From Pseudomonadota bacterium (lineage in GTDB: Bacteria; Pseudomonadota; Gammaproteobacteria; Burkholderiales; Burkholderiaceae_C), in NCBI GenBank assembly GCA_020161065.1, contig JAIUPH010000010.1, positions 1-64,000 on the forward strand: a stretch of 64,000 nt of DNA, written 5' to 3'. The position numbers and the translations under genes are program-made. Positions 1 through 64,000 of the stretch are shown in pieces; the stretch's first letter is position 1, and each line of letters starts with the position of its first letter. The notes beneath the pieces are model-generated. The model saw nothing but the letters and a program-made list of their open reading frames with translations. It did not search any database and was not told the origin of the DNA.

Positions 1-2
1 AC

Positions 3-131
3 GAGGTCGAGCGATTGTTCCGCCGCCTCAAGGGCTTCCGGCGCATCTTCTCGCGCTTTGACAAACTCGACGCACTGTTCATCGGCTTCATCAGCTTTTC
101 GTTGATCGCCGATGGGCTGCGTTTGTGTTAA
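3..131 (+). CDS. IS5-family transposase, C-terminal fragment
   Basis: The first bases read in frame 3 as the last 42 residues of a transposase, from EVERLFRRLKGFRRIFSRFD to a stop at 129-131. The RRLKGFRRIFSRFDKLD segment with the hydrophobic FIGFISFSLIADGLRL tail is typical of the end of IS5-family DDE transposases. The gene runs off the left edge, so whether the element is intact cannot be judged. The bases just after the stop (TTAACAGGCCC, about 127-139) look like the right terminal inverted repeat of such an element. This would put the insertion boundary around position 140, next to the toxin-antitoxin pair. The family call is from remembered sequence patterns; the left end is not visible. 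Confidence 0.75.
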   Translation, partial: EVERLFRRLKGFRRIFSRFDKLDALFIGFISFSLIADGLRLC

Positions 132-218
132 CAGGCCCTAGGGAACGAGGGCGTGGCCGCCGGCGCCGCAAGGCATCAGCGCTCGGGCGGCGGCGCTTCG
201 GGGTTGGCCCGCACGGTC

Positions 219-479
219 TTATGCGGCATGAAGCTCTTCGCGGAGAACCTGGCGAAGCCGCTCGACAGTGAGTGGCTCAGACTCCTTGCCCGCCAGCTTT
301 CCGACGACGGCCCTGAGTTCAGCATTGATCAAAGTCTGATACCCCGTTCCGTTGGCCTCTGCCTTGGTGCGGAAGAACTCCAGAATCTCATCGTCGAGCA
401 TGATCGTGATGCGCGTCTTGCCTGGAGATGGAATGACGGCACCGCGCTTGCCCTTGCTGAAGTCGTACTCTTTACGCAT
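219..479 (-). CDS. brnA: BrnA-type antitoxin
   Basis: An 86-residue protein starting MRKEYDFSKGKRGAVIPSPG, followed by TRITIMLDDEILEFFRTKAE and a helix ending in YQTLINAELR. This is the BrnA layout: a short N-terminal arm and a ribbon-helix-helix DNA-binding domain (roughly residues 25-65). In this family the antitoxin neutralises the BrnT ribonuclease toxin and represses its own operon. The ATG at 479 was chosen because it overlaps the end of brnT by 8 bp (ATGCGTAA), the usual coupling of this pair; a longer in-frame start at 563 would lie deep inside brnT. GC and codon use are less biased than in the rest of the window, suggesting acquisition by transfer. Confidence 0.88.
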   Translation of the reverse strand: MRKEYDFSKGKRGAVIPSPGKTRITIMLDDEILEFFRTKAEANGTGYQTLINAELRAVVGKLAGKESEPLTVERLRQVLREELHAA

Positions 480-753
480 GGTATTGCTCCGATTCGCCGC
501 GACTGGCCTTGCGTGCGGAAATGAGGCGAATCCGATCGCCGCGCAGGGTATGAACCACAACAAGCACTCGCCCGACGGTGTCCATGCCCAGCGTGATGAA
601 GCGCTGTTCGCCTACGGAATCCGGATCTTCGATGGTCACAGCCATCGGATCGCGTAGCGCTTGCTCAGCATGGGCAAAGCTGACCTTGTGCTTGGTGAAA
701 TCGCTCGCTGCTTTGACTGGGTCGAACTCGATTTCCACGCGGTCGTTATGCAT
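472..753 (-). CDS. brnT: BrnT-type ribonuclease toxin
   Basis: A 93-residue protein with the BrnT (DUF497) pattern: an N-terminal EIEFDPVKAASDFTKHKVSF, an EDPDSVGEQRFITLG core and a C-terminal VVHTLRGDRIRLISARKAS. Family knowledge: BrnT is a small RelE-fold endoribonuclease that inhibits growth until bound by BrnA. The core residues expected for the fold (R/H-rich strands and the RxISAR motif) are all present, so the toxin looks intact. It is the first gene of a two-gene operon with brnA. A 15-bp palindrome covers its start codon and is the likely operator. Confidence 0.9.
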   Translation of the reverse strand: MHNDRVEIEFDPVKAASDFTKHKVSFAHAEQALRDPMAVTIEDPDSVGEQRFITLGMDTVGRVLVVVHTLRGDRIRLISARKASRGESEQYHA

Positions 754-784
754 ATAATATGCATACGCGTCAAGCAGGCTTGAC
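749..784. promoter_or_regulatory. brnTA operator region, two inverted repeats
   Basis: TGCATATAATATGCA (749-763) is a perfect palindrome with 7-bp arms and covers the brnT start codon (751-753). Six bases upstream of the gene-proximal repeat is a second one, GTCAAGCAGGCTTGAC (769-784), with 7-bp arms and 2-bp centre. Its minus-strand reading contains TTGAC, usable as a -35 element. BrnA-type antitoxins bind such palindromes; assigning either repeat to BrnA is an inference. Confidence 0.5.
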
Positions 785-795
785 TTCGTGCGGGG

Positions 796-1077
796 CTAAT
801 TTGTTCTAACCACGCCACCTGCACCACGCGCGGCGCAAATCCTGCAAACGCGGCCACGCAGGCCGTTCGGGGCCGAATCTGATGGACCAACCGAATCGAG
901 GCGCGGGCCATTGCGTGGGTCATTACGGCGCGCCATCGACATCGGCCGGTCGCTCAAAAGCAAGGCAGCGAACATGAACGCCGCCGCCGACGCACCGCCA
1001 TCGGCCCAAGCGCTGCGCCGGCGCTGTTTCTGCGCCACGCCCATCGGCGCTTGCTGAAGCGTGTCGATCGCCATCAC
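796..1077 (-). CDS. hypothetical ORF coupled to GNAT gene (doubtful)
   Basis: A 93-codon frame starting with GTG that overlaps the stop of the acetyltransferase gene by 4 bp (GTGA, 1074-1077). The only visible feature is a hydrophobic stretch, GGASAAAFMFAALLLSD, near residues 27-43; the C-terminal third is Arg/Asn/Gly-rich and unlike a folded domain. It is listed because of the coupled start, which is the normal junction type in this genome. No family is recognised, and the 785-1073 stretch may simply be non-coding. Confidence 0.2.
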   Translation of the reverse strand: MMAIDTLQQAPMGVAQKQRRRSAWADGGASAAAFMFAALLLSDRPMSMARRNDPRNGPRLDSVGPSDSAPNGLRGRVCRICAARGAGGVVRTN

Positions 1078-1577
1078 GAACCTTCCGCCTCGCCGTCGAC
1101 CGCCGTCGAAGCCGCAGCTGCCCCCGCCGCCGCAAACCGGTGGTACATGAAGAACTGCCCGTCACGCTGCCACTGCCGCGCTTCGTACAGCGCCTGCGCC
1201 TGCAGGTTGTCTTGCGCGACGTTGAGCGTGATGCGCACGGCGCCGAACGACCAGGCGTGCCGCTCCACGGCGGCCAGCAGCCGCGTGGCCACGCCGCGGC
1301 GGCGGCCGGCGGCGGCCACGTACAAGTCGTTGAGGATGAACACGCGCGCCAGGCTGACCGACGAGAAGCTGGGGTAGAGCTGCGCAAAGCCCAAAGCGGC
1401 GCCGGCCGCCTGGGCGATGAAGATCACCGATTCGCCGTGGTCGAAGCGCGCGCGCAGGAAGTCGCGCGCCGCCTGCAGCGCGCCGGGCTGGCCCTGGAAG
1501 CGGCGGTACTGGTCGAACAGTTCGGCCAGGTCGTCGAGGTCGGCGGCCACGGCCTGGCGGACGATGACGCCGCTCAT
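1074..1577 (-). CDS. GNAT-family N-acetyltransferase
   Basis: A 167-residue protein with the GNAT fold order: an N-terminal VRQAVAADLDDLAELFDQYR, a central beta strand pair (GFAQLYPSFSSVSLARVFIL), the acetyl-CoA pyrophosphate-binding loop RRRGVATRLL (near residues 93-102), and a C-terminal QALYEARQWQRDGQFFMYHR. Such proteins transfer acetyl from acetyl-CoA to an amine; the substrate cannot be read from the sequence. The last 20 residues are an Ala/Thr/Glu tail. It is transcribed away from the dcw cluster and shares the 259-bp region 1578-1836 with mraZ. Confidence 0.85.
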   Translation of the reverse strand: MSGVIVRQAVAADLDDLAELFDQYRRFQGQPGALQAARDFLRARFDHGESVIFIAQAAGAALGFAQLYPSFSSVSLARVFILNDLYVAAAGRRRGVATRLLAAVERHAWSFGAVRITLNVAQDNLQAQALYEARQWQRDGQFFMYHRFAAAGAAAASTAVDGEAEGS

Positions 1578-1778
1578 CGGCGGTCGCCGCGCTCGCCTGG
1601 CGTCGCCGCCGCGGCCCGGCGCGGCGCCTCGCCCGTAGGTCGGCCGCGCCGGCCCCCTAGCTCATAAGCCACTTTCGATCCCCCGCCAAAGTGCTTGTTT
1701 TTGAACGACATTTGCGGCGCCGTTTTTTCAAATTGGCGTCTAAGTGTTTGATTTCACTGATTTTTTCGACAGTGTCGA

Positions 1779-1808
1779 TTGACCGCCCGGGCTTGCGTCG
1801 GGTAAAGT
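1779..1808 (+). promoter_or_regulatory. dcw cluster promoter (Pmra), sigma70-like
   Basis: TTGACC at 1779-1784 and TAAAGT at 1803-1808 are separated by 18 bp, a plausible -35/-10 pair ending about 28 bp before the mraZ GTG. The -10 element overlaps the first MraZ box, so MraZ binding would compete with RNA polymerase. The elements are read by eye. Confidence 0.5.
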
Positions 1809-1840
1809 GGGGCTAAGTGTCGGAAAGTGGTGAAAAGTGT
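1804..1840 (+). promoter_or_regulatory. MraZ-binding boxes, four repeats of 10-bp period
   Basis: Four heptamers, AAAGTGG (1804-1810), TAAGTGT (1814-1820), AAAGTGG (1824-1830) and AAAGTGT (1834-1840), recur at exactly 10 bp, one helical turn. MraZ is known to repress the cluster by binding direct repeats spaced about 10 bp in front of its own gene, with AAAGTG[TG] units described in mycoplasmas. The fourth box contains the GTG start codon of mraZ at 1837. Isolated copies of the same word also occur at 1688 and 1741. Confidence 0.75.
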
Positions 1841-2274
1841 CTGGATTCCGTGGCGGCCCGGTGGTGAAGGTGGACGAGAAGGGGCGGTTGACCGTGCCTT
1901 CGAAGTTCGCGACCGTGCTCGCCGCCACGGTGGGCGGGCAGCTGGTCGTCGCCAAGTCGCCCGACGGCTGCTTGAGCCTGTACCCGCTGCCGGTGTGGGA
2001 GCAGTTCGAGGCCGAGATGCGCGGCTGGCCGCTGGAGATGGACGGTTGGCGGCGGCTGTACGTCGGCTCGGCCAGCGACGTGGAGATCGACGGCGCCTCG
2101 CGCGTGCTGATCCCGCCCGAGCTGCGCCGCTGGGCGGGGTTGGAGCGCGAGGTCAAGTTCATGGGCGTCGGCGCGTATTTCGAGTTGTGGGACAGCACGC
2201 GCTACGACGAGCGCGAGGCTCGCATGCTGGCCGGCGAACGGCCCGAGACGCTGCAGAAAGCGGTCATCCGCTGA
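1837..2274 (+). CDS. mraZ: Transcriptional regulator MraZ
   Basis: A 145-residue protein with two AbrB/SpoVT-like half-domains: [14 protein letters not shown] near residue 11 and [15 protein letters not shown] near residue 86. These pair into the swapped-hairpin DNA-binding fold; MraZ forms a ring-shaped oligomer and represses the dcw promoter. GTG at 1837 is the only possible early start because an in-frame stop lies at 1831-1833; it puts the first motif at the usual distance from the N-terminus. It is the first gene of the dcw cluster, 8 bp ahead of rsmH. Overlap of its start codon with the last MraZ box suggests tight autoregulation. Confidence 0.95.
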
Positions 2275-2282
2275 TTGTGGCG

Positions 2283-3242
2283 ATGACTCAGAGCCTGCAC
2301 CAGACCGTGCTGCTCGCCGAGGCCGTGGAGGCCCTGGTGACGCGCGCCGACGGCATCTACGTCGACGGCACCTTCGGCCGCGGTGGCCATTCGCGCGCGG
2401 TGCTGGCGCGGCTGGGCGGCGGCGGCCGGCTGATCGCCTTCGACCGCGACCCCGATGCCGTGGCCGCCGCGCAGGGCGACGCGGCGCTGCGAGGCGACCC
2501 GCGCTTCGCCATCGTGCACGCCAGCTTCGCCGAGATGGCGGCGCGGCTGGCCGCCTTGGGCATCGCGCGGGTGGACGGCGTGCTGCTCGACCTGGGCGTC
2601 AGCTCGCCGCAGATCGACACGCCCGCGCGCGGCTTCAGCTTCCGCTTCGATGCGCCGCTGGACATGCGCATGGACACGACCCGCGGCGAGACGGCCGCGG
2701 ACTTCCTGGCCCGCGCCGACGAGCGCCACATTGCACAGGTGATCAAAGACCATGGCGAAGAACGGTTTGCTCAGCCGATTGCACGTGCGCTTGTTGCTCG
2801 CCGCCAGGGCGGGAACCCCGTTCGAACCACCGGCGAGCTGGCCGCACTCGTGGCTCGTGTCGTCAAGTCCCGCGAACCGGGCCAGGACCCTGCTACGCGC
2901 ACGTTTCAAGGCCTTCGGATTCACGTCAATGCCGAGCTTGAAGCGCTCGAGCAGGGGCTGAACGCGGCGCTGGCGCTGCTGGCGCCGCAGGGCCGGCTGG
3001 TGGTGATCAGCTTCCATTCGCTGGAAGACCGCATCGTCAAGACCTTCATCGCCCGCGAGAGCCGCGACGTGGTGGACCGCCGCGTGCCGATGGCGCCGCC
3101 GCGCGCGCTGCGGCTGGCGGCGCTGGGCCGCGTGCGCCCCGGCGCCGCCGAGCTGCAGGCCAACCCGCGCGCGCGCTCGGCCGTGATGCGGGTGGCCGAG
3201 CGCACGGCCGTCGCCGCCGCCGGCGGCGGGGAGGGCGCATGA
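2283..3242 (+). CDS. rsmH: 16S rRNA (cytosine(1402)-N(4))-methyltransferase RsmH
   Basis: A 319-residue SAM-dependent methyltransferase of the MraW family. Visible are [13 protein letters not shown] at the N-terminus, the SAM-binding [14 protein letters not shown] (near residue 29), [11 protein letters not shown], and the conserved [16 protein letters not shown] and [14 protein letters not shown] blocks. It N4-methylates C1402 of 16S rRNA in the ribosomal P site. The ATG at 2283 follows mraZ by 8 bp; the stop overlaps ftsL as ATGA. About 29 of 72 codons between 2733 and 2949 end in A or T, against almost none on either side, so the most conserved third of the gene differs in codon use from the rest. 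Confidence 0.96.
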
Positions 3243-3544
3243 CGCGTCTCGCCGTGCTGCTGCTGGCCGCGCTGATCGGCAGCAGCCTGTACCTCGTGAA
3301 GACCTCGTACGAGGCGCGGCGCCTGTATGCGCTGCTCGACCGCGCCAAGGCCGAGCAGCACCAGCTCGACACCGAATACAAGCGCCTGGACGCCGAAGCC
3401 CAGGCGCAGGCCACGCACTTGCGCGTGGAGAAGACAGCTCGCGAGAAGCTGCAGATGCGCACCGCCTCGCCGGCGGTGACGCAGTACGTGACCGATGCGA
3501 CGCCGGGCGCCGCCTCGGCGGCCGCAGGGGAAGGGGCGCGATGA
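3239..3544 (+). CDS. ftsL: Cell division protein FtsL
   Basis: A 101-residue bitopic membrane protein: a short cytoplasmic start, one membrane segment ([17 protein letters not shown], residues 4-20), then a periplasmic helix rich in charged and Gln residues that forms the coiled coil with FtsB, and the conserved [19 protein letters not shown] block. FtsL joins FtsB and FtsQ in the divisome and helps activate FtsWI. It overlaps rsmH and ftsI by ATGA on both sides, so its translation is probably coupled to both. Length and position are normal for betaproteobacteria; the last 15 residues are Ala/Gly-rich. Confidence 0.92.
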
Positions 3545-5346
3545 AGATCATCTTTGGCCGCAAGGGCGGCAACGGCGGCAAGGCCGCCAAGGCACGCACG
3601 GCGCCGCCCAGCGTGCGCAGCGTCAACTACGCCACCAGCCCGCTGCTGGCAAGCAAGACGCCGCCCTGGCGGTCGCGCTTCATCGTCGCGCTGCTGGGCG
3701 CGGCCTTCGCGGTGCTGCTGGGGCGCGCCGTGTACATCCAGATCATCGGCACCGACTTCTATCAGAAGGAAGGCGAGAAGCGCTTCACCCACAGCATCGA
3801 CGTGCCGGCCAGCCGCGGCCGCGTGCTCGACCGCAACGGCCTGGTGCTGGCCACCAGCGTGCCCACGCCGTCGATCTGGGCGCTGCCCAAAGACTTCCAG
3901 GCCGACGCCGCGCAGCGCAAGCAGCTCGGCAAGCTGCTGGGCCTGAGCAACGCCGAGCTGGACGAGCGGCTGGCCCGCTCGCGCAACTTCACCTGGCTGG
4001 CGCGCCAGGTCGACGACGCCGTGTGGCAACAGGTCAAGGCGCTGGACATCAAGGGCGTCTACCAGCAGCGCGAGTACAAGCGCAAGTACCCCGAAGGCGA
4101 ATCGGCCGCGCACGTGGTGGGCTTCACCAACGTCGAGGAAGCGGGGCAGGAAGGCATCGAGCTGCGCTTCGACGACGCGCTGCACGGCAGCGACGGCTCG
4201 CGCACCGTGCTGCGCGACCGGCTGGGCCGCGTGGTCGACGACGTGGGCGAGCAGATCGACCCCGTCAACGGCCGCGACATCCAGCTCGCGGTGGATTCCA
4301 AGGTGCAGTTCTTCGCCTACCAGCGCGTGCGCGACGCGGTGGCCGAGCACAACGCCAAGGGCGGCAGCGTGGTGGTGCTGGACGTGCAGACCGGCGAGGT
4401 GCTGGCGCTGGCCAACTACCCCAGCTACAACCCGGCCGACCGCAAGCGCCTCACCGGCGCGCAGCTGCGCAACCGCGCGCTGACCGACATCTTCGAGCCC
4501 GGCTCGACGATGAAGCCTTTCGTCGTCTCGCTGGCGCTGGAAAAGAAGCTGGTGACGCCGCAGACGCCCATCAACACGGCGCCCGGCCGCATCCTGATCA
4601 GCGGGCTGCCGATCACCGATTCGCACCCGCACGGCGTGCTGACGGTCGAGCAGGTGATCCAGAAGTCCAGCAACGTCGGCACGGTCAAGATGGCCATGCA
4701 GATGCAGCCGCGCGAGATGTGGGAGATCTTCGCCCAGGCCGGCTTCGGCCAGAAGCCGCAGATCGACTTTCCCGGCGCCGTCACCGGCCGGCTGCGGCCG
4801 TACAAGAGCTGGCGCCCGATCGAGCAGGCGACCATGAGCTACGGCTACGGCCTGTCGACCAGCCTGCTGCAACTGGCGCGCGCCTACACCGTGTTCGCGC
4901 GCGACGGCGAGGTGATGCCGATCTCCATCCTGCGCCGCACCGAGCCGGCCGTCGGCCAGCGCGTGATCTCCGCCGATACCGCGCGCACCATGCGCCAGAT
5001 GCTGCGCCTGGCCGCCGGCCCCGGCGGCACCGCGCCCAAGGCGCAGGCCATCGGCTACAGCGTGGGCGGCAAGACCGGCACCGCGCGCAAGGCCGAAGGC
5101 AAGGGCTACGGCAACAAGTACCGCGCCTGGTTCGTCGGCCTGGCGCCGGTGGACAAGCCGCGCATCGTGGTGGCGGTGATGGTCGACGAGCCCGGCAAGG
5201 GCGTGTACTTCGGCGGCGACGTGGCCGCGCCGGTGTTCAGCCAGGTCGTGCAGCAGACGCTGCGGATGATGAACGTTCCGCCCGATCTGGATGTCAAAGC
5301 CGGCATCCAGATGAAGAACGTGCCCGCCGAGCCGGAGAGCTTCTGA
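3541..5346 (+). CDS. ftsI: Peptidoglycan D,D-transpeptidase FtsI (PBP3)
   Basis: A 601-residue class B penicillin-binding protein, the septal cross-linking enzyme that works with FtsW. A basic N-terminus is followed by one membrane anchor (FIVALLGAAFAVLLGRAVY, about residues 47-65), the pedestal domain (RGRVLDRNGLVLA, RDRLGRVVDDVG), and the transpeptidase domain with all three active-site motifs: STMK (Ser322, Lys325), SSN (376-378) and KTGT (from Lys511). The gene starts within the ftsL stop (ATGA) and ends 2 bp before the murE GTG. Nothing is missing from the catalytic set. Confidence 0.97.
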   Translation: MKIIFGRKGGNGGKAAKARTAPPSVRSVNYATSPLLASKTPPWRSRFIVALLGAAFAVLLGRAVYIQIIGTDFYQKEGEKRFTHSIDVPASRGRVLDRNGLVLATSVPTPSIWALPKDFQADAAQRKQLGKLLGLSNAELDERLARSRNFTWLARQVDDAVWQQVKALDIKGVYQQREYKRKYPEGESAAHVVGFTNVEEAGQEGIELRFDDALHGSDGSRTVLRDRLGRVVDDVGEQIDPVNGRDIQLAVDSKVQFFAYQRVRDAVAEHNAKGGSVVVLDVQTGEVLALANYPSYNPADRKRLTGAQLRNRALTDIFEPGSTMKPFVVSLALEKKLVTPQTPINTAPGRILISGLPITDSHPHGVLTVEQVIQKSSNVGTVKMAMQMQPREMWEIFAQAGFGQKPQIDFPGAVTGRLRPYKSWRPIEQATMSYGYGLSTSLLQLARAYTVFARDGEVMPISILRRTEPAVGQRVISADTARTMRQMLRLAAGPGGTAPKAQAIGYSVGGKTGTARKAEGKGYGNKYRAWFVGLAPVDKPRIVVAVMVDEPGKGVYFGGDVAAPVFSQVVQQTLRMMNVPPDLDVKAGIQMKNVPAEPESF

Positions 5347-5348
5347 CC

Positions 5349-6887
5349 GTGGCGCTGCCCACCTTCCACACCGCCGCCGAGGCCGCGCGCTTCCTGCGCG
5401 CGCGCGGCTGCGCGGGCTTGGGCACCGACAGCCGCCGCCTGCAGCCGCGCGACGGCTTCCTGGCCTGGCCCGGCCGCCGCCACGACGCGCGCGGCCAGGT
5501 CGGCGCGGCGCTGGCCGGCGGCGCCGCCGCCTGCCTGGTGGAAGCCGAGGGCGTGGCCGCCTTCGGCTTCGACGACAGCGACACGCGCATCGCCGCGCTG
5601 CCGGCGCTGAAGGTGCACGCCGGCGAGGTGGCCGCGGTGTTCCACGACGACCCCAGCGCGCGGCTGCAGGTGGTGGCCGCCACCGGCACCAACGGCAAGA
5701 CCAGCACCGCGTGGTGGACGGCGCAGGCGCTCACGCGGCTGGGCCGGCGCTGCGGCCTGGTCGGCACGCTGGGCGTCGGCGAGCCCGGTGCCATGGCCGA
5801 CACCGGCCTCACCACGCCCGATGCGGTGCTGCTGCAAGGCGCGCTGGCCGGCTTCGTGCAGCAGGGTTTCGCGGCCTGCGCGCTGGAGGCCTCGTCGATC
5901 GGCCTCGTCGAGCACCGGCTGGCCGGCACCCACATCGCGGTGGCGCAGTTCACCAACTTCACGCAGGACCACCTGGACCACCACGGCAGCATGGCCGCCT
6001 ACTGGGCCGCCAAGCGCCGCTTGTTCGACTGGCCGGGCCTGCGCGCCGCGGTCGTCAACGTCGACGACCCGCAAGGCGCGGCGCTGGCCGTCGAGCTGCG
6101 CAGCCGCCCGGATCTGGCGTTATGGACCGTCTCCCTCCGCGGCGCCGCGGCGCGGCTTCAGGCGCAGGCGCTGCAGCATCGGGCCGAGGGCCTGGCCTTC
6201 GAGCTGGTGGAAGGGCCCGAGCGCCACGCCGTGCGCAGCGCGCTGTTCGGCGACTACAACGCCAGCAACCTGCTGGTGGTGGCCGCCGGGCTGCGCGCGC
6301 TGGGGCTGCCGCTGGCCGACATCGCCGCCGTGCTGCCGCAACTGCAGCCGGTGCCCGGCCGCCTGCAGCCGGTGACGGCCGGCAGCGGCAATGGTGGCAG
6401 CAGCGGCGGCAACAGTGACCGCATGGCGCCGCTGGTGCTGGTCGACTACGCCCACACGCCCGACGCGCTGGACCAGGTGCTGCAGGCGCTGCGCCCGCTG
6501 GCCGCGGCGCGCGGCGGCCGGCTGTGGTGCGTGTTCGGCTGCGGCGGCAACCGCGACGCCGCCAAGCGCCCGCTGATGGGCGCCATCGCCGAAAGCCGCG
6601 CCGACCAGGTGGTGCTGACCAGCGACAACCCGCGCGACGAAGCGCCGGGCTTCATCCTGTCGCAAATCCTCGCCGGCGTGGCCGGGCACGACGACGTGGC
6701 GGTGATCGAAGACCGCGCCCAGGCCATCGCCCACGCGGTGGGCCAGGCGGCCGCGGCCGACGTCGTCGTGCTGGCCGGCAAGGGCCACGAGCGCTACCAG
6801 GAAGGCCCCGGCGGCGTGCGCCGGCCCTTTGCCGATGCCGAGGTGGCGGCGCGCGCGCTGCAGGCCCGGCCGGAGGCGGCGGCATGA
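5349..6887 (+). CDS. murE: UDP-MurNAc-L-Ala-D-Glu:meso-DAP ligase MurE
   Basis: A 512-residue Mur ligase adding meso-diaminopimelate to the peptidoglycan stem. The ATP loop ATGTNGKTS lies near residues 111-119, the carbamylated-Lys region and TQDHLDHHGSM follow, and SDNPRDE (Asp426 on) carries the DNPR motif that marks DAP rather than lysine specificity. The GTG at 5349 is 2 bp after ftsI; frame and N-terminal length support it. One oddity is a Gly/Ser/Asn loop (AGSGNGGSSGGNSDR, about residues 345-359) inserted just before the conserved VDYAHTPDAL, where relatives usually have a short turn. The stop overlaps murF. Confidence 0.96.
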   Translation: MALPTFHTAAEAARFLRARGCAGLGTDSRRLQPRDGFLAWPGRRHDARGQVGAALAGGAAACLVEAEGVAAFGFDDSDTRIAALPALKVHAGEVAAVFHDDPSARLQVVAATGTNGKTSTAWWTAQALTRLGRRCGLVGTLGVGEPGAMADTGLTTPDAVLLQGALAGFVQQGFAACALEASSIGLVEHRLAGTHIAVAQFTNFTQDHLDHHGSMAAYWAAKRRLFDWPGLRAAVVNVDDPQGAALAVELRSRPDLALWTVSLRGAAARLQAQALQHRAEGLAFELVEGPERHAVRSALFGDYNASNLLVVAAGLRALGLPLADIAAVLPQLQPVPGRLQPVTAGSGNGGSSGGNSDRMAPLVLVDYAHTPDALDQVLQALRPLAAARGGRLWCVFGCGGNRDAAKRPLMGAIAESRADQVVLTSDNPRDEAPGFILSQILAGVAGHDDVAVIEDRAQAIAHAVGQAAAADVVVLAGKGHERYQEGPGGVRRPFADAEVAARALQARPEAAA

Positions 6888-8293
6888 TGATGACGCTGCA
6901 ACAGGCCTTCGATTTGCTGGGCGGCGCCGCCACGCTGGTGGGCGATGCCGACACGCCCATCGAGCGCGTGCACAGCGACAGCCGCAGCCTGCAGCGCGGC
7001 GACCTCTTCGTCGCGCTGCGCGGCGACAGCTTCGACGGCCACCAGTTCCTGGCGCAGGCCAAGGCCGCCGGCGCCGCCGCCGCGCTGGCCGAGCGCGGCA
7101 TCGCCGACGCCGGGCTGCCGGGGCTGCAGGTGGCCGACAGCCTGGCCGCGCTGCAGCAGTTGGCGGCCGCCTGGCGGCGCTCGCTTCCCGTCGCGCTGAT
7201 CGCGGTGGCCGGCAGCAACGGCAAGACCACGGTCACGCAGATGATTGCCGCCATCCTGCGCGCCTGGCTGGGCCCGGCGGCCTTCGCGACCGAGGGCAAC
7301 CTCAACAACCACATCGGCGTGCCGTTGACGCTGCTGCGCTTGCGGCGCGAGCCCGTCGGCGTGGTCGAGCTCGGCACCAACCATCCGGGCGAGATCGCCG
7401 CGCTGGCGCGGCTGGTGGCGCCGCAGGTGGGCGTGATCAACAACACCCAGCGCGAGCACCAGGAGTTCCTGCACGGCCTGGACGCGGTGGCGCTGGAGAA
7501 CGGCCAGCTCATCGACGCGCTGGCCGACGGCGGCGCGCTGGTGATCCCCGCCGCCGACGCCGGCACTGCCGCGTGGCTGGCGCGCGCCGCGGCGCTGGGC
7601 ATCGGCCGCGTGCGGCGCTTTGCGCTGGACGGTGACGGTGCGGGCGATGCCGACGCCGCCGCCGAAGTCCGCGGCCAGGCGCAATGGGCCGACGGCGGCT
7701 GGCGCCTGCAGGTCAGCGCGCCCGAAGGCCGCCTGGAAACGACGTTAGCCATCGCCGGCCGCCACAACGCGCGCAACGGCGTCGCGGCCGCCGCCGCCGC
7801 GCTGGCCGCCGGCGCGCCGACGGCTGCCGTGGCGCGCGGGCTGGCGGCGTTCACGCCGGTCAAGGGGCGCAGCCGCAGCCTGGGGCTGGACTGGCAAGGC
7901 CGGCGCGCGACGCTGGTCGACGACAGCTACAACGCCAACCCCGATTCGGTGCTGGCCGCCATCGACGTGCTGGCCGAGCTGCCCGGCCCGCGCTGGCTGC
8001 TGCTGGGCGACATGGCCGAGGTCGGCCGCGAAGGCCCGGCGTTCCACGCCGAGGTGGGCCGCCACGCGGCGGCGCGCGGGCTCGACGCGGTGTGGACCTT
8101 CGGCACGCTCAGCGCCGAGGCCGGCCGCCAATGCCGCGGCCGCCACTTCGACGACATCGACGCGCTGGTGGCCGCGCTGCCGGGCGGGCCGGCGGCGGCG
8201 GCCATCCTGGTGAAGGGCTCGCGCTCGATGCGCATGGAGCGCGTGGTGCAGGCGCTGCAAGCCACGGCGGCGGAGGGCGGCCATGCTGCTTAG
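6884..8293 (+). CDS. murF: UDP-MurNAc-tripeptide:D-Ala-D-Ala ligase MurF
   Basis: A 469-residue Mur ligase that adds D-Ala-D-Ala to complete the pentapeptide. Visible are the substrate-binding [22 protein letters not shown], the ATP loop AGSNGKTTV (about residues 110-118), [15 protein letters not shown], and [11 protein letters not shown] in the C-terminal half. Three consecutive ATG codons (6884, 6887, 6890) begin the gene; the first overlaps the murE stop as ATGA and was chosen. The end overlaps mraY by 11 bp. Confidence 0.96.
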
Positions 8294-9464
8294 CCTGTCG
8301 CAGTACCTGATGTCGGTGTACCCCGAGCAGCTGGGTTTCCTGCGCGTCATCCAGTACCTCACCTTCCGCTCGGTGCTGGCGGCGTTGACGGCGCTGCTCA
8401 TCGGGCTGGCCTTCGGTCCCTGGGTGATCCGCCGCCTCACCGAGATGAAGATCGGCCAGCCGATCCGCGAGTACGGCGTGCAGACCCACCTGGGCAAGCG
8501 CAACACGCCGACGATGGGCGGCGTGCTGGTGCTGATCGGCATCGGCGTCTCCACCGTGCTGTGGTTCGACTGGAGCAACCGCTTCGTCTGGGTGGTGATG
8601 CTGGTCACCTTCGGCTTCGGCGCCGTCGGCTGGGCCGACGACTACCGCAAGGTGGTGCACAAAGACCCCGAGGGCATGCGCAGCCGCGAGAAGTTCTTCT
8701 GGCAAAGCCTGATCGGCCTGGTGGCCGCGCTGTACCTGGCGTTCAGCGTCTCCGAAACCTCCAACCTGCGCGTACTGGGGCTGTTCCTGCGCTGGATCGG
8801 CAGCGGCTTTTCCAACGAGCTGCCGCCGCGCGCCGACCTGCTGGTGCCGTTCTTCAAGACCGTGAGCTACCCGCTGGGCGTGTTCGGCTTCATCGCGCTG
8901 ACGTGGTTCGTGATCGTCGGCGCCAGCAACGCCGTCAACTTCACCGACGGGCTGGACGGCCTGGCCATCATGCCGGTGGTGCTGGTGGGCTCGGCGCTGG
9001 GCGTGTTCGCCTACCTCACCGGCAACTCGGTGTTCAGCCGCTACCTGCTGATCCCCTACATCCCCGGCGCCGGCGAGCTGCTGGTGTTCTGCGCCGCGCT
9101 GGCCGGCGCGGGGCTGGCGTTTCTGTGGTTCAACGCCAACCCGGCGCAGGTGTTCATGGGCGACGTCGGCGCGCTGGCGCTTGGCGGCGCCTTGGGCACC
9201 ATCGCCGTCATCACGCGGCAGGAGATCGTGCTCGGCATCATGGGCGGCGTCTTCGTCGCCGAGGCCTTGAGCGTGATGCTGCAGGTGGCCTGGTTCAAGT
9301 ACACGCGCCGCCGCTACGGCGAAGGCCGGCGCATCTTCCTGATGGCGCCGCTGCACCACCACTTCGAGAAGAAGGGCTGGCCCGAGACCCAGGTGGTGGT
9401 GCGCTTCTGGATCATCACGATGCTGCTGTGCCTGGTCGGGCTGGCGAGCTTGAAGCTGCGATGA
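8283..9464 (+). CDS. mraY: Phospho-MurNAc-pentapeptide transferase MraY
   Basis: A 393-residue integral membrane enzyme with about ten membrane segments that makes lipid I from UDP-MurNAc-pentapeptide and undecaprenyl phosphate. Family motifs are all present: [17 protein letters not shown] on the first cytoplasmic loop, NFTDGLDGL (Asp222, Asp225) and [12 protein letters not shown] near the end. The start at 8283 lies inside the 3' end of murF (11-bp overlap), and the stop overlaps murD as ATGA. Length agrees with other betaproteobacterial MraY proteins. Confidence 0.97.
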
Positions 9465-11134
9465 ACTTCCTGCGCGACGGTTCCGTGCTGATCCTGGGCC
9501 TGGGTGATTCCGGCCTGGCGATGGCGCGCTGGTGCGCGCGCCAAGGTGCGCAGGTGCAGGTGTGGGATTCCCGCGAGCAGCCGCCGCAGGCCGCGACGCT
9601 GCGCGCCGAGTGGCCCGACGTGCGCCTGTTCAGCGGCGAGCTGGGCAGCACGCTGCCCGCAGGCGTCAAGCTGCTGCTCAAGAGCCCCGGGCTGATGCCG
9701 CACGACGCGCGCATCGCGCCGCTGCTGGCCGCGGCACGCGCCGCCGGCGTGGCGGTGATGGCCGAGCTGGACCTGTTCGCGCAGGCGCTGGCCGATTTGA
9801 AGGCGGCGACGGCGGCCGAAGCCGTGCAGGCCGCGGCCGATGCCCAGGCCGCGGCCGCCGCCGAAGCGGCCCCCGCGGCCGACGCCCCCGCCGAAGACGA
9901 ACCGGCCCCGGTCATCGCCCCGCCGCCGCCGCCCGAGCCCGGCTATGCGCCGAAGGTCATCGCCATCACCGGCACCAACGGCAAGACCACGACCACCGCG
10001 ATGACCGGCCTGTTGGTCGAGCGCGCCGGCCTGCGCGTGGCGGTGGCCGGCAACATCGGCCCCACGCTGCTCGACCGGCTGACGGCCATGCTCGACGGCC
10101 CGCGCGACGCGTGGGCCGAGGCCTGGGTGCTGGAGCTGTCGAGCTTCCAGCTGGCCGATGCCGGCGATGGCTTCGAGCCCACGGCCGCCACGGTGCTGAA
10201 CCTGACGCAGGACCATCTGGATTGGCATGGCGACATGGCCGCCTACGCGGCGGCCAAGGCGCGCATCTTCGGCCGCGGCGCGACGATGGTGATCAACCGC
10301 GACGACGCCGGCGTCGAGGCCCTGGTGCCGGCGCCGGTGGCCGTGAAGACCGGCCGCGGCAAGCCGCAGATCAGCGCGCGCAAGGTGCTGCGCTTCGGCC
10401 TTGGCGCGCCCGACAAGCCCGGCGACTTCGGCCTCGTCGAAGAAAACGGCATGGCCTGGCTGGTGCGCGCCTTGCCGGCCGACGAGACCGTGAAGAAGCG
10501 CAAGGCCGAGGACGAGGAGCTTCACCTCCAACGTTTGATGCCAGCCGACGCGCTGCGCCTGCGCGGCCGCCACAACGCCGCCAACGCGCTGGCCGCGCTG
10601 GCGCTGGCCACGGCCATCGGCTGCCCGCTGGCGCCCATGCTGCACGGCCTGCGCGAATACGCCGGCGAGCCGCACCGCGTGCAGTTCGTCGGCCGCGTCG
10701 GCGGCGTCGATGCCTTCGACGACAGCAAGGGCACCAACGTCGGCGCCACCGTCGCCGCGCTGCTGGGCCTGGGCGCCGACCAGGCGCCGGCGCGGCTGGT
10801 GCTGATCCTCGGCGGCGACGGCAAGGGCCAGGACTTCGGCCCGCTGCTGGCGCCGCTGCAGCGCCATGCGCGCGCGGTGGCGCTGATCGGCCGCGACGCG
10901 CCGGCCATCGAAACGGCGCTGGCCGCGCTGGCCGCGGGTGGCGTGCCGCTGCAGCGCCACGACACGCTGCCCGACGCGGTGGCCTGGTGCTTCGCGCAGG
11001 CCAAGGATGGCGACGCGGTGCTGCTGAGTCCCGCCTGCGCCAGCCTCGACATGTTCAAGAACTACGCGCACCGCGCCCAAGTCTTCGTCGACGCGGTGCG
11101 TGCGCTGGCGGCCGAACGCGGGGAGGTGCTGTGA
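9461..11134 (+). CDS. murD: UDP-MurNAc-L-Ala:D-Glu ligase MurD, enlarged
   Basis: A 557-residue Mur ligase adding D-glutamate to UDP-MurNAc-L-Ala. The N-terminal [17 protein letters not shown] nucleotide-sugar domain, the ATP loop TGTNGKTTT (about residues 170-178), [14 protein letters not shown] and the C-terminal [13 protein letters not shown] and [17 protein letters not shown] blocks are clear. It is some 60-100 residues longer than textbook MurD because of an Ala/Glu/Pro-rich low-complexity stretch (about residues 111-164) between the N-terminal and central domains, plus a charged loop containing KKRKAEDEE near residue 350. Catalytic segments are intact, so it should be functional. ATGA overlap with mraY, GTGA with ftsW. 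Confidence 0.95.
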
Positions 11135-12402
11135 CGCTGGCCGGCGTGCTGCAACGCTTCAACCTGCAAGGCCTGCGCGAGCGGCTGTGGTCGCAGCGCG
11201 ACCGCGCCTTCGGCCTGCCGGTGCGCGACGCGGTGCACGTCGGCGGCGCACGCCCGGTGCGGCTGGCCGACTTCGACCACGCGCTGGTGCTGGTGGTGCT
11301 GGCGCTGGTGGCCTTCGGGCTGGTGATGGTGTATTCGGCCTCGGTGGCGCTGGCCGACAACCCCAAGACGCTGCGCTTCGCGCCGACGCCCACCTTCTTC
11401 CTGATGCGCCACCTGCTGGCCATCGGCATCGGCCTGGTCTGCGCGCTGGCCGCGGCGCAGGTGCCGGTGTCGGTGTGGGAACGCTTCGCGCCCTGGATCT
11501 TCGTCTTCTCGATCGTGCTGCTGGTGCTGGTGCTCAACTCGCACATCGGCAAGGTGGTCAACTTCTCGCGGCGCTGGATTCCGCTGGGCTTCATGAACTT
11601 CCAGCCGTCGGAGCTGGCCAAGCTGGCGATCGCGATGTACGCCGCCAGCTACATGGTGCGCAAGATGGACGTGAAGGAGAACTTCTTCCGCGCCGTCTGG
11701 CCGATGGCGCTGGCGGTGGCCTTCGTCGGCCTGCTGCTGCTGCGCCAGCCCGACATGGGCGCCTTCATCGTCATCGCGGCCATCGCGATGGGCATCCTGT
11801 TCCTGGGCGGCGTCAACGCGCGCATGTTCTTCCTGATCGCCGCCGTCGTCGTCGCCACCTTCAGCCTGATCATCGCCTTCGACGACTTGCGGCGCGAGCG
11901 CATCCTGGCCTATCTCGACCCCTGGAACCCCAAGTGGGTGCAGGGCAAGGCCTACCAGCTGACGCACAGCCTGATCGCCATCGGCCGCGGCGAGCTGTTC
12001 GGCCAGGGGCTGGGCGCCAGCGTCGAGAAGCTGCACTACCTGCCCGAGGCGCACACCGACTTCCTGCTGGCGGTGATCGGCGAGGAACTGGGCTTCGCCG
12101 GCGTGGCCACCGTGATCGTGCTGTTCTTCTGGCTGACGCGGCGCATCTTCGTCATCGGCCGCCAGGCCATCGCGCTGGACCGCGTCTTCGCCGGGCTGAT
12201 GGTGCAAGGCATCGGCCTGTGGATGAGCGCGCAGGCCTTCATCAACATGGGCGTCAACCTCGGCGTACTGCCGACCAAGGGGCTGACGCTGCCGCTGATG
12301 AGCTACGGCGGCTCGGCGATCCTGGTCAACCTGGTGGCGATCGCCATCGTCGTGCGGGTGGATCGAGAGAACCGAGCCCTCATGCGCGGAGGACGCGCAT
12401 GA
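11131..12402 (+). CDS. ftsW: Septal peptidoglycan glycosyltransferase FtsW
   Basis: A 423-residue SEDS-family polymerase with ten predicted membrane segments; it polymerises lipid II at the septum together with FtsI. The sequence shows [35 protein letters not shown], the extracytoplasmic PEAHTDF with the catalytic Asp (Asp310) and [10 protein letters not shown] near the C-terminus. The start is the GTG at 11131 that overlaps the murD stop as GTGA. The roughly 50-residue cytoplasmic N-terminal extension before the first membrane segment is Arg-rich. It overlaps murG by ATGA. Confidence 0.95.
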
Positions 12403-13471
12403 GCCACCTCGTGATCATGGCCGCCGGCACCGGCGGGCACATCATTCCCGGGTTGGCCGTCGCCCGCGAGATGAAGTCGCGCGGCTGGTCGGTCAGCTGG
12501 CTGGGCACCCGGCAGGGCATGGAAAACCAGCTCGTGCCCAAGGCCGGGCTGCCGCTGGACGCCATCGCCTTTGCCGGCCTGCGCGGCAAGGGCCTGCTCG
12601 GCTGGTTCACCGGCGGCTGGCAGTTGCAGCAGGCCTTCTGGCATTGCCGCCGCATCCTGCGCCGGCGCGCCGCCGACGTGGTGCTGGGCATGGGCGGCTA
12701 CGTCTGCTTTCCCGGCGGGCTGATGGCCTCGGCGCTGAACAAGCCGCTGCTGCTGGTCAACGCCGATGCCGAGCTGTTGCTGTCCAACAAGTGGCTGCTG
12801 CCGGTGGCCGACCGCGTGGCCTTCGGCTTCGACGGCGGCGCCGCGGCGACGACCAAGAATGCCGTCGTCACCGGCAATCCGGTGCGCGCCGAGATCGAAG
12901 GCATGCCGCCGCCCGAGAAGCGCTTTGCCAGCCGCAAGGGCCCGCTGCGGCTGCTGGTGGTCGGCGGCAGCCTGGGCGCGCGCGTGCTCAACGACACCGT
13001 GCCCGCCGCGCTGGCGCTGCTGCCGCAAGACCAGCGCCCGCAGGTCACGCACCAGACCGGCAATGCGCACCACGCCGACGTCAAGGCCGCCTACGACGAA
13101 TGCGGCGTGCAGGCCGAGGTGCTGCCCTTCATCGACGACATGGCGGCGCGGCTGGCGGCCTGCGACCTGATGGTCTGCCGCGCCGGCGCCATCACCGTCA
13201 GCGAGCTGTGCGCCGCCGGCGTGCCGGCGCTGCTGGTGCCGCTGATCGTCTCCACCACCAGCCACCAGCGCGACAACGCCGAGCTGATGGCCGCGCGCGG
13301 CGCCGCGCTGCACCTGCCGCAGGCCGAGCTGACGCCCGAGCGCCTGGCGGCCGAATTGAGCGCACTGACGCGCGAGCGCTGCCTGGCGATGGCGACCCAG
13401 GCGCGCGCGCTGGCGCGCCCGCGCGCCGCGCAGCGCGTGGCCGACGAGCTGGAAAAGCTGGCGGGCAAGCG

Positions 13472-13475
<4 letters not shown>
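12399..13475 (+). CDS. murG: UDP-GlcNAc transferase MurG (lipid II synthase)
   Basis: A 358-residue GT-B glycosyltransferase that adds GlcNAc to lipid I on the cytoplasmic face of the membrane. The glycine-rich loop [15 protein letters not shown] opens the protein, [17 protein letters not shown] and [13 protein letters not shown] mark the two Rossmann halves, and [20 protein letters not shown] with [16 protein letters not shown] forms the donor site. A strong Shine-Dalgarno (GGAGGA, 12388-12393) precedes the ATG at 12399, which also overlaps the ftsW stop. Confidence 0.96.
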
Positions 13476-14877
<1,402 letters not shown>

Positions 14878-14881
<4 letters not shown>

Positions 14882-15858
14882 GAGACAACGTGAACATCGA
14901 TGCCCGCACCCTCGGAAAATGCGCTGTCCTGCTGGGCGGCGAGAGCGCCGAGCGCGAGGTCTCGCTGATGTCGGGCCGCGGCGTGCTGGCCGCGCTGCAG
15001 TCGCAAGGCGTCGACGTGCAAGGCTTCGACCCCGCCGAGCGGCCGCTGGCCGAGTTGAAGGCGCAAGGCTTCGCGCGCGCCTTCATCGCGCTGCACGGCC
15101 GCCACGGCGAAGACGGCACCGTGCAGGGCGCGCTGGAACTGCTGGGCATCCCCTACACCGGCAGCGGCGTGATGGCCAGCGCGATTGCCATGGACAAGGT
15201 GATGACCAAGCGCGTGTGGGTGGCCGAGGGCCTGCCCACGCCGGCCTGGCGCTGGCTGTCGCCCGACGATCCGCACGCGCTGGCGCGCGAGTCGCTGATG
15301 AAGGTGCCCGACGAGCTGGGCCTGCCGCTGATCGTCAAGCCGCCGCGCGAAGGCTCGTCGATCGGTGTCACCAAGGTCGAAGGTTATTCGCAGATGCAGG
15401 ACGCGGTGGCGCTGTCGGCGCGCTACGACCCCGACGTGCTGTGCGAGGCCTTCGTCGACGGCATCGAGCTGACCTGCCCGGTGCTGGGCCAGGGCGCGGC
15501 GGCGCGCGCGCTGCCGGTGGTGCGCATCGACGCGCCCGGCGGCAACTACGACCTGCACCACAAGTACTACAGCGAAGACACCGGCTACCGCTGCCCCAGC
15601 GGACTGGCCGCCGACGAAGAAGCCGAGGTGCAGCGCCTGACGCTGGCCGCCTACCGCGCTTTAGGCTGCCGCGGCTGGGGCCGCGCCGACCTGATGCTGC
15701 GCGCGCGCGACCGCAAGCCCTTCCTGCTGGAGATGAACACCAGCCCGGGCATGACCAGCCATTCGCTGGTGCCGATGTCGGCGCGCGCCGCCGGCATCAG
15801 CTACGAGGCGCTGTGCCTGCGGTTGCTAGCCGCGGCCACGCTGGACTCGGCGCGCTGA
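14878..15858 (+). CDS. ddlB: D-alanine-D-alanine ligase DdlB
   Basis: A 326-residue ATP-grasp enzyme that joins two D-alanines for MurF. The sequence shows [52 protein letters not shown], the ATP-binding [15 protein letters not shown] and the C-terminal [20 protein letters not shown], where the Ser-rich loop and Met-Asn close the active site. The EGSSIGV loop with Ser is that of normal D-Ala-D-Ala (not D-Ala-D-lactate) ligases. ATG at 14878 overlaps the murC stop; 18 bp separate it from ftsQ. Confidence 0.96.
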
Positions 15859-15876
15859 TCGATCGACCCATCCGCC

Positions 15877-16710
15877 ATGGCCACCACCCGCATCACCCGC
15901 CCCGCCCCCGGCGCCGCCGCTGCCGCGGCGGCTGCCGTGGCGCTGCCGGGCGACGTGCGGCTGATGAACGCGGTGGCCAGCGGCATCTACGCGCTGGCGC
16001 TGCTGGCGCTGCTGGCGGCGGCGGTGCTGTGGTTGTCGCGCTCGCCGCTGTTCGCCATCCGCGGCCTGCGCGTGGAAGGCGATCTGTTGCGCATCAACGC
16101 CGAGACGCTGCGCGCCAACGCGGCGCCGCGGCTGGCCGGCAACTTCTTCAGCACCGACCTGGCGAAAGCGCGCGCCGCCTTCGAGGCCGTGCCCTGGGTG
16201 CGGCGCGCCACCGTGCGCCGCATCTGGCCCGACCGCCTGGTGGTGCACATCGAAGAGCATCGCGCCGCCGCGCTGTGGCAGGGCGACGACCGCGACGACC
16301 GCCTCGTCAACCAGCAAGGCGAGGTCTTCAGCGCCAACGTCGGCGACGTCGAGGACGAAGCGCTGCCCAGCTTCAGCGGCCCGGCGGGCAGCTCGGCCGC
16401 GGTGCTGTCGCTGTACCGCCGGCTGCAGCCGGTGCTGCAGCCGCTGGACCTGGAGGTGGAGCAGCTGCAGCAGTCGTCGCGCGGCTCGTGGCGGGCGCTG
16501 CTGGACAACGGCGCCACGCTGGAGCTGGGCCGCGGCAGCGAAGACGAGGTGATGGCGCGCAGCGAACGCTTCGTGCGCACGCTGCCGCAGATGCTGGCGC
16601 GCTACCACGCGCCGCTGGAGTACGCCGACCTGCGCCATGCCGACGGTTATGCGCTGCGCCTGCGCGGCGTCAGCACCAACCCGGCGCCCAACGCCAAGCC
16701 CGGACCGTAG
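15877..16710 (+). CDS. ftsQ: Cell division protein FtsQ
   Basis: A 277-residue bitopic protein of the FtsQBL complex. An Ala-rich cytoplasmic N-terminus precedes one membrane segment (IYALALLALLAAAVLWL, about residues 38-54), then the POTRA domain (LFAIRGLRVEGDLLRINAET), PWVRRATVRRIWPDRLVVHI and the beta domain that contacts FtsB. Conserved residues around EEHRAAALW are present. The start ATG at 15877 is the first after ddlB; a 9-bp gap separates it from ftsA. Confidence 0.93.
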   Translation: MATTRITRPAPGAAAAAAAAVALPGDVRLMNAVASGIYALALLALLAAAVLWLSRSPLFAIRGLRVEGDLLRINAETLRANAAPRLAGNFFSTDLAKARAAFEAVPWVRRATVRRIWPDRLVVHIEEHRAAALWQGDDRDDRLVNQQGEVFSANVGDVEDEALPSFSGPAGSSAAVLSLYRRLQPVLQPLDLEVEQLQQSSRGSWRALLDNGATLELGRGSEDEVMARSERFVRTLPQMLARYHAPLEYADLRHADGYALRLRGVSTNPAPNAKPGP

Positions 16711-16719
16711 AGAGCAGCG

Positions 16720-17952
16720 ATGGCAAAAGAAAACAAGGACCTCGTCTTCGGGCTCGACATCGGCACCGCCAAGGTGATGGTGGTGGCCGCCGAGGTCATG
16801 CCCGACGGCGACCTGCGCGTGGCCGGCCTCGGCGTGGCGCCGGCGCACGGCTTGAAGCGCGGCGTGGTCGTCAACATCGACGCCACCGTGCAAAGCATCC
16901 AGCAGGCGCTGAAAGAGGCCGAGATGATGGCCGCCTGCAAGATCGACCGCGTCTACACCGGCATCACCGGCAGCCACATCCGCGGCCAGAACTCCACCGG
17001 CATGGTCATCGTGCGCGACAACCGCGAAGTCACGCCGGTGGACGTGACGCGCGTCGTCGAAACCGCCAAGGCCATCAACATCCCCGGCGACCAGCGGCTG
17101 CTGCTGGTCGAGCCGCAGGAATTCGTGATCGACGGCCACGAGGTGAAAGAGCCGATCGGCATGAGCGGCAGCCGGCTGGAAGTGAAGGTGCACATCGTCA
17201 CCGGCGCGCAGAGCGCCGCCGAGAACATCCTGAAATGCGTGCGCCGCTGCGGGCTGGAGGTGGAGCGCCTGGTGCTCAACCCCAGCGCCAGCGCCGCCGC
17301 GGTGCTGACCGACGACGAGAAGCAGCTCGGCGTGGCCGTCGTCGACATCGGCGCCGGCACCACCGACGTGCAGATCTACACCGACGGCAGCGTGCGCCAC
17401 ACCGCGGTGATCCCGATCGCCGGCGACCTGATCACCAGCGACATCGCGATGGCGCTGCGCACGCCGACCAAGGACGCCGAGGAGATCAAGGTCGAGTACG
17501 GCGTCGCCAAGCAACTGCTGGCCGACCCCGGCGAGCAGGTGGAGGTGCCCGGCCTCGGCGACCGCGCGCCGCGCATGCTGTCGCGCCAGGCGCTGGCCGG
17601 CGTGATCGAGCCGCGCGTCGAAGAGATCTTCAGCCTGGTGCACCAGGTCATCCGCGAGAGCGGCTACGAGGAGCTGCTGTCCAGCGGCGTGGTGATCACC
17701 GGCGGCTCGGCCGTGATGCCCGGCATGGTGGAGCTGGGCGAGGACATTTTTCTGAAGCCCGTGCGCAAGGGCCTGCCGACTTACGGCGGCGCCTTGTACG
17801 ACATGGTGGCCAACCCGCGCTCGGCCACCGTGATGGGTCTGCTGGAGGAAGCGCGCCAGGCGCGTTCGCGCGGACACAAGGCGGCCACGCAGGCCGGCTC
17901 GGTGTCCACGCTGTTCGGCCGCGCCAAGGACTGGTTCTTGGGTAACTTTTGA
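16720..17952 (+). CDS. ftsA: Cell division protein FtsA
   Basis: A 410-residue actin-like ATPase that tethers FtsZ filaments to the membrane. Visible: the phosphate-1 region VFGLDIGTAKVMVVAAEV, the SHIRGQNSTGMV loop of subdomain 1C, the phosphate-2 VVDIGAGTTDVQIYTDG, GVVITGGSAVMPGM (adenosine region) and a C-terminal amphipathic helix ending RAKDWFLGNF, the membrane-targeting sequence. All actin-family motifs are intact. It lies 9 bp after ftsQ and 104 bp before ftsZ. Confidence 0.96.
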   Translation: MAKENKDLVFGLDIGTAKVMVVAAEVMPDGDLRVAGLGVAPAHGLKRGVVVNIDATVQSIQQALKEAEMMAACKIDRVYTGITGSHIRGQNSTGMVIVRDNREVTPVDVTRVVETAKAINIPGDQRLLLVEPQEFVIDGHEVKEPIGMSGSRLEVKVHIVTGAQSAAENILKCVRRCGLEVERLVLNPSASAAAVLTDDEKQLGVAVVDIGAGTTDVQIYTDGSVRHTAVIPIAGDLITSDIAMALRTPTKDAEEIKVEYGVAKQLLADPGEQVEVPGLGDRAPRMLSRQALAGVIEPRVEEIFSLVHQVIRESGYEELLSSGVVITGGSAVMPGMVELGEDIFLKPVRKGLPTYGGALYDMVANPRSATVMGLLEEARQARSRGHKAATQAGSVSTLFGRAKDWFLGNF

Positions 17953-18056
17953 CGTGAGACGAAAAAGAAGGGGCGCCGGTTCGAAGCCCCGTGACGAAGA
18001 CGAAGCGAAGACGTTCACTTTTCAGTTTGGCAACTGCAACGCACAAGGAGGCTGAC
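17953..18056 (+). promoter_or_regulatory. ftsZ leader with strong ribosome-binding site
   Basis: This 104-bp gap is the longest inside the dcw cluster. It contains a small stem (GGGGC at 17979-17983 with GCCCC downstream), a purine-rich tract of repeated GAAG/GACG words, and an almost perfect Shine-Dalgarno AAGGAGG (18045-18051) five bases before the ftsZ ATG. The layout suggests independent, high-level translation of ftsZ and possibly an extra promoter, though no convincing -35/-10 pair was found. Confidence 0.55.
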
Positions 18057-19280
18057 ATGCCTATCGAGATGATCGAAGAGTTTGACCAGGGCACCCAGAT
18101 CAAGGTGATCGGCGTCGGGGGCGGCGGCGGCAACGCGGTCGAACACATGATTTCGCAAGGGGTCCAGGGCGTGGACTTCATCTGCGCCAACACCGATGCG
18201 CAGGCGCTGAACCGCAGCAACGCGCGCAACCTGGTGCAGCTGGGCGTCAGCGGCCTCGGCGCGGGCAGCAAGCCCGACGTGGGGCGCAGCTCGGCCGAGG
18301 ACGCGGTGGAGAAGATCCGCGAAGCGATCACCGGCGCGCACATGCTCTTCATCACCGCCGGCATGGGCGGCGGCACCGGCACCGGCGCCGCGCCGGTGAT
18401 CGCCCGCGTCGCCAAGGAGATGGGCATCCTCACCGTGGGCGTGGTCACCAAGCCCTTCGAGTTCGAGGGCAAGCGCCGCGGCAAGCAGGCCGACGACGGC
18501 GTCACCGAGCTCGAAGCCAACGTCGACAGCCTGATCGTCGTGCTCAACGAGAAGCTGCTCGAAGTGATGGGCGACGACGTGACGCAGGAGCAGGCCTTCG
18601 CGCACGCCAACGACGTGCTGAAGAACGCGGTGGGCGGCATCAGCGACATCATCCACATCCCCGGCCTCGTCAACGTCGACTTCGAGGACGTGAAGACGGT
18701 GATGAGCGAGCCCGGCAAGGCGATGATGGGCACCGCCACCGCCGGCGGCCCCGACCGCGCCACCAAGGCGGCCGACGCCGCCGTGGCCTGCCCGCTGCTG
18801 GAAGGCATCGACCTGTCCGGCGCGCGCGGCGTGCTGGTGCTGATCGCCGCCGGCAAGAGCACCTTCAAGCTGGCCGAAAGCCGCAACGCGATGAACACGA
18901 TCCGCCGTTATGCGGCCGACGACGCGCACGTGATCTACGGCACCGCCTACGACGAAAGCCTGGGCGACCAGCTGCGCGTGACGGTGATCGCCACCGGCCT
19001 GTCCAGCGCCGCGCGCCGCGCCGAGAACCGCCCGCCCACGCTCAACGTCGTGCAGCCGCAGGCCGTGGCCGCGCAACTGCGCACCGGCACCGACAACCTG
19101 CCCATCCTCAACACCCCGGTGCAAGGCGCGCAAGCCGCCGGCACCGACTACGCCGGCCTCAACACGCCCAGCGTGTGGCGCAATGCGCGCGTGCAGGCGG
19201 CGGCCAAGGTGGAGGCGTTGTCGAGCAACGGCATGGACGAGATCGAGATCCCGGCGTTCCTGCGCAAGCAGGCGGACTGA
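18057..19280 (+). CDS. ftsZ: Cell division GTPase FtsZ
   Basis: A 407-residue tubulin homologue forming the Z ring. The nucleotide-binding loops are present in order: IGVGGGGGNAVEHMI, the tubulin signature GGGTGTG (about residues 105-111), and the T7 loop with NVDFEDVKTVMSEPGKAMMG. After a variable linker the C-terminal peptide EIEIPAFLRKQAD, which binds FtsA and ZipA, is conserved. The ATG at 18057 is chosen for its strong Shine-Dalgarno; upstream in-frame starts lack one. It is the last gene of the dcw cluster; lpxC, often next in other genomes, is absent here. Confidence 0.97.
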   Translation: MPIEMIEEFDQGTQIKVIGVGGGGGNAVEHMISQGVQGVDFICANTDAQALNRSNARNLVQLGVSGLGAGSKPDVGRSSAEDAVEKIREAITGAHMLFITAGMGGGTGTGAAPVIARVAKEMGILTVGVVTKPFEFEGKRRGKQADDGVTELEANVDSLIVVLNEKLLEVMGDDVTQEQAFAHANDVLKNAVGGISDIIHIPGLVNVDFEDVKTVMSEPGKAMMGTATAGGPDRATKAADAAVACPLLEGIDLSGARGVLVLIAAGKSTFKLAESRNAMNTIRRYAADDAHVIYGTAYDESLGDQLRVTVIATGLSSAARRAENRPPTLNVVQPQAVAAQLRTGTDNLPILNTPVQGAQAAGTDYAGLNTPSVWRNARVQAAAKVEALSSNGMDEIEIPAFLRKQAD

Positions 19281-19301
19281 GCCGGCCGACCGAGGGCAAC
19301 C

Positions 19302-19330
19302 CGCGCGCGGCAGACCATTCGCCGCGCGCG
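19302..19330 (+). terminator. GC-rich hairpin downstream of ftsZ
   Basis: CGCGCGCGGC (19302-19311) and GCCGCGCGCG (19321-19330) form a perfect 10-bp stem around a 9-nt loop, 21 bp after the ftsZ stop and 10 bp before the next gene. There is no T tract, so this is either a weak or factor-assisted terminator of the dcw transcript, or an attenuator in front of the response-regulator gene. Confidence 0.5.
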
Positions 19331-19340
19331 GCATGCCGGC

Positions 19341-20030
19341 ATGAAGTTCCTCGTCGTCGACGACCACCCGCTGGTGCGCGAGGCGCTGGCCGCGGTGCTG
19401 CTGCAGTTGCGGCCCGGGGCCGAGGTGGTGCAGGCGGCCAGCGCCTCCGCCGCGCTGGCCGCGCTGCGCGACGGCGCGGCCGTCGACCTCGTGCTGCTGG
19501 ACCTGCGCCTGCCCGACGGTTCCGGCCTGGCGCTGCTGCCGACCATCGCGGCGCAGAGCATCGGCACGGCCGTGGTGCTGCTGTCCGGCGAGCTCGACCG
19601 CGCCACCGTGCAGCAGGCCTTCGCGGCCGGCGCGGTGGGCTGCGTGCCGAAGACCGAGCCGCGCGAGGTGCTGGCCAGCGCGCTGGCGCTGGTGCTGGCC
19701 GGCGGCGTCTACGTGCCGCCGTTGGCGGTGCAGCCTTTGGCGACCACGGTCACGCCCAAGACCACCGACAGCAAAGCGCCCACGCCGGCCGAGCGCGGCC
19801 TGACCGGCCGCCAGCTGGACGTGCTGGCGCTGCTGATGCAGGGCAAGAACAACAAGCTCATCTGCCGCGCCCTGGGCCTGGCCGAGCCGACGGTCAAGAA
19901 CCATGTCTCGGCGATCCTGCGGGCGCTGGGCGTGGACAGCCGCACCGAGGCGGTGCTCGCCGTCACCCGCCTGGGCTGGCAACTGCCGCCACCGCCACCA
20001 TCACTGCCACCGTCACCGCCACCGCGCTGA
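19341..20030 (+). CDS. NarL/LuxR-type response regulator
   Basis: A 229-residue two-domain regulator. The receiver has the acidic pair VVDDHP (Asp7, Asp8), the phosphoacceptor Asp54 in LVLLDLRLPDG, and Lys in VPKTEPRE. The C-terminal LuxR helix-turn-helix is LTGRQLDVLALLMQGKNNKLICRALGLAEPTVKNHV, given here as its start LTGRQLDVLALLMQ and end EPTVKNHVSAILRALG. A Pro-rich tail (PPPPPSLPPSPPP) ends the protein. It converges on the hybrid kinase 33 bp away, its likely partner. No Shine-Dalgarno is visible in front of the ATG, which sits just behind a strong hairpin. Confidence 0.88.
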   Translation: MKFLVVDDHPLVREALAAVLLQLRPGAEVVQAASASAALAALRDGAAVDLVLLDLRLPDGSGLALLPTIAAQSIGTAVVLLSGELDRATVQQAFAAGAVGCVPKTEPREVLASALALVLAGGVYVPPLAVQPLATTVTPKTTDSKAPTPAERGLTGRQLDVLALLMQGKNNKLICRALGLAEPTVKNHVSAILRALGVDSRTEAVLAVTRLGWQLPPPPPSLPPSPPPR

Positions 20031-20063
20031 GCGGCCGCGTGCCGGGCCGGGCCGCGCGAGCGT

Positions 20064-22304
20064 TCAGCCGCGCGCCAGCAGCCGCGTCAACGCGCTGCGC
20101 AGGCGCAGCGCCGACAGCGGCTTTTCCAATTGCGGCAGGCCGGCCGCGGCGATGCGTTCGCGCGTCGGCCGAGTCACGTCGCCCGTCATCACCAGCGTCG
20201 GCAGGGCGCGGCCGAAGTGGGCGCGCAGCCGCTCGGCCACCGCCACGCCGTCGTCGCCGCGGTCGAGGTGCAGGTCCACCAGCAGCAGGTCCGGCGCCGG
20301 CCCCAGGTCGTGCAGGTCGCTCGGCAGGCAAGGCAGTCCCTGGACGCTGCAGCCCCAGCCGCGCAGCAGTTGCACGGTACCGTGCAGCACCGGCTCGTGG
20401 TTGTCCACCACCAGCACGCGGCGGCCTTGCAGCGCGTCGCCCAGGGCCGGTTCGGCGGCGGGCGGCGCGGCCTGCGCCGGCACGGCGGGCAGGTCGACGC
20501 TGAAGCAAGAGCCGCGGCCGGCAACCGAGCGCAGGTGCACGCCGTGGCCCAGCAGCGCGGCCAGCCGGGCGACGATGGACAGCCCCAGGCCCAGCCCTTC
20601 CGGCGCCGCCGCGCCGCCGCCCGGCGCGCGGTAAAACTCGTCGAAGATGCGCGCCTGCTCGTCGGGCGCGATGCCGATGCCGGTGTCCCACACCGCCAGC
20701 CGCCAGCCCGCCGTGGTGCGCCGGCAGCCGAGCAGCACGCCGCCTTGCCGCGTGTAGCGCAAGGCATTGCCGACCAGGTTGCCGACGATGCGCTCCAGCA
20801 GCACGGGGTCGCTGTGGGTCCAGCCGGCGCAGGCGCGGATGCGCAGGTCCAGCCCCTTGGCGCGCGCCGCGGCGGCGCAGCTGAGGTCCATGCGATCGAG
20901 CACCTGCTGCAGCGGCAGCGCCTGCGGCTGCGGCGTGACGACGCCGGCGTCGAGCTTGGAGACGTCGAGCAGGCCGTCGAACAAGGCGTTGATGGCGTCG
21001 ATGGCCTGCGCGATGCGCGCCGCCAGGCCTTGCCGCTGGGCGGCCGCGGGGTCGAGCTGCCATTGCGCCACCATCAGGTTCAGCGCGTGCAGCGGCTGGC
21101 GCAGGTCGTGGCTGGCGGCCGCCAGCAGGCGCGACTTGGCCTGGTTCGCTTCCGACAGCTCGCGCGTACGCGCCTGCACCTGGCGTTCCAGGCTGCCGTA
21201 GCTGGCCTGCAGCTCGACGGCCATGGCGTTGAAGCGCTCGCCCAGTTGCTGCAGCTCGTCGCCCGAACTCAGCGCGATGCGGTGCGACAGTTCGCCCGCG
21301 CCGATGCGCTGCGCGCCCTGCGCCAGCACGCGCAGCGGCTGCGTCAGCCGCCAGGCCGACCACAGCGCGGCGCCCAGGGCCAGCAGCAGCCCGGCCGCGG
21401 CCACCCACAGCGCGCCGCGCGCGGCGGCCCACAGCGGCGCGTCGGCTTCGTCGATGGGTTGCTCGACCACCACGCGCCAGAGCGTCGGCTGCAGCACCAC
21501 GCTGCTGGCCAACACCTCGGCGCCACGGCTGCCGCGCAGCTGCAGCGCCGTGGCCGGCCCGGGGCCCGGCGGCGCGGCCGCAAACGCTCGGCTGATGTCG
21601 CTGAAGTCGCTGTTGCGCAGCACGAGGTTGATGTCGGGGTGGGCGATCAGCCGGCCGGCGCGGTCCAGCACGTAGGCCAGGCCGTGCTGGCCGATGCGGA
21701 TGCGCGAGACCACGTCCCAGATGAACTTCAGGTTCACCTCGGCGATGGCGACGCTGCCGTCGGGCCCCGGGCCGGCCACGGCCAGCGTCAGGAACGGCTC
21801 GCTGCCTTTGCGGAACGTTACGTCGCCGCGGTAGCTGCCGTGGGCGCGCGCGCCGGCGAAGGCGGGCGAGACCGAGCGGTCGGCGCCGCTGTCGAGCCGG
21901 CTGATGGCCAGGCGCGATTCGGCCACGCGCTCGCGCCCCTGGCCGTCGAGCAGCACGAGGTCGGTGATGGCCGGCGCCTGGCGCAGCGTGCGCAGCACGT
22001 CCAGCCGGCGCTGCGGCGCGGCGCCGGCGCTCCAGGGCAGCGCCGTCAGCCAGGCGAGCTGCAGTTCCACCTCGCGCAGGAACTGCTGGATGCGCACGGC
22101 CGAGGTCTCGGCCTGCGCCAACTGCAGCGCGGCCAGCGCCTCGCGCTGCTGGCGGTAGATGAGCGTGGCCGTCACCAGCCCATCGGCCAGCAGCGGCAGC
22201 GACACCAGCAGCACGAAGATGCCGGCATAACGCCGGCGCAGCGTGGCCCGCGGCGGGCGGCCGGGCGCCGCCGGCGCCGCCTCACTCGATGCGTTGGTCG
22301 GCAC
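20064..22304 (-). CDS. Hybrid sensor histidine kinase
   Basis: A 746-residue membrane kinase. After a short N-terminus comes a first membrane segment (YAGIFVLLVSLPLLADGLV), a roughly 280-residue periplasmic sensor resembling a double CACHE domain, a second membrane segment (LWVAAAGLLLALGAALW), HAMP, the dimerisation domain with His399 in AASHDLRQPLHALN, the ATPase domain (GNLVGNALRYT, DTGIGI, GLGLGLSIV) and a C-terminal receiver with Asp677. In the receiver one of the paired acidic residues is replaced (VVDNHEP). The GTG at 22304 was chosen because it overlaps the upstream substrate-binding gene by 23 bp; the first membrane segment would be lost from later starts. It probably phosphorylates the neighbouring NarL-type regulator. 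Confidence 0.85.
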   Translation of the reverse strand: MPTNASSEAAPAAPGRPPRATLRRRYAGIFVLLVSLPLLADGLVTATLIYRQQREALAALQLAQAETSAVRIQQFLREVELQLAWLTALPWSAGAAPQRRLDVLRTLRQAPAITDLVLLDGQGRERVAESRLAISRLDSGADRSVSPAFAGARAHGSYRGDVTFRKGSEPFLTLAVAGPGPDGSVAIAEVNLKFIWDVVSRIRIGQHGLAYVLDRAGRLIAHPDINLVLRNSDFSDISRAFAAAPPGPGPATALQLRGSRGAEVLASSVVLQPTLWRVVVEQPIDEADAPLWAAARGALWVAAAGLLLALGAALWSAWRLTQPLRVLAQGAQRIGAGELSHRIALSSGDELQQLGERFNAMAVELQASYGSLERQVQARTRELSEANQAKSRLLAAASHDLRQPLHALNLMVAQWQLDPAAAQRQGLAARIAQAIDAINALFDGLLDVSKLDAGVVTPQPQALPLQQVLDRMDLSCAAAARAKGLDLRIRACAGWTHSDPVLLERIVGNLVGNALRYTRQGGVLLGCRRTTAGWRLAVWDTGIGIAPDEQARIFDEFYRAPGGGAAAPEGLGLGLSIVARLAALLGHGVHLRSVAGRGSCFSVDLPAVPAQAAPPAAEPALGDALQGRRVLVVDNHEPVLHGTVQLLRGWGCSVQGLPCLPSDLHDLGPAPDLLLVDLHLDRGDDGVAVAERLRAHFGRALPTLVMTGDVTRPTRERIAAAGLPQLEKPLSALRLRSALTRLLARG

Positions 22305-23349
22305 GCAGCAGCAGCTCCGCCGGCAGTTGCAGCCCGATGGCGCGGGCGGTGCGGAGGTTGACCACCAACTCCAGGTCGCGCGCCTGCTCCACCGCCACGT
22401 CGGCCGGGCGGGCGCCGCGCAGCAGCCGGTCGGCAATGCCCGCCAGCTGGCGGAAGTAGCCGCGCGCGCTGGGGCCGTAGCTCATCAGGTTGCCGGCCTC
22501 GGCGAACTCCGACCAGCCCGACAGGCTGGGCACCCGGCGCGCCGCCGCGAAGCCCGCCAGCAAGCGCGCCTGGCCGTTGATCAGCGCGTCGGGAATGGCC
22601 AGCAGCATGTCGGCGCCGTCGCGCGCCACGCGGTCCAGCGCGGGTTCCAGGTCGGCCGCCGACTGCAGGCCGTACCAGGCCAGGCTCAAGCCCAGCTGGC
22701 GGGCTGCCGCCTGCGTGGCGGCGCGGTCGATCGCCACGCCGGGGTGCACGTCGTTGGCCACGGCGGCCAGGCGCTTGCCACCGGGGGCCGCGGCCTGCAG
22801 CAGTTCCACGCGCTTGCCCGCCAGTTCGGTGGACAGCGCCGTGATGCCCGTGAGGTTGCCGGCCGGCCGCGCCAGGCTGCTGACCAGGCCGGCTTCCACC
22901 GGGTCGCCGTTGATGCAGAAGACGACGGGCCTGCCGGCGGCCACCGGCTTGGCGCCGAAGACCATGGGGCCCTGCGCCACCAGCAGGTGCACGTCCTGCT
23001 GCACGAGCTCGGCGGCGAGTTCGCCGCTGCGCGGGCGGTCGCCATTGCGCACCAGCAGTTCCAGGTCGTGGCCCTCGACCCAGCCGCGATCGGCCAGGCC
23101 CGAACGGAAGGCCGCCAGCGCCAGCGCCGACGCCGTGCCGCCCACCGCCCCTTGCCAGCCGAGCCAGCCGACGCGCCACTTGCGCGTGCCCTGGGCCGCG
23201 GCCCCCCGCGCGGCTGCGGCCAGCACCACGCCGCAGGCGTGCGGCAGCACCACGCCGCAGGCGTGCGACAGCACCACGCCGCCCGCGTGCGCCAGGAACA
23301 GCCGGCGGCGCGCGTGCGTCGGCGTTCGGCGGTGTGGCGTCACGGTCAT
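22282..23349 (-). CDS. ABC-type substrate-binding protein (TrpX/PF04392-like)
   Basis: A 355-residue exported protein. A basic N-terminus with RRRLFLA leads to a long signal region ending AAARGAAAQG, then the type 1 periplasmic fold of the ABC_sub_bind family: WRVGWLGW, FRSGLADRGWVEGHDLELL, GPMVFGAKPV, ARPAGNLTGIT, and YGPSARGYFRQLAGIADRLL near the C-terminus. No permease or ATPase gene is near. The gene is translationally coupled to a hybrid kinase instead, suggesting a ligand receptor for signalling. ATG at 23349 has AGGGG seven bases upstream; longer starts to 23433 lack one. The signal region is built from three copies of a 24-bp repeat. Confidence 0.8.
   Translation of the reverse strand: MTVTPHRRTPTHARRRLFLAHAGGVVLSHACGVVLPHACGVVLAAAARGAAAQGTRKWRVGWLGWQGAVGGTASALALAAFRSGLADRGWVEGHDLELLVRNGDRPRSGELAAELVQQDVHLLVAQGPMVFGAKPVAAGRPVVFCINGDPVEAGLVSSLARPAGNLTGITALSTELAGKRVELLQAAAPGGKRLAAVANDVHPGVAIDRAATQAAARQLGLSLAWYGLQSAADLEPALDRVARDGADMLLAIPDALINGQARLLAGFAAARRVPSLSGWSEFAEAGNLMSYGPSARGYFRQLAGIADRLLRGARPADVAVEQARDLELVVNLRTARAIGLQLPAELLLRADQRIE
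23221..23290. repeat. 24-bp tandem repeat, three copies, in signal peptide
   Basis: A 22-bp word beginning CAGCACCACGCCGCAGGCG recurs at 23221, 23245 and 23269 with period 24; the first two are identical and the third differs by two bases. The period is a multiple of three, so each copy adds eight residues of the type HACGVVLP to the signal region of the substrate-binding protein. Confidence 0.9.
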
Positions 23350-23538
23350 GCCGGCCCCTGCAAGGTGATGACGGGCCATGTTAGGCCGGCGGCCACGCGC
23401 CGGCATGGTTCGCAAGTACCGGTACCGGCGCATCGGGACTGGTTCTTCACCGCGACCTCTGCACGATGCGCCGCAGCGGCGCTTGGCGAAACCATGGCGG
23501 CACCTTCACTGCACTGACCGCGAAGCAAGGAGTCGCCG
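23350..23538. other. Intergenic region between divergent receptor genes
   Basis: This stretch separates the two oppositely transcribed solute-receptor genes and must hold both promoters. The only symmetrical element noticed is GTACCGGTAC (23416-23425). A Shine-Dalgarno AAGGAG lies at about 23526-23531 in front of the right-hand gene. No confident -35/-10 pair was seen. Confidence 0.4.
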
Positions 23539-24516
23539 ATGAGCCCGCAACGTCGTTTTTGCTTGGCCGCCCCCGTGTTGATGGCGCTGTCGCTCACCAG
23601 CACCGGCAGCTGGGCGCAGGCCGCCGCCTTTCCGGCGCGGCCGGTCACCCTGGTCGTGCCGACGCCGGCCGGCGGCGCTTCCGACACGGCGGCGCGGCTG
23701 CTGGCGCGATCGCTCAGCAGCGCCTGGCACCAGCCGGTGGTGGTGGAGAACCGCGCCGGCGCCGGCGGCGCGCTGGCGGCGCAGGCGGTCATGGCCGCCG
23801 CCCCGGACGGCCACACGCTGCTGTGGGCGCTGTCCGCGATGGCCGGCCTGCCGCTCGTGCAGAAGGGGGCGCCGTACCGCGCGCTGAGCGAACTGGCGCC
23901 CGTGGCCAACGTCGTCGACTTCGGCTTTGCCTTCTTCGTCAACCGCGAGCTGCCGGCGCAGAACTTCGCCGACTTCGTGGCCTATGGCCGTGCCCACCCC
24001 GACCGCCTGAGCTTCGCCACCGGCACGCTGGGCGAGTACATGATGGCCGAACACGTGCTGAAGGCGGTGGGCGTGAAGGCGCTGCGCGTGCCCTACAAGG
24101 GCGGCGCGCAGTTGATGCCGGACCTCATCAGCGGCCAGGTGCAACTGAACTTCGGGCCGATTCCCAGCGGCCTGCAGCACGTGAAGGCCGGCAAGCTGCG
24201 CATGCTGGCCACCGCGCTGCCGCAGCGCAGCCCGCTGCTGCCCGACGTGCCGACGTTCGCCGAACTCGGCATTCCGCCGGGCAACCAGCCGACCTGGAAC
24301 GCCGTGCTCGCGCCGGCGGGCACGCCGCGCGACATCACCGAGAAGCTGGCCGCGGCCATCGCCCGCAGCCTGCAGGACCCGGCCCTGCGCGCCACGCTGC
24401 AAGCCAACGGCGCCGAGCCGCTGGGCAGCACGCCGCAGCAACTGGCCAAGGCCGTGGAAGCCGCCACGCAGGCCTGGAAGGCCTTCGTGCGCGAGCACGA
24501 CATTGCGCCGGAGTGA
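23539..24516 (+). CDS. Bug-family (TctC) tripartite tricarboxylate receptor
   Basis: A 325-residue exported solute receptor. A signal peptide (to about residue 28, ending SWAQAAA) is followed by the Bug signature FPARPVTLVVPTPAGGASDT, VVVENRAGAGG, the VPYKGGAQLMPDLISGQVQL block and a C-terminal AGTPRDITEKLAAAI. Bug proteins bind carboxylates with high affinity; they are very numerous and often orphan in Burkholderiales, as here, since no TctA/TctB membrane genes are near. Starts at an ATG with AAGGAG upstream. The ligand is not predictable. Confidence 0.92.
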   Translation: MSPQRRFCLAAPVLMALSLTSTGSWAQAAAFPARPVTLVVPTPAGGASDTAARLLARSLSSAWHQPVVVENRAGAGGALAAQAVMAAAPDGHTLLWALSAMAGLPLVQKGAPYRALSELAPVANVVDFGFAFFVNRELPAQNFADFVAYGRAHPDRLSFATGTLGEYMMAEHVLKAVGVKALRVPYKGGAQLMPDLISGQVQLNFGPIPSGLQHVKAGKLRMLATALPQRSPLLPDVPTFAELGIPPGNQPTWNAVLAPAGTPRDITEKLAAAIARSLQDPALRATLQANGAEPLGSTPQQLAKAVEAATQAWKAFVREHDIAPE

Positions 24517-24520
24517 CGCC

Positions 24521-24898
24521 ATGGCGGCTTGCTCTTGTTCTCAGGCTTCGCCTGCTTCGCCGGCTTCCCCTTCTTCCCCCGCCATCCGCAGCGCCTGCGC
24601 CATGCCGAGCGAACCGCGCCGCGCCACCTACCTCGCGCTGCTGGGCGCCTTGTTCGCGCTCTTCAGCTCGGTGCGCGTGCTGGCCTATGTGCCCACCGTG
24701 TGGGCGGTGGCTGCCAGCGGCGATTCCAGCCAGCACTCGCTGTGGACCTGGTTCACCTTCCTCGGCGGCAACGCCACCATGGCCTTGTGGCTGTGGGAGC
24801 ACAACGGCCGGCGCAGCAACCGCGCCATTGCCGTCAGTGCCGCCAATGCGCTGATGTGCGCCGCCATCGTGGCCGTCATCGTGTGGACGCGGCGCTGA
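24521..24898 (+). CDS. Small membrane protein, uncharacterised
   Basis: A protein of 125 residues from the ATG at 24521 (GGAG seven bases upstream, inside the end of the preceding gene), or 98 residues from the ATG at 24602. The first 27 residues of the longer form are a Ser/Pro/Ala low-complexity run, so the shorter start is possible. The rest has three membrane segments: TYLALLGALFALFSSVRVLA, WFTFLGGNATMALWLW and ANALMCAAIVAVIVW, with a conserved-looking SSQHSLWTWF. I do not recognise a function. It ends 17 bp from the convergent trmO. Confidence 0.65.
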   Translation: MAACSCSQASPASPASPSSPAIRSACAMPSEPRRATYLALLGALFALFSSVRVLAYVPTVWAVAASGDSSQHSLWTWFTFLGGNATMALWLWEHNGRRSNRAIAVSAANALMCAAIVAVIVWTRR

Positions 24899-24915
24899 CG
24901 CGCCGAGCGCGATGC

Positions 24916-25443
24916 TCAGTCTTCGTCATCCGGCGGGCCCGCCGGCGCGTCCCGCCCCATCCGCGCGTCGGACAGCTTGCCCGGCAACGGGTCCAGCCGA
25001 TCGCGGAACCAGCCGATGCGCTCGGTGCTGCGCACGTCGAAGGCCGGGACGTAGGGCTTGATGTCGACCACCGGCGTGCCGTCGACCATGTCGTTGCCCG
25101 TGAAGTGCAGCACCGGCCCGACGATCGAGTGCAGCCGGACGATGGACAAGCCCAGCCGGTTCGGCCGGCTGGGTGCGCGCGTCGCGAACACGCCATGCGC
25201 CACGTCGTCCAGGAAGGGCACGACGGCAAGCGGCTCGTCGGTGCCCAGGTGCAGGTGCGTGATGAGGATCAGGTACTCGAAATGCTCCAGATCCTTCAGC
25301 CCGGCCACGAAGGCCGGGAACACCTCGAGTTCGCCGGCGACCTCCGGCGCCCCGGCGGTCTGGATGGGCACGCCGACCTTCGACTTGAACGCGCTGCGGA
25401 CGACGCCGATGGGGCGTAGCGAAATGGTGTGGGGTTCGGGCAT
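24916..25443 (-). CDS. trmO: tRNA (N6-threonylcarbamoyl-A37)-N6-methyltransferase TrmO-like
   Basis: A 175-residue protein of the UPF0066/TsaA family. Diagnostic motifs are IGVVRSAFKSKVGVPIQT at the N-terminus, the HFEYLILITHLH strand, GVFATRAPSRPNRLGLSIV in the middle and the DGTPVVDIKPYVPAFD block near the end. Family members use SAM to methylate t6A37 in tRNAs reading ACN codons. The C-terminal tail is acidic and Pro-rich. It follows the TtrR-like gene by 32 bp on the same strand and could be cotranscribed, though a functional link is not evident. Confidence 0.88.
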   Translation of the reverse strand: MPEPHTISLRPIGVVRSAFKSKVGVPIQTAGAPEVAGELEVFPAFVAGLKDLEHFEYLILITHLHLGTDEPLAVVPFLDDVAHGVFATRAPSRPNRLGLSIVRLHSIVGPVLHFTGNDMVDGTPVVDIKPYVPAFDVRSTERIGWFRDRLDPLPGKLSDARMGRDAPAGPPDDED

Positions 25444-25475
25444 GGGGTTCTCCAGATGTCACCGGCGGCGTGGCC

Positions 25476-26105
25476 TCAAGCATCCAGCGCCCCCGGATCC
25501 GCGCGCAGCATCAGCCGCGCGAGGTCGGCCGAGTGGCCGCTGCCCATCTTGTCGGTGATGCGCTGGCGGTGCACGTGCACGGTGTTGTCGCTGATCGCCA
25601 GCGCGCGCGCCACCTCCTTGTTGCTGAGGCCCAGCGCCACCAGCCGCGCCACCTCGCGCTCGCGCGGCGTCAGGCGTTGCAGCAGCGCCGCGGCTTCGTC
25701 GCGGCGGCTGCGCTCGCGCTGCGCGGCCACGCTGGCGGCGACGGCGTGGCTCACGGCGTCCATCAGCGCCTGCGGCTTGAAGGGCTTCTGCAGGAAGTCC
25801 AGCGCGCCGGCCTTCATCGCCTGCACGGCCTGGTCGACGTCGCCGTGGCCGGTCATGAAGACGATGGGCCAGCGCGAGCCGGCGGCCACCAGCCGCTGCT
25901 GCAGCGCCAGCCCGCTGAGGCGCGGCATGCGGATGTCCAGCAGCAGGCAGCCGCCTTCGGGGCCGGGCGCCGGCGCGGCCTGCAGGAAGGCCTCGGCCGA
26001 GGCGTGGCCGATGGCCTGCCAGCCGCCGTCTTCCAGCATGAACAGCACCGAGCGCAGGAAGGGCGCGTCGTCGTCGACCACGTGGACCTGCGGCAATGGC
26101 GTCAT
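25476..26105 (-). CDS. ttrR: FixJ-family response regulator, TtrR-like
   Basis: A 209-residue regulator with a receiver (acidic VVDDDAP, phosphoacceptor Asp57 in LLLDIRMPRLSG, FMTGHGDVDQAVQAMKAG, LQKPFKPQ) and a LuxR-type helix-turn-helix (LTPREREVARLVALGLSNKE, ISDNTVHVHRQRITDKM). It is the usual FixJ/TtrR architecture. Its ATG overlaps the stop of the kinase gene (ATGA, 26102-26105), so the two form a two-component pair. The likely target is the divergent tsdA gene or the operon itself. The TtrR name rests on the partner kinase's sensor type. Confidence 0.85.
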   Translation of the reverse strand: MTPLPQVHVVDDDAPFLRSVLFMLEDGGWQAIGHASAEAFLQAAPAPGPEGGCLLLDIRMPRLSGLALQQRLVAAGSRWPIVFMTGHGDVDQAVQAMKAGALDFLQKPFKPQALMDAVSHAVAASVAAQRERSRRDEAAALLQRLTPREREVARLVALGLSNKEVARALAISDNTVHVHRQRITDKMGSGHSADLARLMLRADPGALDA

Positions 26106-28018
26106 GCGGCGTCTCCTTGCAGCAGCGGCAGCGTCACCTCGAAGACCATGCCGGCCGGCTGCAGCGACTGGGCACGCAGGCTGCCGCCATGCGCCTCGAC
26201 GATGCGGCGGCAGATCGGCAGCCCGAGGCCCAGGCCGTCGGCCTTGGTCGTGAAGAAGGGTTCGAACAGGCGCGCGCGCTGCTCGTCGGTGAGCGGCGGG
26301 CCCTGGTCGCGCACGGCCATCACGACCTGGCCGTCGCGGCGCTGCACGTCCAGTTCGATCGAACGTTGGCCGTCGGCGTTGCCGTCGCCCTTGCCGTTGC
26401 CTTGGTCGTCCCCGCCCGCGCGGTGCGCGTCGAGCGCGTTCTTCAACAGGTTCAGCAGCACCTGCTGCAGCTGGCGCGCGTCGCCCTGCACGCAGGCGGC
26501 TTGAGCGTCGGGCGCCACCACCAGCCGCACCTCGGGCGCCTGGCTCTGCAGGCCGCGGAACAGCGCGATGGCCTGCTCGGCCACCTGCCGTGCCAGCAGC
26601 CGTTCGCGCCGCGGCGCGCGCCGGCGCGCCAGCTCGCGAATGCCTTGCAGCACCTGCGCCGCGCGCTCGGCCTGGCCGGTGATGTCGGCCAGCGCCTGCT
26701 CCAGCGCCTGCGGCGACAGCGTGCTGCGCGCCGCGCGGCGCTGCACGCTGGCGGCGTAGTTGGCGATGGTCGCCAGCGGCTGGTTCAGCTCGTGGCCCAG
26801 CGTGGCCGACAGCTCGCCCAGGATCGACAGCCGCGCCAGGTGGTCCAGCGCCTCGTGCTCGCGTTCCAGCTCGCGCGCCAGGCGGTCGCGCTCGGCCAGG
26901 CTGCGCTGCAGCTCGGCCGTGCGGCGCTGGACCAGCACCTCCACGCGCAGCGTGTAGGCCAGCCCCAGCAAGGCCAGCAGCAGCACGCCGGCCGGTAGCC
27001 ACCAGTAACGGTGCATCAGCGCCTGCCAGCGGGTTTCGCGCAAGAAGGCGTAGGGCTCGACCTGCAGCGCGCGCAGCACCTCGTGCACGCGCTGGTAGTC
27101 GGCCGGCACCGACCAGCGCAGGCCGCCGGCGTCGGCCGGCAGCGCCAGCAGCGTGGTCAGCACTTCGCGCGACAGCGCCGGCGGCGTGCCGGGCAGCGCC
27201 GCGAAGGCCCAGCCCGGGTACAGCGGCGACGAGGTCTGGCACGGCAGCGAGCCGGCGGGCCGCGCCAGCACCACCTGCAGCGCGCCGGCGGCGACGCGGC
27301 CTTCGCGCAGCCACTGCTCCAGCAGGCAGGTGCGGACGATGCCGACGTCGGCGTCGCCGCGCAGCACGGCGTCGGCGACGCGCGTCATCGGGCTGCCGGT
27401 GAAGACGCGCGTCAGCGCGCCCGACTCGGCATCCAGCCCCTCGGCCAGCCATTGCGCGGCCGCCACCTGGTAGCCGCCGAAGGCCTGCTCGGAGACGGCG
27501 GCCACGCGCCGCCCGCGCAGCGCGCTCCAGCGCGCCGGCGGCGCTGCGCCGCCGCGCATCAACACGGCGGAGCCCACCGCGTGCGCCGGGTCTTCGTGCG
27601 CCGCGCCTTCGCTGCCGGCCTGGGTGGCGATGCGCGTCACGCCGAGGCGCGCTTCCAGCACCACGTAGTGGCCGGGGTTGGTGACGACGAAGTCCAGCTC
27701 GCGCGCGGCCACGGCGCGTGCCAGCGTGTCGAGGTCCAGCACGCGAAGCTGCCAGTCGTGCTGCGGCAGCCGCTCGGCCAGCGCCGCGCGCAGCGGCTGC
27801 CAGGTGCGCTGCGTGTCGCCGTCGTCGCTGACCGCCAGCACGCCCAGGCGCACCGGCGCGGCGGCGGCCGCTGCGGCCATGGCCCCCGGCCATGCCAGCG
27901 CGAGCAGCCACGCCAGCAGGGCGAGCCTGGGGCGCCAGGGCAGCGGGGCGGGCGGGGCGTGCGGGTCGGGTGGCAGCAAGCGAACAGCGGCGGGAACGGA
28001 CGAAGGCAAGCGGAACAA
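26102..28018 (-). CDS. ttrS: Sensor kinase with PhnD-like periplasmic domain, TtrS-like
   Basis: A 638-residue kinase as read from a TTG at 28018. A signal/anchor segment (LALLAWLLALAWPGAM) precedes a periplasmic PhnD-like binding domain (VRLGVLAVSDDGD, LDFVVTNPGHYVVLEARLGV, DADVGIVRTCLLEQWL), a membrane segment near residue 345 (WWLPAGVLLLALLGLAYTL), a coiled coil, the dimerisation domain with His409 in GHELNQPLATIANYAAS, and an ATPase domain (LLNLLKNALDAHRAGG, GLGLGLPICRRIV). This is the TtrS architecture, which senses tetrathionate. The start is uncertain because no Shine-Dalgarno is seen. A Gly/Asp/Asn insert (GGDDQGNGKGDGNADG) sits in the ATPase domain. Confidence 0.85.
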   Translation of the reverse strand: MFRLPSSVPAAVRLLPPDPHAPPAPLPWRPRLALLAWLLALAWPGAMAAAAAAAPVRLGVLAVSDDGDTQRTWQPLRAALAERLPQHDWQLRVLDLDTLARAVAARELDFVVTNPGHYVVLEARLGVTRIATQAGSEGAAHEDPAHAVGSAVLMRGGAAPPARWSALRGRRVAAVSEQAFGGYQVAAAQWLAEGLDAESGALTRVFTGSPMTRVADAVLRGDADVGIVRTCLLEQWLREGRVAAGALQVVLARPAGSLPCQTSSPLYPGWAFAALPGTPPALSREVLTTLLALPADAGGLRWSVPADYQRVHEVLRALQVEPYAFLRETRWQALMHRYWWLPAGVLLLALLGLAYTLRVEVLVQRRTAELQRSLAERDRLARELEREHEALDHLARLSILGELSATLGHELNQPLATIANYAASVQRRAARSTLSPQALEQALADITGQAERAAQVLQGIRELARRRAPRRERLLARQVAEQAIALFRGLQSQAPEVRLVVAPDAQAACVQGDARQLQQVLLNLLKNALDAHRAGGDDQGNGKGDGNADGQRSIELDVQRRDGQVVMAVRDQGPPLTDEQRARLFEPFFTTKADGLGLGLPICRRIVEAHGGSLRAQSLQPAGMVFEVTLPLLQGDAA

Positions 28019-28158
28019 GGGTCGAGTGTGGGCGGCGGCGCGGTCGGTCGGCCATAGCCCGAATCGGCTAGGGCGCTAGGCGCTCCGGGCACTGGGCGCG
28101 GCGGCCGGTCGTTCTTAGCATGCAGGCATTCGAAACGCCGTTGCCCGGAAAGCCCGTC
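28019..28158. promoter_or_regulatory. Divergent ttrS/tsdA control region
   Basis: The 140 bp between the two divergent genes contain an inverted repeat TAGCCCGAATCGGCTA (28055-28070, 5-bp arms TAGCC/GGCTA), followed by two further GCTAG-like words at 28067-28071 and 28075-28079. These are candidate binding sites for the TtrR-like regulator. GGAAAG ahead of 28159 serves as the tsdA ribosome-binding site. Confidence 0.4.
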
Positions 28159-29208
28159 ATGCGCCTTGCCTCCTCGACCTCGTTGCGCCCCACCATCGTA
28201 GCGGCCGCGCTGCTGGCCGCCGGCTCGGTGCTCGGCATCGCCGCGGCCCTTGGCGCCGATGCGGCCGCGGCGCCGCCGAAGGTCGACCTCGTCGGCCGCG
28301 CGGTGCCCGACCCGGCGCAACTGCCGCCCGGCCCGCAGCGCGACCTGGTGCGCTACGGTGAGGCGCTGACCGCGCGCACCTTCGCGATCATCGGCCCCGA
28401 GGTGGCCGACCCCAAGATGCGCCACGCCGGCAACAACCTGGCCTGCACCTCGTGCCACCAGGCCGGCGCCACCAAGCCCTTCGCGATGCCGTGGGTCGGC
28501 GTCAGCGCCAGCTTCCCGCAGTACCGCGCCCGCGAGGACGACGTCAGCACCGTGGAAGAGCGCGTCAACGGCTGCATGCAGCGCAGCATGAACGGCCGCA
28601 CGCTGGCGCTGGACTCGCGCGAGATGAAGGCCTACGTCGCCTACATCGCCTTCCTGTCCACCGGCGTGCCGGTGGGCGCGCCGATCAGCGGCGCCGGCAC
28701 GCTGCAGAGCAAGGTGCCCAACCGCCGCGCCGACGTGGCCGCCGGCGCCCAGGTCTATGCCGCCAAATGCGCGGCCTGCCACGGCGCCGAAGGCCAGGGC
28801 CAGCGCGTCGGCAAGGTGGGCGACGCCCAGGGCTACGCCTTCCCGCCGCTGTGGGGGCCCGACAGCTTCAACAACGGCGCCGGCATGAACCGCATGCTGA
28901 TGGCCACGCGCTTCATCCGGCATAACATGCCACTCGGTGCGAGCCACGCCGCCGGCCAACTCGACGACGACGAGGCCTACGACGTGGCGGCCTACATGCT
29001 GAGCCAGCCGCGCCCGGTCAAGGCCAACCTGGAGGCCGACTTCCCGGCGCGCTGGAACAAGCCGATCGACGCCGCCTTCCCGCCCTACGTGCTGGGCTTC
29101 CCGCCCGAGCAGCACCGCTTCGGCCCGTTCCCGCCGATGGCCGAGAAGGCGCGCCAGGTGGCGGCGCAACGCGCGGCGGCGGCGGCGTCGCAGGCGGCGG
29201 CCAAGTAG
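28159..29208 (+). CDS. tsdA: Dihaem thiosulfate dehydrogenase/tetrathionate reductase TsdA
   Basis: A 349-residue periplasmic dihaem cytochrome c. A signal peptide ends around GADAAA. Haem 1 binds CTSCH (Cys96-His100) and haem 2 CAACH (Cys204-His208). Between them ERVNGCMQRSMNGR supplies Cys139, the unusual axial cysteine ligand of the active-site haem in TsdA enzymes. This residue distinguishes TsdA from ordinary dihaem cytochromes. The enzyme interconverts thiosulfate and tetrathionate. ATG at 28159 is preferred over 28120 because it has GGAAAG upstream and gives a compact signal peptide. The Ala-rich tail ends at a stop that lies in a short direct repeat. Confidence 0.9.
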   Translation: MRLASSTSLRPTIVAAALLAAGSVLGIAAALGADAAAAPPKVDLVGRAVPDPAQLPPGPQRDLVRYGEALTARTFAIIGPEVADPKMRHAGNNLACTSCHQAGATKPFAMPWVGVSASFPQYRAREDDVSTVEERVNGCMQRSMNGRTLALDSREMKAYVAYIAFLSTGVPVGAPISGAGTLQSKVPNRRADVAAGAQVYAAKCAACHGAEGQGQRVGKVGDAQGYAFPPLWGPDSFNNGAGMNRMLMATRFIRHNMPLGASHAAGQLDDDEAYDVAAYMLSQPRPVKANLEADFPARWNKPIDAAFPPYVLGFPPEQHRFGPFPPMAEKARQVAAQRAAAAASQAAAK

Positions 29209-29239
29209 GCGGCGGCGGGCGGGCGGCCAAGTAGGCGGC
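29196..29239. repeat. 18-bp direct repeat spanning tsdA stop
   Basis: GGCGGCCAAGTAGGCGGC occurs at 29196-29213 and again at 29222-29239 (period 26). The first copy contains the tsdA stop codon. The rest of the 29209-29387 gap, between convergent tsdA and the VOC gene, shows no further gene or clear terminator. Confidence 0.8.
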
Positions 29240-29387
29240 CGGCGGGGGGGCGGAGCGGATGAGCCGCTGCCCGCTCAATGTCTTCTGGAGGGCGTCGGCC
29301 TGAACCGGTACCTGACGGGCTGACGGGCGTGCGGTCCAGCGAAGTCGGCGGATGAACCGGCGAAGCGGCAGGCCCTCACCGGCCGGC

Positions 29388-29867
29388 TCAGCCGCGCCGC
29401 GCCTTCTCGATCGCCGCGATGTCGATCTTCGTCATCTGCATCATCGCCTCGAAGGCGCGCCTGGCGGCGGCGCGGTCGGGGTCGGTCACGGCGTCGAGCA
29501 GCGCGCGCGGCGTGATCTGCCACGACAGGCCCCACTTGTCCTTGCACCAGCCGCACTGGCTTTCCTGGCCGCCGTTGCCGACGATGGCGTTCCACAGGCG
29601 GTCGGTCTCGGCCTGGTCGTCGGTCGCCACCTGGAACGAGAAGGCCTCGCTGTGCTTGAAGGCCGGCCCGCCGTTGAGGCCCACGCAGGGGATGCCCAGT
29701 ACGCTGAATTCGACCGTCAGCACGTCGCCTGCGCTGCCGTCGGGGTAGTCGCCCGGCGCGCGGTGCACGGCGCCCACGGCGCTGTCGGCGAAGGTCTTCG
29801 CGTAGAACTGCGCGGCTTCGAGCGCGCTGCCGTCGTACCAGAGGCAGATGGTGTTCTTGCTGGCCAT
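29388..29867 (-). CDS. PhnB-like VOC-fold protein
   Basis: A 159-residue protein of the VOC superfamily, close to the PhnB / '3-demethylubiquinone methyltransferase-like' group: ICLWYDGSALEAAQFYAKTF at the start, VEFSVLGIPCVGLNGGPAFK, a central TDDQAETDRLWNAIVGNGG, and CGWCKDKWGLSWQITP, with a C-terminal KARRAFEAMMQM-like helix (RRAFEAMMQMTKIDIAAIEK). The fold is a pair of beta-alpha-beta-beta-beta modules, usually metal-binding. Despite the family name no methyltransferase or C-P lyase role is implied. ATG at 29867 gives the standard length. Confidence 0.88.
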   Translation of the reverse strand: MASKNTICLWYDGSALEAAQFYAKTFADSAVGAVHRAPGDYPDGSAGDVLTVEFSVLGIPCVGLNGGPAFKHSEAFSFQVATDDQAETDRLWNAIVGNGGQESQCGWCKDKWGLSWQITPRALLDAVTDPDRAAARRAFEAMMQMTKIDIAAIEKARRG

Positions 29868-29944
29868 GGCGCGTCTCCGAAGCGGGGCCGGCAGTCTAAG
29901 GTCTCGGCCCGGCCGGGCGGCCGCCGGCGCCGCGAATGTCCCCA

Positions 29945-30832
29945 TCAGCGGCTGGCCGCCGCCCGCTGCTCGTGCAGCAGGTAGACCCCGGCCGCCAGCA
30001 GCAGCGCGATGCCGGCGGTGGCCAGCGCGTTGGGCACGTCGCGCCAGACCAGCCAGCCCAGGGCCAGCGCGGCCAGCAGGCCGACGTAGCGGAACGGCGC
30101 CACCACCGACATCTCGCCATGGCGCATGCCCAGCACGATCAGCCAGTAGCCGCCGCTCAACAGCGCCGCGGCGGCCGCCACGCGCAGCGCCTGCGCCGCG
30201 TCCAGCGGCTGCCAGGCCGCGCTGCCGGCCATCCACAGCGCGGCGGCCAGCGTCACGGCCATGGCGTTGGCCAGCGTCACCAGCAAGGCCGGCACGGACG
30301 GGTCGATGCGCCGCGTCAGCAGGTCGCGCGTGGCCTGGAACAAGGTGCCGGCCAGGCAGACCCAGGCCCAGGCGCTGAAGCCGGCGGCCGCCGGCTGCAC
30401 GATGAGCAGCACGCCGCCGAAGCCGCCCAGGATGGCCAGCCAGCGCGCCGCGCCGGGCCGTTCGCCGAGGAAGAGCACGGCCAGCAGCGCGATCACCAGC
30501 GGCGAGGCGAGGTTGATCGCCGTCGCGTTGGCCAGCGGCAGGTGCATCAGCGAGGCCAGGTAGATCAGACTGCCGACGGCGTCGACGGCCGCGCGCAGCA
30601 GCACGCGGCAGTCGGCCACCTGGCGCAGCCGGCGCGTCGCGCCGGTGGCCTGCGCCAGCGTGAGGACCAGCAGCGTCGCGACGCAGCCGCGCATGACGAT
30701 CAGTTGCGGCAGCGGCAGCGATTCGCCCAGCTTCTTCATCAACATGTCGTTGACGACGAAGCAGACCATCGCGGCCGAGATGCAGGCAATGCCGCGCCGG
30801 TTGGCGGCGGCCAGGGTCACGGCGGCAGACAT
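29945..30832 (-). CDS. DMT-superfamily (EamA) transporter
   Basis: A 295-residue protein with ten membrane segments arranged as two EamA repeats: the first begins RGIACISAAMVCFVVNDMLM and includes LASLMHLPLANATAINLASP; the second begins WAWVCLAGTLFQATRDLLTR. The motif around NATAINLASPLVIALLAVLF with LGERPG is typical of drug/metabolite exporters. The substrate is unknown. It follows the gene at 30848 by 15 bp on the same strand and precedes the VOC gene by 77 bp. Confidence 0.88.
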   Translation of the reverse strand: MSAAVTLAAANRRGIACISAAMVCFVVNDMLMKKLGESLPLPQLIVMRGCVATLLVLTLAQATGATRRLRQVADCRVLLRAAVDAVGSLIYLASLMHLPLANATAINLASPLVIALLAVLFLGERPGAARWLAILGGFGGVLLIVQPAAAGFSAWAWVCLAGTLFQATRDLLTRRIDPSVPALLVTLANAMAVTLAAALWMAGSAAWQPLDAAQALRVAAAAALLSGGYWLIVLGMRHGEMSVVAPFRYVGLLAALALGWLVWRDVPNALATAGIALLLAAGVYLLHEQRAAASR

Positions 30833-30847
30833 GGGGCGCGATGATGC

Positions 30848-31606
30848 CTAACGCGGCTCGGCTGCCGGCGGCGCCTCGGCATCGTCGAGGCCGCGGCCGG
30901 CGCCCAGGCCCAGCAGGCCGCCGGCGGCCATGCCGGCACCGCCGCCGCCGCCCGCACCGCCGCCGCCACCAGCGCCACCACCGCCACCACCACCGCGGCC
31001 ACCGCCGTCACCGGCTCCGCGGCCGCCGGCGCCACCGCCGCCGCGCGCGCCGGACGCCGCGCTGCGCAGCGGGCCTTGCTTGGGGATCGCCAGTTCGGCC
31101 GGCACCGGGTCGAGGTCGAGCACCTCGCGGATGAAGTCGCGCAGCGACAGCACCAGCGCCGCGGTCTCGATGCTGCGCCCGGCCGCCATGTCGGTGGCGG
31201 CCTGCGCGGCCAGCCGCACCTGCTCGGCCGTGCCGAGCAGCAGCACGTCGGACAGCGCGGCCTCCACCGCGTCGCGGATGCGCCGGCGGCGCTCGGCGCC
31301 GGGGCGCGGCGAGGCGCTGTCGCCGTTGTCGCCGTTGCCGTCGCCGGGTGCGGCGCGGCCGCGCGCATCGCGCAGGTGGCTGGGGTCGACGCCGAGGTCG
31401 CCGGTGAACGATCCGCCCAGCGTCTTGTAGGCGGCGATCAGCGTCTTCAGGCGTTCGTTGATCTGCCGGTTCTGGCGCTCGCGCCGCTGCTGGATGCGCT
31501 GCATCACCAGCAGCCGGATGCCCACCGCCACCACGGTAACGAGGATCAGCCCCAGCAGCGTGGACAGCAGGCCTTGCCAGGAGCTGAAGTCGATCGAGCT
31601 GCGCAT
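30848..31606 (-). CDS. Membrane-anchored protein with Gly-rich tail
   Basis: A 252-residue protein of unknown function. One membrane segment (LLSTLLGLILVTVVAVGIRLL, about residues 13-33) is followed by a basic amphipathic helix (MQRIQQRRERQNRQINERLK), a folded-looking helical region (RRRIRDAVEAALSDVLLLGT, SLRDFIREVLDLD) and a tail of nearly 50 residues made of Gly with Ala and Arg. Orientation suggests a cytoplasmic body. Similar single-pass hypothetical proteins are known, but no role can be assigned. The Gly tail corresponds to a CCG/CCA-type repeat tract at about 30935-31045. Confidence 0.65.
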   Translation of the reverse strand: MRSSIDFSSWQGLLSTLLGLILVTVVAVGIRLLVMQRIQQRRERQNRQINERLKTLIAAYKTLGGSFTGDLGVDPSHLRDARGRAAPGDGNGDNGDSASPRPGAERRRRIRDAVEAALSDVLLLGTAEQVRLAAQAATDMAAGRSIETAALVLSLRDFIREVLDLDPVPAELAIPKQGPLRSAASGARGGGGAGGRGAGDGGGRGGGGGGGAGGGGGAGGGGGAGMAAGGLLGLGAGRGLDDAEAPPAAEPR

Positions 31607-31628
31607 GGGCGCAAGGGTAGCAGCGCGC

Positions 31629-31651
31629 GGCGCGGGTGCCGGTACCGCGCC
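31629..31651 (-). terminator. Hairpin at end of phosphonate/phosphoester operon
   Basis: GGCGCGG (31629-31635) and CCGCGCC (31645-31651) form a 7-bp stem with a 9-nt loop, five bases beyond the phoD stop on the minus strand. No T tract follows. It also lies 22 bp upstream of the next gene, so it may instead act on that leader. Confidence 0.35.
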
Positions 31652-31655
31652 GGGC

Positions 31656-33260
31656 TCAGGCGGCCTGCGGCCCGGCCACGCCGTCGTCGACCACGAAGCG
31701 CGCCAGCGTGGCGATGCCGCTGTCGGGCCGCGTCACGTCGTCGACCACGCGCAGCGTCGTCGTCCAGCGTTGCGGGGTGACGTCGGCCACCGCGTAACCG
31801 CGGCGGTCCGCGCGCGCCAGCAGGACGTGCGGGTTGTGGTCGGCGATCGCTTGTGCGCGGGCCTGCGGGGTGCCGCTGGCCGACGCGATCGAGGTGCCGC
31901 AGAACTCGCTGCCGATGACCGGCGAGCGCGGATCGGCAAAGTCCGCCAGCACGCGGCAGACGTAGTTCTGGTGGATGTCGCCGCCCAGGATCACGGTGTT
32001 GCGCGGCGCGGCGCCGCGCACCGCGTCGAGCAGGCGCTGGCGCGCGGCGGGATAGCCGTCCCAGGTGCTGGCGTGGTAGCGCTCTTCGGGCAAGGGCTGG
32101 TAGTTGCGCCGCGCGAAGATGGTCTGCTGCGCCAGCACGCTCCAGCGCGTGCCGGCGCGGGCATCCTGCGCCAGGCCTTCTTCGACCCAGCGCTCCTGGC
32201 GCGCGCCGAGCATGCTGCGGGCGGGGTCCAGCAGTTCGGGGCAGGCCTGCGGCGTCACCGCGGCCAGCGGCGCGCCGCCCGGCGGGCGGCAGGCCTGGCG
32301 GTCGCGGTACTGCCGCGTGTCCAGCGCGTGGAAGCGCAACAGCCGGCCCCAGGCATGCCGCTCGTGGATGCGCAGGCCGTCGAGCGTGCCCAGGCCATCG
32401 ATGCCGGAGGTCAGCACCGAAGCGCGCAGCGGCATGTTCTCGTAGAAGGCCTGGTAGGCGGCGCCGCGCCGGCGCAGGAAATCGTCGGCCGCGCCGCTGC
32501 CGTGCAGGCCGGCGTAGTCGTTCTGCACTTCGTGGTCGTCCCAGGTGACGATCCAGGGGCAGGCCCGGTGCGCGGCCTGCAGCAACGGGTCGCTGCGGTA
32601 CAGCGCGTAGCGGTCGCGGAAGTCCGCCAGCGTGCGCGCCGCCGGTAGCGTGTGGTGGCGCACCAGCGGCGGGCTCGGCGGCTTGGCGGGCATCGCGTAC
32701 TCGTAGATGTAGTCGCCCAGGAACAGGATCAGGTCCAGGTCTTCGCCGAGCAGGTGGCGGTAGCCGGCGTAGTGGCCTTGCTCCCAGCGCTGGCACGAGA
32801 CGAAGGCGAAGCGCGCGCGTTCGGGCAGCGCGTCGGCGGCCGGCGCGCTGCGGGTGCGCGCCGTGGGCGTGACCGCGTCGCCGTGCATGAAGCGGTAGAA
32901 GTACCAGCGGCCCGGCTGCAGGCCCGAGACTTCGAGGTGCACCGCGTGGCCGAGCGCGGCCCGCGCCTCGGCCTGCCCGGCGCGCACGATGCGGCGGAAG
33001 GCCTCGTCCTCGGCCACTTCCCAGCGAACGGTCAGCGATTCGGGCAGCGGCACGCGCGGCGTGTCGGCGGCCACGGTGCCCGGCACCGGACCGTCGAGCA
33101 GCCGCGTCCACAGCACGAAGCCGTCGGCCGTCGGTGCGCCGCTGGCGACGCCGACGGGGAACAGCTCGCGCTGCTTCAGCGTGGCCGACCAGGCCCAACG
33201 CGGCAGCGAAGCGGCGGTGGCCGCCGCGGCAGCCATGGACAGCAGCTCGCGGCGCTGCAT
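31656..33260 (-). CDS. phoD: PhoD-family phosphodiesterase/alkaline phosphatase
   Basis: A 534-residue exported metalloenzyme. The N-terminus MQRRELLSMAAAAATAASLP is a probable Tat signal. The PhoD core follows: an N-terminal Ig-like PhoD_N domain (VGVASGAPTADGFVLWTRL), then FVSCQRWEQGHYAGYRHL, ILFLGDYIYEYAM, IVTWDDHEVQNDYAGL and ILGGDIHQNYVCRVL, which carry the Fe/Ca ligands. PhoD enzymes hydrolyse phosphomono- and phosphodiesters outside the cytoplasm. It is the last gene of the twelve-gene operon, starting in a TGATG overlap with the preceding hydrolase. Its export contrasts with the other two phosphohydrolases here, which have no signal peptide. Confidence 0.9.
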   Translation of the reverse strand: MQRRELLSMAAAAATAASLPRWAWSATLKQRELFPVGVASGAPTADGFVLWTRLLDGPVPGTVAADTPRVPLPESLTVRWEVAEDEAFRRIVRAGQAEARAALGHAVHLEVSGLQPGRWYFYRFMHGDAVTPTARTRSAPAADALPERARFAFVSCQRWEQGHYAGYRHLLGEDLDLILFLGDYIYEYAMPAKPPSPPLVRHHTLPAARTLADFRDRYALYRSDPLLQAAHRACPWIVTWDDHEVQNDYAGLHGSGAADDFLRRRGAAYQAFYENMPLRASVLTSGIDGLGTLDGLRIHERHAWGRLLRFHALDTRQYRDRQACRPPGGAPLAAVTPQACPELLDPARSMLGARQERWVEEGLAQDARAGTRWSVLAQQTIFARRNYQPLPEERYHASTWDGYPAARQRLLDAVRGAAPRNTVILGGDIHQNYVCRVLADFADPRSPVIGSEFCGTSIASASGTPQARAQAIADHNPHVLLARADRRGYAVADVTPQRWTTTLRVVDDVTRPDSGIATLARFVVDDGVAGPQAA

Positions 33261-34525
33261 CAGGGCGGCTCCAGCGGCCGTCCCTGCATGCCGTCGGCCG
33301 CGACCCCGAGGTGGCGCAGCACGGTCGGCGCGATGTCGATCAGCGACACCGGCTCGCTTCGCTGGCCGCTGCGAAAACCGCCGCCGGTCAGGCAGAGGAA
33401 GGGATGCTGTTCACGCGCGCCCAAGCCGCCATGCTGCGCGCAGCCGACCGCCGACGAACTGCTGAACGGGCTGCGCACCGCCACGCTGCGGCCCATCACG
33501 CCATGCGCATTGACGGCGTCGTCGCAGCGCAGCGCCAGCGCCAGGCCCAGCGGGCCGTCGGTGGGCAGGCCGATCTCGGACAAGGCTTCGCCGCTGACCA
33601 CGCGGCCGGTGAAGTCCTGCTGCTGCAGCCAGCGTTGGACGGCGGCCATGCGCGAGCGCGCCTCCGGCGCGAAATACAGCAGCGCCGCGTTGCCATTGGG
33701 CGCCACCACCAGGTCCGACGATTCAGGGCCTTCCTTCCAGCCGGCCTGCACGAGCAGCGCGTCGAGGTCGATCTGCCGGCCGACGGTCTCCATCCCGTGG
33801 TCGGAACAGGCGACGAGCAGGATGTCGTCGCCGCCCGGGTCCAGCGCCTGCACGGTGCGCCGCACCTGGTCGACGCAGGCGTCGGCTGACGCGATCATCG
33901 CCAGGTGCTCGGACGACCCCAAGGCGCTGTGATGCGCGGTGTGGTCGGGCTCGGACAGCCACAGCACGGCCAGCGCCGGCGCGCGCTCGCGCAGCACCTC
34001 GCCGCAGAAGCGATCGGTCATCGCGCGGTCGCCGGCCGCGCCCACCTCGATGGCCAGGCCATCGGCCAGCGCCTGCCCGCCGGGCCCGCGTGAGCCGCTG
34101 CGGTGATAGACATGGCCGAAGCCGTCGGGGTCCTGCAAGTACGCGGCGCCGGGCGAGACGTTGGACATCACGATCGTCCCGCCCTGGCCGGCCAGCCGCT
34201 CGGCCCAGGTCGGGCGGCGCAGCGTGCGGCCGGTGGCGCGCTGCAGGCGCTGCAGGAAGTCCGGCTTGCCGGCCGACAGCCGCACGAGTTGGCCGTTCTC
34301 GATCAAGACCATGGTGTTGCCGAGCAGGCCATGGGCCATGGGCAGGCAGCCCGTGGCCATCGAGGCCGAACTGGTCCGCGTCGTCGACGGGAAGACGCTG
34401 CGCGCCGCGCTGAAGTCGGCACCGGCCGCGCGCAGCGCCGACAGGCAAGGGGCCGTGGCCGGGTCGATCTGCTCGGCGCCGAGGCTGTCGCAGACCACGA
34501 CGACGGCGCGGCGCCGGCGCTTCAT
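33260..34525 (-). CDS. Alkaline-phosphatase-superfamily hydrolase (PhnA/NPP-like)
   Basis: A 421-residue cytoplasmic zinc hydrolase. Metal and nucleophile motifs are present: VVVCDSLG (Asp13), FPSTTRTSSASMATG with the nucleophile Thr (probably Thr49), LWLSEPDHTAHH, ACSDHGMETVG and QHGGLGAREQHPF. This is the type I phosphodiesterase/nucleotide pyrophosphatase group, to which phosphonoacetate hydrolase PhnA also belongs. Lack of a signal peptide and its place in an operon with a phosphonoacetaldehyde-type dehydrogenase make a phosphonoacetate-hydrolase role attractive, but it is equally compatible with a phosphodiesterase. Overlaps its upstream neighbour by ATGA and phoD by one base. Confidence 0.82.
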   Translation of the reverse strand: MKRRRRAVVVVCDSLGAEQIDPATAPCLSALRAAGADFSAARSVFPSTTRTSSASMATGCLPMAHGLLGNTMVLIENGQLVRLSAGKPDFLQRLQRATGRTLRRPTWAERLAGQGGTIVMSNVSPGAAYLQDPDGFGHVYHRSGSRGPGGQALADGLAIEVGAAGDRAMTDRFCGEVLRERAPALAVLWLSEPDHTAHHSALGSSEHLAMIASADACVDQVRRTVQALDPGGDDILLVACSDHGMETVGRQIDLDALLVQAGWKEGPESSDLVVAPNGNAALLYFAPEARSRMAAVQRWLQQQDFTGRVVSGEALSEIGLPTDGPLGLALALRCDDAVNAHGVMGRSVAVRSPFSSSSAVGCAQHGGLGAREQHPFLCLTGGGFRSGQRSEPVSLIDIAPTVLRHLGVAADGMQGRPLEPP

Positions 34526-35325
34526 GTCGAGCCGCCGGCGCGCGACGGCAGCGTCGATCGGTCGAGGTAGTCGTGAAAGTGGACGGTGATCTGATCGGCC
34601 TGCAGGAACACCACCGCATAGGCCGGCGGCTCGTGGCTCTTGGGCACCGGCGCGACCGTGTGCAGATCGAACGGCACCTGGTGGTTGAGCCCGCGCATCG
34701 TCGAGAACGGCACGCCGCGCCAGCTGCCGCACACCGGGCGGTGGACATGGCCGAAGAACAAGTGGCGCAGTTGGTGGCGCCGCCGCGCGGCGAGGTCGAC
34801 GAAGGGCTCCGGGTTGGCGACGCCGATGCGGTCGAGGCAGGGGATGCCGATGTCGAACGGCGGGTGGTGCATGAACAGGCAGAAAGGGCGATCGCCGAGC
34901 CGTTCGACCTGGCTGGCCAGCCAGGCCTGCCGCTCGGCGCAGTACAGGCCGCCGTTGCGCCCTTCGTCCAGCGTGTCGAGCATCAGCAACGCTGATTCCG
35001 CGAGGTCGAAGCGGCCCTGCACGAAGCCGTTGCCGTCGTCCAGCGCGTCGCGGAAGGCCGCTGCGAAGGGCGCGCGAAGGTCATGGTTGCCGAGCAGCGC
35101 GAACCAAGGGAAGGGCAGCCGTTCGAGCTGGCCGCGCAGCGCGGCGTAGGCGGCCGCCTCGCCGCGGTGGGCAAGGTCGCCGGTGATCACGCAGCAGGCG
35201 GCGTCGCGGTGATGTTCAAGGATGTCGTCGATGCAGGCCACCAGGCGGGCATGGGGGTCCAGCCCGTGCAGGATCTCGCCCGGCGCGACGAGGTGGGGGT
35301 CGGTGATCTGGATGAGCTTGGTCAT
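34522..35325 (-). CDS. Calcineurin-like phosphodiesterase (CpdA/GpdQ type)
   Basis: A 267-residue binuclear metallophosphoesterase. All five metal-binding motifs are visible in order: QITDPHL, VITGDLAHRGE, LLGNHDLR, FMHHPPFD and FFGHVHRPV. The overall pattern is that of class III cyclic-nucleotide and glycerophosphodiester phosphodiesterases. There is no signal peptide, so it would act on an imported ester. It overlaps the ABC ATPase gene and the next hydrolase by ATGA on both sides, which ties it to the transporter. The substrate is open: glycerophosphodiesters, phosphonate monoesters or cyclic nucleotides are all possible. Confidence 0.87.
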   Translation of the reverse strand: MTKLIQITDPHLVAPGEILHGLDPHARLVACIDDILEHHRDAACCVITGDLAHRGEAAAYAALRGQLERLPFPWFALLGNHDLRAPFAAAFRDALDDGNGFVQGRFDLAESALLMLDTLDEGRNGGLYCAERQAWLASQVERLGDRPFCLFMHHPPFDIGIPCLDRIGVANPEPFVDLAARRRHQLRHLFFGHVHRPVCGSWRGVPFSTMRGLNHQVPFDLHTVAPVPKSHEPPAYAVVFLQADQITVHFHDYLDRSTLPSRAGGST

Positions 35326-36977
35326 GCGCAAACCGCTTGGGGATGGGCCTGCACGGCGTGCAGGGCGCTGGCCTCCAGCAACAGCCGCGTGTAGCCGCTG
35401 CGTGAGGCGCGGAACACCTCGTCGGTGGGCCCGGCTTCGCAGACCTCGCCGTGGCGCAGCACCACCACGCGGTCGGCCATGCGGCGGATCACGCCGAGGT
35501 CGTGGCTGATGAAGAGATAGGCGGTGCCGGTGTTGCGCTGCAGCTCGAGCAGCAGGTCCAGCACCTGTGCCTGCACCGAGACGTCCAGCGCCGAGGTGAT
35601 CTCGTCGCAGACGATGAGGTCGGGCTCCGCCGCGAAGGCGCGCGCAATCGCCACGCGCTGCTGCTGGCCGCCCGACAGCTGGCGCGGGTAGCACTCCAGC
35701 AGCGCCGGGTCCAGGTGCATGGCGCGCATCAGCGCTTGCGCGCGCTCGCGCAGTGCGGGGCCGCGCAGGGCGGTGAACATCGCCAGCGGCCGCTCCAGGA
35801 TGGTGGCGATGCGCTGGCGCGGATTCAGCGACGACAGCGGGTCCTGGAACACGATCTGGATGCGCCGGCGCAGCGCCAGCGGCCGCTCCGAGGCCTTGGC
35901 CGCCAGCGCCTGGCCTTCGAACTGCAGGGCGCCGCCGGTCGGCCCCATCAGCCCGGCGACCAGCGAGGCTGCCGTCGACTTGCCGCTGCCCGATTCGCCG
36001 ACCAGGCCCAGGGTCTCGCCGCGGTCGATGGCGAACGACAGCTCGGCCAGCGCCGGCCGCGTTGGAGCGGCCGCGCGCTGCCACCAGCTGCGGCGGCGCG
36101 CCGGGTATGCGAACGCCAGCCGCTGGGCGACCAGCAGCGGCGCGGCGTCGTGCGCGCCCGGCGGCCGCGTGCGCGGCGGCGGCTCGGCGTCGAGGCGGGG
36201 AATCGCGGCGATGAGCTGGCGTGTGTAGGCATGCGCCGGCGCGCCGAAGATCGTCGACGCATCGCCGCGCTCGACGACGCGGCCCTGGTGCATCACGATG
36301 ACCTGGTCGCACATGCGCGAGATCACGCCGAGGTCGTGGCTGACGTAGATGAGCGCGGCGTTGAAGCGCTGGCGCAGGCTGCGCACCAGCTCCAGCACCT
36401 GCACCTCGGTGGTCTTGTCGAGCGCGGTGGTCGGCTCGTCCAGCACCAGCAGGCCGGGGTCGCCGGCCAGTGCCGCGGCGATGACCACGCGCTGACGCTG
36501 GCCGCCCGACAGCTCGTGCGGATAGCGCGCGCAGATGGCCGCGGGGTCCGGCAGCCCAGTGGCCCGGAACAGCTCCAGCGTGCGCGCGCGTGCCTCGGCG
36601 GCCGTAGCGCCGCGCAGGTGGCGCACGGCTTCGTCGACCTGCGCGCCGATGCGCAGGTGCGGCGTCAGCGAACTCAAGGGGTTTTGCGGCACGAAGGCGA
36701 TGTGCCGGCCGCGCAGCGCGCGCCGGCCGGCTTCGTCGAGCTGCAGGATGTCGGTCCCGGCGATGCGGACCGTGCCCGCCGTGATCACGCCGCCGGCGCG
36801 GCAATGGCCCAGCAGGGCGCGCGCGACGGTGGATTTGCCCGACCCGCTTTCGCCGACGATGCCCAGGCTGCTGCCCGCCTCGACCGTGAATTCGACGCCG
36901 CGCACCGCGCTGACGATGTGGCCGTCGCTGCGGCGGTAGCCGATGTCCAGGCCGCGGACTTCGAGCGCGGCGTTCAT
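35322..36977 (-). CDS. Dipeptide-type ABC importer, fused double ATPase
   Basis: A 551-residue protein made of two complete ABC ATPase domains, equivalent to DppD and DppF joined. The first domain has Walker A GESGSGKS (residues 42-49), Q loop PQNPLSSL, signature LSGGQRQR and Walker [13 protein letters not shown]; the second has GESGSGKS near residue 326-333, [19 protein letters not shown] and [12 protein letters not shown]. Each ends in the usual dipeptide-family C-terminal extension. It powers the adjacent permease pair. In the second domain Walker B reads CDEITSALD, the common form in this family. Overlaps the permease gene (ATGA) and the phosphodiesterase gene (ATGA). Confidence 0.93.
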
Positions 36978-37819
36978 GCTGCGTCCTGCCCGCGCGTGGC
37001 GTCGAGGCCTAGCGCGCGCGCCAGCGCTTCGGCGGCGAAGTTCAGCCCCACCACCAGCGTCGAGATGAAGACGGCCGGCGCCAGCACCAGCCAGGGCGCG
37101 TAGGCCAGCTGGCCGACGCCTTCGGCCACCATCAGGCCCCAGTCGGGCGTCGGCGGCGAGATGCCCATGCCCAGAAACGACAGCGCGCTGAGCAGCAGGA
37201 TGGCGTGCGACATGCGGATGGCGAACTCCACGTAGACCACGTCCAGCGTGTTCGGCAGCAGCTCGCGCAAGATGATCGACGCCGTGCTCTCGCCGCGCAG
37301 TTGCGCCGCCTTCACGTAGCCCAGGTTCACCTGCGTCAGCGCCTGCGCGCGAACGATGCGGATCACGCCCGGAAAGTAGACCAGCCCGATCAGCACGATC
37401 AGCACCGGCAGCGATTCGCCGAAGCCCACGGTGAACAAGGCGACGAACAGGATGCCCGGCAAGGCGAGCTTGAGGTCGACGATGCGCATCATGACGTCGT
37501 CGAACACGCCGCCGACGTAGGCTGCCGTCACGCCGAGGATGCTGCCCACCGTCACCGCGACGACGACGCCGGTGAACGCGGCCAGCAGCGCCGTGCGCCC
37601 GCCCCACAGCAACCGCGACAGGTAGTCGCGGCCCAGCACGTCGGTGCCCAGCCAGAACTCGGCGCTCGGCGGCTCGGCGCGGCCGCCGTTCAGCGCCATC
37701 GGGTCGTAGGGCGCAATCGCCGGCGCGGCCAGCGCGATGGCCAGGTGCAGCACGACGAGCGCGATGCCGACGACGGCAACGGGCCGCAGCAGCGCGTGAA
37801 GGTTGATCCTGAACATCAT
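36974..37819 (-). CDS. Dipeptide-type ABC importer permease (DppC-like)
   Basis: A 281-residue permease with six membrane segments. The N-terminal OppC-type segment (VAVVGIALVVLHLAIALAAP) is followed by APYDPMALNG, FWLGTDVLGRDYLSRLLWGG, and the cytoplasmic EAA loop around VKAAQLRGESTASIILRELL that contacts the ATPase. The pattern is that of DppC/OppC. It pairs with the DppB-like protein encoded 6 bp upstream and overlaps the ATPase gene by ATGA. Confidence 0.93.
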   Translation of the reverse strand: MMFRINLHALLRPVAVVGIALVVLHLAIALAAPAIAPYDPMALNGGRAEPPSAEFWLGTDVLGRDYLSRLLWGGRTALLAAFTGVVVAVTVGSILGVTAAYVGGVFDDVMMRIVDLKLALPGILFVALFTVGFGESLPVLIVLIGLVYFPGVIRIVRAQALTQVNLGYVKAAQLRGESTASIILRELLPNTLDVVYVEFAIRMSHAILLLSALSFLGMGISPPTPDWGLMVAEGVGQLAYAPWLVLAPAVFISTLVVGLNFAAEALARALGLDATRGQDAA

Positions 37820-37825
37820 GATGGT

Positions 37826-38800
37826 TCAACGGCTCCCGGCGCTGCCGGGGCTGCGCGCACGCGGGTCGAGCGCCACCACGGCAAGGTCGGCCAGCAGGTT
37901 CATCGTCACGACGGCCAGCGCCGCCAGCAGGCTGACGGCCTGCACGATCGGCACCTCGCGCTTGTCCACCGCCTGCAGCAGGATCATGCCGAGGCCGGGA
38001 TAGCCGAACACCTTCTCGACGACGACGATGCCGCTGAGCAGCCCCGCCACGTACAGCGCCGCCGAGTTCAGCGCCGGAACTACCGACGCGGGCAGCGCGT
38101 GCCGCAGGATCAGCCGCAGTTCACCCAGCCCGGTGAAGCGCGCGCGTTCCACGTAGTCGCTGGCCAGCGCCTCGATCAGGCCGGTGCGGATGAGCTGCAC
38201 GAGGTGGGCGATCGAGCCGAACACGATGGTGGCCACCGGCAGCATCGAGACCGCCAGCAGCGCCGACGGCGGCGCGTCGGCAAAGGCCAGGATGACGGCC
38301 GGGAACAGCGGGATCCAGATCGCGAAGATCAGCACCAGCAGGTTGCCCGACGCGAACTCGGGGATCGAGTAGCCGATCACCGCGCCCATCGACGCCAGCG
38401 TGTCGGGCAGCCGCCCGCGCCAGTAGGCGGCCACGATGCCCAGCAGCAGCGACACCGGAATGGCCACCAGCGCGGTGACGACGGCCAGCAGCAGCGAGTT
38501 CTTCACCGGCTCGCGGATGATGTCGATGACCGGCGTGCCGCCGAGGATGGTCTTGCCGAAATCGCCGCGCACGGCGCCGCCCAGCCAATGCAGGTAGCGC
38601 AGCGGCGCCGGCTGGTCGAGGCCGAGCTCGCGCCGCTTTCGCGCCAGGTCGGCGGGGCTCATCATCGCGATCTCGTCGGCCGTCAGGCTGACCTCCAGCG
38701 CGTCGCCGGGCAGGACCTCGGTGGCGATGAACACCAGCATCGAGGCCAGCAACAGGGTCAGCGCGTACAGCCCGACGCGCCGCAGCAGGGGCATCGCCAT
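37826..38800 (-). CDS. Dipeptide-type ABC importer permease (DppB-like)
   Basis: A 324-residue permease with six membrane segments: YALTLLLASMLVFIATEVLP at the N-terminus, the DppB extracytoplasmic domain with RRELGLDQPAPLRYLHWLGG and RGDFGKTILGGTPV, and the EAA loop near YVERARFTGLGELRLILRHA. A second ATG at 38794 is also possible; 38800 is used as the first. It lies 16 bp after the substrate-binding gene and 6 bp before the DppC-like gene. Confidence 0.92.
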   Translation of the reverse strand: MAMPLLRRVGLYALTLLLASMLVFIATEVLPGDALEVSLTADEIAMMSPADLARKRRELGLDQPAPLRYLHWLGGAVRGDFGKTILGGTPVIDIIREPVKNSLLLAVVTALVAIPVSLLLGIVAAYWRGRLPDTLASMGAVIGYSIPEFASGNLLVLIFAIWIPLFPAVILAFADAPPSALLAVSMLPVATIVFGSIAHLVQLIRTGLIEALASDYVERARFTGLGELRLILRHALPASVVPALNSAALYVAGLLSGIVVVEKVFGYPGLGMILLQAVDKREVPIVQAVSLLAALAVVTMNLLADLAVVALDPRARSPGSAGSR

Positions 38801-38816
38801 GCTCGTCCTCGCCGGG

Positions 38817-40403
38817 TCAGGACTTCCACACTTCGTCGAAGCGCGTCGACCAGAACTGCGAGTGGTTGCGCAGGTCGTGCACGTTGGGCTTGTGGATGAT
38901 GAGGTTGCGCCGCCCGCCGGCCGAGATGATGGGCACCTCGTCGCGCACGATCTCCTGCATGCGAACGTAGTGGGCGCGCCGCTTGTCGGCCGCCGGCTCG
39001 GCCAGCGACTTCTGGTACAGCGCCATGTACTCGTCGCAGCCCGGGCCGCTCCAGTAGCCGCTTTCGTTGTTGTCGGGGCGCAGCCGGTACAGGCTGACGC
39101 CAGGATTGCGCGGACCGGCCGGCGTGTAGGCGAAGCGGTGCTTGCGCGTCTTCTCGGCATCCTCGACGCGCCATTGGCGGTAGCCGTCGCTCGGCCGTTG
39201 CTCGATGGGCAGCGTGATGCCGGCGTCCTTCACCGACTCGGCCAGCACCTGGAACACGCGCGGCACCTCGGGCCAGGTGGCGGCGAAGTAGAAGGTCGGC
39301 AGCTTGATGCCGCCGGCGTGCCCGGCTTCGGCCAGCAGCGCCCGCGCGCGCGCCACGTCGCGCAGGCGCGGCAGCGGCACGAAGGCGGCGTTGGCCGGCG
39401 TCAGGTGCGAGTCGTTGCCCACCCAGCCGGCCGACTTGCCGTACACGATGCGGATGATCTTCTCGCGGTCGATCGCCAGCCCCAGCGCCTGGCGCACGCG
39501 CTTGTCGGCGAGCGGGCTGCCTTCGATCTTGGGGATCACCATCAGCGCCTGGTCGCCGCTGCTCGACAGGTTGTACTTCAGCTCGGGCGTGCGCTCCAGG
39601 TCGGGCAGCAGTCCGGGGTCGACGCCGATCACGGCGTCGAACAGCCCGCCGCGAAAACCGTTGAGCGCGCTTTCCATGCGCCCCGGCGAATTGACCACTT
39701 CGAGCCGGTCGAGATAGGGGAAGCCTTTGCGCCAGTACTTCTCGTTGCGCTCCAGGATGATGCGGCGCTTGGGGTCGAGGCTGACGATCTTGAACGGCCC
39801 GGTGCCGATGCCGGCCATGCCGATGGCGTCCTTGTCGGCGGCCGGCATGATCATCAGGTGGTACTCGGCCAGCACGTAGGGGAACTCGCTGTTCGGCGCG
39901 TCCAGCGTCATGCGCACCTTCTTGCCGGCCTTCTCGACGTTGACGATCTGCTTGGCGTAGCCGGTCGAGGCCTGGTGGAACTTGAACGACGACACCACGT
40001 CGTCGGCCGTCATCTCGCGACCGTCATGGAACATCACGCCCTCGCGCAGCGTGATCTCCCAGACCTTCAAGTCGGCGCTGGGCTCCCACGCGGTGGCCAA
40101 CTCGGGCTGCACCTCCAGCTTCTCGTCGACCCAGGTCAGTGCGTTGTAGGCGCTGCGGTTGTTGAGGTCCAGCCAGTGATGCGGATGGCGGCCGGTGCGC
40201 GCGTCGCCGATGCGGTTGTTGGGGTAGGTGTTGGTGTAGACGAAGGTGCCGCCTCGCCGCGGCGCCACGGCTGGCGCTGCCGGTGCCGCCAGCGCGGCAT
40301 CGGCCGCCAGCCAGTCGGCCAGCGACAGCGCCGCCGTGGCGCCGGCACCGGCCAGCAGCCGGCGGCGCAGGGTGTTCGGAGCCTGGAAATCGTCGCTTGT
40401 CAT
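38817..40403 (-). CDS. Dipeptide-type substrate-binding protein (SBP_bac_5)
   Basis: A 528-residue exported receptor of the DppA/OppA family. The N-terminus RRRLLAGAGATAALSLADWL is a probable Tat signal. The mature protein shows FVYTNTYPNNRIGDARTG, LREGVMFHDGREMTADDVVS (the SBP_bac_5 signature), GTGPFKIVSLDPKRRIILER and DKRVRQALGLAIDREKIIRI. Although the fold is 'dipeptide', the family binds many ligands including nickel, sugars and glutathione. With phosphonate genes upstream and three phosphohydrolases downstream, a phosphorus compound is a reasonable guess for the ligand. It is 20 bp after the aldehyde dehydrogenase gene. Confidence 0.9.
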   Translation of the reverse strand: MTSDDFQAPNTLRRRLLAGAGATAALSLADWLAADAALAAPAAPAVAPRRGGTFVYTNTYPNNRIGDARTGRHPHHWLDLNNRSAYNALTWVDEKLEVQPELATAWEPSADLKVWEITLREGVMFHDGREMTADDVVSSFKFHQASTGYAKQIVNVEKAGKKVRMTLDAPNSEFPYVLAEYHLMIMPAADKDAIGMAGIGTGPFKIVSLDPKRRIILERNEKYWRKGFPYLDRLEVVNSPGRMESALNGFRGGLFDAVIGVDPGLLPDLERTPELKYNLSSSGDQALMVIPKIEGSPLADKRVRQALGLAIDREKIIRIVYGKSAGWVGNDSHLTPANAAFVPLPRLRDVARARALLAEAGHAGGIKLPTFYFAATWPEVPRVFQVLAESVKDAGITLPIEQRPSDGYRQWRVEDAEKTRKHRFAYTPAGPRNPGVSLYRLRPDNNESGYWSGPGCDEYMALYQKSLAEPAADKRRAHYVRMQEIVRDEVPIISAGGRRNLIIHKPNVHDLRNHSQFWSTRFDEVWKS

Positions 40404-40423
40404 TGCTTGTTCCTCGTCACCGC

Positions 40424-41872
40424 TCACCAAGGCAGCGTGAACGTCTTGCAGGTGGTGAACGACTTGATGGCTTCCTGCACGCCTTCCTTGTAGCCCAGGC
40501 CCGAGTCCTTGATGCCGCCGAACGGCGTCAGCTCGATGCGGTAGCCGGGCACTTCCCAGAGGTTGACGGTGCCGACCTTCAGCTCGCGCGCGAAGCGGGT
40601 GGCGTCGTCCAGCCGGTTGGTGCAGATGCCCGACGACAGGCCGAAGGCCGTGCCGTTGGAGATGGCGATGGCCTCGTCGATCGTCGCGAAGGTGATGATC
40701 GGCGACACCGGGCCGAAGGTTTCCTCGCGCACCACGGTCATCTCGGGGCGCACGCGGTCCAGCACCGTCGGCGCGTACAGCGCGCCGTCGCGGCGGTTGC
40801 CCACCAGCAGCCGCGCGCCTTGCGCCACGGCCTCGTCCACCACCTGCTGGAAGCGGCACGCGGCCGCCTCGTCGATCACGGTGCCCATCTCGTTGGCCGG
40901 GTCCATCGGGTCGCCGAAGGTCCAGGCGCGCGTCTTGGCCACCACGCGTTCGGTGAAGGCGGCGGCCACCTTCTCGTGCACCAGCATGCGCTTGACGGCG
41001 GTGCAGCGCTGGCCCGAGTTCTTGTACGAGCCCTGCACCGCCAGGTCGCTGGCCTTGTCGAGGTCGGCGTCGTCCATCACGATCAGCGGGTCGTTGCCGC
41101 CGAGTTCCAGCACGATGCGCCGGTAGCCGGCCTTGGCGGCGATGTATTTGCCGATCGGCACGCCGCCGGTGAAGGTGACGAGGTCGACATGGCGGTTGGT
41201 GATCAGCTCGTCGGCGATCTCGCGCGGGTCGCCGGTCACCACCTGCAGCATCTCGGGCGGCAGGCCGGCCTCGTACAGCAGGTCGGCGAAGTAGTAGGCC
41301 GACAGCGGCACCTTCTCCGAAGGCTTGAGCACCATGCGGTTGTTGGTGGCCACCGCCGGCACCACCTTGTGCGCCACCTGGTTCATCGGGTGGTTGAAGG
41401 GGGTGATGGCGGTGATCACGCCGAGCAGCGGCTCGCGCGTGGTGATCACCTTGCGCTTCTTGCCGTGCGGCGTGAGGTCGCACGAGAACACCTGGCCGTC
41501 GTCGCGCAAGGCTTCGTTGGCGCCGAAGTTCAGCACGTCGGCGACGCGGCCGATCTCGTAGACGCTGTCCTTCTTCGACAGGCCCGACTCGCTGGTGATC
41601 AGCGTCGACGCTTCGTCGGTGCGCTGGCGCAGCAGCGCCGCGGCGCGGTTCATGATGGCCGAGCGCTCGTAGCGCGACAGCGTGGGCCCATAGGCCTGCG
41701 CGATGTCGAAGGCGCGGCGCACTTCGTCGACGCCAGCCATCGGCGCCGTGCCGACGCGCTGGCCGGTGAAGGGGTTGCGCACGTCGATGGCGCGCGCGGT
41801 GCGCCGCTTCTCGCCGCCGATGCGCAGCGCCTCGGCGCGGAACGCGGTGGCGTCTTCCATCACGGTGCTCAT
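40424..41872 (-). CDS. phnY: Aldehyde dehydrogenase, phosphonoacetaldehyde type
   Basis: A 482-residue NAD(P)-dependent aldehyde dehydrogenase. Visible are the Rossmann segment ITPFNHPMNQVAHKVVPAVA, LKPSEKVPLSAYYF, TFTGGVPIGKYIAA, the general base in VLELGGNDPLIVMDDADL and the catalytic Cys290 in NSGQRCTAVKRM. The sequence resembles the phosphonate-cluster dehydrogenases (PhnY) that oxidise phosphonoacetaldehyde to phosphonoacetate. Overlap with the iron alcohol dehydrogenase gene and proximity to phnCDE support that reading. The symbol is a family-level assignment; a general aldehyde dehydrogenase cannot be excluded. Confidence 0.8.
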   Translation of the reverse strand: MSTVMEDATAFRAEALRIGGEKRRTARAIDVRNPFTGQRVGTAPMAGVDEVRRAFDIAQAYGPTLSRYERSAIMNRAAALLRQRTDEASTLITSESGLSKKDSVYEIGRVADVLNFGANEALRDDGQVFSCDLTPHGKKRKVITTREPLLGVITAITPFNHPMNQVAHKVVPAVATNNRMVLKPSEKVPLSAYYFADLLYEAGLPPEMLQVVTGDPREIADELITNRHVDLVTFTGGVPIGKYIAAKAGYRRIVLELGGNDPLIVMDDADLDKASDLAVQGSYKNSGQRCTAVKRMLVHEKVAAAFTERVVAKTRAWTFGDPMDPANEMGTVIDEAAACRFQQVVDEAVAQGARLLVGNRRDGALYAPTVLDRVRPEMTVVREETFGPVSPIITFATIDEAIAISNGTAFGLSSGICTNRLDDATRFARELKVGTVNLWEVPGYRIELTPFGGIKDSGLGYKEGVQEAIKSFTTCKTFTLPW

Positions 41873-42966
41873 GCGGCCTCCTTCAATGCGGTGCCGATGA
41901 AGTTCTTGCCGCGCGCGCCGCTGAGCGCCGCGGTGATCATCTGCTCGGCCTGCTCGTCGCTGATGCCGTAGTCGGTGAAGCGCGTCTTCACGCCCAGGCG
42001 CTCGATGAATGCGGCCAGCCGCTCGGGCGCGCGGTCCAGCGCGCCGAGCGCGCTGGCGAGCACGGCGTCGCGCCGCGCGTCGCGGCCGAGCGCGCGCTCC
42101 AGCACCATCGGCAGCGAGAACGAGCAGGCAATGCCGTGCGGCAGCCCGTAGCGCAGCGTCATCTCGTACGAGATGGAATGCGCCAGCGCCGTGCGCGTGT
42201 TGGAGAACGCCATGCCGGCCTTCAGCGCCGCCAGCGCCATGCGGCCGCGCAGCTCGATGTCGTCCAGCCGCTCCATCAGCCGCGGCAGCGTGTCCAGGAT
42301 GTCGTGCACGGCGGCCACCGCGAAGGTGTCGGACACCGGGTTGGCGTTGACGTTCCAGATCGACTCCAGCGCGTGCGACAGCGCATCGAGCCCGCTTTGC
42401 AGCGTGACCGCGGCGGGCAGCGAGAGCATCAGCTCGGGGTCGATGACGGCGACGGCCGGCCAGGTCTCCGGCAGGTGCAGCGAGTACTTCTTCTGCGCGC
42501 CGCGGTCCCACACCGTGGCCCAGGGCGTCACCTCGCTGCCGGTTCCGGCGGTGGTGGGCACGGCGACGAGCGTCTTCACCGCCGCCGGCTTGAAGCCCTT
42601 GCCGGCCGCCAGCGCGGCGATCAGGTCGTCGAAGCGGCCGCTGGCGGTGCGCACCATCAGCGCCTTGGCGGTGTCGATGGCGCTGCCGCCGCCCACCGCC
42701 ACCAGCACCTGGGCGGCTTGCGGGTCGCGCCAGAAGCCTTCGTACAGCGCGCGCAGCTCGGTGACGTCGGGGTTGGGCTGCACGTCGTCGATCACGCCGG
42801 CCAGCCGATCGCCGAGCAACTGCTGCAGCCGGCCCAGCAGGCCCAGCGCGCGCGCTTCCGGAAAGGTCACGACCACGGCGCGCTGGCTGCCCAGCAGCGC
42901 CGGCAGGGACGACAGGGCCCCCGCCCCGTACACGCTGCGCACGGGGTTGAAGTATTCGCAGGACAT
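41869..42966 (-). CDS. Iron-containing alcohol dehydrogenase, phosphonate-associated
   Basis: A 365-residue group III (iron) alcohol dehydrogenase. Motifs: the NAD loop VAVGGGSAIDTAKALMV, VPTTAGTGSEVTPWATV, the metal ligands in GLDALSHALES (Asp and His), LAHSISYEMTLRYGLPHGIACSF (shown by its ends LAHSISYEMT and LPHGIACSF, each with His). Close relatives in phosphonate clusters act as phosphonoacetaldehyde reductases or, in reverse, oxidise 2-hydroxyethylphosphonate. With the aldehyde dehydrogenase overlapping at its 3' end, oxidation of an alcohol through aldehyde to acid is the natural local reading. A 76-bp gap separates it from phnE. Confidence 0.82.
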   Translation of the reverse strand: MSCEYFNPVRSVYGAGALSSLPALLGSQRAVVVTFPEARALGLLGRLQQLLGDRLAGVIDDVQPNPDVTELRALYEGFWRDPQAAQVLVAVGGGSAIDTAKALMVRTASGRFDDLIAALAAGKGFKPAAVKTLVAVPTTAGTGSEVTPWATVWDRGAQKKYSLHLPETWPAVAVIDPELMLSLPAAVTLQSGLDALSHALESIWNVNANPVSDTFAVAAVHDILDTLPRLMERLDDIELRGRMALAALKAGMAFSNTRTALAHSISYEMTLRYGLPHGIACSFSLPMVLERALGRDARRDAVLASALGALDRAPERLAAFIERLGVKTRFTDYGISDEQAEQMITAALSGARGKNFIGTALKEAA

Positions 42967-43042
42967 GAAGGAAGACCTCTAGGTGGATGCCGGCGCGCCG
43001 GGCGGCGCGGGCTCGAAGACATCGGCGCGGCGGCGGTTCATC

Positions 43043-43858
43043 TCAACGCGCGCCCTTCTGGATCCACGCGCGCAGCCGGGTCGACACGTAGTCGGCCACC
43101 ATCACCATCACGATGATCACGACGATGCAGGTGGCGGTGTCCTGGTACTGGAACAGCTTCATGCTGCCCACCAGCTCGAAGCCGATGCCGCCGGCGCCGA
43201 CCATGCCCAGCACGGTGGCCTGGCGCAGGTTGGTCTCGAAGCGGTAAAGCACCACCGCGATCCACGCCGTGACGACCTGCGGCAGCACCGCGAAGATCAC
43301 CGTCTGCACCGGCCCGGCGCCGGTGGCGCGCAGCGCCTCGATCGGGCCCTGGTCGATCTCCTCGATCGATTCGCTGAAGAACTTGCCCAGCATGCCCGCG
43401 CCGTGCACCGCCAGCGCCAGCACGCCGGGAAACGGCCCCAGCCCGACCGCGGCGACGAACACCAGCGCCAGGATGATCTCGTTGATGCCGCGCGTGACGT
43501 TGAACACCTGGCGCGTGAAATGGAACACCGCCATGTTCGGCGTGAGGTTGCGCGCCGCGAAGAAGCACACCGGCACCGCCAGCACCACCGCCAGCAGCGT
43601 GCCCCAGATGGCGATCTGGATGGTCTCGATCGCCGGCACCCACAGCTTGTCGAGGAAGCCCCAGTTCGGCGGCACCATGCGCGCCAGGAAGTCGCCGATC
43701 CAAGGCAGCCCCTTGCCCAGTTCGCCGAAGCTGACCTGGGCGCCGCGCGCAGCCCACCACAAGGTGCCGATGGCCAGCACGCCGGCGGCCAGCCGCGGCC
43801 ACCAGCCCAGGCCGCCGGCGGGGCGGCCCAGCAAGAGCGCGTAAGAACCGATCTTCAT
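43043..43858 (-). CDS. phnE: Phosphonate ABC transporter permease PhnE
   Basis: A 271-residue permease with about six membrane segments. The PhnE pattern is seen in WVPAIETIQIAIWGTLLAVV, VCFFAARNLTPNMAVFHFTR, NVTRGINEIILALVFVAAVG, and the EAA loop IEALRATGAGPVQTVIFAVLPQ. The C-terminus YQDTATCIVVIIVMVMVADYVS matches the family. It forms the membrane channel for the phosphonate importer with PhnC and PhnD and follows phnC by 4 bp. Confidence 0.93.
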   Translation of the reverse strand: MKIGSYALLLGRPAGGLGWWPRLAAGVLAIGTLWWAARGAQVSFGELGKGLPWIGDFLARMVPPNWGFLDKLWVPAIETIQIAIWGTLLAVVLAVPVCFFAARNLTPNMAVFHFTRQVFNVTRGINEIILALVFVAAVGLGPFPGVLALAVHGAGMLGKFFSESIEEIDQGPIEALRATGAGPVQTVIFAVLPQVVTAWIAVVLYRFETNLRQATVLGMVGAGGIGFELVGSMKLFQYQDTATCIVVIIVMVMVADYVSTRLRAWIQKGAR

Positions 43859-43862
43859 GATG

Positions 43863-44675
43863 TCAGGCCTCCTCCAGCGCGAACGACTGCAGCGGCGGCG
43901 GCGCGGCCGCGTCGGCGGCCGGGCTGATGCGGCCTTCGCCCTGGTCCAGCCCGGGGTAGATGCGGTGCAGCACCTCGTCGCTCAGCGCGCCGGGGCCGCC
44001 TTCGAAGACGATGCGCCCGCCCGAGACGCCGACGATGCGTTCGCCGAACTCGCGCGCGTACTCGATCTGGTGCAAGTTGCAGACCACGGTGATGCCCAGC
44101 TCGCGGCTGGCCTGCTTGAGGTAGTTGAGCACCGTGCGCGAGGTCTTGGGGTCGAGGCTGGCCACCGGCTCGTCGGCCAGGATGATCTTGGGCTGCTGCG
44201 CCAGCGCGCGGGCGATGCCCACGCGCTGCTTCTGCCCGCCCGACAGCGTGTCGGTGCGCAGCTCGGCCTTGTCCTCCAGCTCCACGCGGCGCAGGCATTC
44301 GCGCGCGATGCCGATGTCGCGACGCGGAAACACCTGCAGCCACGAGGCCGGCCCCGGCATCGAGCCCAGCCGCCCGGTGAGCACGTTCTTCAGCACCGAC
44401 AGCCGCGGCACCACGTTGTAGTGCTGGAAGATCATCGCCACCTGGCGGCGCAGCGCGCGCAGGTCGGCGCCTTGCGGCTTGACGAGCTGGCCGTCGATGC
44501 GGATGTCGCCCTGCGTCGGCTCGGTCAGGCGGTTGATGCAGCGAAGCAGCGTCGACTTGCCGGCGCCCGAGGGGCCCAGCACGACGAGGAACTCGCCGGG
44601 GGCGACGTCGAGGTCGATGCCCTTGAGCGCCTCGAACTCGCCGTAGCGCTTGGTGAGGCCGCGGATCTCGATCAC
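43863..44675 (-). CDS. phnC: Phosphonate ABC transporter ATPase PhnC
   Basis: A 270-residue ABC ATPase with Walker A GPSGAGKS (residues 34-41), [21 protein letters not shown] typical of PhnC (cited in part: [15 protein letters not shown]), signature [15 protein letters not shown] and Walker [15 protein letters not shown] short C-terminal extension is Ala/Pro-rich. The GTG start at 44675 overlaps the phnD stop as GTGA. It energises import of phosphonates through PhnE. Confidence 0.94.
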
Positions 44676-45550
44676 TTCATCTTCCTCAGGTCGAGGTTCA
44701 GCGCCTTGGCGGTCTCGCGGATCACGTTGTAGGCCGCGTCGGTGGTCGGGTGGAAGCCGTTGAGCTGGCCCTGGTCGGACCAGGGGATGTCCTTCACCTC
44801 CATGAAGGCGGCCTGCACGCGCTTCTTGAGCGCCGGGTCGAGGTCCTTGCGCCAGACGGTGGGCGACTCGGGGATCGGCTCCGACTTCCACACGACGACC
44901 AGGTCTTCGCGCTTGGCCAGGCCCTTGGCGATGGCGGCGTCGAGGATGCGGTCGGCAATCGCCACCGCGTCGACCTTCTTGTTCTGCACCGCCACCGCGT
45001 TGGAATCGTGCGAGCCCGAGAAGACCACGCGGCCGAAGTCCTTGTCGGGGTTGAAGCCGGCCTTGATGAGCCCGGCCTTGGGGAACAAGTGGCCCGAGGT
45101 GGAGCTGGGGTCGACGAAGGAGAAGGTCTTGCCCTTCAGGTCGGGCACGGTCTTGATGCCGCTGTCGGCGCGCGCCACGATCAGCGAGTGGTAGTAGGTG
45201 CGGCCGGCCTTCTTGGTCTCGGCGACGGCGAAGGCCTCGATGTCGGCCACCGTGGTGCCCAGCACGTAGGAGAAGGGGCCGAGGTAGGCCACGTCCAGCC
45301 GCTTGCTGCGCAGCGCCTCGATCACGCCGTTGTAGTCGGCGGCGACGAAGGGCTTGACCGGCATGCCCAGCGCCTTCTGCAGCATGTCCATCATCGCCTG
45401 GCTGTTGGCGATCATCGCGCGCGAATCTTCCGACGGGATCAGCCCCACCGTCAGCACGTCGGCCGCGCGCGCGGCCGGCGCCAGGGCCGCCAGCGGCAGC
45501 CCCAGCAGGGCCGGCGCACCGGCGATCAGGGAACGGCGGGTGACTTTCAT
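44672..45550 (-). CDS. phnD: Phosphonate-binding protein PhnD
   Basis: A 292-residue exported receptor. The N-terminus VTRRSLIAGAPALLGLPLAA is a Tat-like signal. The PhnD fold is shown by VLTVGLIPSEDSRAMIANSQ, VAYLGPFSYVLGTTVADIEA, DLKGKTFSFVDPSSTSGHLF (the phosphonate phosphate-binding loop STSGH) and WRKDLDPALKKRVQAAFMEV. First gene of the operon; its start lies 175 bp from the divergent lysR regulator. Ligand range of PhnD proteins covers aminoethyl- and other alkylphosphonates. Confidence 0.94.
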   Translation of the reverse strand: MKVTRRSLIAGAPALLGLPLAALAPAARAADVLTVGLIPSEDSRAMIANSQAMMDMLQKALGMPVKPFVAADYNGVIEALRSKRLDVAYLGPFSYVLGTTVADIEAFAVAETKKAGRTYYHSLIVARADSGIKTVPDLKGKTFSFVDPSSTSGHLFPKAGLIKAGFNPDKDFGRVVFSGSHDSNAVAVQNKKVDAVAIADRILDAAIAKGLAKREDLVVVWKSEPIPESPTVWRKDLDPALKKRVQAAFMEVKDIPWSDQGQLNGFHPTTDAAYNVIRETAKALNLDLRKMK

Positions 45551-45725
45551 CGCTTGTCTCCAGGTTGCTGAACGTGAGGCCCGTCAGTCTTGAGCTTGTG
45601 CGTGACGGCGCGGTGACGCAGGCCGCCACTGTCGGGCTGGCGGCCGCATTCATCCAATCCAAGTTCATGCACCCGTGTATTGAGGCAATCTATAGTTCGA
45701 CCGGGATAACACCGAGCGTGCCGTC
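45551..45725. promoter_or_regulatory. Divergent phnD/lysR control region
   Basis: ATTGAGGCAAT (45679-45689) is an interrupted palindrome (ATTG/CAAT around AGG), followed by CTATAG. It lies 37 bp before the regulator gene and about 130 bp before phnD, the usual place of a LysR recognition site. Just beyond it, GATAAC (45705-45710) could be the -10 of the lysR promoter. The region is visibly less GC-rich than its surroundings. Confidence 0.45.
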
Positions 45726-46589
45726 ATGCGCCTGACACAGTTGCGGTCCTTCCACGCGGTGGCCACCAGCGGCAGCTTCACCGCCGCGGCGCACAGCCTG
45801 CACGTCAGCCAGCCCACGGTGACCACGCAGGTCGGCCAGCTGGAGGCGCTGTACAAGGTGGAGCTGTTCCACCGCACCGGCCGCCGCGTGCGCCCCACCG
45901 AGGTGGGCGAGCGGCTGCTGCTGCTGTCGCGCCAGATCTTCGGGCTGGAGGCCGAGGCCGTGCAGTTGCTGCGCGAGACCGGCGAGCTGCGCTCGGGCCG
46001 CCTGCGCGTGGCCGCGGTCGGCCCTTCGCACGTGACGCGCATGCTGGTGGCCTTCAACCAGCGCTACCCGGGCGTGAAGGTGACGGTCAGCACCGGCAAT
46101 TCACAAGCGGTGCTGGACCGGCTGCTCGACTACAGCGCCGACGTCGGCGTGCTGGCGCAGGTGGCGCGCGACGGCCGCTTCGTCTCGGTGCCCTACAGCG
46201 AGCACCCGGTGGTGATCTTCTGCAACGCGGCGCACCGCTTCGCGCGGCGGCGCAGCATCCGCACCGCCGAGCTGCAGGGCGAGAAGCTGATCCTGCGCGA
46301 GCAGGGCTCGACCACGCGCAAGGCCATCGAGCAGGCGCTGCGCGACGCCGGCGTCGAGCCGCAGGTGGTGATGGAGGTGGCCAGCCGCGAGATCATCCGC
46401 GAGGCGGTGGTGCAGGGCGTCGGCGTGGCCGCCGTGTCGGAGGTGGAATACGTGCCCGGCGCCGGGCTGCACGCGGTGCGCATCAGCGATGCGCAGGTGC
46501 GCACCTACGCCCACGTGGTGTGCCTGGCCGAGCGGCGCGACATGCGCATCGTGCGCGCCTTCTTCGAGGTGATCGGCGCCGAGCCTTGA
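45726..46589 (+). CDS. LysR-type regulator of the phosphonate operon
   Basis: A 287-residue LysR regulator. The winged helix-turn-helix is MRLTQLRSFHAVATSGSFTA through HVSQPTVTTQVGQLEALYKV; the effector domain begins near RLRVAAVGPSHVTRML and contains VTVSTGNSQAVLDRLLDYSA. The S/T-rich HVSQPTVTTQV recognition helix and divergent position from phnD match the group described as associated with 2-aminoethylphosphonate catabolism. It presumably responds to a phosphonate intermediate and controls the operon at 31656-45550. Confidence 0.88.
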   Translation: MRLTQLRSFHAVATSGSFTAAAHSLHVSQPTVTTQVGQLEALYKVELFHRTGRRVRPTEVGERLLLLSRQIFGLEAEAVQLLRETGELRSGRLRVAAVGPSHVTRMLVAFNQRYPGVKVTVSTGNSQAVLDRLLDYSADVGVLAQVARDGRFVSVPYSEHPVVIFCNAAHRFARRRSIRTAELQGEKLILREQGSTTRKAIEQALRDAGVEPQVVMEVASREIIREAVVQGVGVAAVSEVEYVPGAGLHAVRISDAQVRTYAHVVCLAERRDMRIVRAFFEVIGAEP

Positions 46590-46603
46590 AGACCAGGGCT
46601 AAC

Positions 46604-46682
46604 GGATCGGGATCCGGATCCGGATCCGGGTTTCGCGGTCCGGATCGCGCCCTCCCGGCGGGACCGGGACCGGCCCGCCGGG
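46604..46682. repeat. GGATCC hexamer array and adjoining GC hairpin
   Basis: Between the convergent lysR and chemoreceptor genes lies GGATCG followed by three perfect tandem GGATCC units (46604-46627). Twenty-seven bases on, CCCGGCGGG (46654-46662) pairs with CCCGCCGGG (46674-46682) around an 11-nt loop. The hairpin may terminate both genes; there is no T tract. The array is self-complementary and could also fold. Confidence 0.7.
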
Positions 46683-46699
46683 CCGCAGGAGGCTAACCA

Positions 46700-48247
46700 T
46701 CAAGCCAGGCGGAAGACGGCCACCGCGTTGACCAGCTGCGCCGCCTGCGCGCGCAGGCTGTCGGCGGCCGCGGCGCTTTCCTCGACGAGGGCGGCGTTCT
46801 GCTGCGTCACCTGGTCCATCTGGCTGACGGCCTGGCCGATCTGCACGACGCCGTTGCTCTGCTCGCCGCTGGCGTGGCTGATCTCGGCGACGATCTCGCC
46901 GACGCGGCGGATCGCGCCCACCACCTCGCGCATGGTGCCGCCGGCTTCGTCGACCAGCGCGCTGCCTTGCTCCACCTGCTCGACGCTGTCGGTGATCAGC
47001 GTCTTGATCTCGCGCGCCGCCTCGGCCGCGCGCTGCGCCAGGCTGCGCACCTCGCCGGCCACGACGGCGAAGCCGCGGCCCTGCTCGCCGGCGCGCGCCG
47101 CTTCCACCGCGGCGTTGAGCGCCAGGATGTTGGTCTGGAAAGCGATGCCGTCGATGGTGCCGATGATGTCGGCGATGCGCCGGCTGCTGCCGTTGATGTC
47201 GGCCATCGTGCGCACCACGCGTTCCACCGCGTCGCCGCCGCGCTGCACCAGCGCCGAGGTCTCCTGCGCCAGGCGGTCGGCCTGGCGCGCGCTGTCGGCG
47301 TTGTGCTGCACGGTGGAGCCGAGCTGCTCCATCGACGCCGCCGTCTGCTGCAGCGCCGCGGCCTGTTCCTCGGTGCGCTGGCTGAGGTCCTGGTTGCCCT
47401 GCGCGATCTGCGAGCTGGCGCTGGCCACGCTCTCGGCGTTGCCGCGCACCACGCCCACCACGCCGGCCAGGCGCTGGTTCATGTCGGCCAGCGCTCGCAG
47501 CAGGTCGCCCACCTCGTCGCGCGACGGGGCGCCGATGGTGGCGCTGAGGTCGCCCTTGGCCACCGCCTGCGCCAGCGCCACCGCGCGGGCCACCGGCCGC
47601 GTGACGGAGCGCGCCATCAGCCAGGCCAGCACGCCGCCCAGCGCCAGCGCCGCCAGGCCGAGGCCGGTCACCCAGTAGATGGCGGTGCGCACGCCGCTGC
47701 GCACGGCTTGCGCGGCCTGGTCGGACTGCTCTTGCGCCATCTTGTCGATTTCCTTGATCTTGGCGACCAGCTGGTCGAGCAGCGGCGTCAGCTCGTTGAC
47801 GCTGCGCTCGCGCGCCTCGTCGGCCTTGCCCTCGGCCACGTTGCGGTCGACGCGCTGGAACGAGGCCACGTAGCGCTCGCGCAGGCTCACCAGCTCGGCC
47901 AGGCGCTGGCGCATCTCGGCCTGCGTGACCAGGCGGTCGAGCGTGCGCAGCTGCTCGGTGGCCGAGTTGCGGTTGACGGCGATGCGCTCGCGGATCACGC
48001 GCTGCCGCTCGGGCTGCTCGCTGATCAGCAGTTCCATCGTGCGCGCCGCGTTGGCGCGCGTCGCGGCCTCCAGGTCGGAGCTGGCGCGCGCGCGCACGAG
48101 GTCGACGCTCATCAACTGCTCGAGCATGGTGTCGGCCGAGCGGAAGTTGGCGATCGCCAGCGTGGTGATGCCGATCAGCAGCGCCAGCACGGCGCCGAAG
48201 CCCAGCGTCATGCGCGTGGCCAGCTTGAGGTTTTGGAGGGACTGCAT
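46700..48247 (-). CDS. Methyl-accepting chemotaxis protein
   Basis: A 515-residue chemoreceptor. A first membrane segment ([20 protein letters not shown]), a periplasmic four-helix-bundle ligand domain (about residues 35-190), a second membrane segment ([20 protein letters not shown]), HAMP, and a signalling domain whose hairpin tip is [20 protein letters not shown]. Adaptation-type Glu/Gln pairs flank the tip; no C-terminal NWETF-like pentapeptide for CheR is present. The ATG at 48247 is preferred over the longer frame to 48292 because GAGG lies four bases upstream. It is divergent from a PAS kinase. Confidence 0.92.
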
Positions 48248-48521
48248 GGGGCCTCGGGGCGGATGCTTGGATGAATTCGATGTGCGCAGCATCGGCAGCG
48301 CCGCCGCCGGCTTGAATGCCGTCGCGCGACTTGTTGCACCAGATCAAACCGGCGCTGTCGTGAAGGCCGCCGCAGCCGTGGCGGCCGACCTCGTTGGGAT
48401 CCCGAGTTCTTGTTGAAAATCAAGATCCGGGCAAGATCCATGAAAGATCGGGCCCTTCCAATCCAGCCCGTCCGCCGCGATCGACTCGCGGCAGCCTTGC
48501 AGCTGTTGAACAAGGATGCGA
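48248..48521. promoter_or_regulatory. MCP/PAS-kinase divergent region with FNR-like boxes
   Basis: TTGTTGAAAATCAA (48410-48423) matches the FNR/Anr consensus TTGAT-N4-ATCAA in nine of ten defined bases. A second, weaker copy TTGCACCAGATCAA (48334-48347) matches eight. They lie about 100 and 175 bp from the kinase start and about 165 and 90 bp from the chemoreceptor start. No clear -10 elements were found. Confidence 0.5.
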
Positions 48522-50315
48522 ATGGAGTCATCGACGGATAAAGCGCAGGTCGCGGCGTTGCGCACCGCATTGCTGATCGGCGCCGCGTATTTCTTGTTCG
48601 GCGCGCTTTGGATCCTGCTTTCTGACGCGCTGCTCGAAGCGATGTCGACCGACGTTGCCTGGCTGATGGCGGCGCAGCGCCACAAGGGCATGGTCTACGT
48701 GATCGTCACCGCGCTGGCCCTGGTCTACTTCGTGAACCGCCGCTACCTGCGGCTGCTGGCCATGCAGCAGCGCCTGGCCGACAGCGACCTGCGCGTGCAC
48801 GACCTGTTCATGAACCACCCGCAGCCGATGTGGGTGTACGACATGGACAGCTACCGCTTCCTGCTCGTCAACGACGCCGCGGTGGCCGCCTACGGCTACC
48901 CGCGTGAGGTGTTCTTGACGATGACGGCGCGCGACATCCGCCTGCCCGAAGACGTGCCCTCGTTCGTGGCCGCGGCGCGGCTGCACGCGGTGGGCACCGG
49001 CTCGCCCGGCGTGTTCCGCCACCGCACGCACAGCGGCCGGCTGCTGCTGGCGCGCATCAGCGAGCACCGCGTGGTGCTGCAAGGCCGCCCGGCGATGATG
49101 GTGATGGCCGAAGACGTCACCGACGAGGTGACCCTGCACGACGCCGTGCAGCGCCAGCAGCGCCAGTTCCGGCAGTTGCACCAGAGCCTGGGCGAGGTGC
49201 TGTGGATGGCCACGCCCGACGGCGCCACCGTGCTGTACGTGAGCCCGGCGTTCGCCACGCTGTACGGCCGCAAGCCGGCCGAACTGATGGCCAACCCGCT
49301 GCTGTGGCGCGACTGCATACACCCCGACGACCGCGACCGCGTGCCCGACCTGGCCGGCGGCGCGCCGGGCATCGAGCAGGCCGACTGCGAGTACCGCATC
49401 GTCAGGCCCGACGGCAGCGTGCGCTGGATCCAGGACCGCCGGCGGCTGATCCGCGACGAGCGCGGCGAGGTCACGATGATGGGCGGCATCGCCGAGGACG
49501 TGAGCGCGCGCCGCGAGCGCGACGAGGCGCGCGACGAGATGCGCTCCAAGCTGCAGGCGATGGTGATCGAGCGCACGCGCGACCTGGAGCAGGCCAACAT
49601 CGAGCTGGAGGCCTTCTCGCGCACCGCGGCGCACGACCTGCGCAGCCCGCTCAACGGCATCGTCGGCATGAGCCAGCTGCTGCGCCTGCGCGCGGCGCCG
49701 GCGCTGGACGATGCCGGCCGCGGCTACCTCGAGCAGATCGAGCGCTCGGCGCGCGACATGGCCGCGCTGATCAACGACCTGCTGGCGCTGTCGCGCGCCG
49801 GCAGCGTGCCGCTGGACCGCAAGCTGGTGGACCTGGCGCCGCTGGCGCGCGGCCTGGTCGACGAGTTGCGCCTGCTGGAGCCGCAGCGCCGCGCGCGCGT
49901 GCGCATCCCCGAGCACATGCCGCTGTGCTGCGACGAGGGGCTGATGCGCTCGGTGCTGCAGAACCTGATCACCAACGCCTGGAAGTTCTCGTCGCGCAGC
50001 GACGAGACCGAGATCGCGCTGGCCATCGAGCGCGGCGAGCACGAGACCACGCTCACCGTCAGCGACCACGGCGCCGGCTTCGACGCCGGCGCCGCCGGCG
50101 CGCTGCTGCGGCCGTTCCAGCGCTTCCACTCGCAGGCGCAGTTCCAGGGCACCGGCCTGGGGCTGGTCACGTGCCAGCGCATCGCGCACCGCCACGGCGG
50201 CCGCCTGCTGCTGAAGTCGGCGCCCGGCCAGGGCACGCGCGTCTCGGTCGTGCTGCCGAATGCACGGGCCGATGGAGGTTCAACCATTGCGCCGCCGGCG
50301 GCGGCTGACGGCTGA
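48522..50315 (+). CDS. PAS-domain membrane histidine kinase
   Basis: A 597-residue kinase. Two membrane segments (TALLIGAAYFLFGALWILLS and GMVYVIVTALALVYFV) enclose a tiny periplasmic loop, then PAS 1 (MWVYDMDSYRFLLVNDAAV), PAS 2 with PAC (HPDDRDRV, RWIQDRRRLIRDERGEVTMM), a coiled coil, the dimerisation domain with His in RTAAHDLRSPLNGIVG, and an ATPase domain (LQNLITNAWKFSSRS, DHGAGFD, GTGLGLVTCQRI). There is no receiver or partner regulator next to it. ATG at 48522 has AAGGA five bases upstream and is preferred to 48516. It ends 2 bp before the convergent TonB-like gene. Confidence 0.9.
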   Translation: MESSTDKAQVAALRTALLIGAAYFLFGALWILLSDALLEAMSTDVAWLMAAQRHKGMVYVIVTALALVYFVNRRYLRLLAMQQRLADSDLRVHDLFMNHPQPMWVYDMDSYRFLLVNDAAVAAYGYPREVFLTMTARDIRLPEDVPSFVAAARLHAVGTGSPGVFRHRTHSGRLLLARISEHRVVLQGRPAMMVMAEDVTDEVTLHDAVQRQQRQFRQLHQSLGEVLWMATPDGATVLYVSPAFATLYGRKPAELMANPLLWRDCIHPDDRDRVPDLAGGAPGIEQADCEYRIVRPDGSVRWIQDRRRLIRDERGEVTMMGGIAEDVSARRERDEARDEMRSKLQAMVIERTRDLEQANIELEAFSRTAAHDLRSPLNGIVGMSQLLRLRAAPALDDAGRGYLEQIERSARDMAALINDLLALSRAGSVPLDRKLVDLAPLARGLVDELRLLEPQRRARVRIPEHMPLCCDEGLMRSVLQNLITNAWKFSSRSDETEIALAIERGEHETTLTVSDHGAGFDAGAAGALLRPFQRFHSQAQFQGTGLGLVTCQRIAHRHGGRLLLKSAPGQGTRVSVVLPNARADGGSTIAPPAAADG

Positions 50316-50317
50316 AT

Positions 50318-52147
50318 TCAGTACAGCCGGATGGCCGAGTCGAACTGCCAGGTGCGGCGGATTTCGATGACGTCGAAGTCCTGCGCCAGCGGCGGCGGGA
50401 ACGGCGGGAACGGCGCCAGGTTCTGCACGATCTGCCGGATCGCGGCGTCGATCTCGGCCACGCCGCTGGGCACGACGAAGGTGACCGACTCGATCGAGCC
50501 GTCGCGCCTGACGGCGACGGTGACGACCGGGTTCACGCGCATCTGGCGCGCCGCTTCGCGCAGCGGCTCGGCCGAGGCGTTGAACTGGATCTTGCGCGCC
50601 CAGGCCTCGGCGTACAGCACCAGTTCGGCATTGGGGTCGCTGCGGCCCAGCAGCCGGCCGCGCCGCGGGCTGCTCCACGAATAAGGCAGCTGGTTGGCGG
50701 GCGGGTTGGACGCGGCGGCGGCCGCCGCGATCGCATCACGACGCGCGGCTTCTTCGTCGAGCTGGCGGCCGATGGCGCGCTTGATCGCCTCGCGGCGGGC
50801 GTTGTCGGCGTCTTGTTGCGCGGCCTTGGCGCGGGCGGCTTCCTGGCGGGCGGCCTCTTGTCGGGCGGCTTCTTGACGGGCCGACTCTTGCCGACCCGCC
50901 TCTTGTCGAGCGGCTTCTTGTCGAGCGGCGTCTTGCCGGGCCGCTTCCTGCCGCGCCGCTGCTTCGCGGGCAGCGGCCACGCGCTCGGCCTCGCGGCGCT
51001 CGGCGTCGACGCGGGCCGCCTCCTGGCGCGCCGCCTCCACGCGGGCGGCTTCGAGACGTTCGGCTTCCAGCCGCGCCGCTTCCAGGCGCTGTGCGTCCAG
51101 GCGCGCGGCTTCCTGTCGTTCGGCCTGTTGCCGGGCCACGGCCAGCCGCGCCGCTTCCTTGCGTTCGGCTTCCTTGCGCTCCGCGTCCTGACGCTCGGCC
51201 TCGGCGCGTTCGGCCTGCGCGCGGGCGGCGTCCTGCTGCGCGGCCTTTTGTCGCTCGGCTTCCTCGCGGTCGGCTTGCTGTCGCGCGGCGGCCAGCTTGG
51301 CGGCTTCCTGGCGTTCGGCTTCCGGACGCTGGGCCGTCTGCTCGGCCGTGGCCCGTTCTGCTGCTTGTTGAGCTGCTTGTTCGGCTGCTTGTTCGGCGGC
51401 CCGCTCCGCCGCGATCCGCTCGGCCGCCGCCCGCTCGGCCTGCAAGCGCGCTGCCTCCACGCGTGCGGCTTCCACGCGTGCGGCTTCCTGCCGCTCAGCG
51501 GCCTGTCGCTCGGTTTCCAGCCGCCGAGCCTCGGCGGCAGCGGCCATGGGAGGCTCGTCGCCGTAGGGCGCGGGCGTCGGCTCGCTGGCCGCCGGGGCGG
51601 GCGGCGCTGCCGCGAGGGTGGGCGCCGCGGTCGCGGCCGCCGACGCTGCCGCGATTGCCGGCGGCGGTGCCGAAGCGGCGGCCGCCACGGGCGGCAGCGG
51701 GTCGTCGCGCCGCTCGACGGTGATCAGGTCGAGCGCCGGTTCGGGCTCGGCCACCGCGGTGTCGACGGGCGGCGGCTCGGCCAGCGGCGCCGTCGCGCGG
51801 CTTGGGACGATCGCCTCGGCGGTGGCCTCGGCGGTCGCCGCAGGCGGCGGCGCCTGGGCGTCGCGCGGTGCCGGATCCGCCGGTGACGGGGCGGGCAGTG
51901 GCGGCGGTGGCGGGTGCGCCGGGGAAGGCGGGGAAGGTAAAGAAGGCGGCCGCGCCGCCGGCGCCGCCGGCGGCGGCACGAGCACGATGCGCAGGTCGGG
52001 CGCCTCGGCGCGGCGCTCGCGCCAGGGGAAGTCGAGCCCCGGCAGGCCGAGCCCCTGGCCGCCGAAGGTCAGGCTGAGCAGCAGCGCATGCACCAGCAGC
52101 GACAGCAGCAGCGCCGGGGCCAGCCGCCGGCGGTCGGCAGCGTTCAC
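50318..52147 (-). CDS. TonB/TolA-like envelope protein with Ala-Arg-Gln-Glu repeats
   Basis: A 609-residue protein with TonB/TolA layout. One membrane segment (LAPALLLSLLVHALLLSLTF, residues 9-28), a Pro/Ala-rich segment (to about residue 205), a roughly 260-residue charged helix built of AR-, AE- and RQEAA-type five-residue units, and a C-terminal TonB-like domain (VNPVVTVAVRRDGSIESVTF, EIDAAIRQIVQNLAPFPPFP). The helix should span the periplasm. TolA itself has this plan, but no tolQRB genes are near. GTG at 52147 has GGAG upstream. It lies 90 bp downstream of kdpE on the same strand and may share that transcript. Confidence 0.78.
   Translation of the reverse strand: MNAADRRRLAPALLLSLLVHALLLSLTFGGQGLGLPGLDFPWRERRAEAPDLRIVLVPPPAAPAARPPSLPSPPSPAHPPPPPLPAPSPADPAPRDAQAPPPAATAEATAEAIVPSRATAPLAEPPPVDTAVAEPEPALDLITVERRDDPLPPVAAAASAPPPAIAAASAAATAAPTLAAAPPAPAASEPTPAPYGDEPPMAAAAEARRLETERQAAERQEAARVEAARVEAARLQAERAAAERIAAERAAEQAAEQAAQQAAERATAEQTAQRPEAERQEAAKLAAARQQADREEAERQKAAQQDAARAQAERAEAERQDAERKEAERKEAARLAVARQQAERQEAARLDAQRLEAARLEAERLEAARVEAARQEAARVDAERREAERVAAAREAAARQEAARQDAARQEAARQEAGRQESARQEAARQEAARQEAARAKAAQQDADNARREAIKRAIGRQLDEEAARRDAIAAAAAASNPPANQLPYSWSSPRRGRLLGRSDPNAELVLYAEAWARKIQFNASAEPLREAARQMRVNPVVTVAVRRDGSIESVTFVVPSGVAEIDAAIRQIVQNLAPFPPFPPPLAQDFDVIEIRRTWQFDSAIRLY
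50826..50975. repeat. 15-bp degenerate repeats encoding RQEAA units
   Basis: About eight to ten consecutive 15-bp units of the plus-strand form GCGGCTTCTTGTCGG (with third-position variation) encode the five-residue motif Ala-Arg-Gln-Glu/Asp-Ala in the TonB/TolA-like gene. The variation is mostly at synonymous positions. Confidence 0.75.
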
Positions 52148-52237
52148 GCGGGCTCCGTCTTGAAGGCCGCGCCGCCCGATCGCATCAACAGCAGGAATCC
52201 GTTCTTGAGCCGCACCGCGGGCATTGTCGCCCGGGAC

Positions 52238-52930
52238 TCAGGGCCTGAAGCGGTAGCCGATGCCGGCCTCGGTCAGCAGGTGCCGCGGCTGCGAGGCGTC
52301 GTCCTCGACCTTCTTGCGCAGGTTGGCCATGTGCACGCGCACGTAGTGCGTGTCGTCGGCATGGCCCGGCCCCCAGACGGCCTTGAGCAACTGCTGGTGC
52401 GTGACCACGCGGTCGGGCTGCGCGGCCAGGTGGGTCAGCAGCCGGTATTCGATCGGCGTCAGGTGCAGCGGCTCGCCGCCGCGCTGCACCACGCGGCGCG
52501 CCAAGTCCACGCTCACCGCGCCGAAGCGCAGCTCCGGCTCGGCCGCCGACGGCGTGGCCAGCGCCTGGCGCCGCAACTGCGCGCGCACGCGCGCCAGCAG
52601 CTCGCCGGCGCCGAAGGGCTTGACGAGGTAGTCGTCGGCGCCGGCGTCGAGCGCGGCGATCTTGTCGGCCTCGCCGCTGCGCGCCGAGAGCACGATCACC
52701 GGCGCCGCCGACCAGGTGCGCAGCTCGCGGATCAGCGCCACGCCGTCGCCATCGGGCAGCCCGAGGTCGACGATGGCCAGCTCCGGCCGCCGGCTGCCGG
52801 CTTCGATCAGCCCGCGCTGCAGCGTCGCGGCCTCGAACACCTCGTGCCCCTCGCTGGCCAGCGCGAGCCGCAGAAAGCGGCGGATGTCGGGCTCGTCCTC
52901 GACCACCAGGATGCGGGCGCGCAGTTCCAT
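52238..52930 (-). CDS. kdpE: Potassium-responsive regulator KdpE
   Basis: A 230-residue OmpR-family regulator. Receiver: VVEDEPD (acidic pair), phosphoacceptor Asp55 in LAIVDLGLPDGDG, and YLVKPFGAGELLARVRAQLR. The C-terminal winged helix shows LTPIEYRLLTHLAAQPDRVV, HTHYVRVHMANLRKK-like DDTHYVRVHMANLRKKVE and GIGYRF. It activates the kdp operon upon phosphorylation by KdpD, whose gene ends 11 bp upstream. Confidence 0.94.
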   Translation of the reverse strand: MELRARILVVEDEPDIRRFLRLALASEGHEVFEAATLQRGLIEAGSRRPELAIVDLGLPDGDGVALIRELRTWSAAPVIVLSARSGEADKIAALDAGADDYLVKPFGAGELLARVRAQLRRQALATPSAAEPELRFGAVSVDLARRVVQRGGEPLHLTPIEYRLLTHLAAQPDRVVTHQQLLKAVWGPGHADDTHYVRVHMANLRKKVEDDASQPRHLLTEAGIGYRFRP

Positions 52931-52941
52931 GGATCGTGATG

Positions 52942-55692
52942 TTAGGCGCCGGCATCGGCGCTGGCGCTGCCGTCGTCGGCCGGCGGCTGGCCGCGCGGCA
53001 GCGTGATCGTGAAGCGCGCGCCGGCAACGCCGCCGCCGGGGCCGATGCGGTTCGCGGCGGCGATCGTGCCCTGGTGCGCCAGCACGATGGCGCGCGCGAT
53101 GGCCAGGCCCAGGCCGACGCCGGGCGTCGCGCTCTCCTTGCTGCCGCGCTCGAACTTGTCGAACAGCGCGGCCTCGCGGCCGGCCGGCAGGCCCGGCCCG
53201 CCGTCGTCGACGCGGATCGCCACCTCGGATGGCGAGGCCTCGGCCGCGATCTCGATCGCGCTGCCGGCGGGCGTGTACTTGGCGGCGTTCTCCAGCAGGT
53301 TGACGAGCACGCGCTCGAACAGCACCGCGTCGATCTGCAGCAGCGGCAGGTCGTCGGCCAGCGCCACGCGCAGCGGCCGCCCGGCCAGCACCGGCGCGCA
53401 GGCGGCCAGCGCGCTGCCCACCACCTCTTCCAGCGGCTGCCATTCGCGCCGCAGCGGCACCGCGCCGGCCTCCAGCCGCGCCATGTCCAGCAGGTTGCCG
53501 ACCATCGCGTTCATGCGCAGCGCCGAGTCGCGCATCGCGCCGGCCAGCTCCTGTTGCGCGGCCGGCAGCGGCGGCGGCGCCAGCACCAGCGCGTCGGCCA
53601 GCCCCACCAGCGCGGCCAGCGGCGTGCGCAGGTCGTGCGAGATGGCCGACAGCAGCGAGTTGCGCAGCCGCTCCGACTCGATCTGCACCGTGCTCGCGCG
53701 CGCCACGTCGACGTAGTGGATGCGCTCCAGCGAGATCGCCAGCAGCGAGGCGCAGGTGTCCAGCAGCCGGCGCTGGTCGGGCGTCAGCGCGCGGCGCTCG
53801 GCCGGCCGCACCGCCAGCACGCCGCGCAGCCGCATCGGCGCCTTCAGCGGCAGCACCAGGCATTCGCTGGCGGCCAGCGTGTCGGTGCCGAAGCCGGCCG
53901 CCTGGCCGCGGTCGAAGGCCCATTGCGCGACGGCGCCGTCGACCGCCGCCGTGCCGCCGGGCAGCGCCGCCAGGCGCTCGTGCGCGTCGACGGCCAGCAG
54001 CGTCGAGCCGGCGTTGAACTCGGCGGTCAGGAAGCGGGCGCCGATCTCGGCCACCTGCTCCGGCAGCAGCGCCGCCGAGAGGTCGCGCGACATCTCGTAG
54101 AGCCCGCGCATGCGGTGCTCGCGCTGGGTGGCCGCCTCGGCCTCCACCTTGAGCCCGGCAGTGAGCTGGCCGATGGCCAGCGCCACCACCAGCATCACCG
54201 CGAAGGTCACCAGGTACTGCACGTCGCTGACCGCGAACGAGTAGCGCGGCGGCACGAAGAACAGGTCGAACAGCGCCACGCCGAGGAAGGCCGCCAGCAC
54301 CGCCGGCCCGCGGCCGTGCACCCAGCCGACGCCGACCACGGCCAGCAGGAAGATCATCACGATGTTGGTCAGCTCCAGCACCGGCTGCAGCGGCGCGGCC
54401 AGCAGCGCCGTCAGCGCGCAGGCGGCCACCGCGGCGGCGTAGCCCTGCCAGCGCCACGGCGTGGCGGCGGCGGGCCCAGCGGGCCGGTCGGCGGTGCCGG
54501 CGCTGCGCGCCGCCGCGGCGGCCGGCAGCGCCACCTGGATCAGGTCCAGCTCGTCGGCCAGCGCGGCGATGCGCTCGGCCGCCGAGGGCAGCCAGCGCCA
54601 GCGGCGCCGGCTGCGGCCGACCACCACGCGGGCCAGGTTGTGGTCGCGCGCATAACGCACCAGCGCAGCGGCCACCTCGGGCGCGGCCGGCGCGGCCACG
54701 GTGGCGCCCAGCTCCTGCGCCAGCTTGAGCACGCGCAGCGCCTGCTCGCGGCGTGCCGGCGGCTGGCGCCGCGCGGCCGGCGTCTCCACGTGCACCGCGT
54801 GCCAGGGCAGGCCGAGCTGCGCGGCCAGCCGGGCGCAGGCGCGCACCACCTTCTCGCCGCGCTCGCCGGGGCCCACGCAGGCCAGCAGCGCCTCGCGGTT
54901 GGGCCAGATCGGCTGCACCGCGCGCCGCCGGCGGTAGGCCTGCATCTCGCCGTCGACGCGGTCGGCGGTGCGGCGCAGCGCCAGCTCGCGCAGCGCCAGC
55001 AGGTTGCCCTTGCGGAAGAAGTTGGCGGCGGCACGCTCGGCGGGCTCGTCGCCGGGCCGCGGCCGGTACACCTTGCCGGCGCGCAGCCGCTGCAGCAGCT
55101 CGTCGGGCGGCAGGTCGACCACCACCACCTCGTCGGCCTCGTCGAACAAGCGGTCGGGCACGGTCTCCCAGACGCGGATGCCGGTGATGCCGCCGACCAC
55201 GTCGTTCAGGCTCTCCAGGTGCTGCACGTTCATCGTCGACCAGACGTCGTTGCCGGCGGCCAGCAACTCGTCCACGTCCTGCCAGCGCTTGGGGTGGCGC
55301 GAGCCGGGCGCGTTGCTGTGCGCCAGCTCGTCCAGCAGCAGCAGCGGCGGCTCGGCCGCGCCGGCGTGCTGAGCACCCCAGGCAAGCGCGCCGTCGAGGT
55401 CGAACTCCTGCAGCACGCGGCCGCGGTAGGCCACGGGCTTGAGCGGCAGCCGCGGCAGCGGGCGCGCCATCGCCTCGGTCTCGGCGCGGCCGTGGGTCTC
55501 GACCAGGCCGACGATCAGCGCCGCGCCCTGCGCCTGCACGGCGCGCGCCGCGGCCAGCATCGCCCAGGTCTTGCCGACGCCGGCCGCGGCGCCGAAGAAG
55601 ATCTTCAGCCGGCCCCGGCGCGCGCGCGCCTCGTCGGCCTGCACCTGCTGCAGCAGCGCATCGGGGTCGGGGCGCGCGGCCTCGGTGCTCAC
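52942..55692 (-). CDS. kdpD: Osmosensitive potassium sensor kinase KdpD
   Basis: A 916-residue kinase with the full KdpD order: the N-terminal KdpD domain with ATP loop GAAAGVGKT (residues 34-42) and LLLLDELAHSNAPGSRH, a universal-stress-like domain (about 250-370), four membrane segments (DUF4118, around VVAACALTALLAAPLQPVLE), a GAF-like region, the dimerisation domain with His686 in SAISHDLRTPLAALVG and an ATPase domain (LVNLLENAAKYTP, GVGLGLAIARAIV). Start is a GTG at 55692 with GGGAGG close upstream. It senses potassium limitation or ionic strength and signals to KdpE. Confidence 0.95.
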   Translation of the reverse strand: MSTEAARPDPDALLQQVQADEARARRGRLKIFFGAAAGVGKTWAMLAAARAVQAQGAALIVGLVETHGRAETEAMARPLPRLPLKPVAYRGRVLQEFDLDGALAWGAQHAGAAEPPLLLLDELAHSNAPGSRHPKRWQDVDELLAAGNDVWSTMNVQHLESLNDVVGGITGIRVWETVPDRLFDEADEVVVVDLPPDELLQRLRAGKVYRPRPGDEPAERAAANFFRKGNLLALRELALRRTADRVDGEMQAYRRRRAVQPIWPNREALLACVGPGERGEKVVRACARLAAQLGLPWHAVHVETPAARRQPPARREQALRVLKLAQELGATVAAPAAPEVAAALVRYARDHNLARVVVGRSRRRWRWLPSAAERIAALADELDLIQVALPAAAAARSAGTADRPAGPAAATPWRWQGYAAAVAACALTALLAAPLQPVLELTNIVMIFLLAVVGVGWVHGRGPAVLAAFLGVALFDLFFVPPRYSFAVSDVQYLVTFAVMLVVALAIGQLTAGLKVEAEAATQREHRMRGLYEMSRDLSAALLPEQVAEIGARFLTAEFNAGSTLLAVDAHERLAALPGGTAAVDGAVAQWAFDRGQAAGFGTDTLAASECLVLPLKAPMRLRGVLAVRPAERRALTPDQRRLLDTCASLLAISLERIHYVDVARASTVQIESERLRNSLLSAISHDLRTPLAALVGLADALVLAPPPLPAAQQELAGAMRDSALRMNAMVGNLLDMARLEAGAVPLRREWQPLEEVVGSALAACAPVLAGRPLRVALADDLPLLQIDAVLFERVLVNLLENAAKYTPAGSAIEIAAEASPSEVAIRVDDGGPGLPAGREAALFDKFERGSKESATPGVGLGLAIARAIVLAHQGTIAAANRIGPGGGVAGARFTITLPRGQPPADDGSASADAGA

Positions 55693-55775
55693 GCGCCTCC
55701 CGCGCGGCCGTGGCGCGCGGCGCCGCCGGGCCTGCGCAGCCGCTGGTCGCCTGGGTCGATCGGGATCGGCATCGT

Positions 55776-55922
55776 TCAGCGCCCCTTCCTGGGCGGCATT
55801 CTGCGGCGCGGGCCCCGCGTCGGCCGCGCCGGCCGCGCCGGCCGTGTCAGCAGCCAGCCGGCCAGCGCCATCGGCAGCACGACGGCCGCCAGCGCGCCGA
55901 GGGCGCCCCAGACGTCGGCCAT
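55776..55922 (-). CDS. 48-residue membrane ORF between kdpC and kdpD
   Basis: An ATG at 55922, five bases after the kdpC stop, opens a 48-codon frame: one membrane segment (LGALAAVVLPMALAGWLL) and a strongly basic Arg/Pro tail ending RRMPPRKGR. GGAG lies about 13 bases upstream inside the end of kdpC. No family is recognised. The position inside the kdp operon and the clear membrane-plus-basic-tail pattern make a small regulatory peptide possible; chance coding in GC-rich DNA is also possible. The 83 bp to kdpD hold only its ribosome-binding site. Confidence 0.4.
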   Translation of the reverse strand: MADVWGALGALAAVVLPMALAGWLLTRPARPARPTRGPRRRMPPRKGR

Positions 55923-55927
55923 GGCGC

Positions 55928-56500
55928 TCAGCGCTCCGAATCCAAGGCCAGGTTCAGCCGCAGCACGTTGACGCGCGGCTCGCCGACGAAGCCCAGCAGC
56001 GGCGCCTCGGCGTGCTGCGCGACCAGCGCGCGCACGCGCGCCTCGGGCAGGCCGCGTACGCGCGCGACGCGGGCCGCCTGGTAGTCGGCGGCGGCGCGGC
56101 TGATGTGCGGGTCCAGCCCGCTGGCCGAGGCGGTGACCAGGTCCACCGGCACCGGCGCGGTGTTGGCGGGGTCGGCGGCGCGCAGCGCCTGCACGCGGGC
56201 TTGGACGGCGGCCACCAGCGCCGGGTTGGTCGGCCCCAGGTTGGAGCCCGCCGAGTGGGCCGCGTCGTACGGCGTGGGCGTGGTCGCCGAGGGCCGGCTC
56301 CAGAAATGCCCGGGGTCGGCGAAGGCCTGGCCGATCAGCGCCGAGCCGACGACGCGGCCCTGGTGCACGACGAGGCTGCCGTTGGCCTGGGCAGGGAAGG
56401 CGAGCTGTGCGAGGCCGGTCACCGCCAGCGGGTAAGCGAGGCCGGTGAGCGCGGATAACACGATAAACAGAACCACGGCGGGGCGCAGGATGGCGGTCAT
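55928..56500 (-). CDS. kdpC: Potassium-transporting ATPase subunit KdpC
   Basis: A 190-residue single-pass subunit. The N-terminal membrane segment ([22 protein letters not shown]) is followed by the KdpC body: [40 protein letters not shown]-type ([20 protein letters not shown]), [40 protein letters not shown] and [14 protein letters not shown]. It assists ATP binding by KdpB. ATG at 56500 is preferred over GTG 56509 because GAGGAG sits eight bases upstream. Confidence 0.95.
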
Positions 56501-56512
56501 GACGAGCACTCC

Positions 56513-58579
<2,067 letters not shown>

Positions 58580-58586
58580 CGCGTCC

Positions 58587-60293
58587 TCAAGGGGTGTGCA
58601 GCATCAGGTGCTCGACCACCGGGCCCAGCGCCAGCGCCGGCACGTAGTTCAGCAGGCCCACCAGCCCCACCGTGCCGACGAGCAGCACGACGAACAGCGG
58701 CCCGTGCGTGGGCAGCGTGCCTTCGGTGGCCGCACTGCGCTTCTTGGCCGCCAGCGAGCCGGCGATGGCCAGCACCGGCACGATCACCGCGAAGCGGCCG
58801 AACCACATCGCCACGGCCAGCAGCACGTTGTAGAAGGGCGTGTTGGCCGACAGCCCGGCGAAGGCGCTGCCGTTGTTGTTGGCCGCCGAGCTCAGCGCAT
58901 ACAGCACTTCCGAAAAGCCGTGCGGCCCGGGGTTGGCGATGCCGGCGCGGCCGGCGCCGGCCAGCACCGCGGCCGCGCTGCCCAGCAGCACCAGCAGCGG
59001 CGTGACGAGGATCGCCAGCGCCACTATCTTCATCTCGTGCGCCTCGATCTTCTTGCCCAGATACTCGGGCGTGCGGCCGATCATCAGCCCGGCGATGAAG
59101 ACGGCCATGATCGCGAAGATCAGCATGCCGTAGAGGCCGGCGCCGACGCCGCCGAAGATCACCTCGCCGAGCTGCATCAGCACCAGCGGCACCGCGCCGC
59201 CCAGCGGCGTGAAGCTGTCGTGCATCGCATTGACGGCGCCGCAGCTCGCCGCCGTGGTGATGGTGGCGAACAGCGCCGAGGCGTTGATGCCGAAGCGCAG
59301 TTCCTTGCCTTCCAGGTTGCCGCCGGGCTGCGCGGCGCCGGCGTGCTGGTCCACGCCCAGCGGCGCCAGCAGCGGGTTGCCCTGCTGCTCGGCCGCCGTG
59401 GCGGCCACCACCGCGGCGGCGAAGACCAGCGTCATCGCCGCCAGCAGCGCGAAGCCCTGGCGCCGATCGCCCACCATGCGCCCGAACACGAAGCACAGCG
59501 CCGCCGGGATCAGCAGCATCGCCAGCATCTGCAGCGCGTTGCTGATCGCGCTCGGGTTCTCGAAGGGATGCGCCGAGTTGGCGTTGAAGAAGCCGCCGCC
59601 GTTGGTGCCCAGCATCTTGATCGCGAGCTGCGAGGCCACCGGCCCCAGCGCGATGCTTTGCGGCGCGCCTTCCAGCGTCTGCAGCGCGCGGTCGGCCGCC
59701 AGGGTCTGCACCACGCCCAGGCCGGCCAGCGCCAACGCAAGGGCCAGCGACAGCGGCAGCAGGATCCACAGCGTGCCGCGCAGCAGGTCGGCCCAGACGT
59801 TGCCGACCGCCGACGACGAATGGCGCGCGAAGCCGCGCACCAGCGCCGCCGCCACCGCGAGGCCGCTGGCCGCGGAAAGGAAGTTCTGCACCGTCAGCGC
59901 CAGCATCTGCGTCAGGTGGCTCAGCGTCGACTCGCCGCCGTAGCCCTGCCAGTTGGTGTTGGTGACGAAGCTGACCGCGGTGTTGAAGGCCGAGTCGGGC
60001 GCCACCGCGCCGAAGCCCTGCGGGTTGAACGGCAGCACGCCCTGCAGCCGCTGCAGCGCATAGACGGCGAGCAGGCCCAGGCCGTTGAACGCCAGCAGCC
60101 CCAGCGCGTAGGCCGGCCAGCCCTGCGGTCGATCGGCATCGACGCCGGCCAGCCGGTACAGCGGCGCTTCCAGCCGCAGCCCCCAGGCGAAGCGGCCCTG
60201 CAGCACCGCCTCGATCCAGCGCGCCAGCGGCCAGGCCAGCAGCAGCAGTACGCTCAGATAGGCGGCCAGTTGCGTGCAGGCCGCGGCGGTCAC
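58587..60293 (-). CDS. kdpA: Potassium-binding subunit KdpA
   Basis: A 568-residue membrane protein of the superfamily of K+ transporters, with four pore loops: [40 protein letters not shown], the loop near [20 protein letters not shown], and [20 protein letters not shown]. The GTG at 60293 overlaps the kdpF stop (GTGA), giving the N-terminus [20 protein letters not shown] usual for KdpA. It forms the selectivity filter of the KdpFABC pump. Confidence 0.96.
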
Positions 60294-60391
60294 GAGAAGT
60301 CCTCCGGCCGCAGCAGCGCCGCCAGCAGGTAGACCAGCAGGCCGAGCGCGATCACGGCGCCGGCCCAATCCCAGCCTGCCCAGCCGCTCAT
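60290..60391 (-). CDS. kdpF: KdpF, small subunit of potassium ATPase
   Basis: A 33-residue single-span peptide with [20 protein letters not shown] and the C-terminal RPEDF typical of KdpF, which stabilises the KdpABC complex. It overlaps kdpA by GTGA and the preceding 34-codon gene by ATGA, so all are translated as a chain. Confidence 0.9.
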
Positions 60392-60492
60392 CGCGACTCC
60401 TGGCGCGTGGGCTGCAAGCGTTCGCAGCCGCGCACCAGGCCCAGCACCGCCAGCCACAGCGCGACGGCCAGCGCGAGGTACATCAGGTCCAT
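60388..60492 (-). CDS. 34-residue membrane peptide upstream of kdpF
   Basis: An ATG at 60492 with GGAAG upstream opens a 34-codon frame whose product is one membrane segment ([20 protein letters not shown]) followed by [14 protein letters not shown]. The stop overlaps kdpF as ATGA. Small hydrophobic ORFs in this place are seen in other proteobacterial kdp operons, usually unannotated. Its coupling to kdpF suggests a real gene, possibly another accessory subunit. The function is unknown. Confidence 0.65.
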
Positions 60493-60548
60493 GCCAGTCT
60501 TCCATTCGACACCGGTCAGACACGGCAGGCATGCTGGGCCGGCGGCCG

Positions 60549-60596
60549 TCAAGCCGCTGACAAGATTCGGCGGCCGGGCGTCAAGATCGCATCAAG
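60549..60596 (-). promoter_or_regulatory. Phased CAAG repeats upstream of kdp operon
   Basis: On the plus strand TCAAG (60549), ACAAG (60560), TCAAG (60581) and TCAAG (60592) start at spacings of 11, 21 and 11 bp, i.e. one, two and one helical turns. Read on the kdp strand they are CTTGA-type words 57-105 bp before the first gene. OmpR-family regulators bind tandem half-sites of such spacing, so these are candidate KdpE sites. Confidence 0.5.
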
Positions 60597-60693
60597 GGCC
60601 GTGCTGCCGGCGCGCGCGATGTGGGCTCGGCGGTCAGCCGCCCGCGGATCCGGCGATGATTGCGGGCGCGCTTCCTCTTCCAGGAGTCGACCG

Positions 60694-62148
60694 ATGACCG
60701 CTTTCCTGCCGGCCCGCGCTGCGGGTGCTTCCTTGCTGGCGACGCTGCTGCTGACGGCCGGCTGCGTCGTCGTGCCCGAATCGCAGTCGTCGCTGCCGCC
60801 GCTGGACGAGCCGCCGCCGGTGGAGATCGTCTATGAAGACGCGCCGCTGCAGCAGCCGCCGCCGGTGGTGGTGGCCTGGGCGCCGCCGCCGATGCGCGTG
60901 GAGCCGCTGCCGCCGCCGCCCTTCGGCGCGGCGGTGTGGGTGGGCGGCTACTGGACCTGGCGCGGCAACTGGGTGTGGGCTTCGGGCCGCTGGATGGCGC
61001 CGCCGCGCTACGGCTACGGCTGGGTGCAGCCGTACTACGAACTGCGCGACGGCGTGGTGGTCTTCGTCGCCGGTCATTGGTCGCCGCCGGGCATGGGCTT
61101 CGTGCCGCCGCCGCCCGGGCTGCGGCTGCGGCCGGCGCCGCCGGCGCCGGGCGTGCGGCCGGGGCCGCGGCCGCAGGGGCCGGCGGGCAGCTTCGTGCCG
61201 CCGCCGCCGGGTTCGCGCTTCGGCCTGATCGTGCCGGCGCCGCCGGGCACGCCGCCGGCGGCCGTGTACGGCGCGCCGCCGGTCAACCGGCCCGGCATGC
61301 GCGTGCAGGGCGGGGCACCCAATGCGCGCGGCGGTCAGCCGATGACCATCGTCGCGCCGGGCTCGGCCACCGTCTCGGGCCGGCCCTTCGAGGGGCCGGC
61401 GGGTGGGCCGCATGCGCCGCCGCAGCAGCCGTCGCAACCACCGACGCAACCGATGCAACCGATGCCGCCGCCGCGGGCGCCGGAGGTGGCGCCGGCGCCG
61501 CCACCGCCGCGCGCACCGCTGACGCCGCCAGCGCAACCGCAGCCGCAACCGTCACAACCGCAACCGCAACCCCAGCCGCAAGCGCAACAGCCGCCGCCGG
61601 CAGCGCCCGGCGCGCCGGCGGCGCCGGGCACCCAGCCCGGCTACCCCGGCGTGCAGGGCCGGCGGCTGCCGCCCACCGTGCCACGGCCGGCCGCGCAGCC
61701 GCCGGCGGCGCAACAACCGGCCGCGCAACAACCGGCCGCGCAACCACCGCCCGCGCAGCAACCCGCCGCGCAGCAACCGGCCGTGCAGGAGCCTGCCGCC
61801 CAACAACCCGGCGCGCGTGCCCCCGGCCGGCTGATGCCGCGCCCGCAGCCGCCCGCCGCGGCCAACCCTGCGCCGACGGTGCCCGCTGCGCCCGCTGCGC
61901 CGGCCGCCGTGTCGCCGCCGACCCCGCCCCGCCAGCCACCGGCGGCCGCTCCGGCGCAGCCGCCGCGCCAGGCGGCCGAGCCCGCGGGGCGCCGCGCGGC
62001 CGACGACGCCAAGCGCGCGGCCGACGACGCGAAGCGCGCCGAGGCCGAAGCGGCGCGCCGTGCGCAGGCCGAGAAGGAACGCGCCGCCCGCGAGAAGGAA
62101 CGCCAGCAGCGCAGCCACGACAAGAAGGACCGCGACCGCACCGATTGA
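60694..62148 (+). CDS. Pro/Gln-rich lipoprotein with YXWXXG-type repeats
   Basis: A 484-residue outer-envelope lipoprotein. The signal peptide ends in the lipobox LLLTAGC. Residues about 75-125 carry aromatic repeats of the YXWXXG kind (GGYWTWRGNWVW, GRWMAPPRYGYGW, GHWSPPG). The remainder is Pro/Gln/Ala low complexity including many AAQQP units, and the C-terminus is a charged helix with two copies of RAADDAKRA. The SD AGGAG precedes the ATG. Probably surface or periplasmic structural protein; no enzymatic domain is seen. Confidence 0.75.
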   Translation: MTAFLPARAAGASLLATLLLTAGCVVVPESQSSLPPLDEPPPVEIVYEDAPLQQPPPVVVAWAPPPMRVEPLPPPPFGAAVWVGGYWTWRGNWVWASGRWMAPPRYGYGWVQPYYELRDGVVVFVAGHWSPPGMGFVPPPPGLRLRPAPPAPGVRPGPRPQGPAGSFVPPPPGSRFGLIVPAPPGTPPAAVYGAPPVNRPGMRVQGGAPNARGGQPMTIVAPGSATVSGRPFEGPAGGPHAPPQQPSQPPTQPMQPMPPPRAPEVAPAPPPPRAPLTPPAQPQPQPSQPQPQPQPQAQQPPPAAPGAPAAPGTQPGYPGVQGRRLPPTVPRPAAQPPAAQQPAAQQPAAQPPPAQQPAAQQPAVQEPAAQQPGARAPGRLMPRPQPPAAANPAPTVPAAPAAPAAVSPPTPPRQPPAAAPAQPPRQAAEPAGRRAADDAKRAADDAKRAEAEAARRAQAEKERAAREKERQQRSHDKKDRDRTD

Positions 62149-62151
62149 GCA

Positions 62152-62211
62152 GCGCCCGGGCAACCGCTGCAACGCCCGGCGGCGCCCGGGCAACTGCTGC
62201 AACGCCCGGCG
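62152..62211. repeat. 30-bp tandem duplication
   Basis: Two copies of a 30-bp unit starting GCGCCCGGGCAAC (62152-62181, 62182-62211) differ by one base and are followed by a partial third. Each unit contains GCCCGGGC and GCCCGGCG words that can pair within and between copies. It lies between the lipoprotein stop and the next gene. Confidence 0.85.
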
Positions 62212-62277
62212 GCCCCGGGCTCAGCGCCGGCTGGGCGGTCACCGCACAATGGCGGCTTGCCCGCTCGCCCACCGCAC

Positions 62278-63372
62278 ATGACCGCGCCAACGCAGGACCT
62301 CAAGCTCTTCCAACCCGGCCGCATCGGCGACATCGCCATCGCCAACCGCGTGGTGATGGCGCCGCTGACGCGCAGCCGCGCCGACGAAGCCGCCGGCGAC
62401 GTGCCCGGCAGCGCGCTCAACGTCGAGTACTACCGCCAGCGCAGCGGCGCCGGGCTGATCGTCAGCGAGGGCACGCAGATCGCGCCGCTGGGCAAGGGCT
62501 ACATCGCCACGCCGGGCATCCATTCCGAGGCGCAGGTGCAGGGCTGGCGCCGCATCACGCAGGCGGTGCACGAGGCCGGCTCGAAGATGCTGGCGCAGAT
62601 CTGGCACGTCGGCCGCGTCTCGCACCCGGCGCTGACCGGCGGCCTGCAGCCGGTGGCGCCTTCGGCCGTCGCGGCGCAGGTGCTGGTGCGCGCGCACGAG
62701 GGCAAGCTGCCGGCGCCGCTGCCGCATGCCTTGAGCGTGGCCGAGATCGCCGATGTCGTCGACCAGTACCGCCGCGCCGCCGCCAACGCGCTGCGCGCCG
62801 GCTTCGACGGCGTGGAGATCCACGGCGCCAACGGCTACCTGATCGACCAGTTCCTGCGCGACGGCGCCAACCATCGCAGCGACGCCTACGGCGGCACGGT
62901 GGAGAACCGCTGCCGCTTCGCGCTGCAGGTGGTCGACGCGGTGGCCGCCGAGATCGGCGCCGGCCGCACCGGCATCCGGCTGTCGCCGGTGACGCCGGCC
63001 AACGACCTGGCCGACGGCAACCCGCAGGCCGTGTTCGGCGCGCTGGTGCAGGCGCTCGACCGCCGCGGCATCGCCTTCATCCACCTGATCGAGGGCGCCA
63101 CCGGCGGCCCGCGCGACGTGCCCGGCTTCGACTACGGCTGGGCGCGGCGCCACTTCCGCGGTGCCTACATCGCCAACAACGGCTACGACCGCGAGACGGC
63201 CATCGCCGCGGTGGCGTCGGGCCGCGCCGATGCGGTGGCCTTCGGCCGCGCCTTCCTGGCCAACCCCGACCTCGTGCAGCGGCTGAAGACGGGCGCCGCG
63301 CTCAACAAGCCCGACCCGCGCACCTTCTACTCGCCGGGCGCCGCCGGCTACACCGACTACCCCACACTTTGA
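62278..63372 (+). CDS. Old yellow enzyme-family alkene reductase
   Basis: A 364-residue FMN-dependent (alpha/beta)8-barrel oxidoreductase. Motifs: LFQPGRIGDIAIANRVVMAP, PLTRSRA, GLIVSEGTQIAPLGKGY, IWHVGRVSHP, the FDGVEIHGANGYLIDQFLRD active-site helix with GGTVENRCRF, and the C-terminal FGRAFLANPDLVQRL. The relevant His-Gly-Ala-Asn of the family is present. It reduces activated C=C bonds with NAD(P)H. ATG at 62278 is chosen over an upstream TTG. It lies 20 bp before gloA, with which it may be cotranscribed. Confidence 0.92.
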   Translation: MTAPTQDLKLFQPGRIGDIAIANRVVMAPLTRSRADEAAGDVPGSALNVEYYRQRSGAGLIVSEGTQIAPLGKGYIATPGIHSEAQVQGWRRITQAVHEAGSKMLAQIWHVGRVSHPALTGGLQPVAPSAVAAQVLVRAHEGKLPAPLPHALSVAEIADVVDQYRRAAANALRAGFDGVEIHGANGYLIDQFLRDGANHRSDAYGGTVENRCRFALQVVDAVAAEIGAGRTGIRLSPVTPANDLADGNPQAVFGALVQALDRRGIAFIHLIEGATGGPRDVPGFDYGWARRHFRGAYIANNGYDRETAIAAVASGRADAVAFGRAFLANPDLVQRLKTGAALNKPDPRTFYSPGAAGYTDYPTL

Positions 63373-63392
63373 CGCCACTGGGCGCGACGACG

Positions 63393-63812
63393 ATGAAGTA
63401 CCTGCACACCATGGTCCGCGTGACCGACCTCGAAACCTCGCTGCGCTTTTACCGCGACGCGCTGGGCCTGCAACTGCTGCGCCGCACCGAGGTGCCGCAG
63501 GGCCGCTTCACGCTGGCCTTCCTGGCCGCGCCGGGCGACGAGCATGCGCAGGTCGAGCTGACCTTCAACTGGGACCCCGAGGCCTACGGCGGCGGCCGCA
63601 ACTTCGGCCACCTGGCCTACCAGGTGGACGACATCTACGCGATGTGTGCGCGCTTGCAGCAGCACGGCGTGCAGATCCTGCGCCCGCCGCGCGACGGCCG
63701 CATGGCCTTCGTGCGCTCGCCTGACCAGATCTCGATCGAGCTGCTGCAAAAGGGCGAGGCGCTGGCACCCGCCGCGCCGTGGAAGGACATGCCCAACGTC
63801 GGCAGCTGGTAG
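63393..63812 (+). CDS. gloA: Lactoylglutathione lyase (glyoxalase I)
   Basis: A 139-residue VOC-fold metalloenzyme: LHTMVRVTDLETSLRFYRDA with the first metal-ligand His, VELTFNWDPEAYGGGRNFGH with the second (Glu and His), and SPDQISIELLQKGE with the C-terminal Glu. It converts the hemithioacetal of methylglyoxal and glutathione to lactoylglutathione. Length and motif order match the nickel-type bacterial enzyme. Confidence 0.94.
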   Translation: MKYLHTMVRVTDLETSLRFYRDALGLQLLRRTEVPQGRFTLAFLAAPGDEHAQVELTFNWDPEAYGGGRNFGHLAYQVDDIYAMCARLQQHGVQILRPPRDGRMAFVRSPDQISIELLQKGEALAPAAPWKDMPNVGSW

Positions 63813-63946
63813 CGCGCGGCGCCGGCCGGTCTCGCGATGCGGCCTTGTCCTACGCGCCGCGCCGGCGGCTGCGGCTGCAATCACGCCACGGGCCCGAGCA
63901 CCCTGCCAGATCGGCGGACAAGGGGCCTGACCGGAGGGTGTCATTC

Positions 63947-64000
63947 ATGAACGCAACGAGGATCGCGGCCATCGTGCTGCTGGTGGCCGGCGTGCTGGGC
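63947..64000 (+). CDS. Start of a small membrane protein, truncated
   Basis: ATG at 63947, with GGAGG at about 63932-63936, opens a frame MNATRIAAIVLLVAGVLG that runs off the window. It resembles the N-terminal membrane segment of short DUF3185-type proteins, but only 18 residues are seen. The preceding 134 bp (63813-63946) show no gene. Confidence 0.5.
   Translation, partial: MNATRIAAIVLLVAGVLG

Follow-up and report, generated by a model that had tools for sequence, protein, structure and literature searches.

Twelve minus-strand genes at positions 31656-45550 of the window, the 64,000-nucleotide stretch of DNA that was analysed, probably form a LysR-controlled operon that scavenges 2-hydroxyethylphosphonate (HEP) together with esters of HEP or of a like phosphonate. 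All twelve open frames translate without stops, and the order of transcription is phnD, phnC, phnE, adh, aldh (phnY), sbp5, dppB, dppC, dppDF, gpdQ-like, npp and phoD. As the initial annotation had it, at ten of the eleven junctions the genes either overlap or lie no more than 20 bp apart. Neighbouring genes overlap by 4 bp at phnD/phnC, adh/aldh, dppC/dppDF, dppDF/gpdQ-like and gpdQ-like/npp and by 1 bp at npp/phoD, and gaps of 4, 20, 16 and 6 bp separate phnC/phnE, aldh/sbp5, sbp5/dppB and dppB/dppC, respectively. The sole wide junction is the 76-bp gap between phnE and adh (42967..43042). All twelve gene families named earlier are matched by NCBIfam or Pfam profiles, dppB and dppC by Pfam alone and phnC, phnE and dppDF by NCBIfam alone. 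A scan of 30000-47500, which is weak at the window GC content of 72.5%, finds no promoter-like site and a single terminator-like site, located within the gpdQ-like gene. The arrangement is more than chance, as its blocks are found again in other families and classes.

The first three genes encode a PhnCDE importer, with all three subunits above the equivalog cut-offs: the substrate-binding protein PhnD (44672..45550, 292 aa; TIGR03431, 268 bits against a cut-off of 261), the ATP-binding protein PhnC (43863..44675, GTG start, 270 aa; TIGR02315, 320 against 266) and the permease PhnE (43043..43858, 271 aa; TIGR01097, 301 against 217). This importer would take up the free phosphonate. The adh gene (41869..42966, 365 aa) encodes the iron-containing alcohol dehydrogenase PsrA (TIGR03405, Phn_Fe-ADH, 535 bits against 424), in which D194, H198, H263 and H277, which we take to be the metal ligands, are invariant in 24 of 24 aligned sequences. 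PsrA is proposed to be an HEP dehydrogenase that converts HEP to phosphonoacetaldehyde, a substrate and direction suggested by the context of 38 other fetched PsrA loci that lack the receptor described below. phnX, phnY or phnA is present in 31 of them (phnX in 14, phnY in 16, phnA in 18) and phnW in one; at these loci the phosphonoacetaldehyde thus probably comes from the dehydrogenase. No phosphonoacetaldehyde consumer is counted in the other seven, one of which is cut off by the contig end within a phnA match and one of which is a biosynthetic cluster. The family is further linked to the HEP/phosphonoacetaldehyde pair by a 38% identical relative, above the TIGR03405 cut-off, that adjoins genes for PEP mutase, phosphonopyruvate decarboxylase and a glycerophosphotransferase-like protein. 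PhnY (40424..41872, 482 aa; TIGR03250, 873 bits against 636; best solved relative 4i3t, 568 bits) would then convert phosphonoacetaldehyde to phosphonoacetate. The resemblance of this half to an HEP pathway, claimed earlier, is upheld by PsrA, PhnY and PhnCDE all scoring above curated cut-offs.

The operon is not the self-contained route to acetate and phosphate that had been suggested, because its alkaline-phosphatase-superfamily gene is not PhnA and PhnA is encoded elsewhere. By profile score, none of its twelve genes is a known C–P bond hydrolase. Within the window, the npp gene (33260-34525) gives the strongest PhnA match (E 0.006) and is rejected as phosphonoacetate hydrolase at 27 bits against the TIGR02335 cut-off of 408. 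PhnA is found above cut-off at two other loci of the same genome (C40 and C35), from which it would act in trans, cleaving phosphonoacetate to acetate and phosphate. In seven relatives, phnA occupies the position of the 76-bp gap (phnDCE-phnA-adh-aldh type); a phnA relic within the gap finds no support, as 69 of 1000 shuffles reach its score. The genome has no C–P lyase PhnJ, and neither PhnX nor PEP mutase is found above cut-off. Two PhnW genes above cut-off are present in the genome, one on a contig stretch with PhnA and PhnY, and a search of the window at E 1e-6 detects no PhnW. The operon is thus like the PhnWYA pathway for 2-aminoethylphosphonate in that PhnY forms phosphonoacetate, which PhnA would finish. 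It differs in that PhnW and PhnA are both absent from it, phosphonoacetaldehyde is proposed to come from the Fe-alcohol dehydrogenase, and the gene set is extended by three phosphoesterases as well as a second importer.

The second importer consists of a family-5 (dipeptide-type) receptor with a Tat-like leader, recognized by eye (sbp5, 38817..40403, 528 aa; PF00496, 211 bits), a DppB-type permease (37826..38800, 324 aa; PF00528, 101 bits), a DppC-type permease (36974..37819, 281 aa; PF00528, 91 bits) and a fused double ATPase, DppDF (35322..36977, 551 aa; NF008453, 471 bits in two stretches). Its gene context suggests that it carries small phosphonate monoesters, for example glycerol or sugar esters. 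The ligands of family-5 receptors are very diverse, which counts against this ester-substrate reading. The solved relatives of the receptor include AccA chains, at a distant similarity (8ch1, E 1e-14). A precedent for such a receptor feeding a phosphodiesterase is the agrocinopine system described in two reports (PMC7356202, PMC4526662), where AccF cleaves the phosphodiester taken up through the receptor AccA; the system, however, handles sugar phosphate diesters, has no phosphonate enzymes and includes an AccA only distantly similar to the receptor here.

Three hydrolases complete the operon. The gpdQ-like product (34522..35325, 267 aa) is a calcineurin-like phosphodiesterase of the GpdQ/SpdA kind with no leader seen (PF00149, 50 bits against 21.5; PDB 2dxl, E 5e-23), and it falls below the cut-off for SpdA cyclic-nucleotide phosphodiesterases (NF050112, 244 against 400 bits). 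Its residues D9, H11, D50, N80, H153, H193 and H195, presumably GpdQ/Rv0805-type metal ligands, are invariant in 9 of 9 sequences. The npp product (33260..34525, 421 aa) likewise has no visible leader. The superfamily assigned to it earlier was correct and its family is PF01663, matched above the Pfam cut-off, rather than phosphonoacetate hydrolase. Its predicted structure has the NPP phosphodiesterase fold, with NPP-family enzymes accounting for 50 of 50 among the matches listed, and D13, T49, D194, H198, D242, H243 and H365, assumed to form the two-metal site and the nucleophile, are invariant in 8 of 8. These two enzymes, probably cytosolic, would split the imported ester into free phosphonate and alcohol. 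PhoD (31656..33260, 534 aa), a PhoD-type phosphatase/phosphodiesterase with a Tat-like leader (PF09423, 340 bits against 27; PF16655, 97 bits), lies below the cut-off of the narrower NF058638 (471 against 1000) and, if exported, would cleave esters or phosphate outside the cell. The occurrence of two cytosolic phosphodiesterases in one operon is counted against the HEP-ester reading.

A divergent LysR-type regulator gene on the plus strand (45726..46589, 287 aa; PF03466, 146 bits; PF00126, 79 bits) belongs to the gene set. Its orthologue is present in 8 of 14 receptor loci, the window counted, and in 27 of the 38 other PsrA loci. In the intergenic alignment, a block at 45647..45695 on the minus strand (coordinates counted by hand), with a CTATAG core and TTGGATTGG, is the likely LysR operator/promoter: CTATAG is found in 8 of 9 chosen loci (TTATAG in L039) and TTG[AG]ATT[GT]G in 9 of 9. 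Passages of three papers describe LysR regulators as usual for the PhnWYA hydrolytic pathway (PMC10574752, PMC12366243, PMC11203657).

The receptor is rare: counting the own genome, the order has it in 4 of 399 genomes (E 1e-80), the family in 2 of 349 and the phylum in 1 of 249. Among the 14 receptor loci found, PsrA is present in 9, at least one adh, phnY, phnA or phnX gene in 10 and PhnW in 2; in plasmid records with the receptor at E 1e-60, PsrA is adjacent in 3 of 3. Every one of the 14 has a phosphodiesterase-type or PHP-domain hydrolase: GpdQ-like in 9 (8 with npp), PehA-like nearby in 1 and PHP-domain in 4. Two of the PHP-domain proteins are annotated, as a CehA/McbA metallohydrolase and a phosphotransferase, and the three tested score barely above the Pfam cut-off. 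The PehA-like gene lies near the receptor operon of one genome (L064 of G240), outside the operon itself, and its nearest solved sequences are 2vqr (E 4e-162), a multifunctional alkaline-phosphatase-superfamily protein, and 2w8s (E 8e-157), a phosphonate monoester hydrolase. According to sections of one paper, PehA/PMH enzymes hydrolyse both phosphonate monoesters and phosphodiesters (PMC5649143); the window has the GpdQ-like and NPP-type enzymes instead.

Loci that join the two halves span Alpha- and Betaproteobacteria in more than five gene orders, and the Dpp-type importer and phosphodiesterases occur in Variovorax paradoxus, Bordetella petrii, Xenophilus azovorans and others. The check for conserved synteny beyond close strains, proposed in the initial annotation, thus turned out positive, and the Dpp-type importer module does not adjoin the phosphonate genes by chance. 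At genome level within the order, co-occurrence reaches significance if the own genome is included (Fisher p 0.0066) but not if it is left out (0.095). Four receptor loci lack adh, phnA, phnY and phnX within the stretches fetched: L057 on a Rhodospirillales MAG contig (receptor 69% identical), L064 of G240 (54%), L065 of G210 (51 and 57%) and L112 of G638 (51 and 59%). The importer is therefore not tied to phosphonates everywhere, and at these loci it may carry ordinary phosphodiesters.

It appears unlikely that two unrelated units merely adjoin and have phosphate starvation as their sole common theme, one operon for free phosphonates (phnDCE-adh-phnY) and another for scavenging of the glycerophosphodiester type (Dpp importer, both phosphodiesterases and PhoD). 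The halves do occur apart: the same-genus genome G719 and six other family genomes carry phnDCE-phnA-adh-aldh with no receptor in the stretch fetched, the receptor loci of G240, G210 and G638 have no phn genes, and phosphate diesters are the best-known substrates of the GpdQ and NPP families. However, the halves are only 20 bp apart in the window, and 10 of the 14 receptor loci, from both classes, have them together. Moreover, the receptor state changes at least six times on the dehydrogenase tree and at least four times on the PhnY tree; on these quickly built trees, in which several forks are unresolved, this suggests that joining or loss occurred repeatedly and was not one frozen accident.

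It is quite improbable that the importer and phosphodiesterases serve 2-aminoethylphosphonate esters, such as deacylated phosphonolipid head groups, or mixed phosphonate esters, with HEP as one product of several. GpdQ-type enzymes cleave glycerol diesters, the genome has the two PhnW genes noted above, and the psrA locus of Comamonas antarctica adjoins a phosphocholine phospholipase C. At L058 the module accompanies phnCDE, phnA, phnY and phnW with no adh, and its substrate there may be aminoethylphosphonate esters. The window operon, however, has PsrA and no PhnW, and PsrA is the commoner of the two in receptor loci (9 against 2 of 14). A reductase role for PsrA, by which the operon would make HEP from phosphonoacetaldehyde for cell-surface polymers, is very hard to credit, even though one report proposes such synthesis for phpC genes found in catabolic operons (PMC9381506). 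The TIGR03405 member in the PEP mutase-decarboxylase-glycerophosphotransferase cluster fits this role, but membership leaves the direction unsettled; the genome has no PEP mutase above cut-off, the operon has no PhnW, PhnY adjoins adh, and the surroundings are importers and hydrolases rather than transferases. Scavenging of HEP and its esters is thus the reading we favour.

The annotated psrA-phnY-phnA and psrA-phnX loci resemble the operon in having the same dehydrogenase family, LysR, PhnCDE and phosphonoacetaldehyde-consuming enzymes, but they lack the Dpp-type importer and the phosphodiesterases. The earlier statement that no pathway with this gene set had been described is consistent with searches of open-licence papers, among whose listed hits none was found; the core, psrA-phnY-phnA, is already named in public record annotations. 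More tentatively, the receptor clade and DppBC-DF could be a modular phosphonate-ester uptake unit, paired with unrelated hydrolases (GpdQ-like plus NPP, PHP-domain or PehA-like) and combined repeatedly with hydrolytic phosphonate pathways, giving a dedicated C–P-lyase-free route for HEP that is polymer-bound or glyceryl, as it occurs in dissolved organic matter. According to PMC5649143, the dissolved phosphorus pool of the sea includes HEP esters on polysaccharides, which are used via C–P lyase with release of ethylene, and the enzymes that open these esters are left there as a postulate, a PhoD-like phosphatase or a phosphonate monoester hydrolase. The operon would provide a concrete alternative in Burkholderiales, with an importer, ester hydrolases and an oxidative, C–P-lyase-free route to phosphate, and related loci are found in Rhizobiaceae. 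Where PsrA-family genes occur in catabolic operons, they have been taken as a sign of HEP synthesis (PMC9381506, in passages on phpC); if the pathway proposed here is correct, the family would have a catabolic role.

The initial annotation had proposed a self-contained route to acetate and phosphate for the twelve minus-strand genes at 31656-45550 (phnD-phnC-phnE-adh-phnY-sbp5-dppB-dppC-dppDF-gpdQ-like-npp-phoD), and a known C–P bond hydrolase is absent from all 12. The alkaline-phosphatase-superfamily gene, npp (33260-34525), is ruled out as phosphonoacetate hydrolase (PhnA) by profile scores. The 50 structure matches listed for its model include no PhnA chain, though such chains may rank lower. 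PhnA scores over the curated cut-off are found instead on two other contigs of the same assembly, C40 (645 bits) and C35 (515 bits). At C35:188046-200193 (L049, L117), PhnA is accompanied by PhnW and a second PhnY, 69% identical to that of the window; this is a separate aminoethylphosphonate-type locus. At C40:5350-8619 (L048), the neighbours of PhnA are a TctC-type receptor and a LysR regulator that resembles GcvA but scores under the cut-off for it; this is possibly a phosphonoacetate locus. Profile searches of this genome give zero matches for PhnJ, and none over cut-off for PhnX or PEP mutase.

The gene order phnD-phnC-phnE-phnA-adh-aldh occurs in seven genomes of the family, including G719 of the same genus. 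A divergent lysR adjoins phnD in six of them, while in the seventh, G589, a second, distant phnCDE set sits between lysR and phnD. Since the phnA of these relatives is located at the position of the window's 76-bp phnE/adh junction (42967-43042), the window operon looks like this type minus phnA, with an importer-phosphoesterase module added after aldh. The gap itself holds no convincing phnA relic, as its best local score, 31, is matched or beaten in 69 of 1000 base shuffles. Nor does the C40 PhnA appear to be the relocated gene: a quick tree built from 25 PhnA sequences puts it outside the clade of these operons and pairs it with the PhnA of L034, a psrA locus of G314 where phnA lies on the opposite strand.

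The alcohol dehydrogenase, PsrA (TIGR03405), was followed through 38 loci that lack the sbp5 receptor: 13 from the order sample (that of G240 plus 12 above the cut-off), 20 further family-sample regions and five plasmid regions. Genes at these loci, and at the receptor loci described below, were counted by tblastn with thresholds of our own (e.g. an identity of 37% with adh or 55% with aldh, and a match spanning 45% of the query), which leave weaker or truncated relatives uncounted. Outside the counts stand G603:C22 (in-frame TGA), H9 (a second record of Vibrio pelagius), four PsrA genomes of the phylum sample (G796, G903, G943 and G966), and all order-sample TIGR03405 matches under cut-off, G240 excepted. 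A phnX, phnY or phnA is present in 31 of the 38 loci, phnC, phnD or phnE in 30, a LysR orthologue in 27 and phnW in one. The seven loci with no counted consumer (phnX, phnY or phnA) are L035, L038, L046, L047, L100, L131 and L132; in L100 the contig end falls inside a phnA match. These contexts place the PsrA family between 2-hydroxyethylphosphonate (HEP) and phosphonoacetaldehyde. Two further neighbourhoods were seen: in L099 (G577, 9941-13080) phnX and the PsrA gene are separated by an FAD oxidoreductase of TIGR03364 (HpnW), and in L134 (Comamonas antarctica, 1-8990) lysR/phnDCE-psrA-phnX is adjoined by genes for a phospholipase C specific to phosphocholine and for a member of the alkaline phosphatase family.

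The direction of PsrA may differ from locus to locus. L038 (G388, same order, 3029-16960) brings close together PEP mutase, phosphonopyruvate decarboxylase, a PsrA-family adh, a CDP-glycerol glycerophosphotransferase-like gene, glycosyltransferases and flagellin; it is possibly a cluster for a HEP-decorated flagellar glycan, in which the PsrA-family enzyme probably works in the reducing direction. PMC9381506 interprets phpC in catabolic operons as serving HEP synthesis. For the window PsrA, oxidation is the better reading, because PhnY, importers and hydrolases surround it.

The receptor is rare. It is found in 2 of 349 family-sample genomes, 4 of 399 order-sample genomes (E 1e-80) and 1 of 249 phylum-sample genomes, the own genome counted each time, in 3 of 72,556 plasmid records (E 1e-60), all three with PsrA beside it, and in at least six loci of GTDB genomes, a lower bound from a scan with two peptide patterns drawn from two receptors. 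Its predicted structure has a pLDDT of 46.6. The 14 distinct receptor loci found were all fetched and examined: nine carry PsrA, ten have one or more genes from the set adh, phnY, phnA and phnX, and eight carry a LysR orthologue. Gene order varies among them: Variovorax paradoxus has phnA-adh-phnY-sbp5-dppB-dppC-dppDF-gpdQ-npp-porin-phoD, Xenophilus azovorans has sbp5...npp-phoD-phnA-adh-aldh, Bordetella petrii has phnA-adh-aldh-sbp5...phoD, a Burkholderiales MAG has adh-sbp5...npp-phnA-aldh and G250 has adh-TRAP transporter-sbp5...npp, while Ensifer and Agrobacterium plasmids join psrA to sbp5-dppBCDF and a PHP-domain hydrolase. Every locus has a hydrolase of interest, GpdQ-like in nine (with npp in eight), PHP-domain in four and a nearby PehA-like enzyme in one. 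The last is L064 (G240, 4679-13032), a receptor-dppBC-dppDF operon with none of the counted phn genes; its PehA-like enzyme scores 684 bits to NF045661, under the cut-off of 900. The solved sequence closest to this enzyme is a multifunctional member of the alkaline-phosphatase superfamily, and the next closest is labelled a phosphonate monoester hydrolase. G240 has a PsrA-family gene under cut-off (343 bits) on another contig.

Against linkage count L057 (a Rhodospirillales MAG contig) and the G240, G210 and G638 loci, where adh, phnA, phnY and phnX are absent from the fetched stretch. Genome-level co-occurrence in the order sample has a p of 0.0066 with the own genome and a weak 0.095 without it. 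Tentatively, and with somewhat more doubt than confidence, the receptor clade and DppBC-DF may be a modular phosphonate-ester uptake unit with varied hydrolases, joined on more than one occasion to hydrolytic phosphonate pathways as a C-P-lyase-free route. Two observations lower the odds of this slightly: PHP-domain proteins of uncertain activity make up four of the 14 hydrolases, and the 1.3 kb that remain in L057 after its gpdQ-like gene contain no match to npp.

From the observed gene identities and linkage we infer substrates, enzyme locations and PsrA direction as follows. PhnDCE would bring in free HEP and the family-5 importer HEP esters, which two cytosolic phosphodiesterases (GpdQ-like and NPP-type) would open, while PhoD would act outside the cell. 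PsrA and then PhnY would convert HEP to phosphonoacetate, and PhnA, supplied in trans from another locus, would release acetate and phosphate. A LysR site is likely in the region between phnD and the divergent lysR (45726-46589, plus strand), since CTATAG (eight of nine chosen loci; TTATAG in L039) and TTG[AG]ATT[GT]G (nine of nine) are kept there. A Pho box was rejected: in the window, and in the six other loci that reach a score of 10 or 11, the top-ranked match falls on the lysR start region. No RNA family reaches its gathering score within the 64-kb window.

Elsewhere in the window, a 252-residue reading frame follows phoD (30848-31606, minus strand), glycine-rich near its C-terminus and with no Pfam match at E 1e-5. 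The stretch 52945-58579 (minus strand) encodes a sensor kinase of the KdpD type together with a P-type ATPase that is presumed KdpB-like from its position. An FtsZ-family gene (17991-19277) and a penicillin-binding transpeptidase gene (3541-5343), both on the plus strand, may belong to a division gene cluster.

PhnWYA and PhnWX are established hydrolytic pathways, and feeder enzymes into phosphonoacetaldehyde (PbfA, PbfC/D, PbfF) are described for other substrates; section 7 of PMC12366243 considers, as a less probable option, that PbfF oxidises HEP. Use of HEP esters via C-P lyase is shown in PMC5649143, which postulates PhoD-like phosphatases for the ester step and also names phosphonate monoester hydrolase. 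No description of the operon's gene set came up in the open-licence papers searched. The operon would be a variation on known hydrolytic phosphonate catabolism, with a conserved uptake module whose substrate may be a phosphonate ester.
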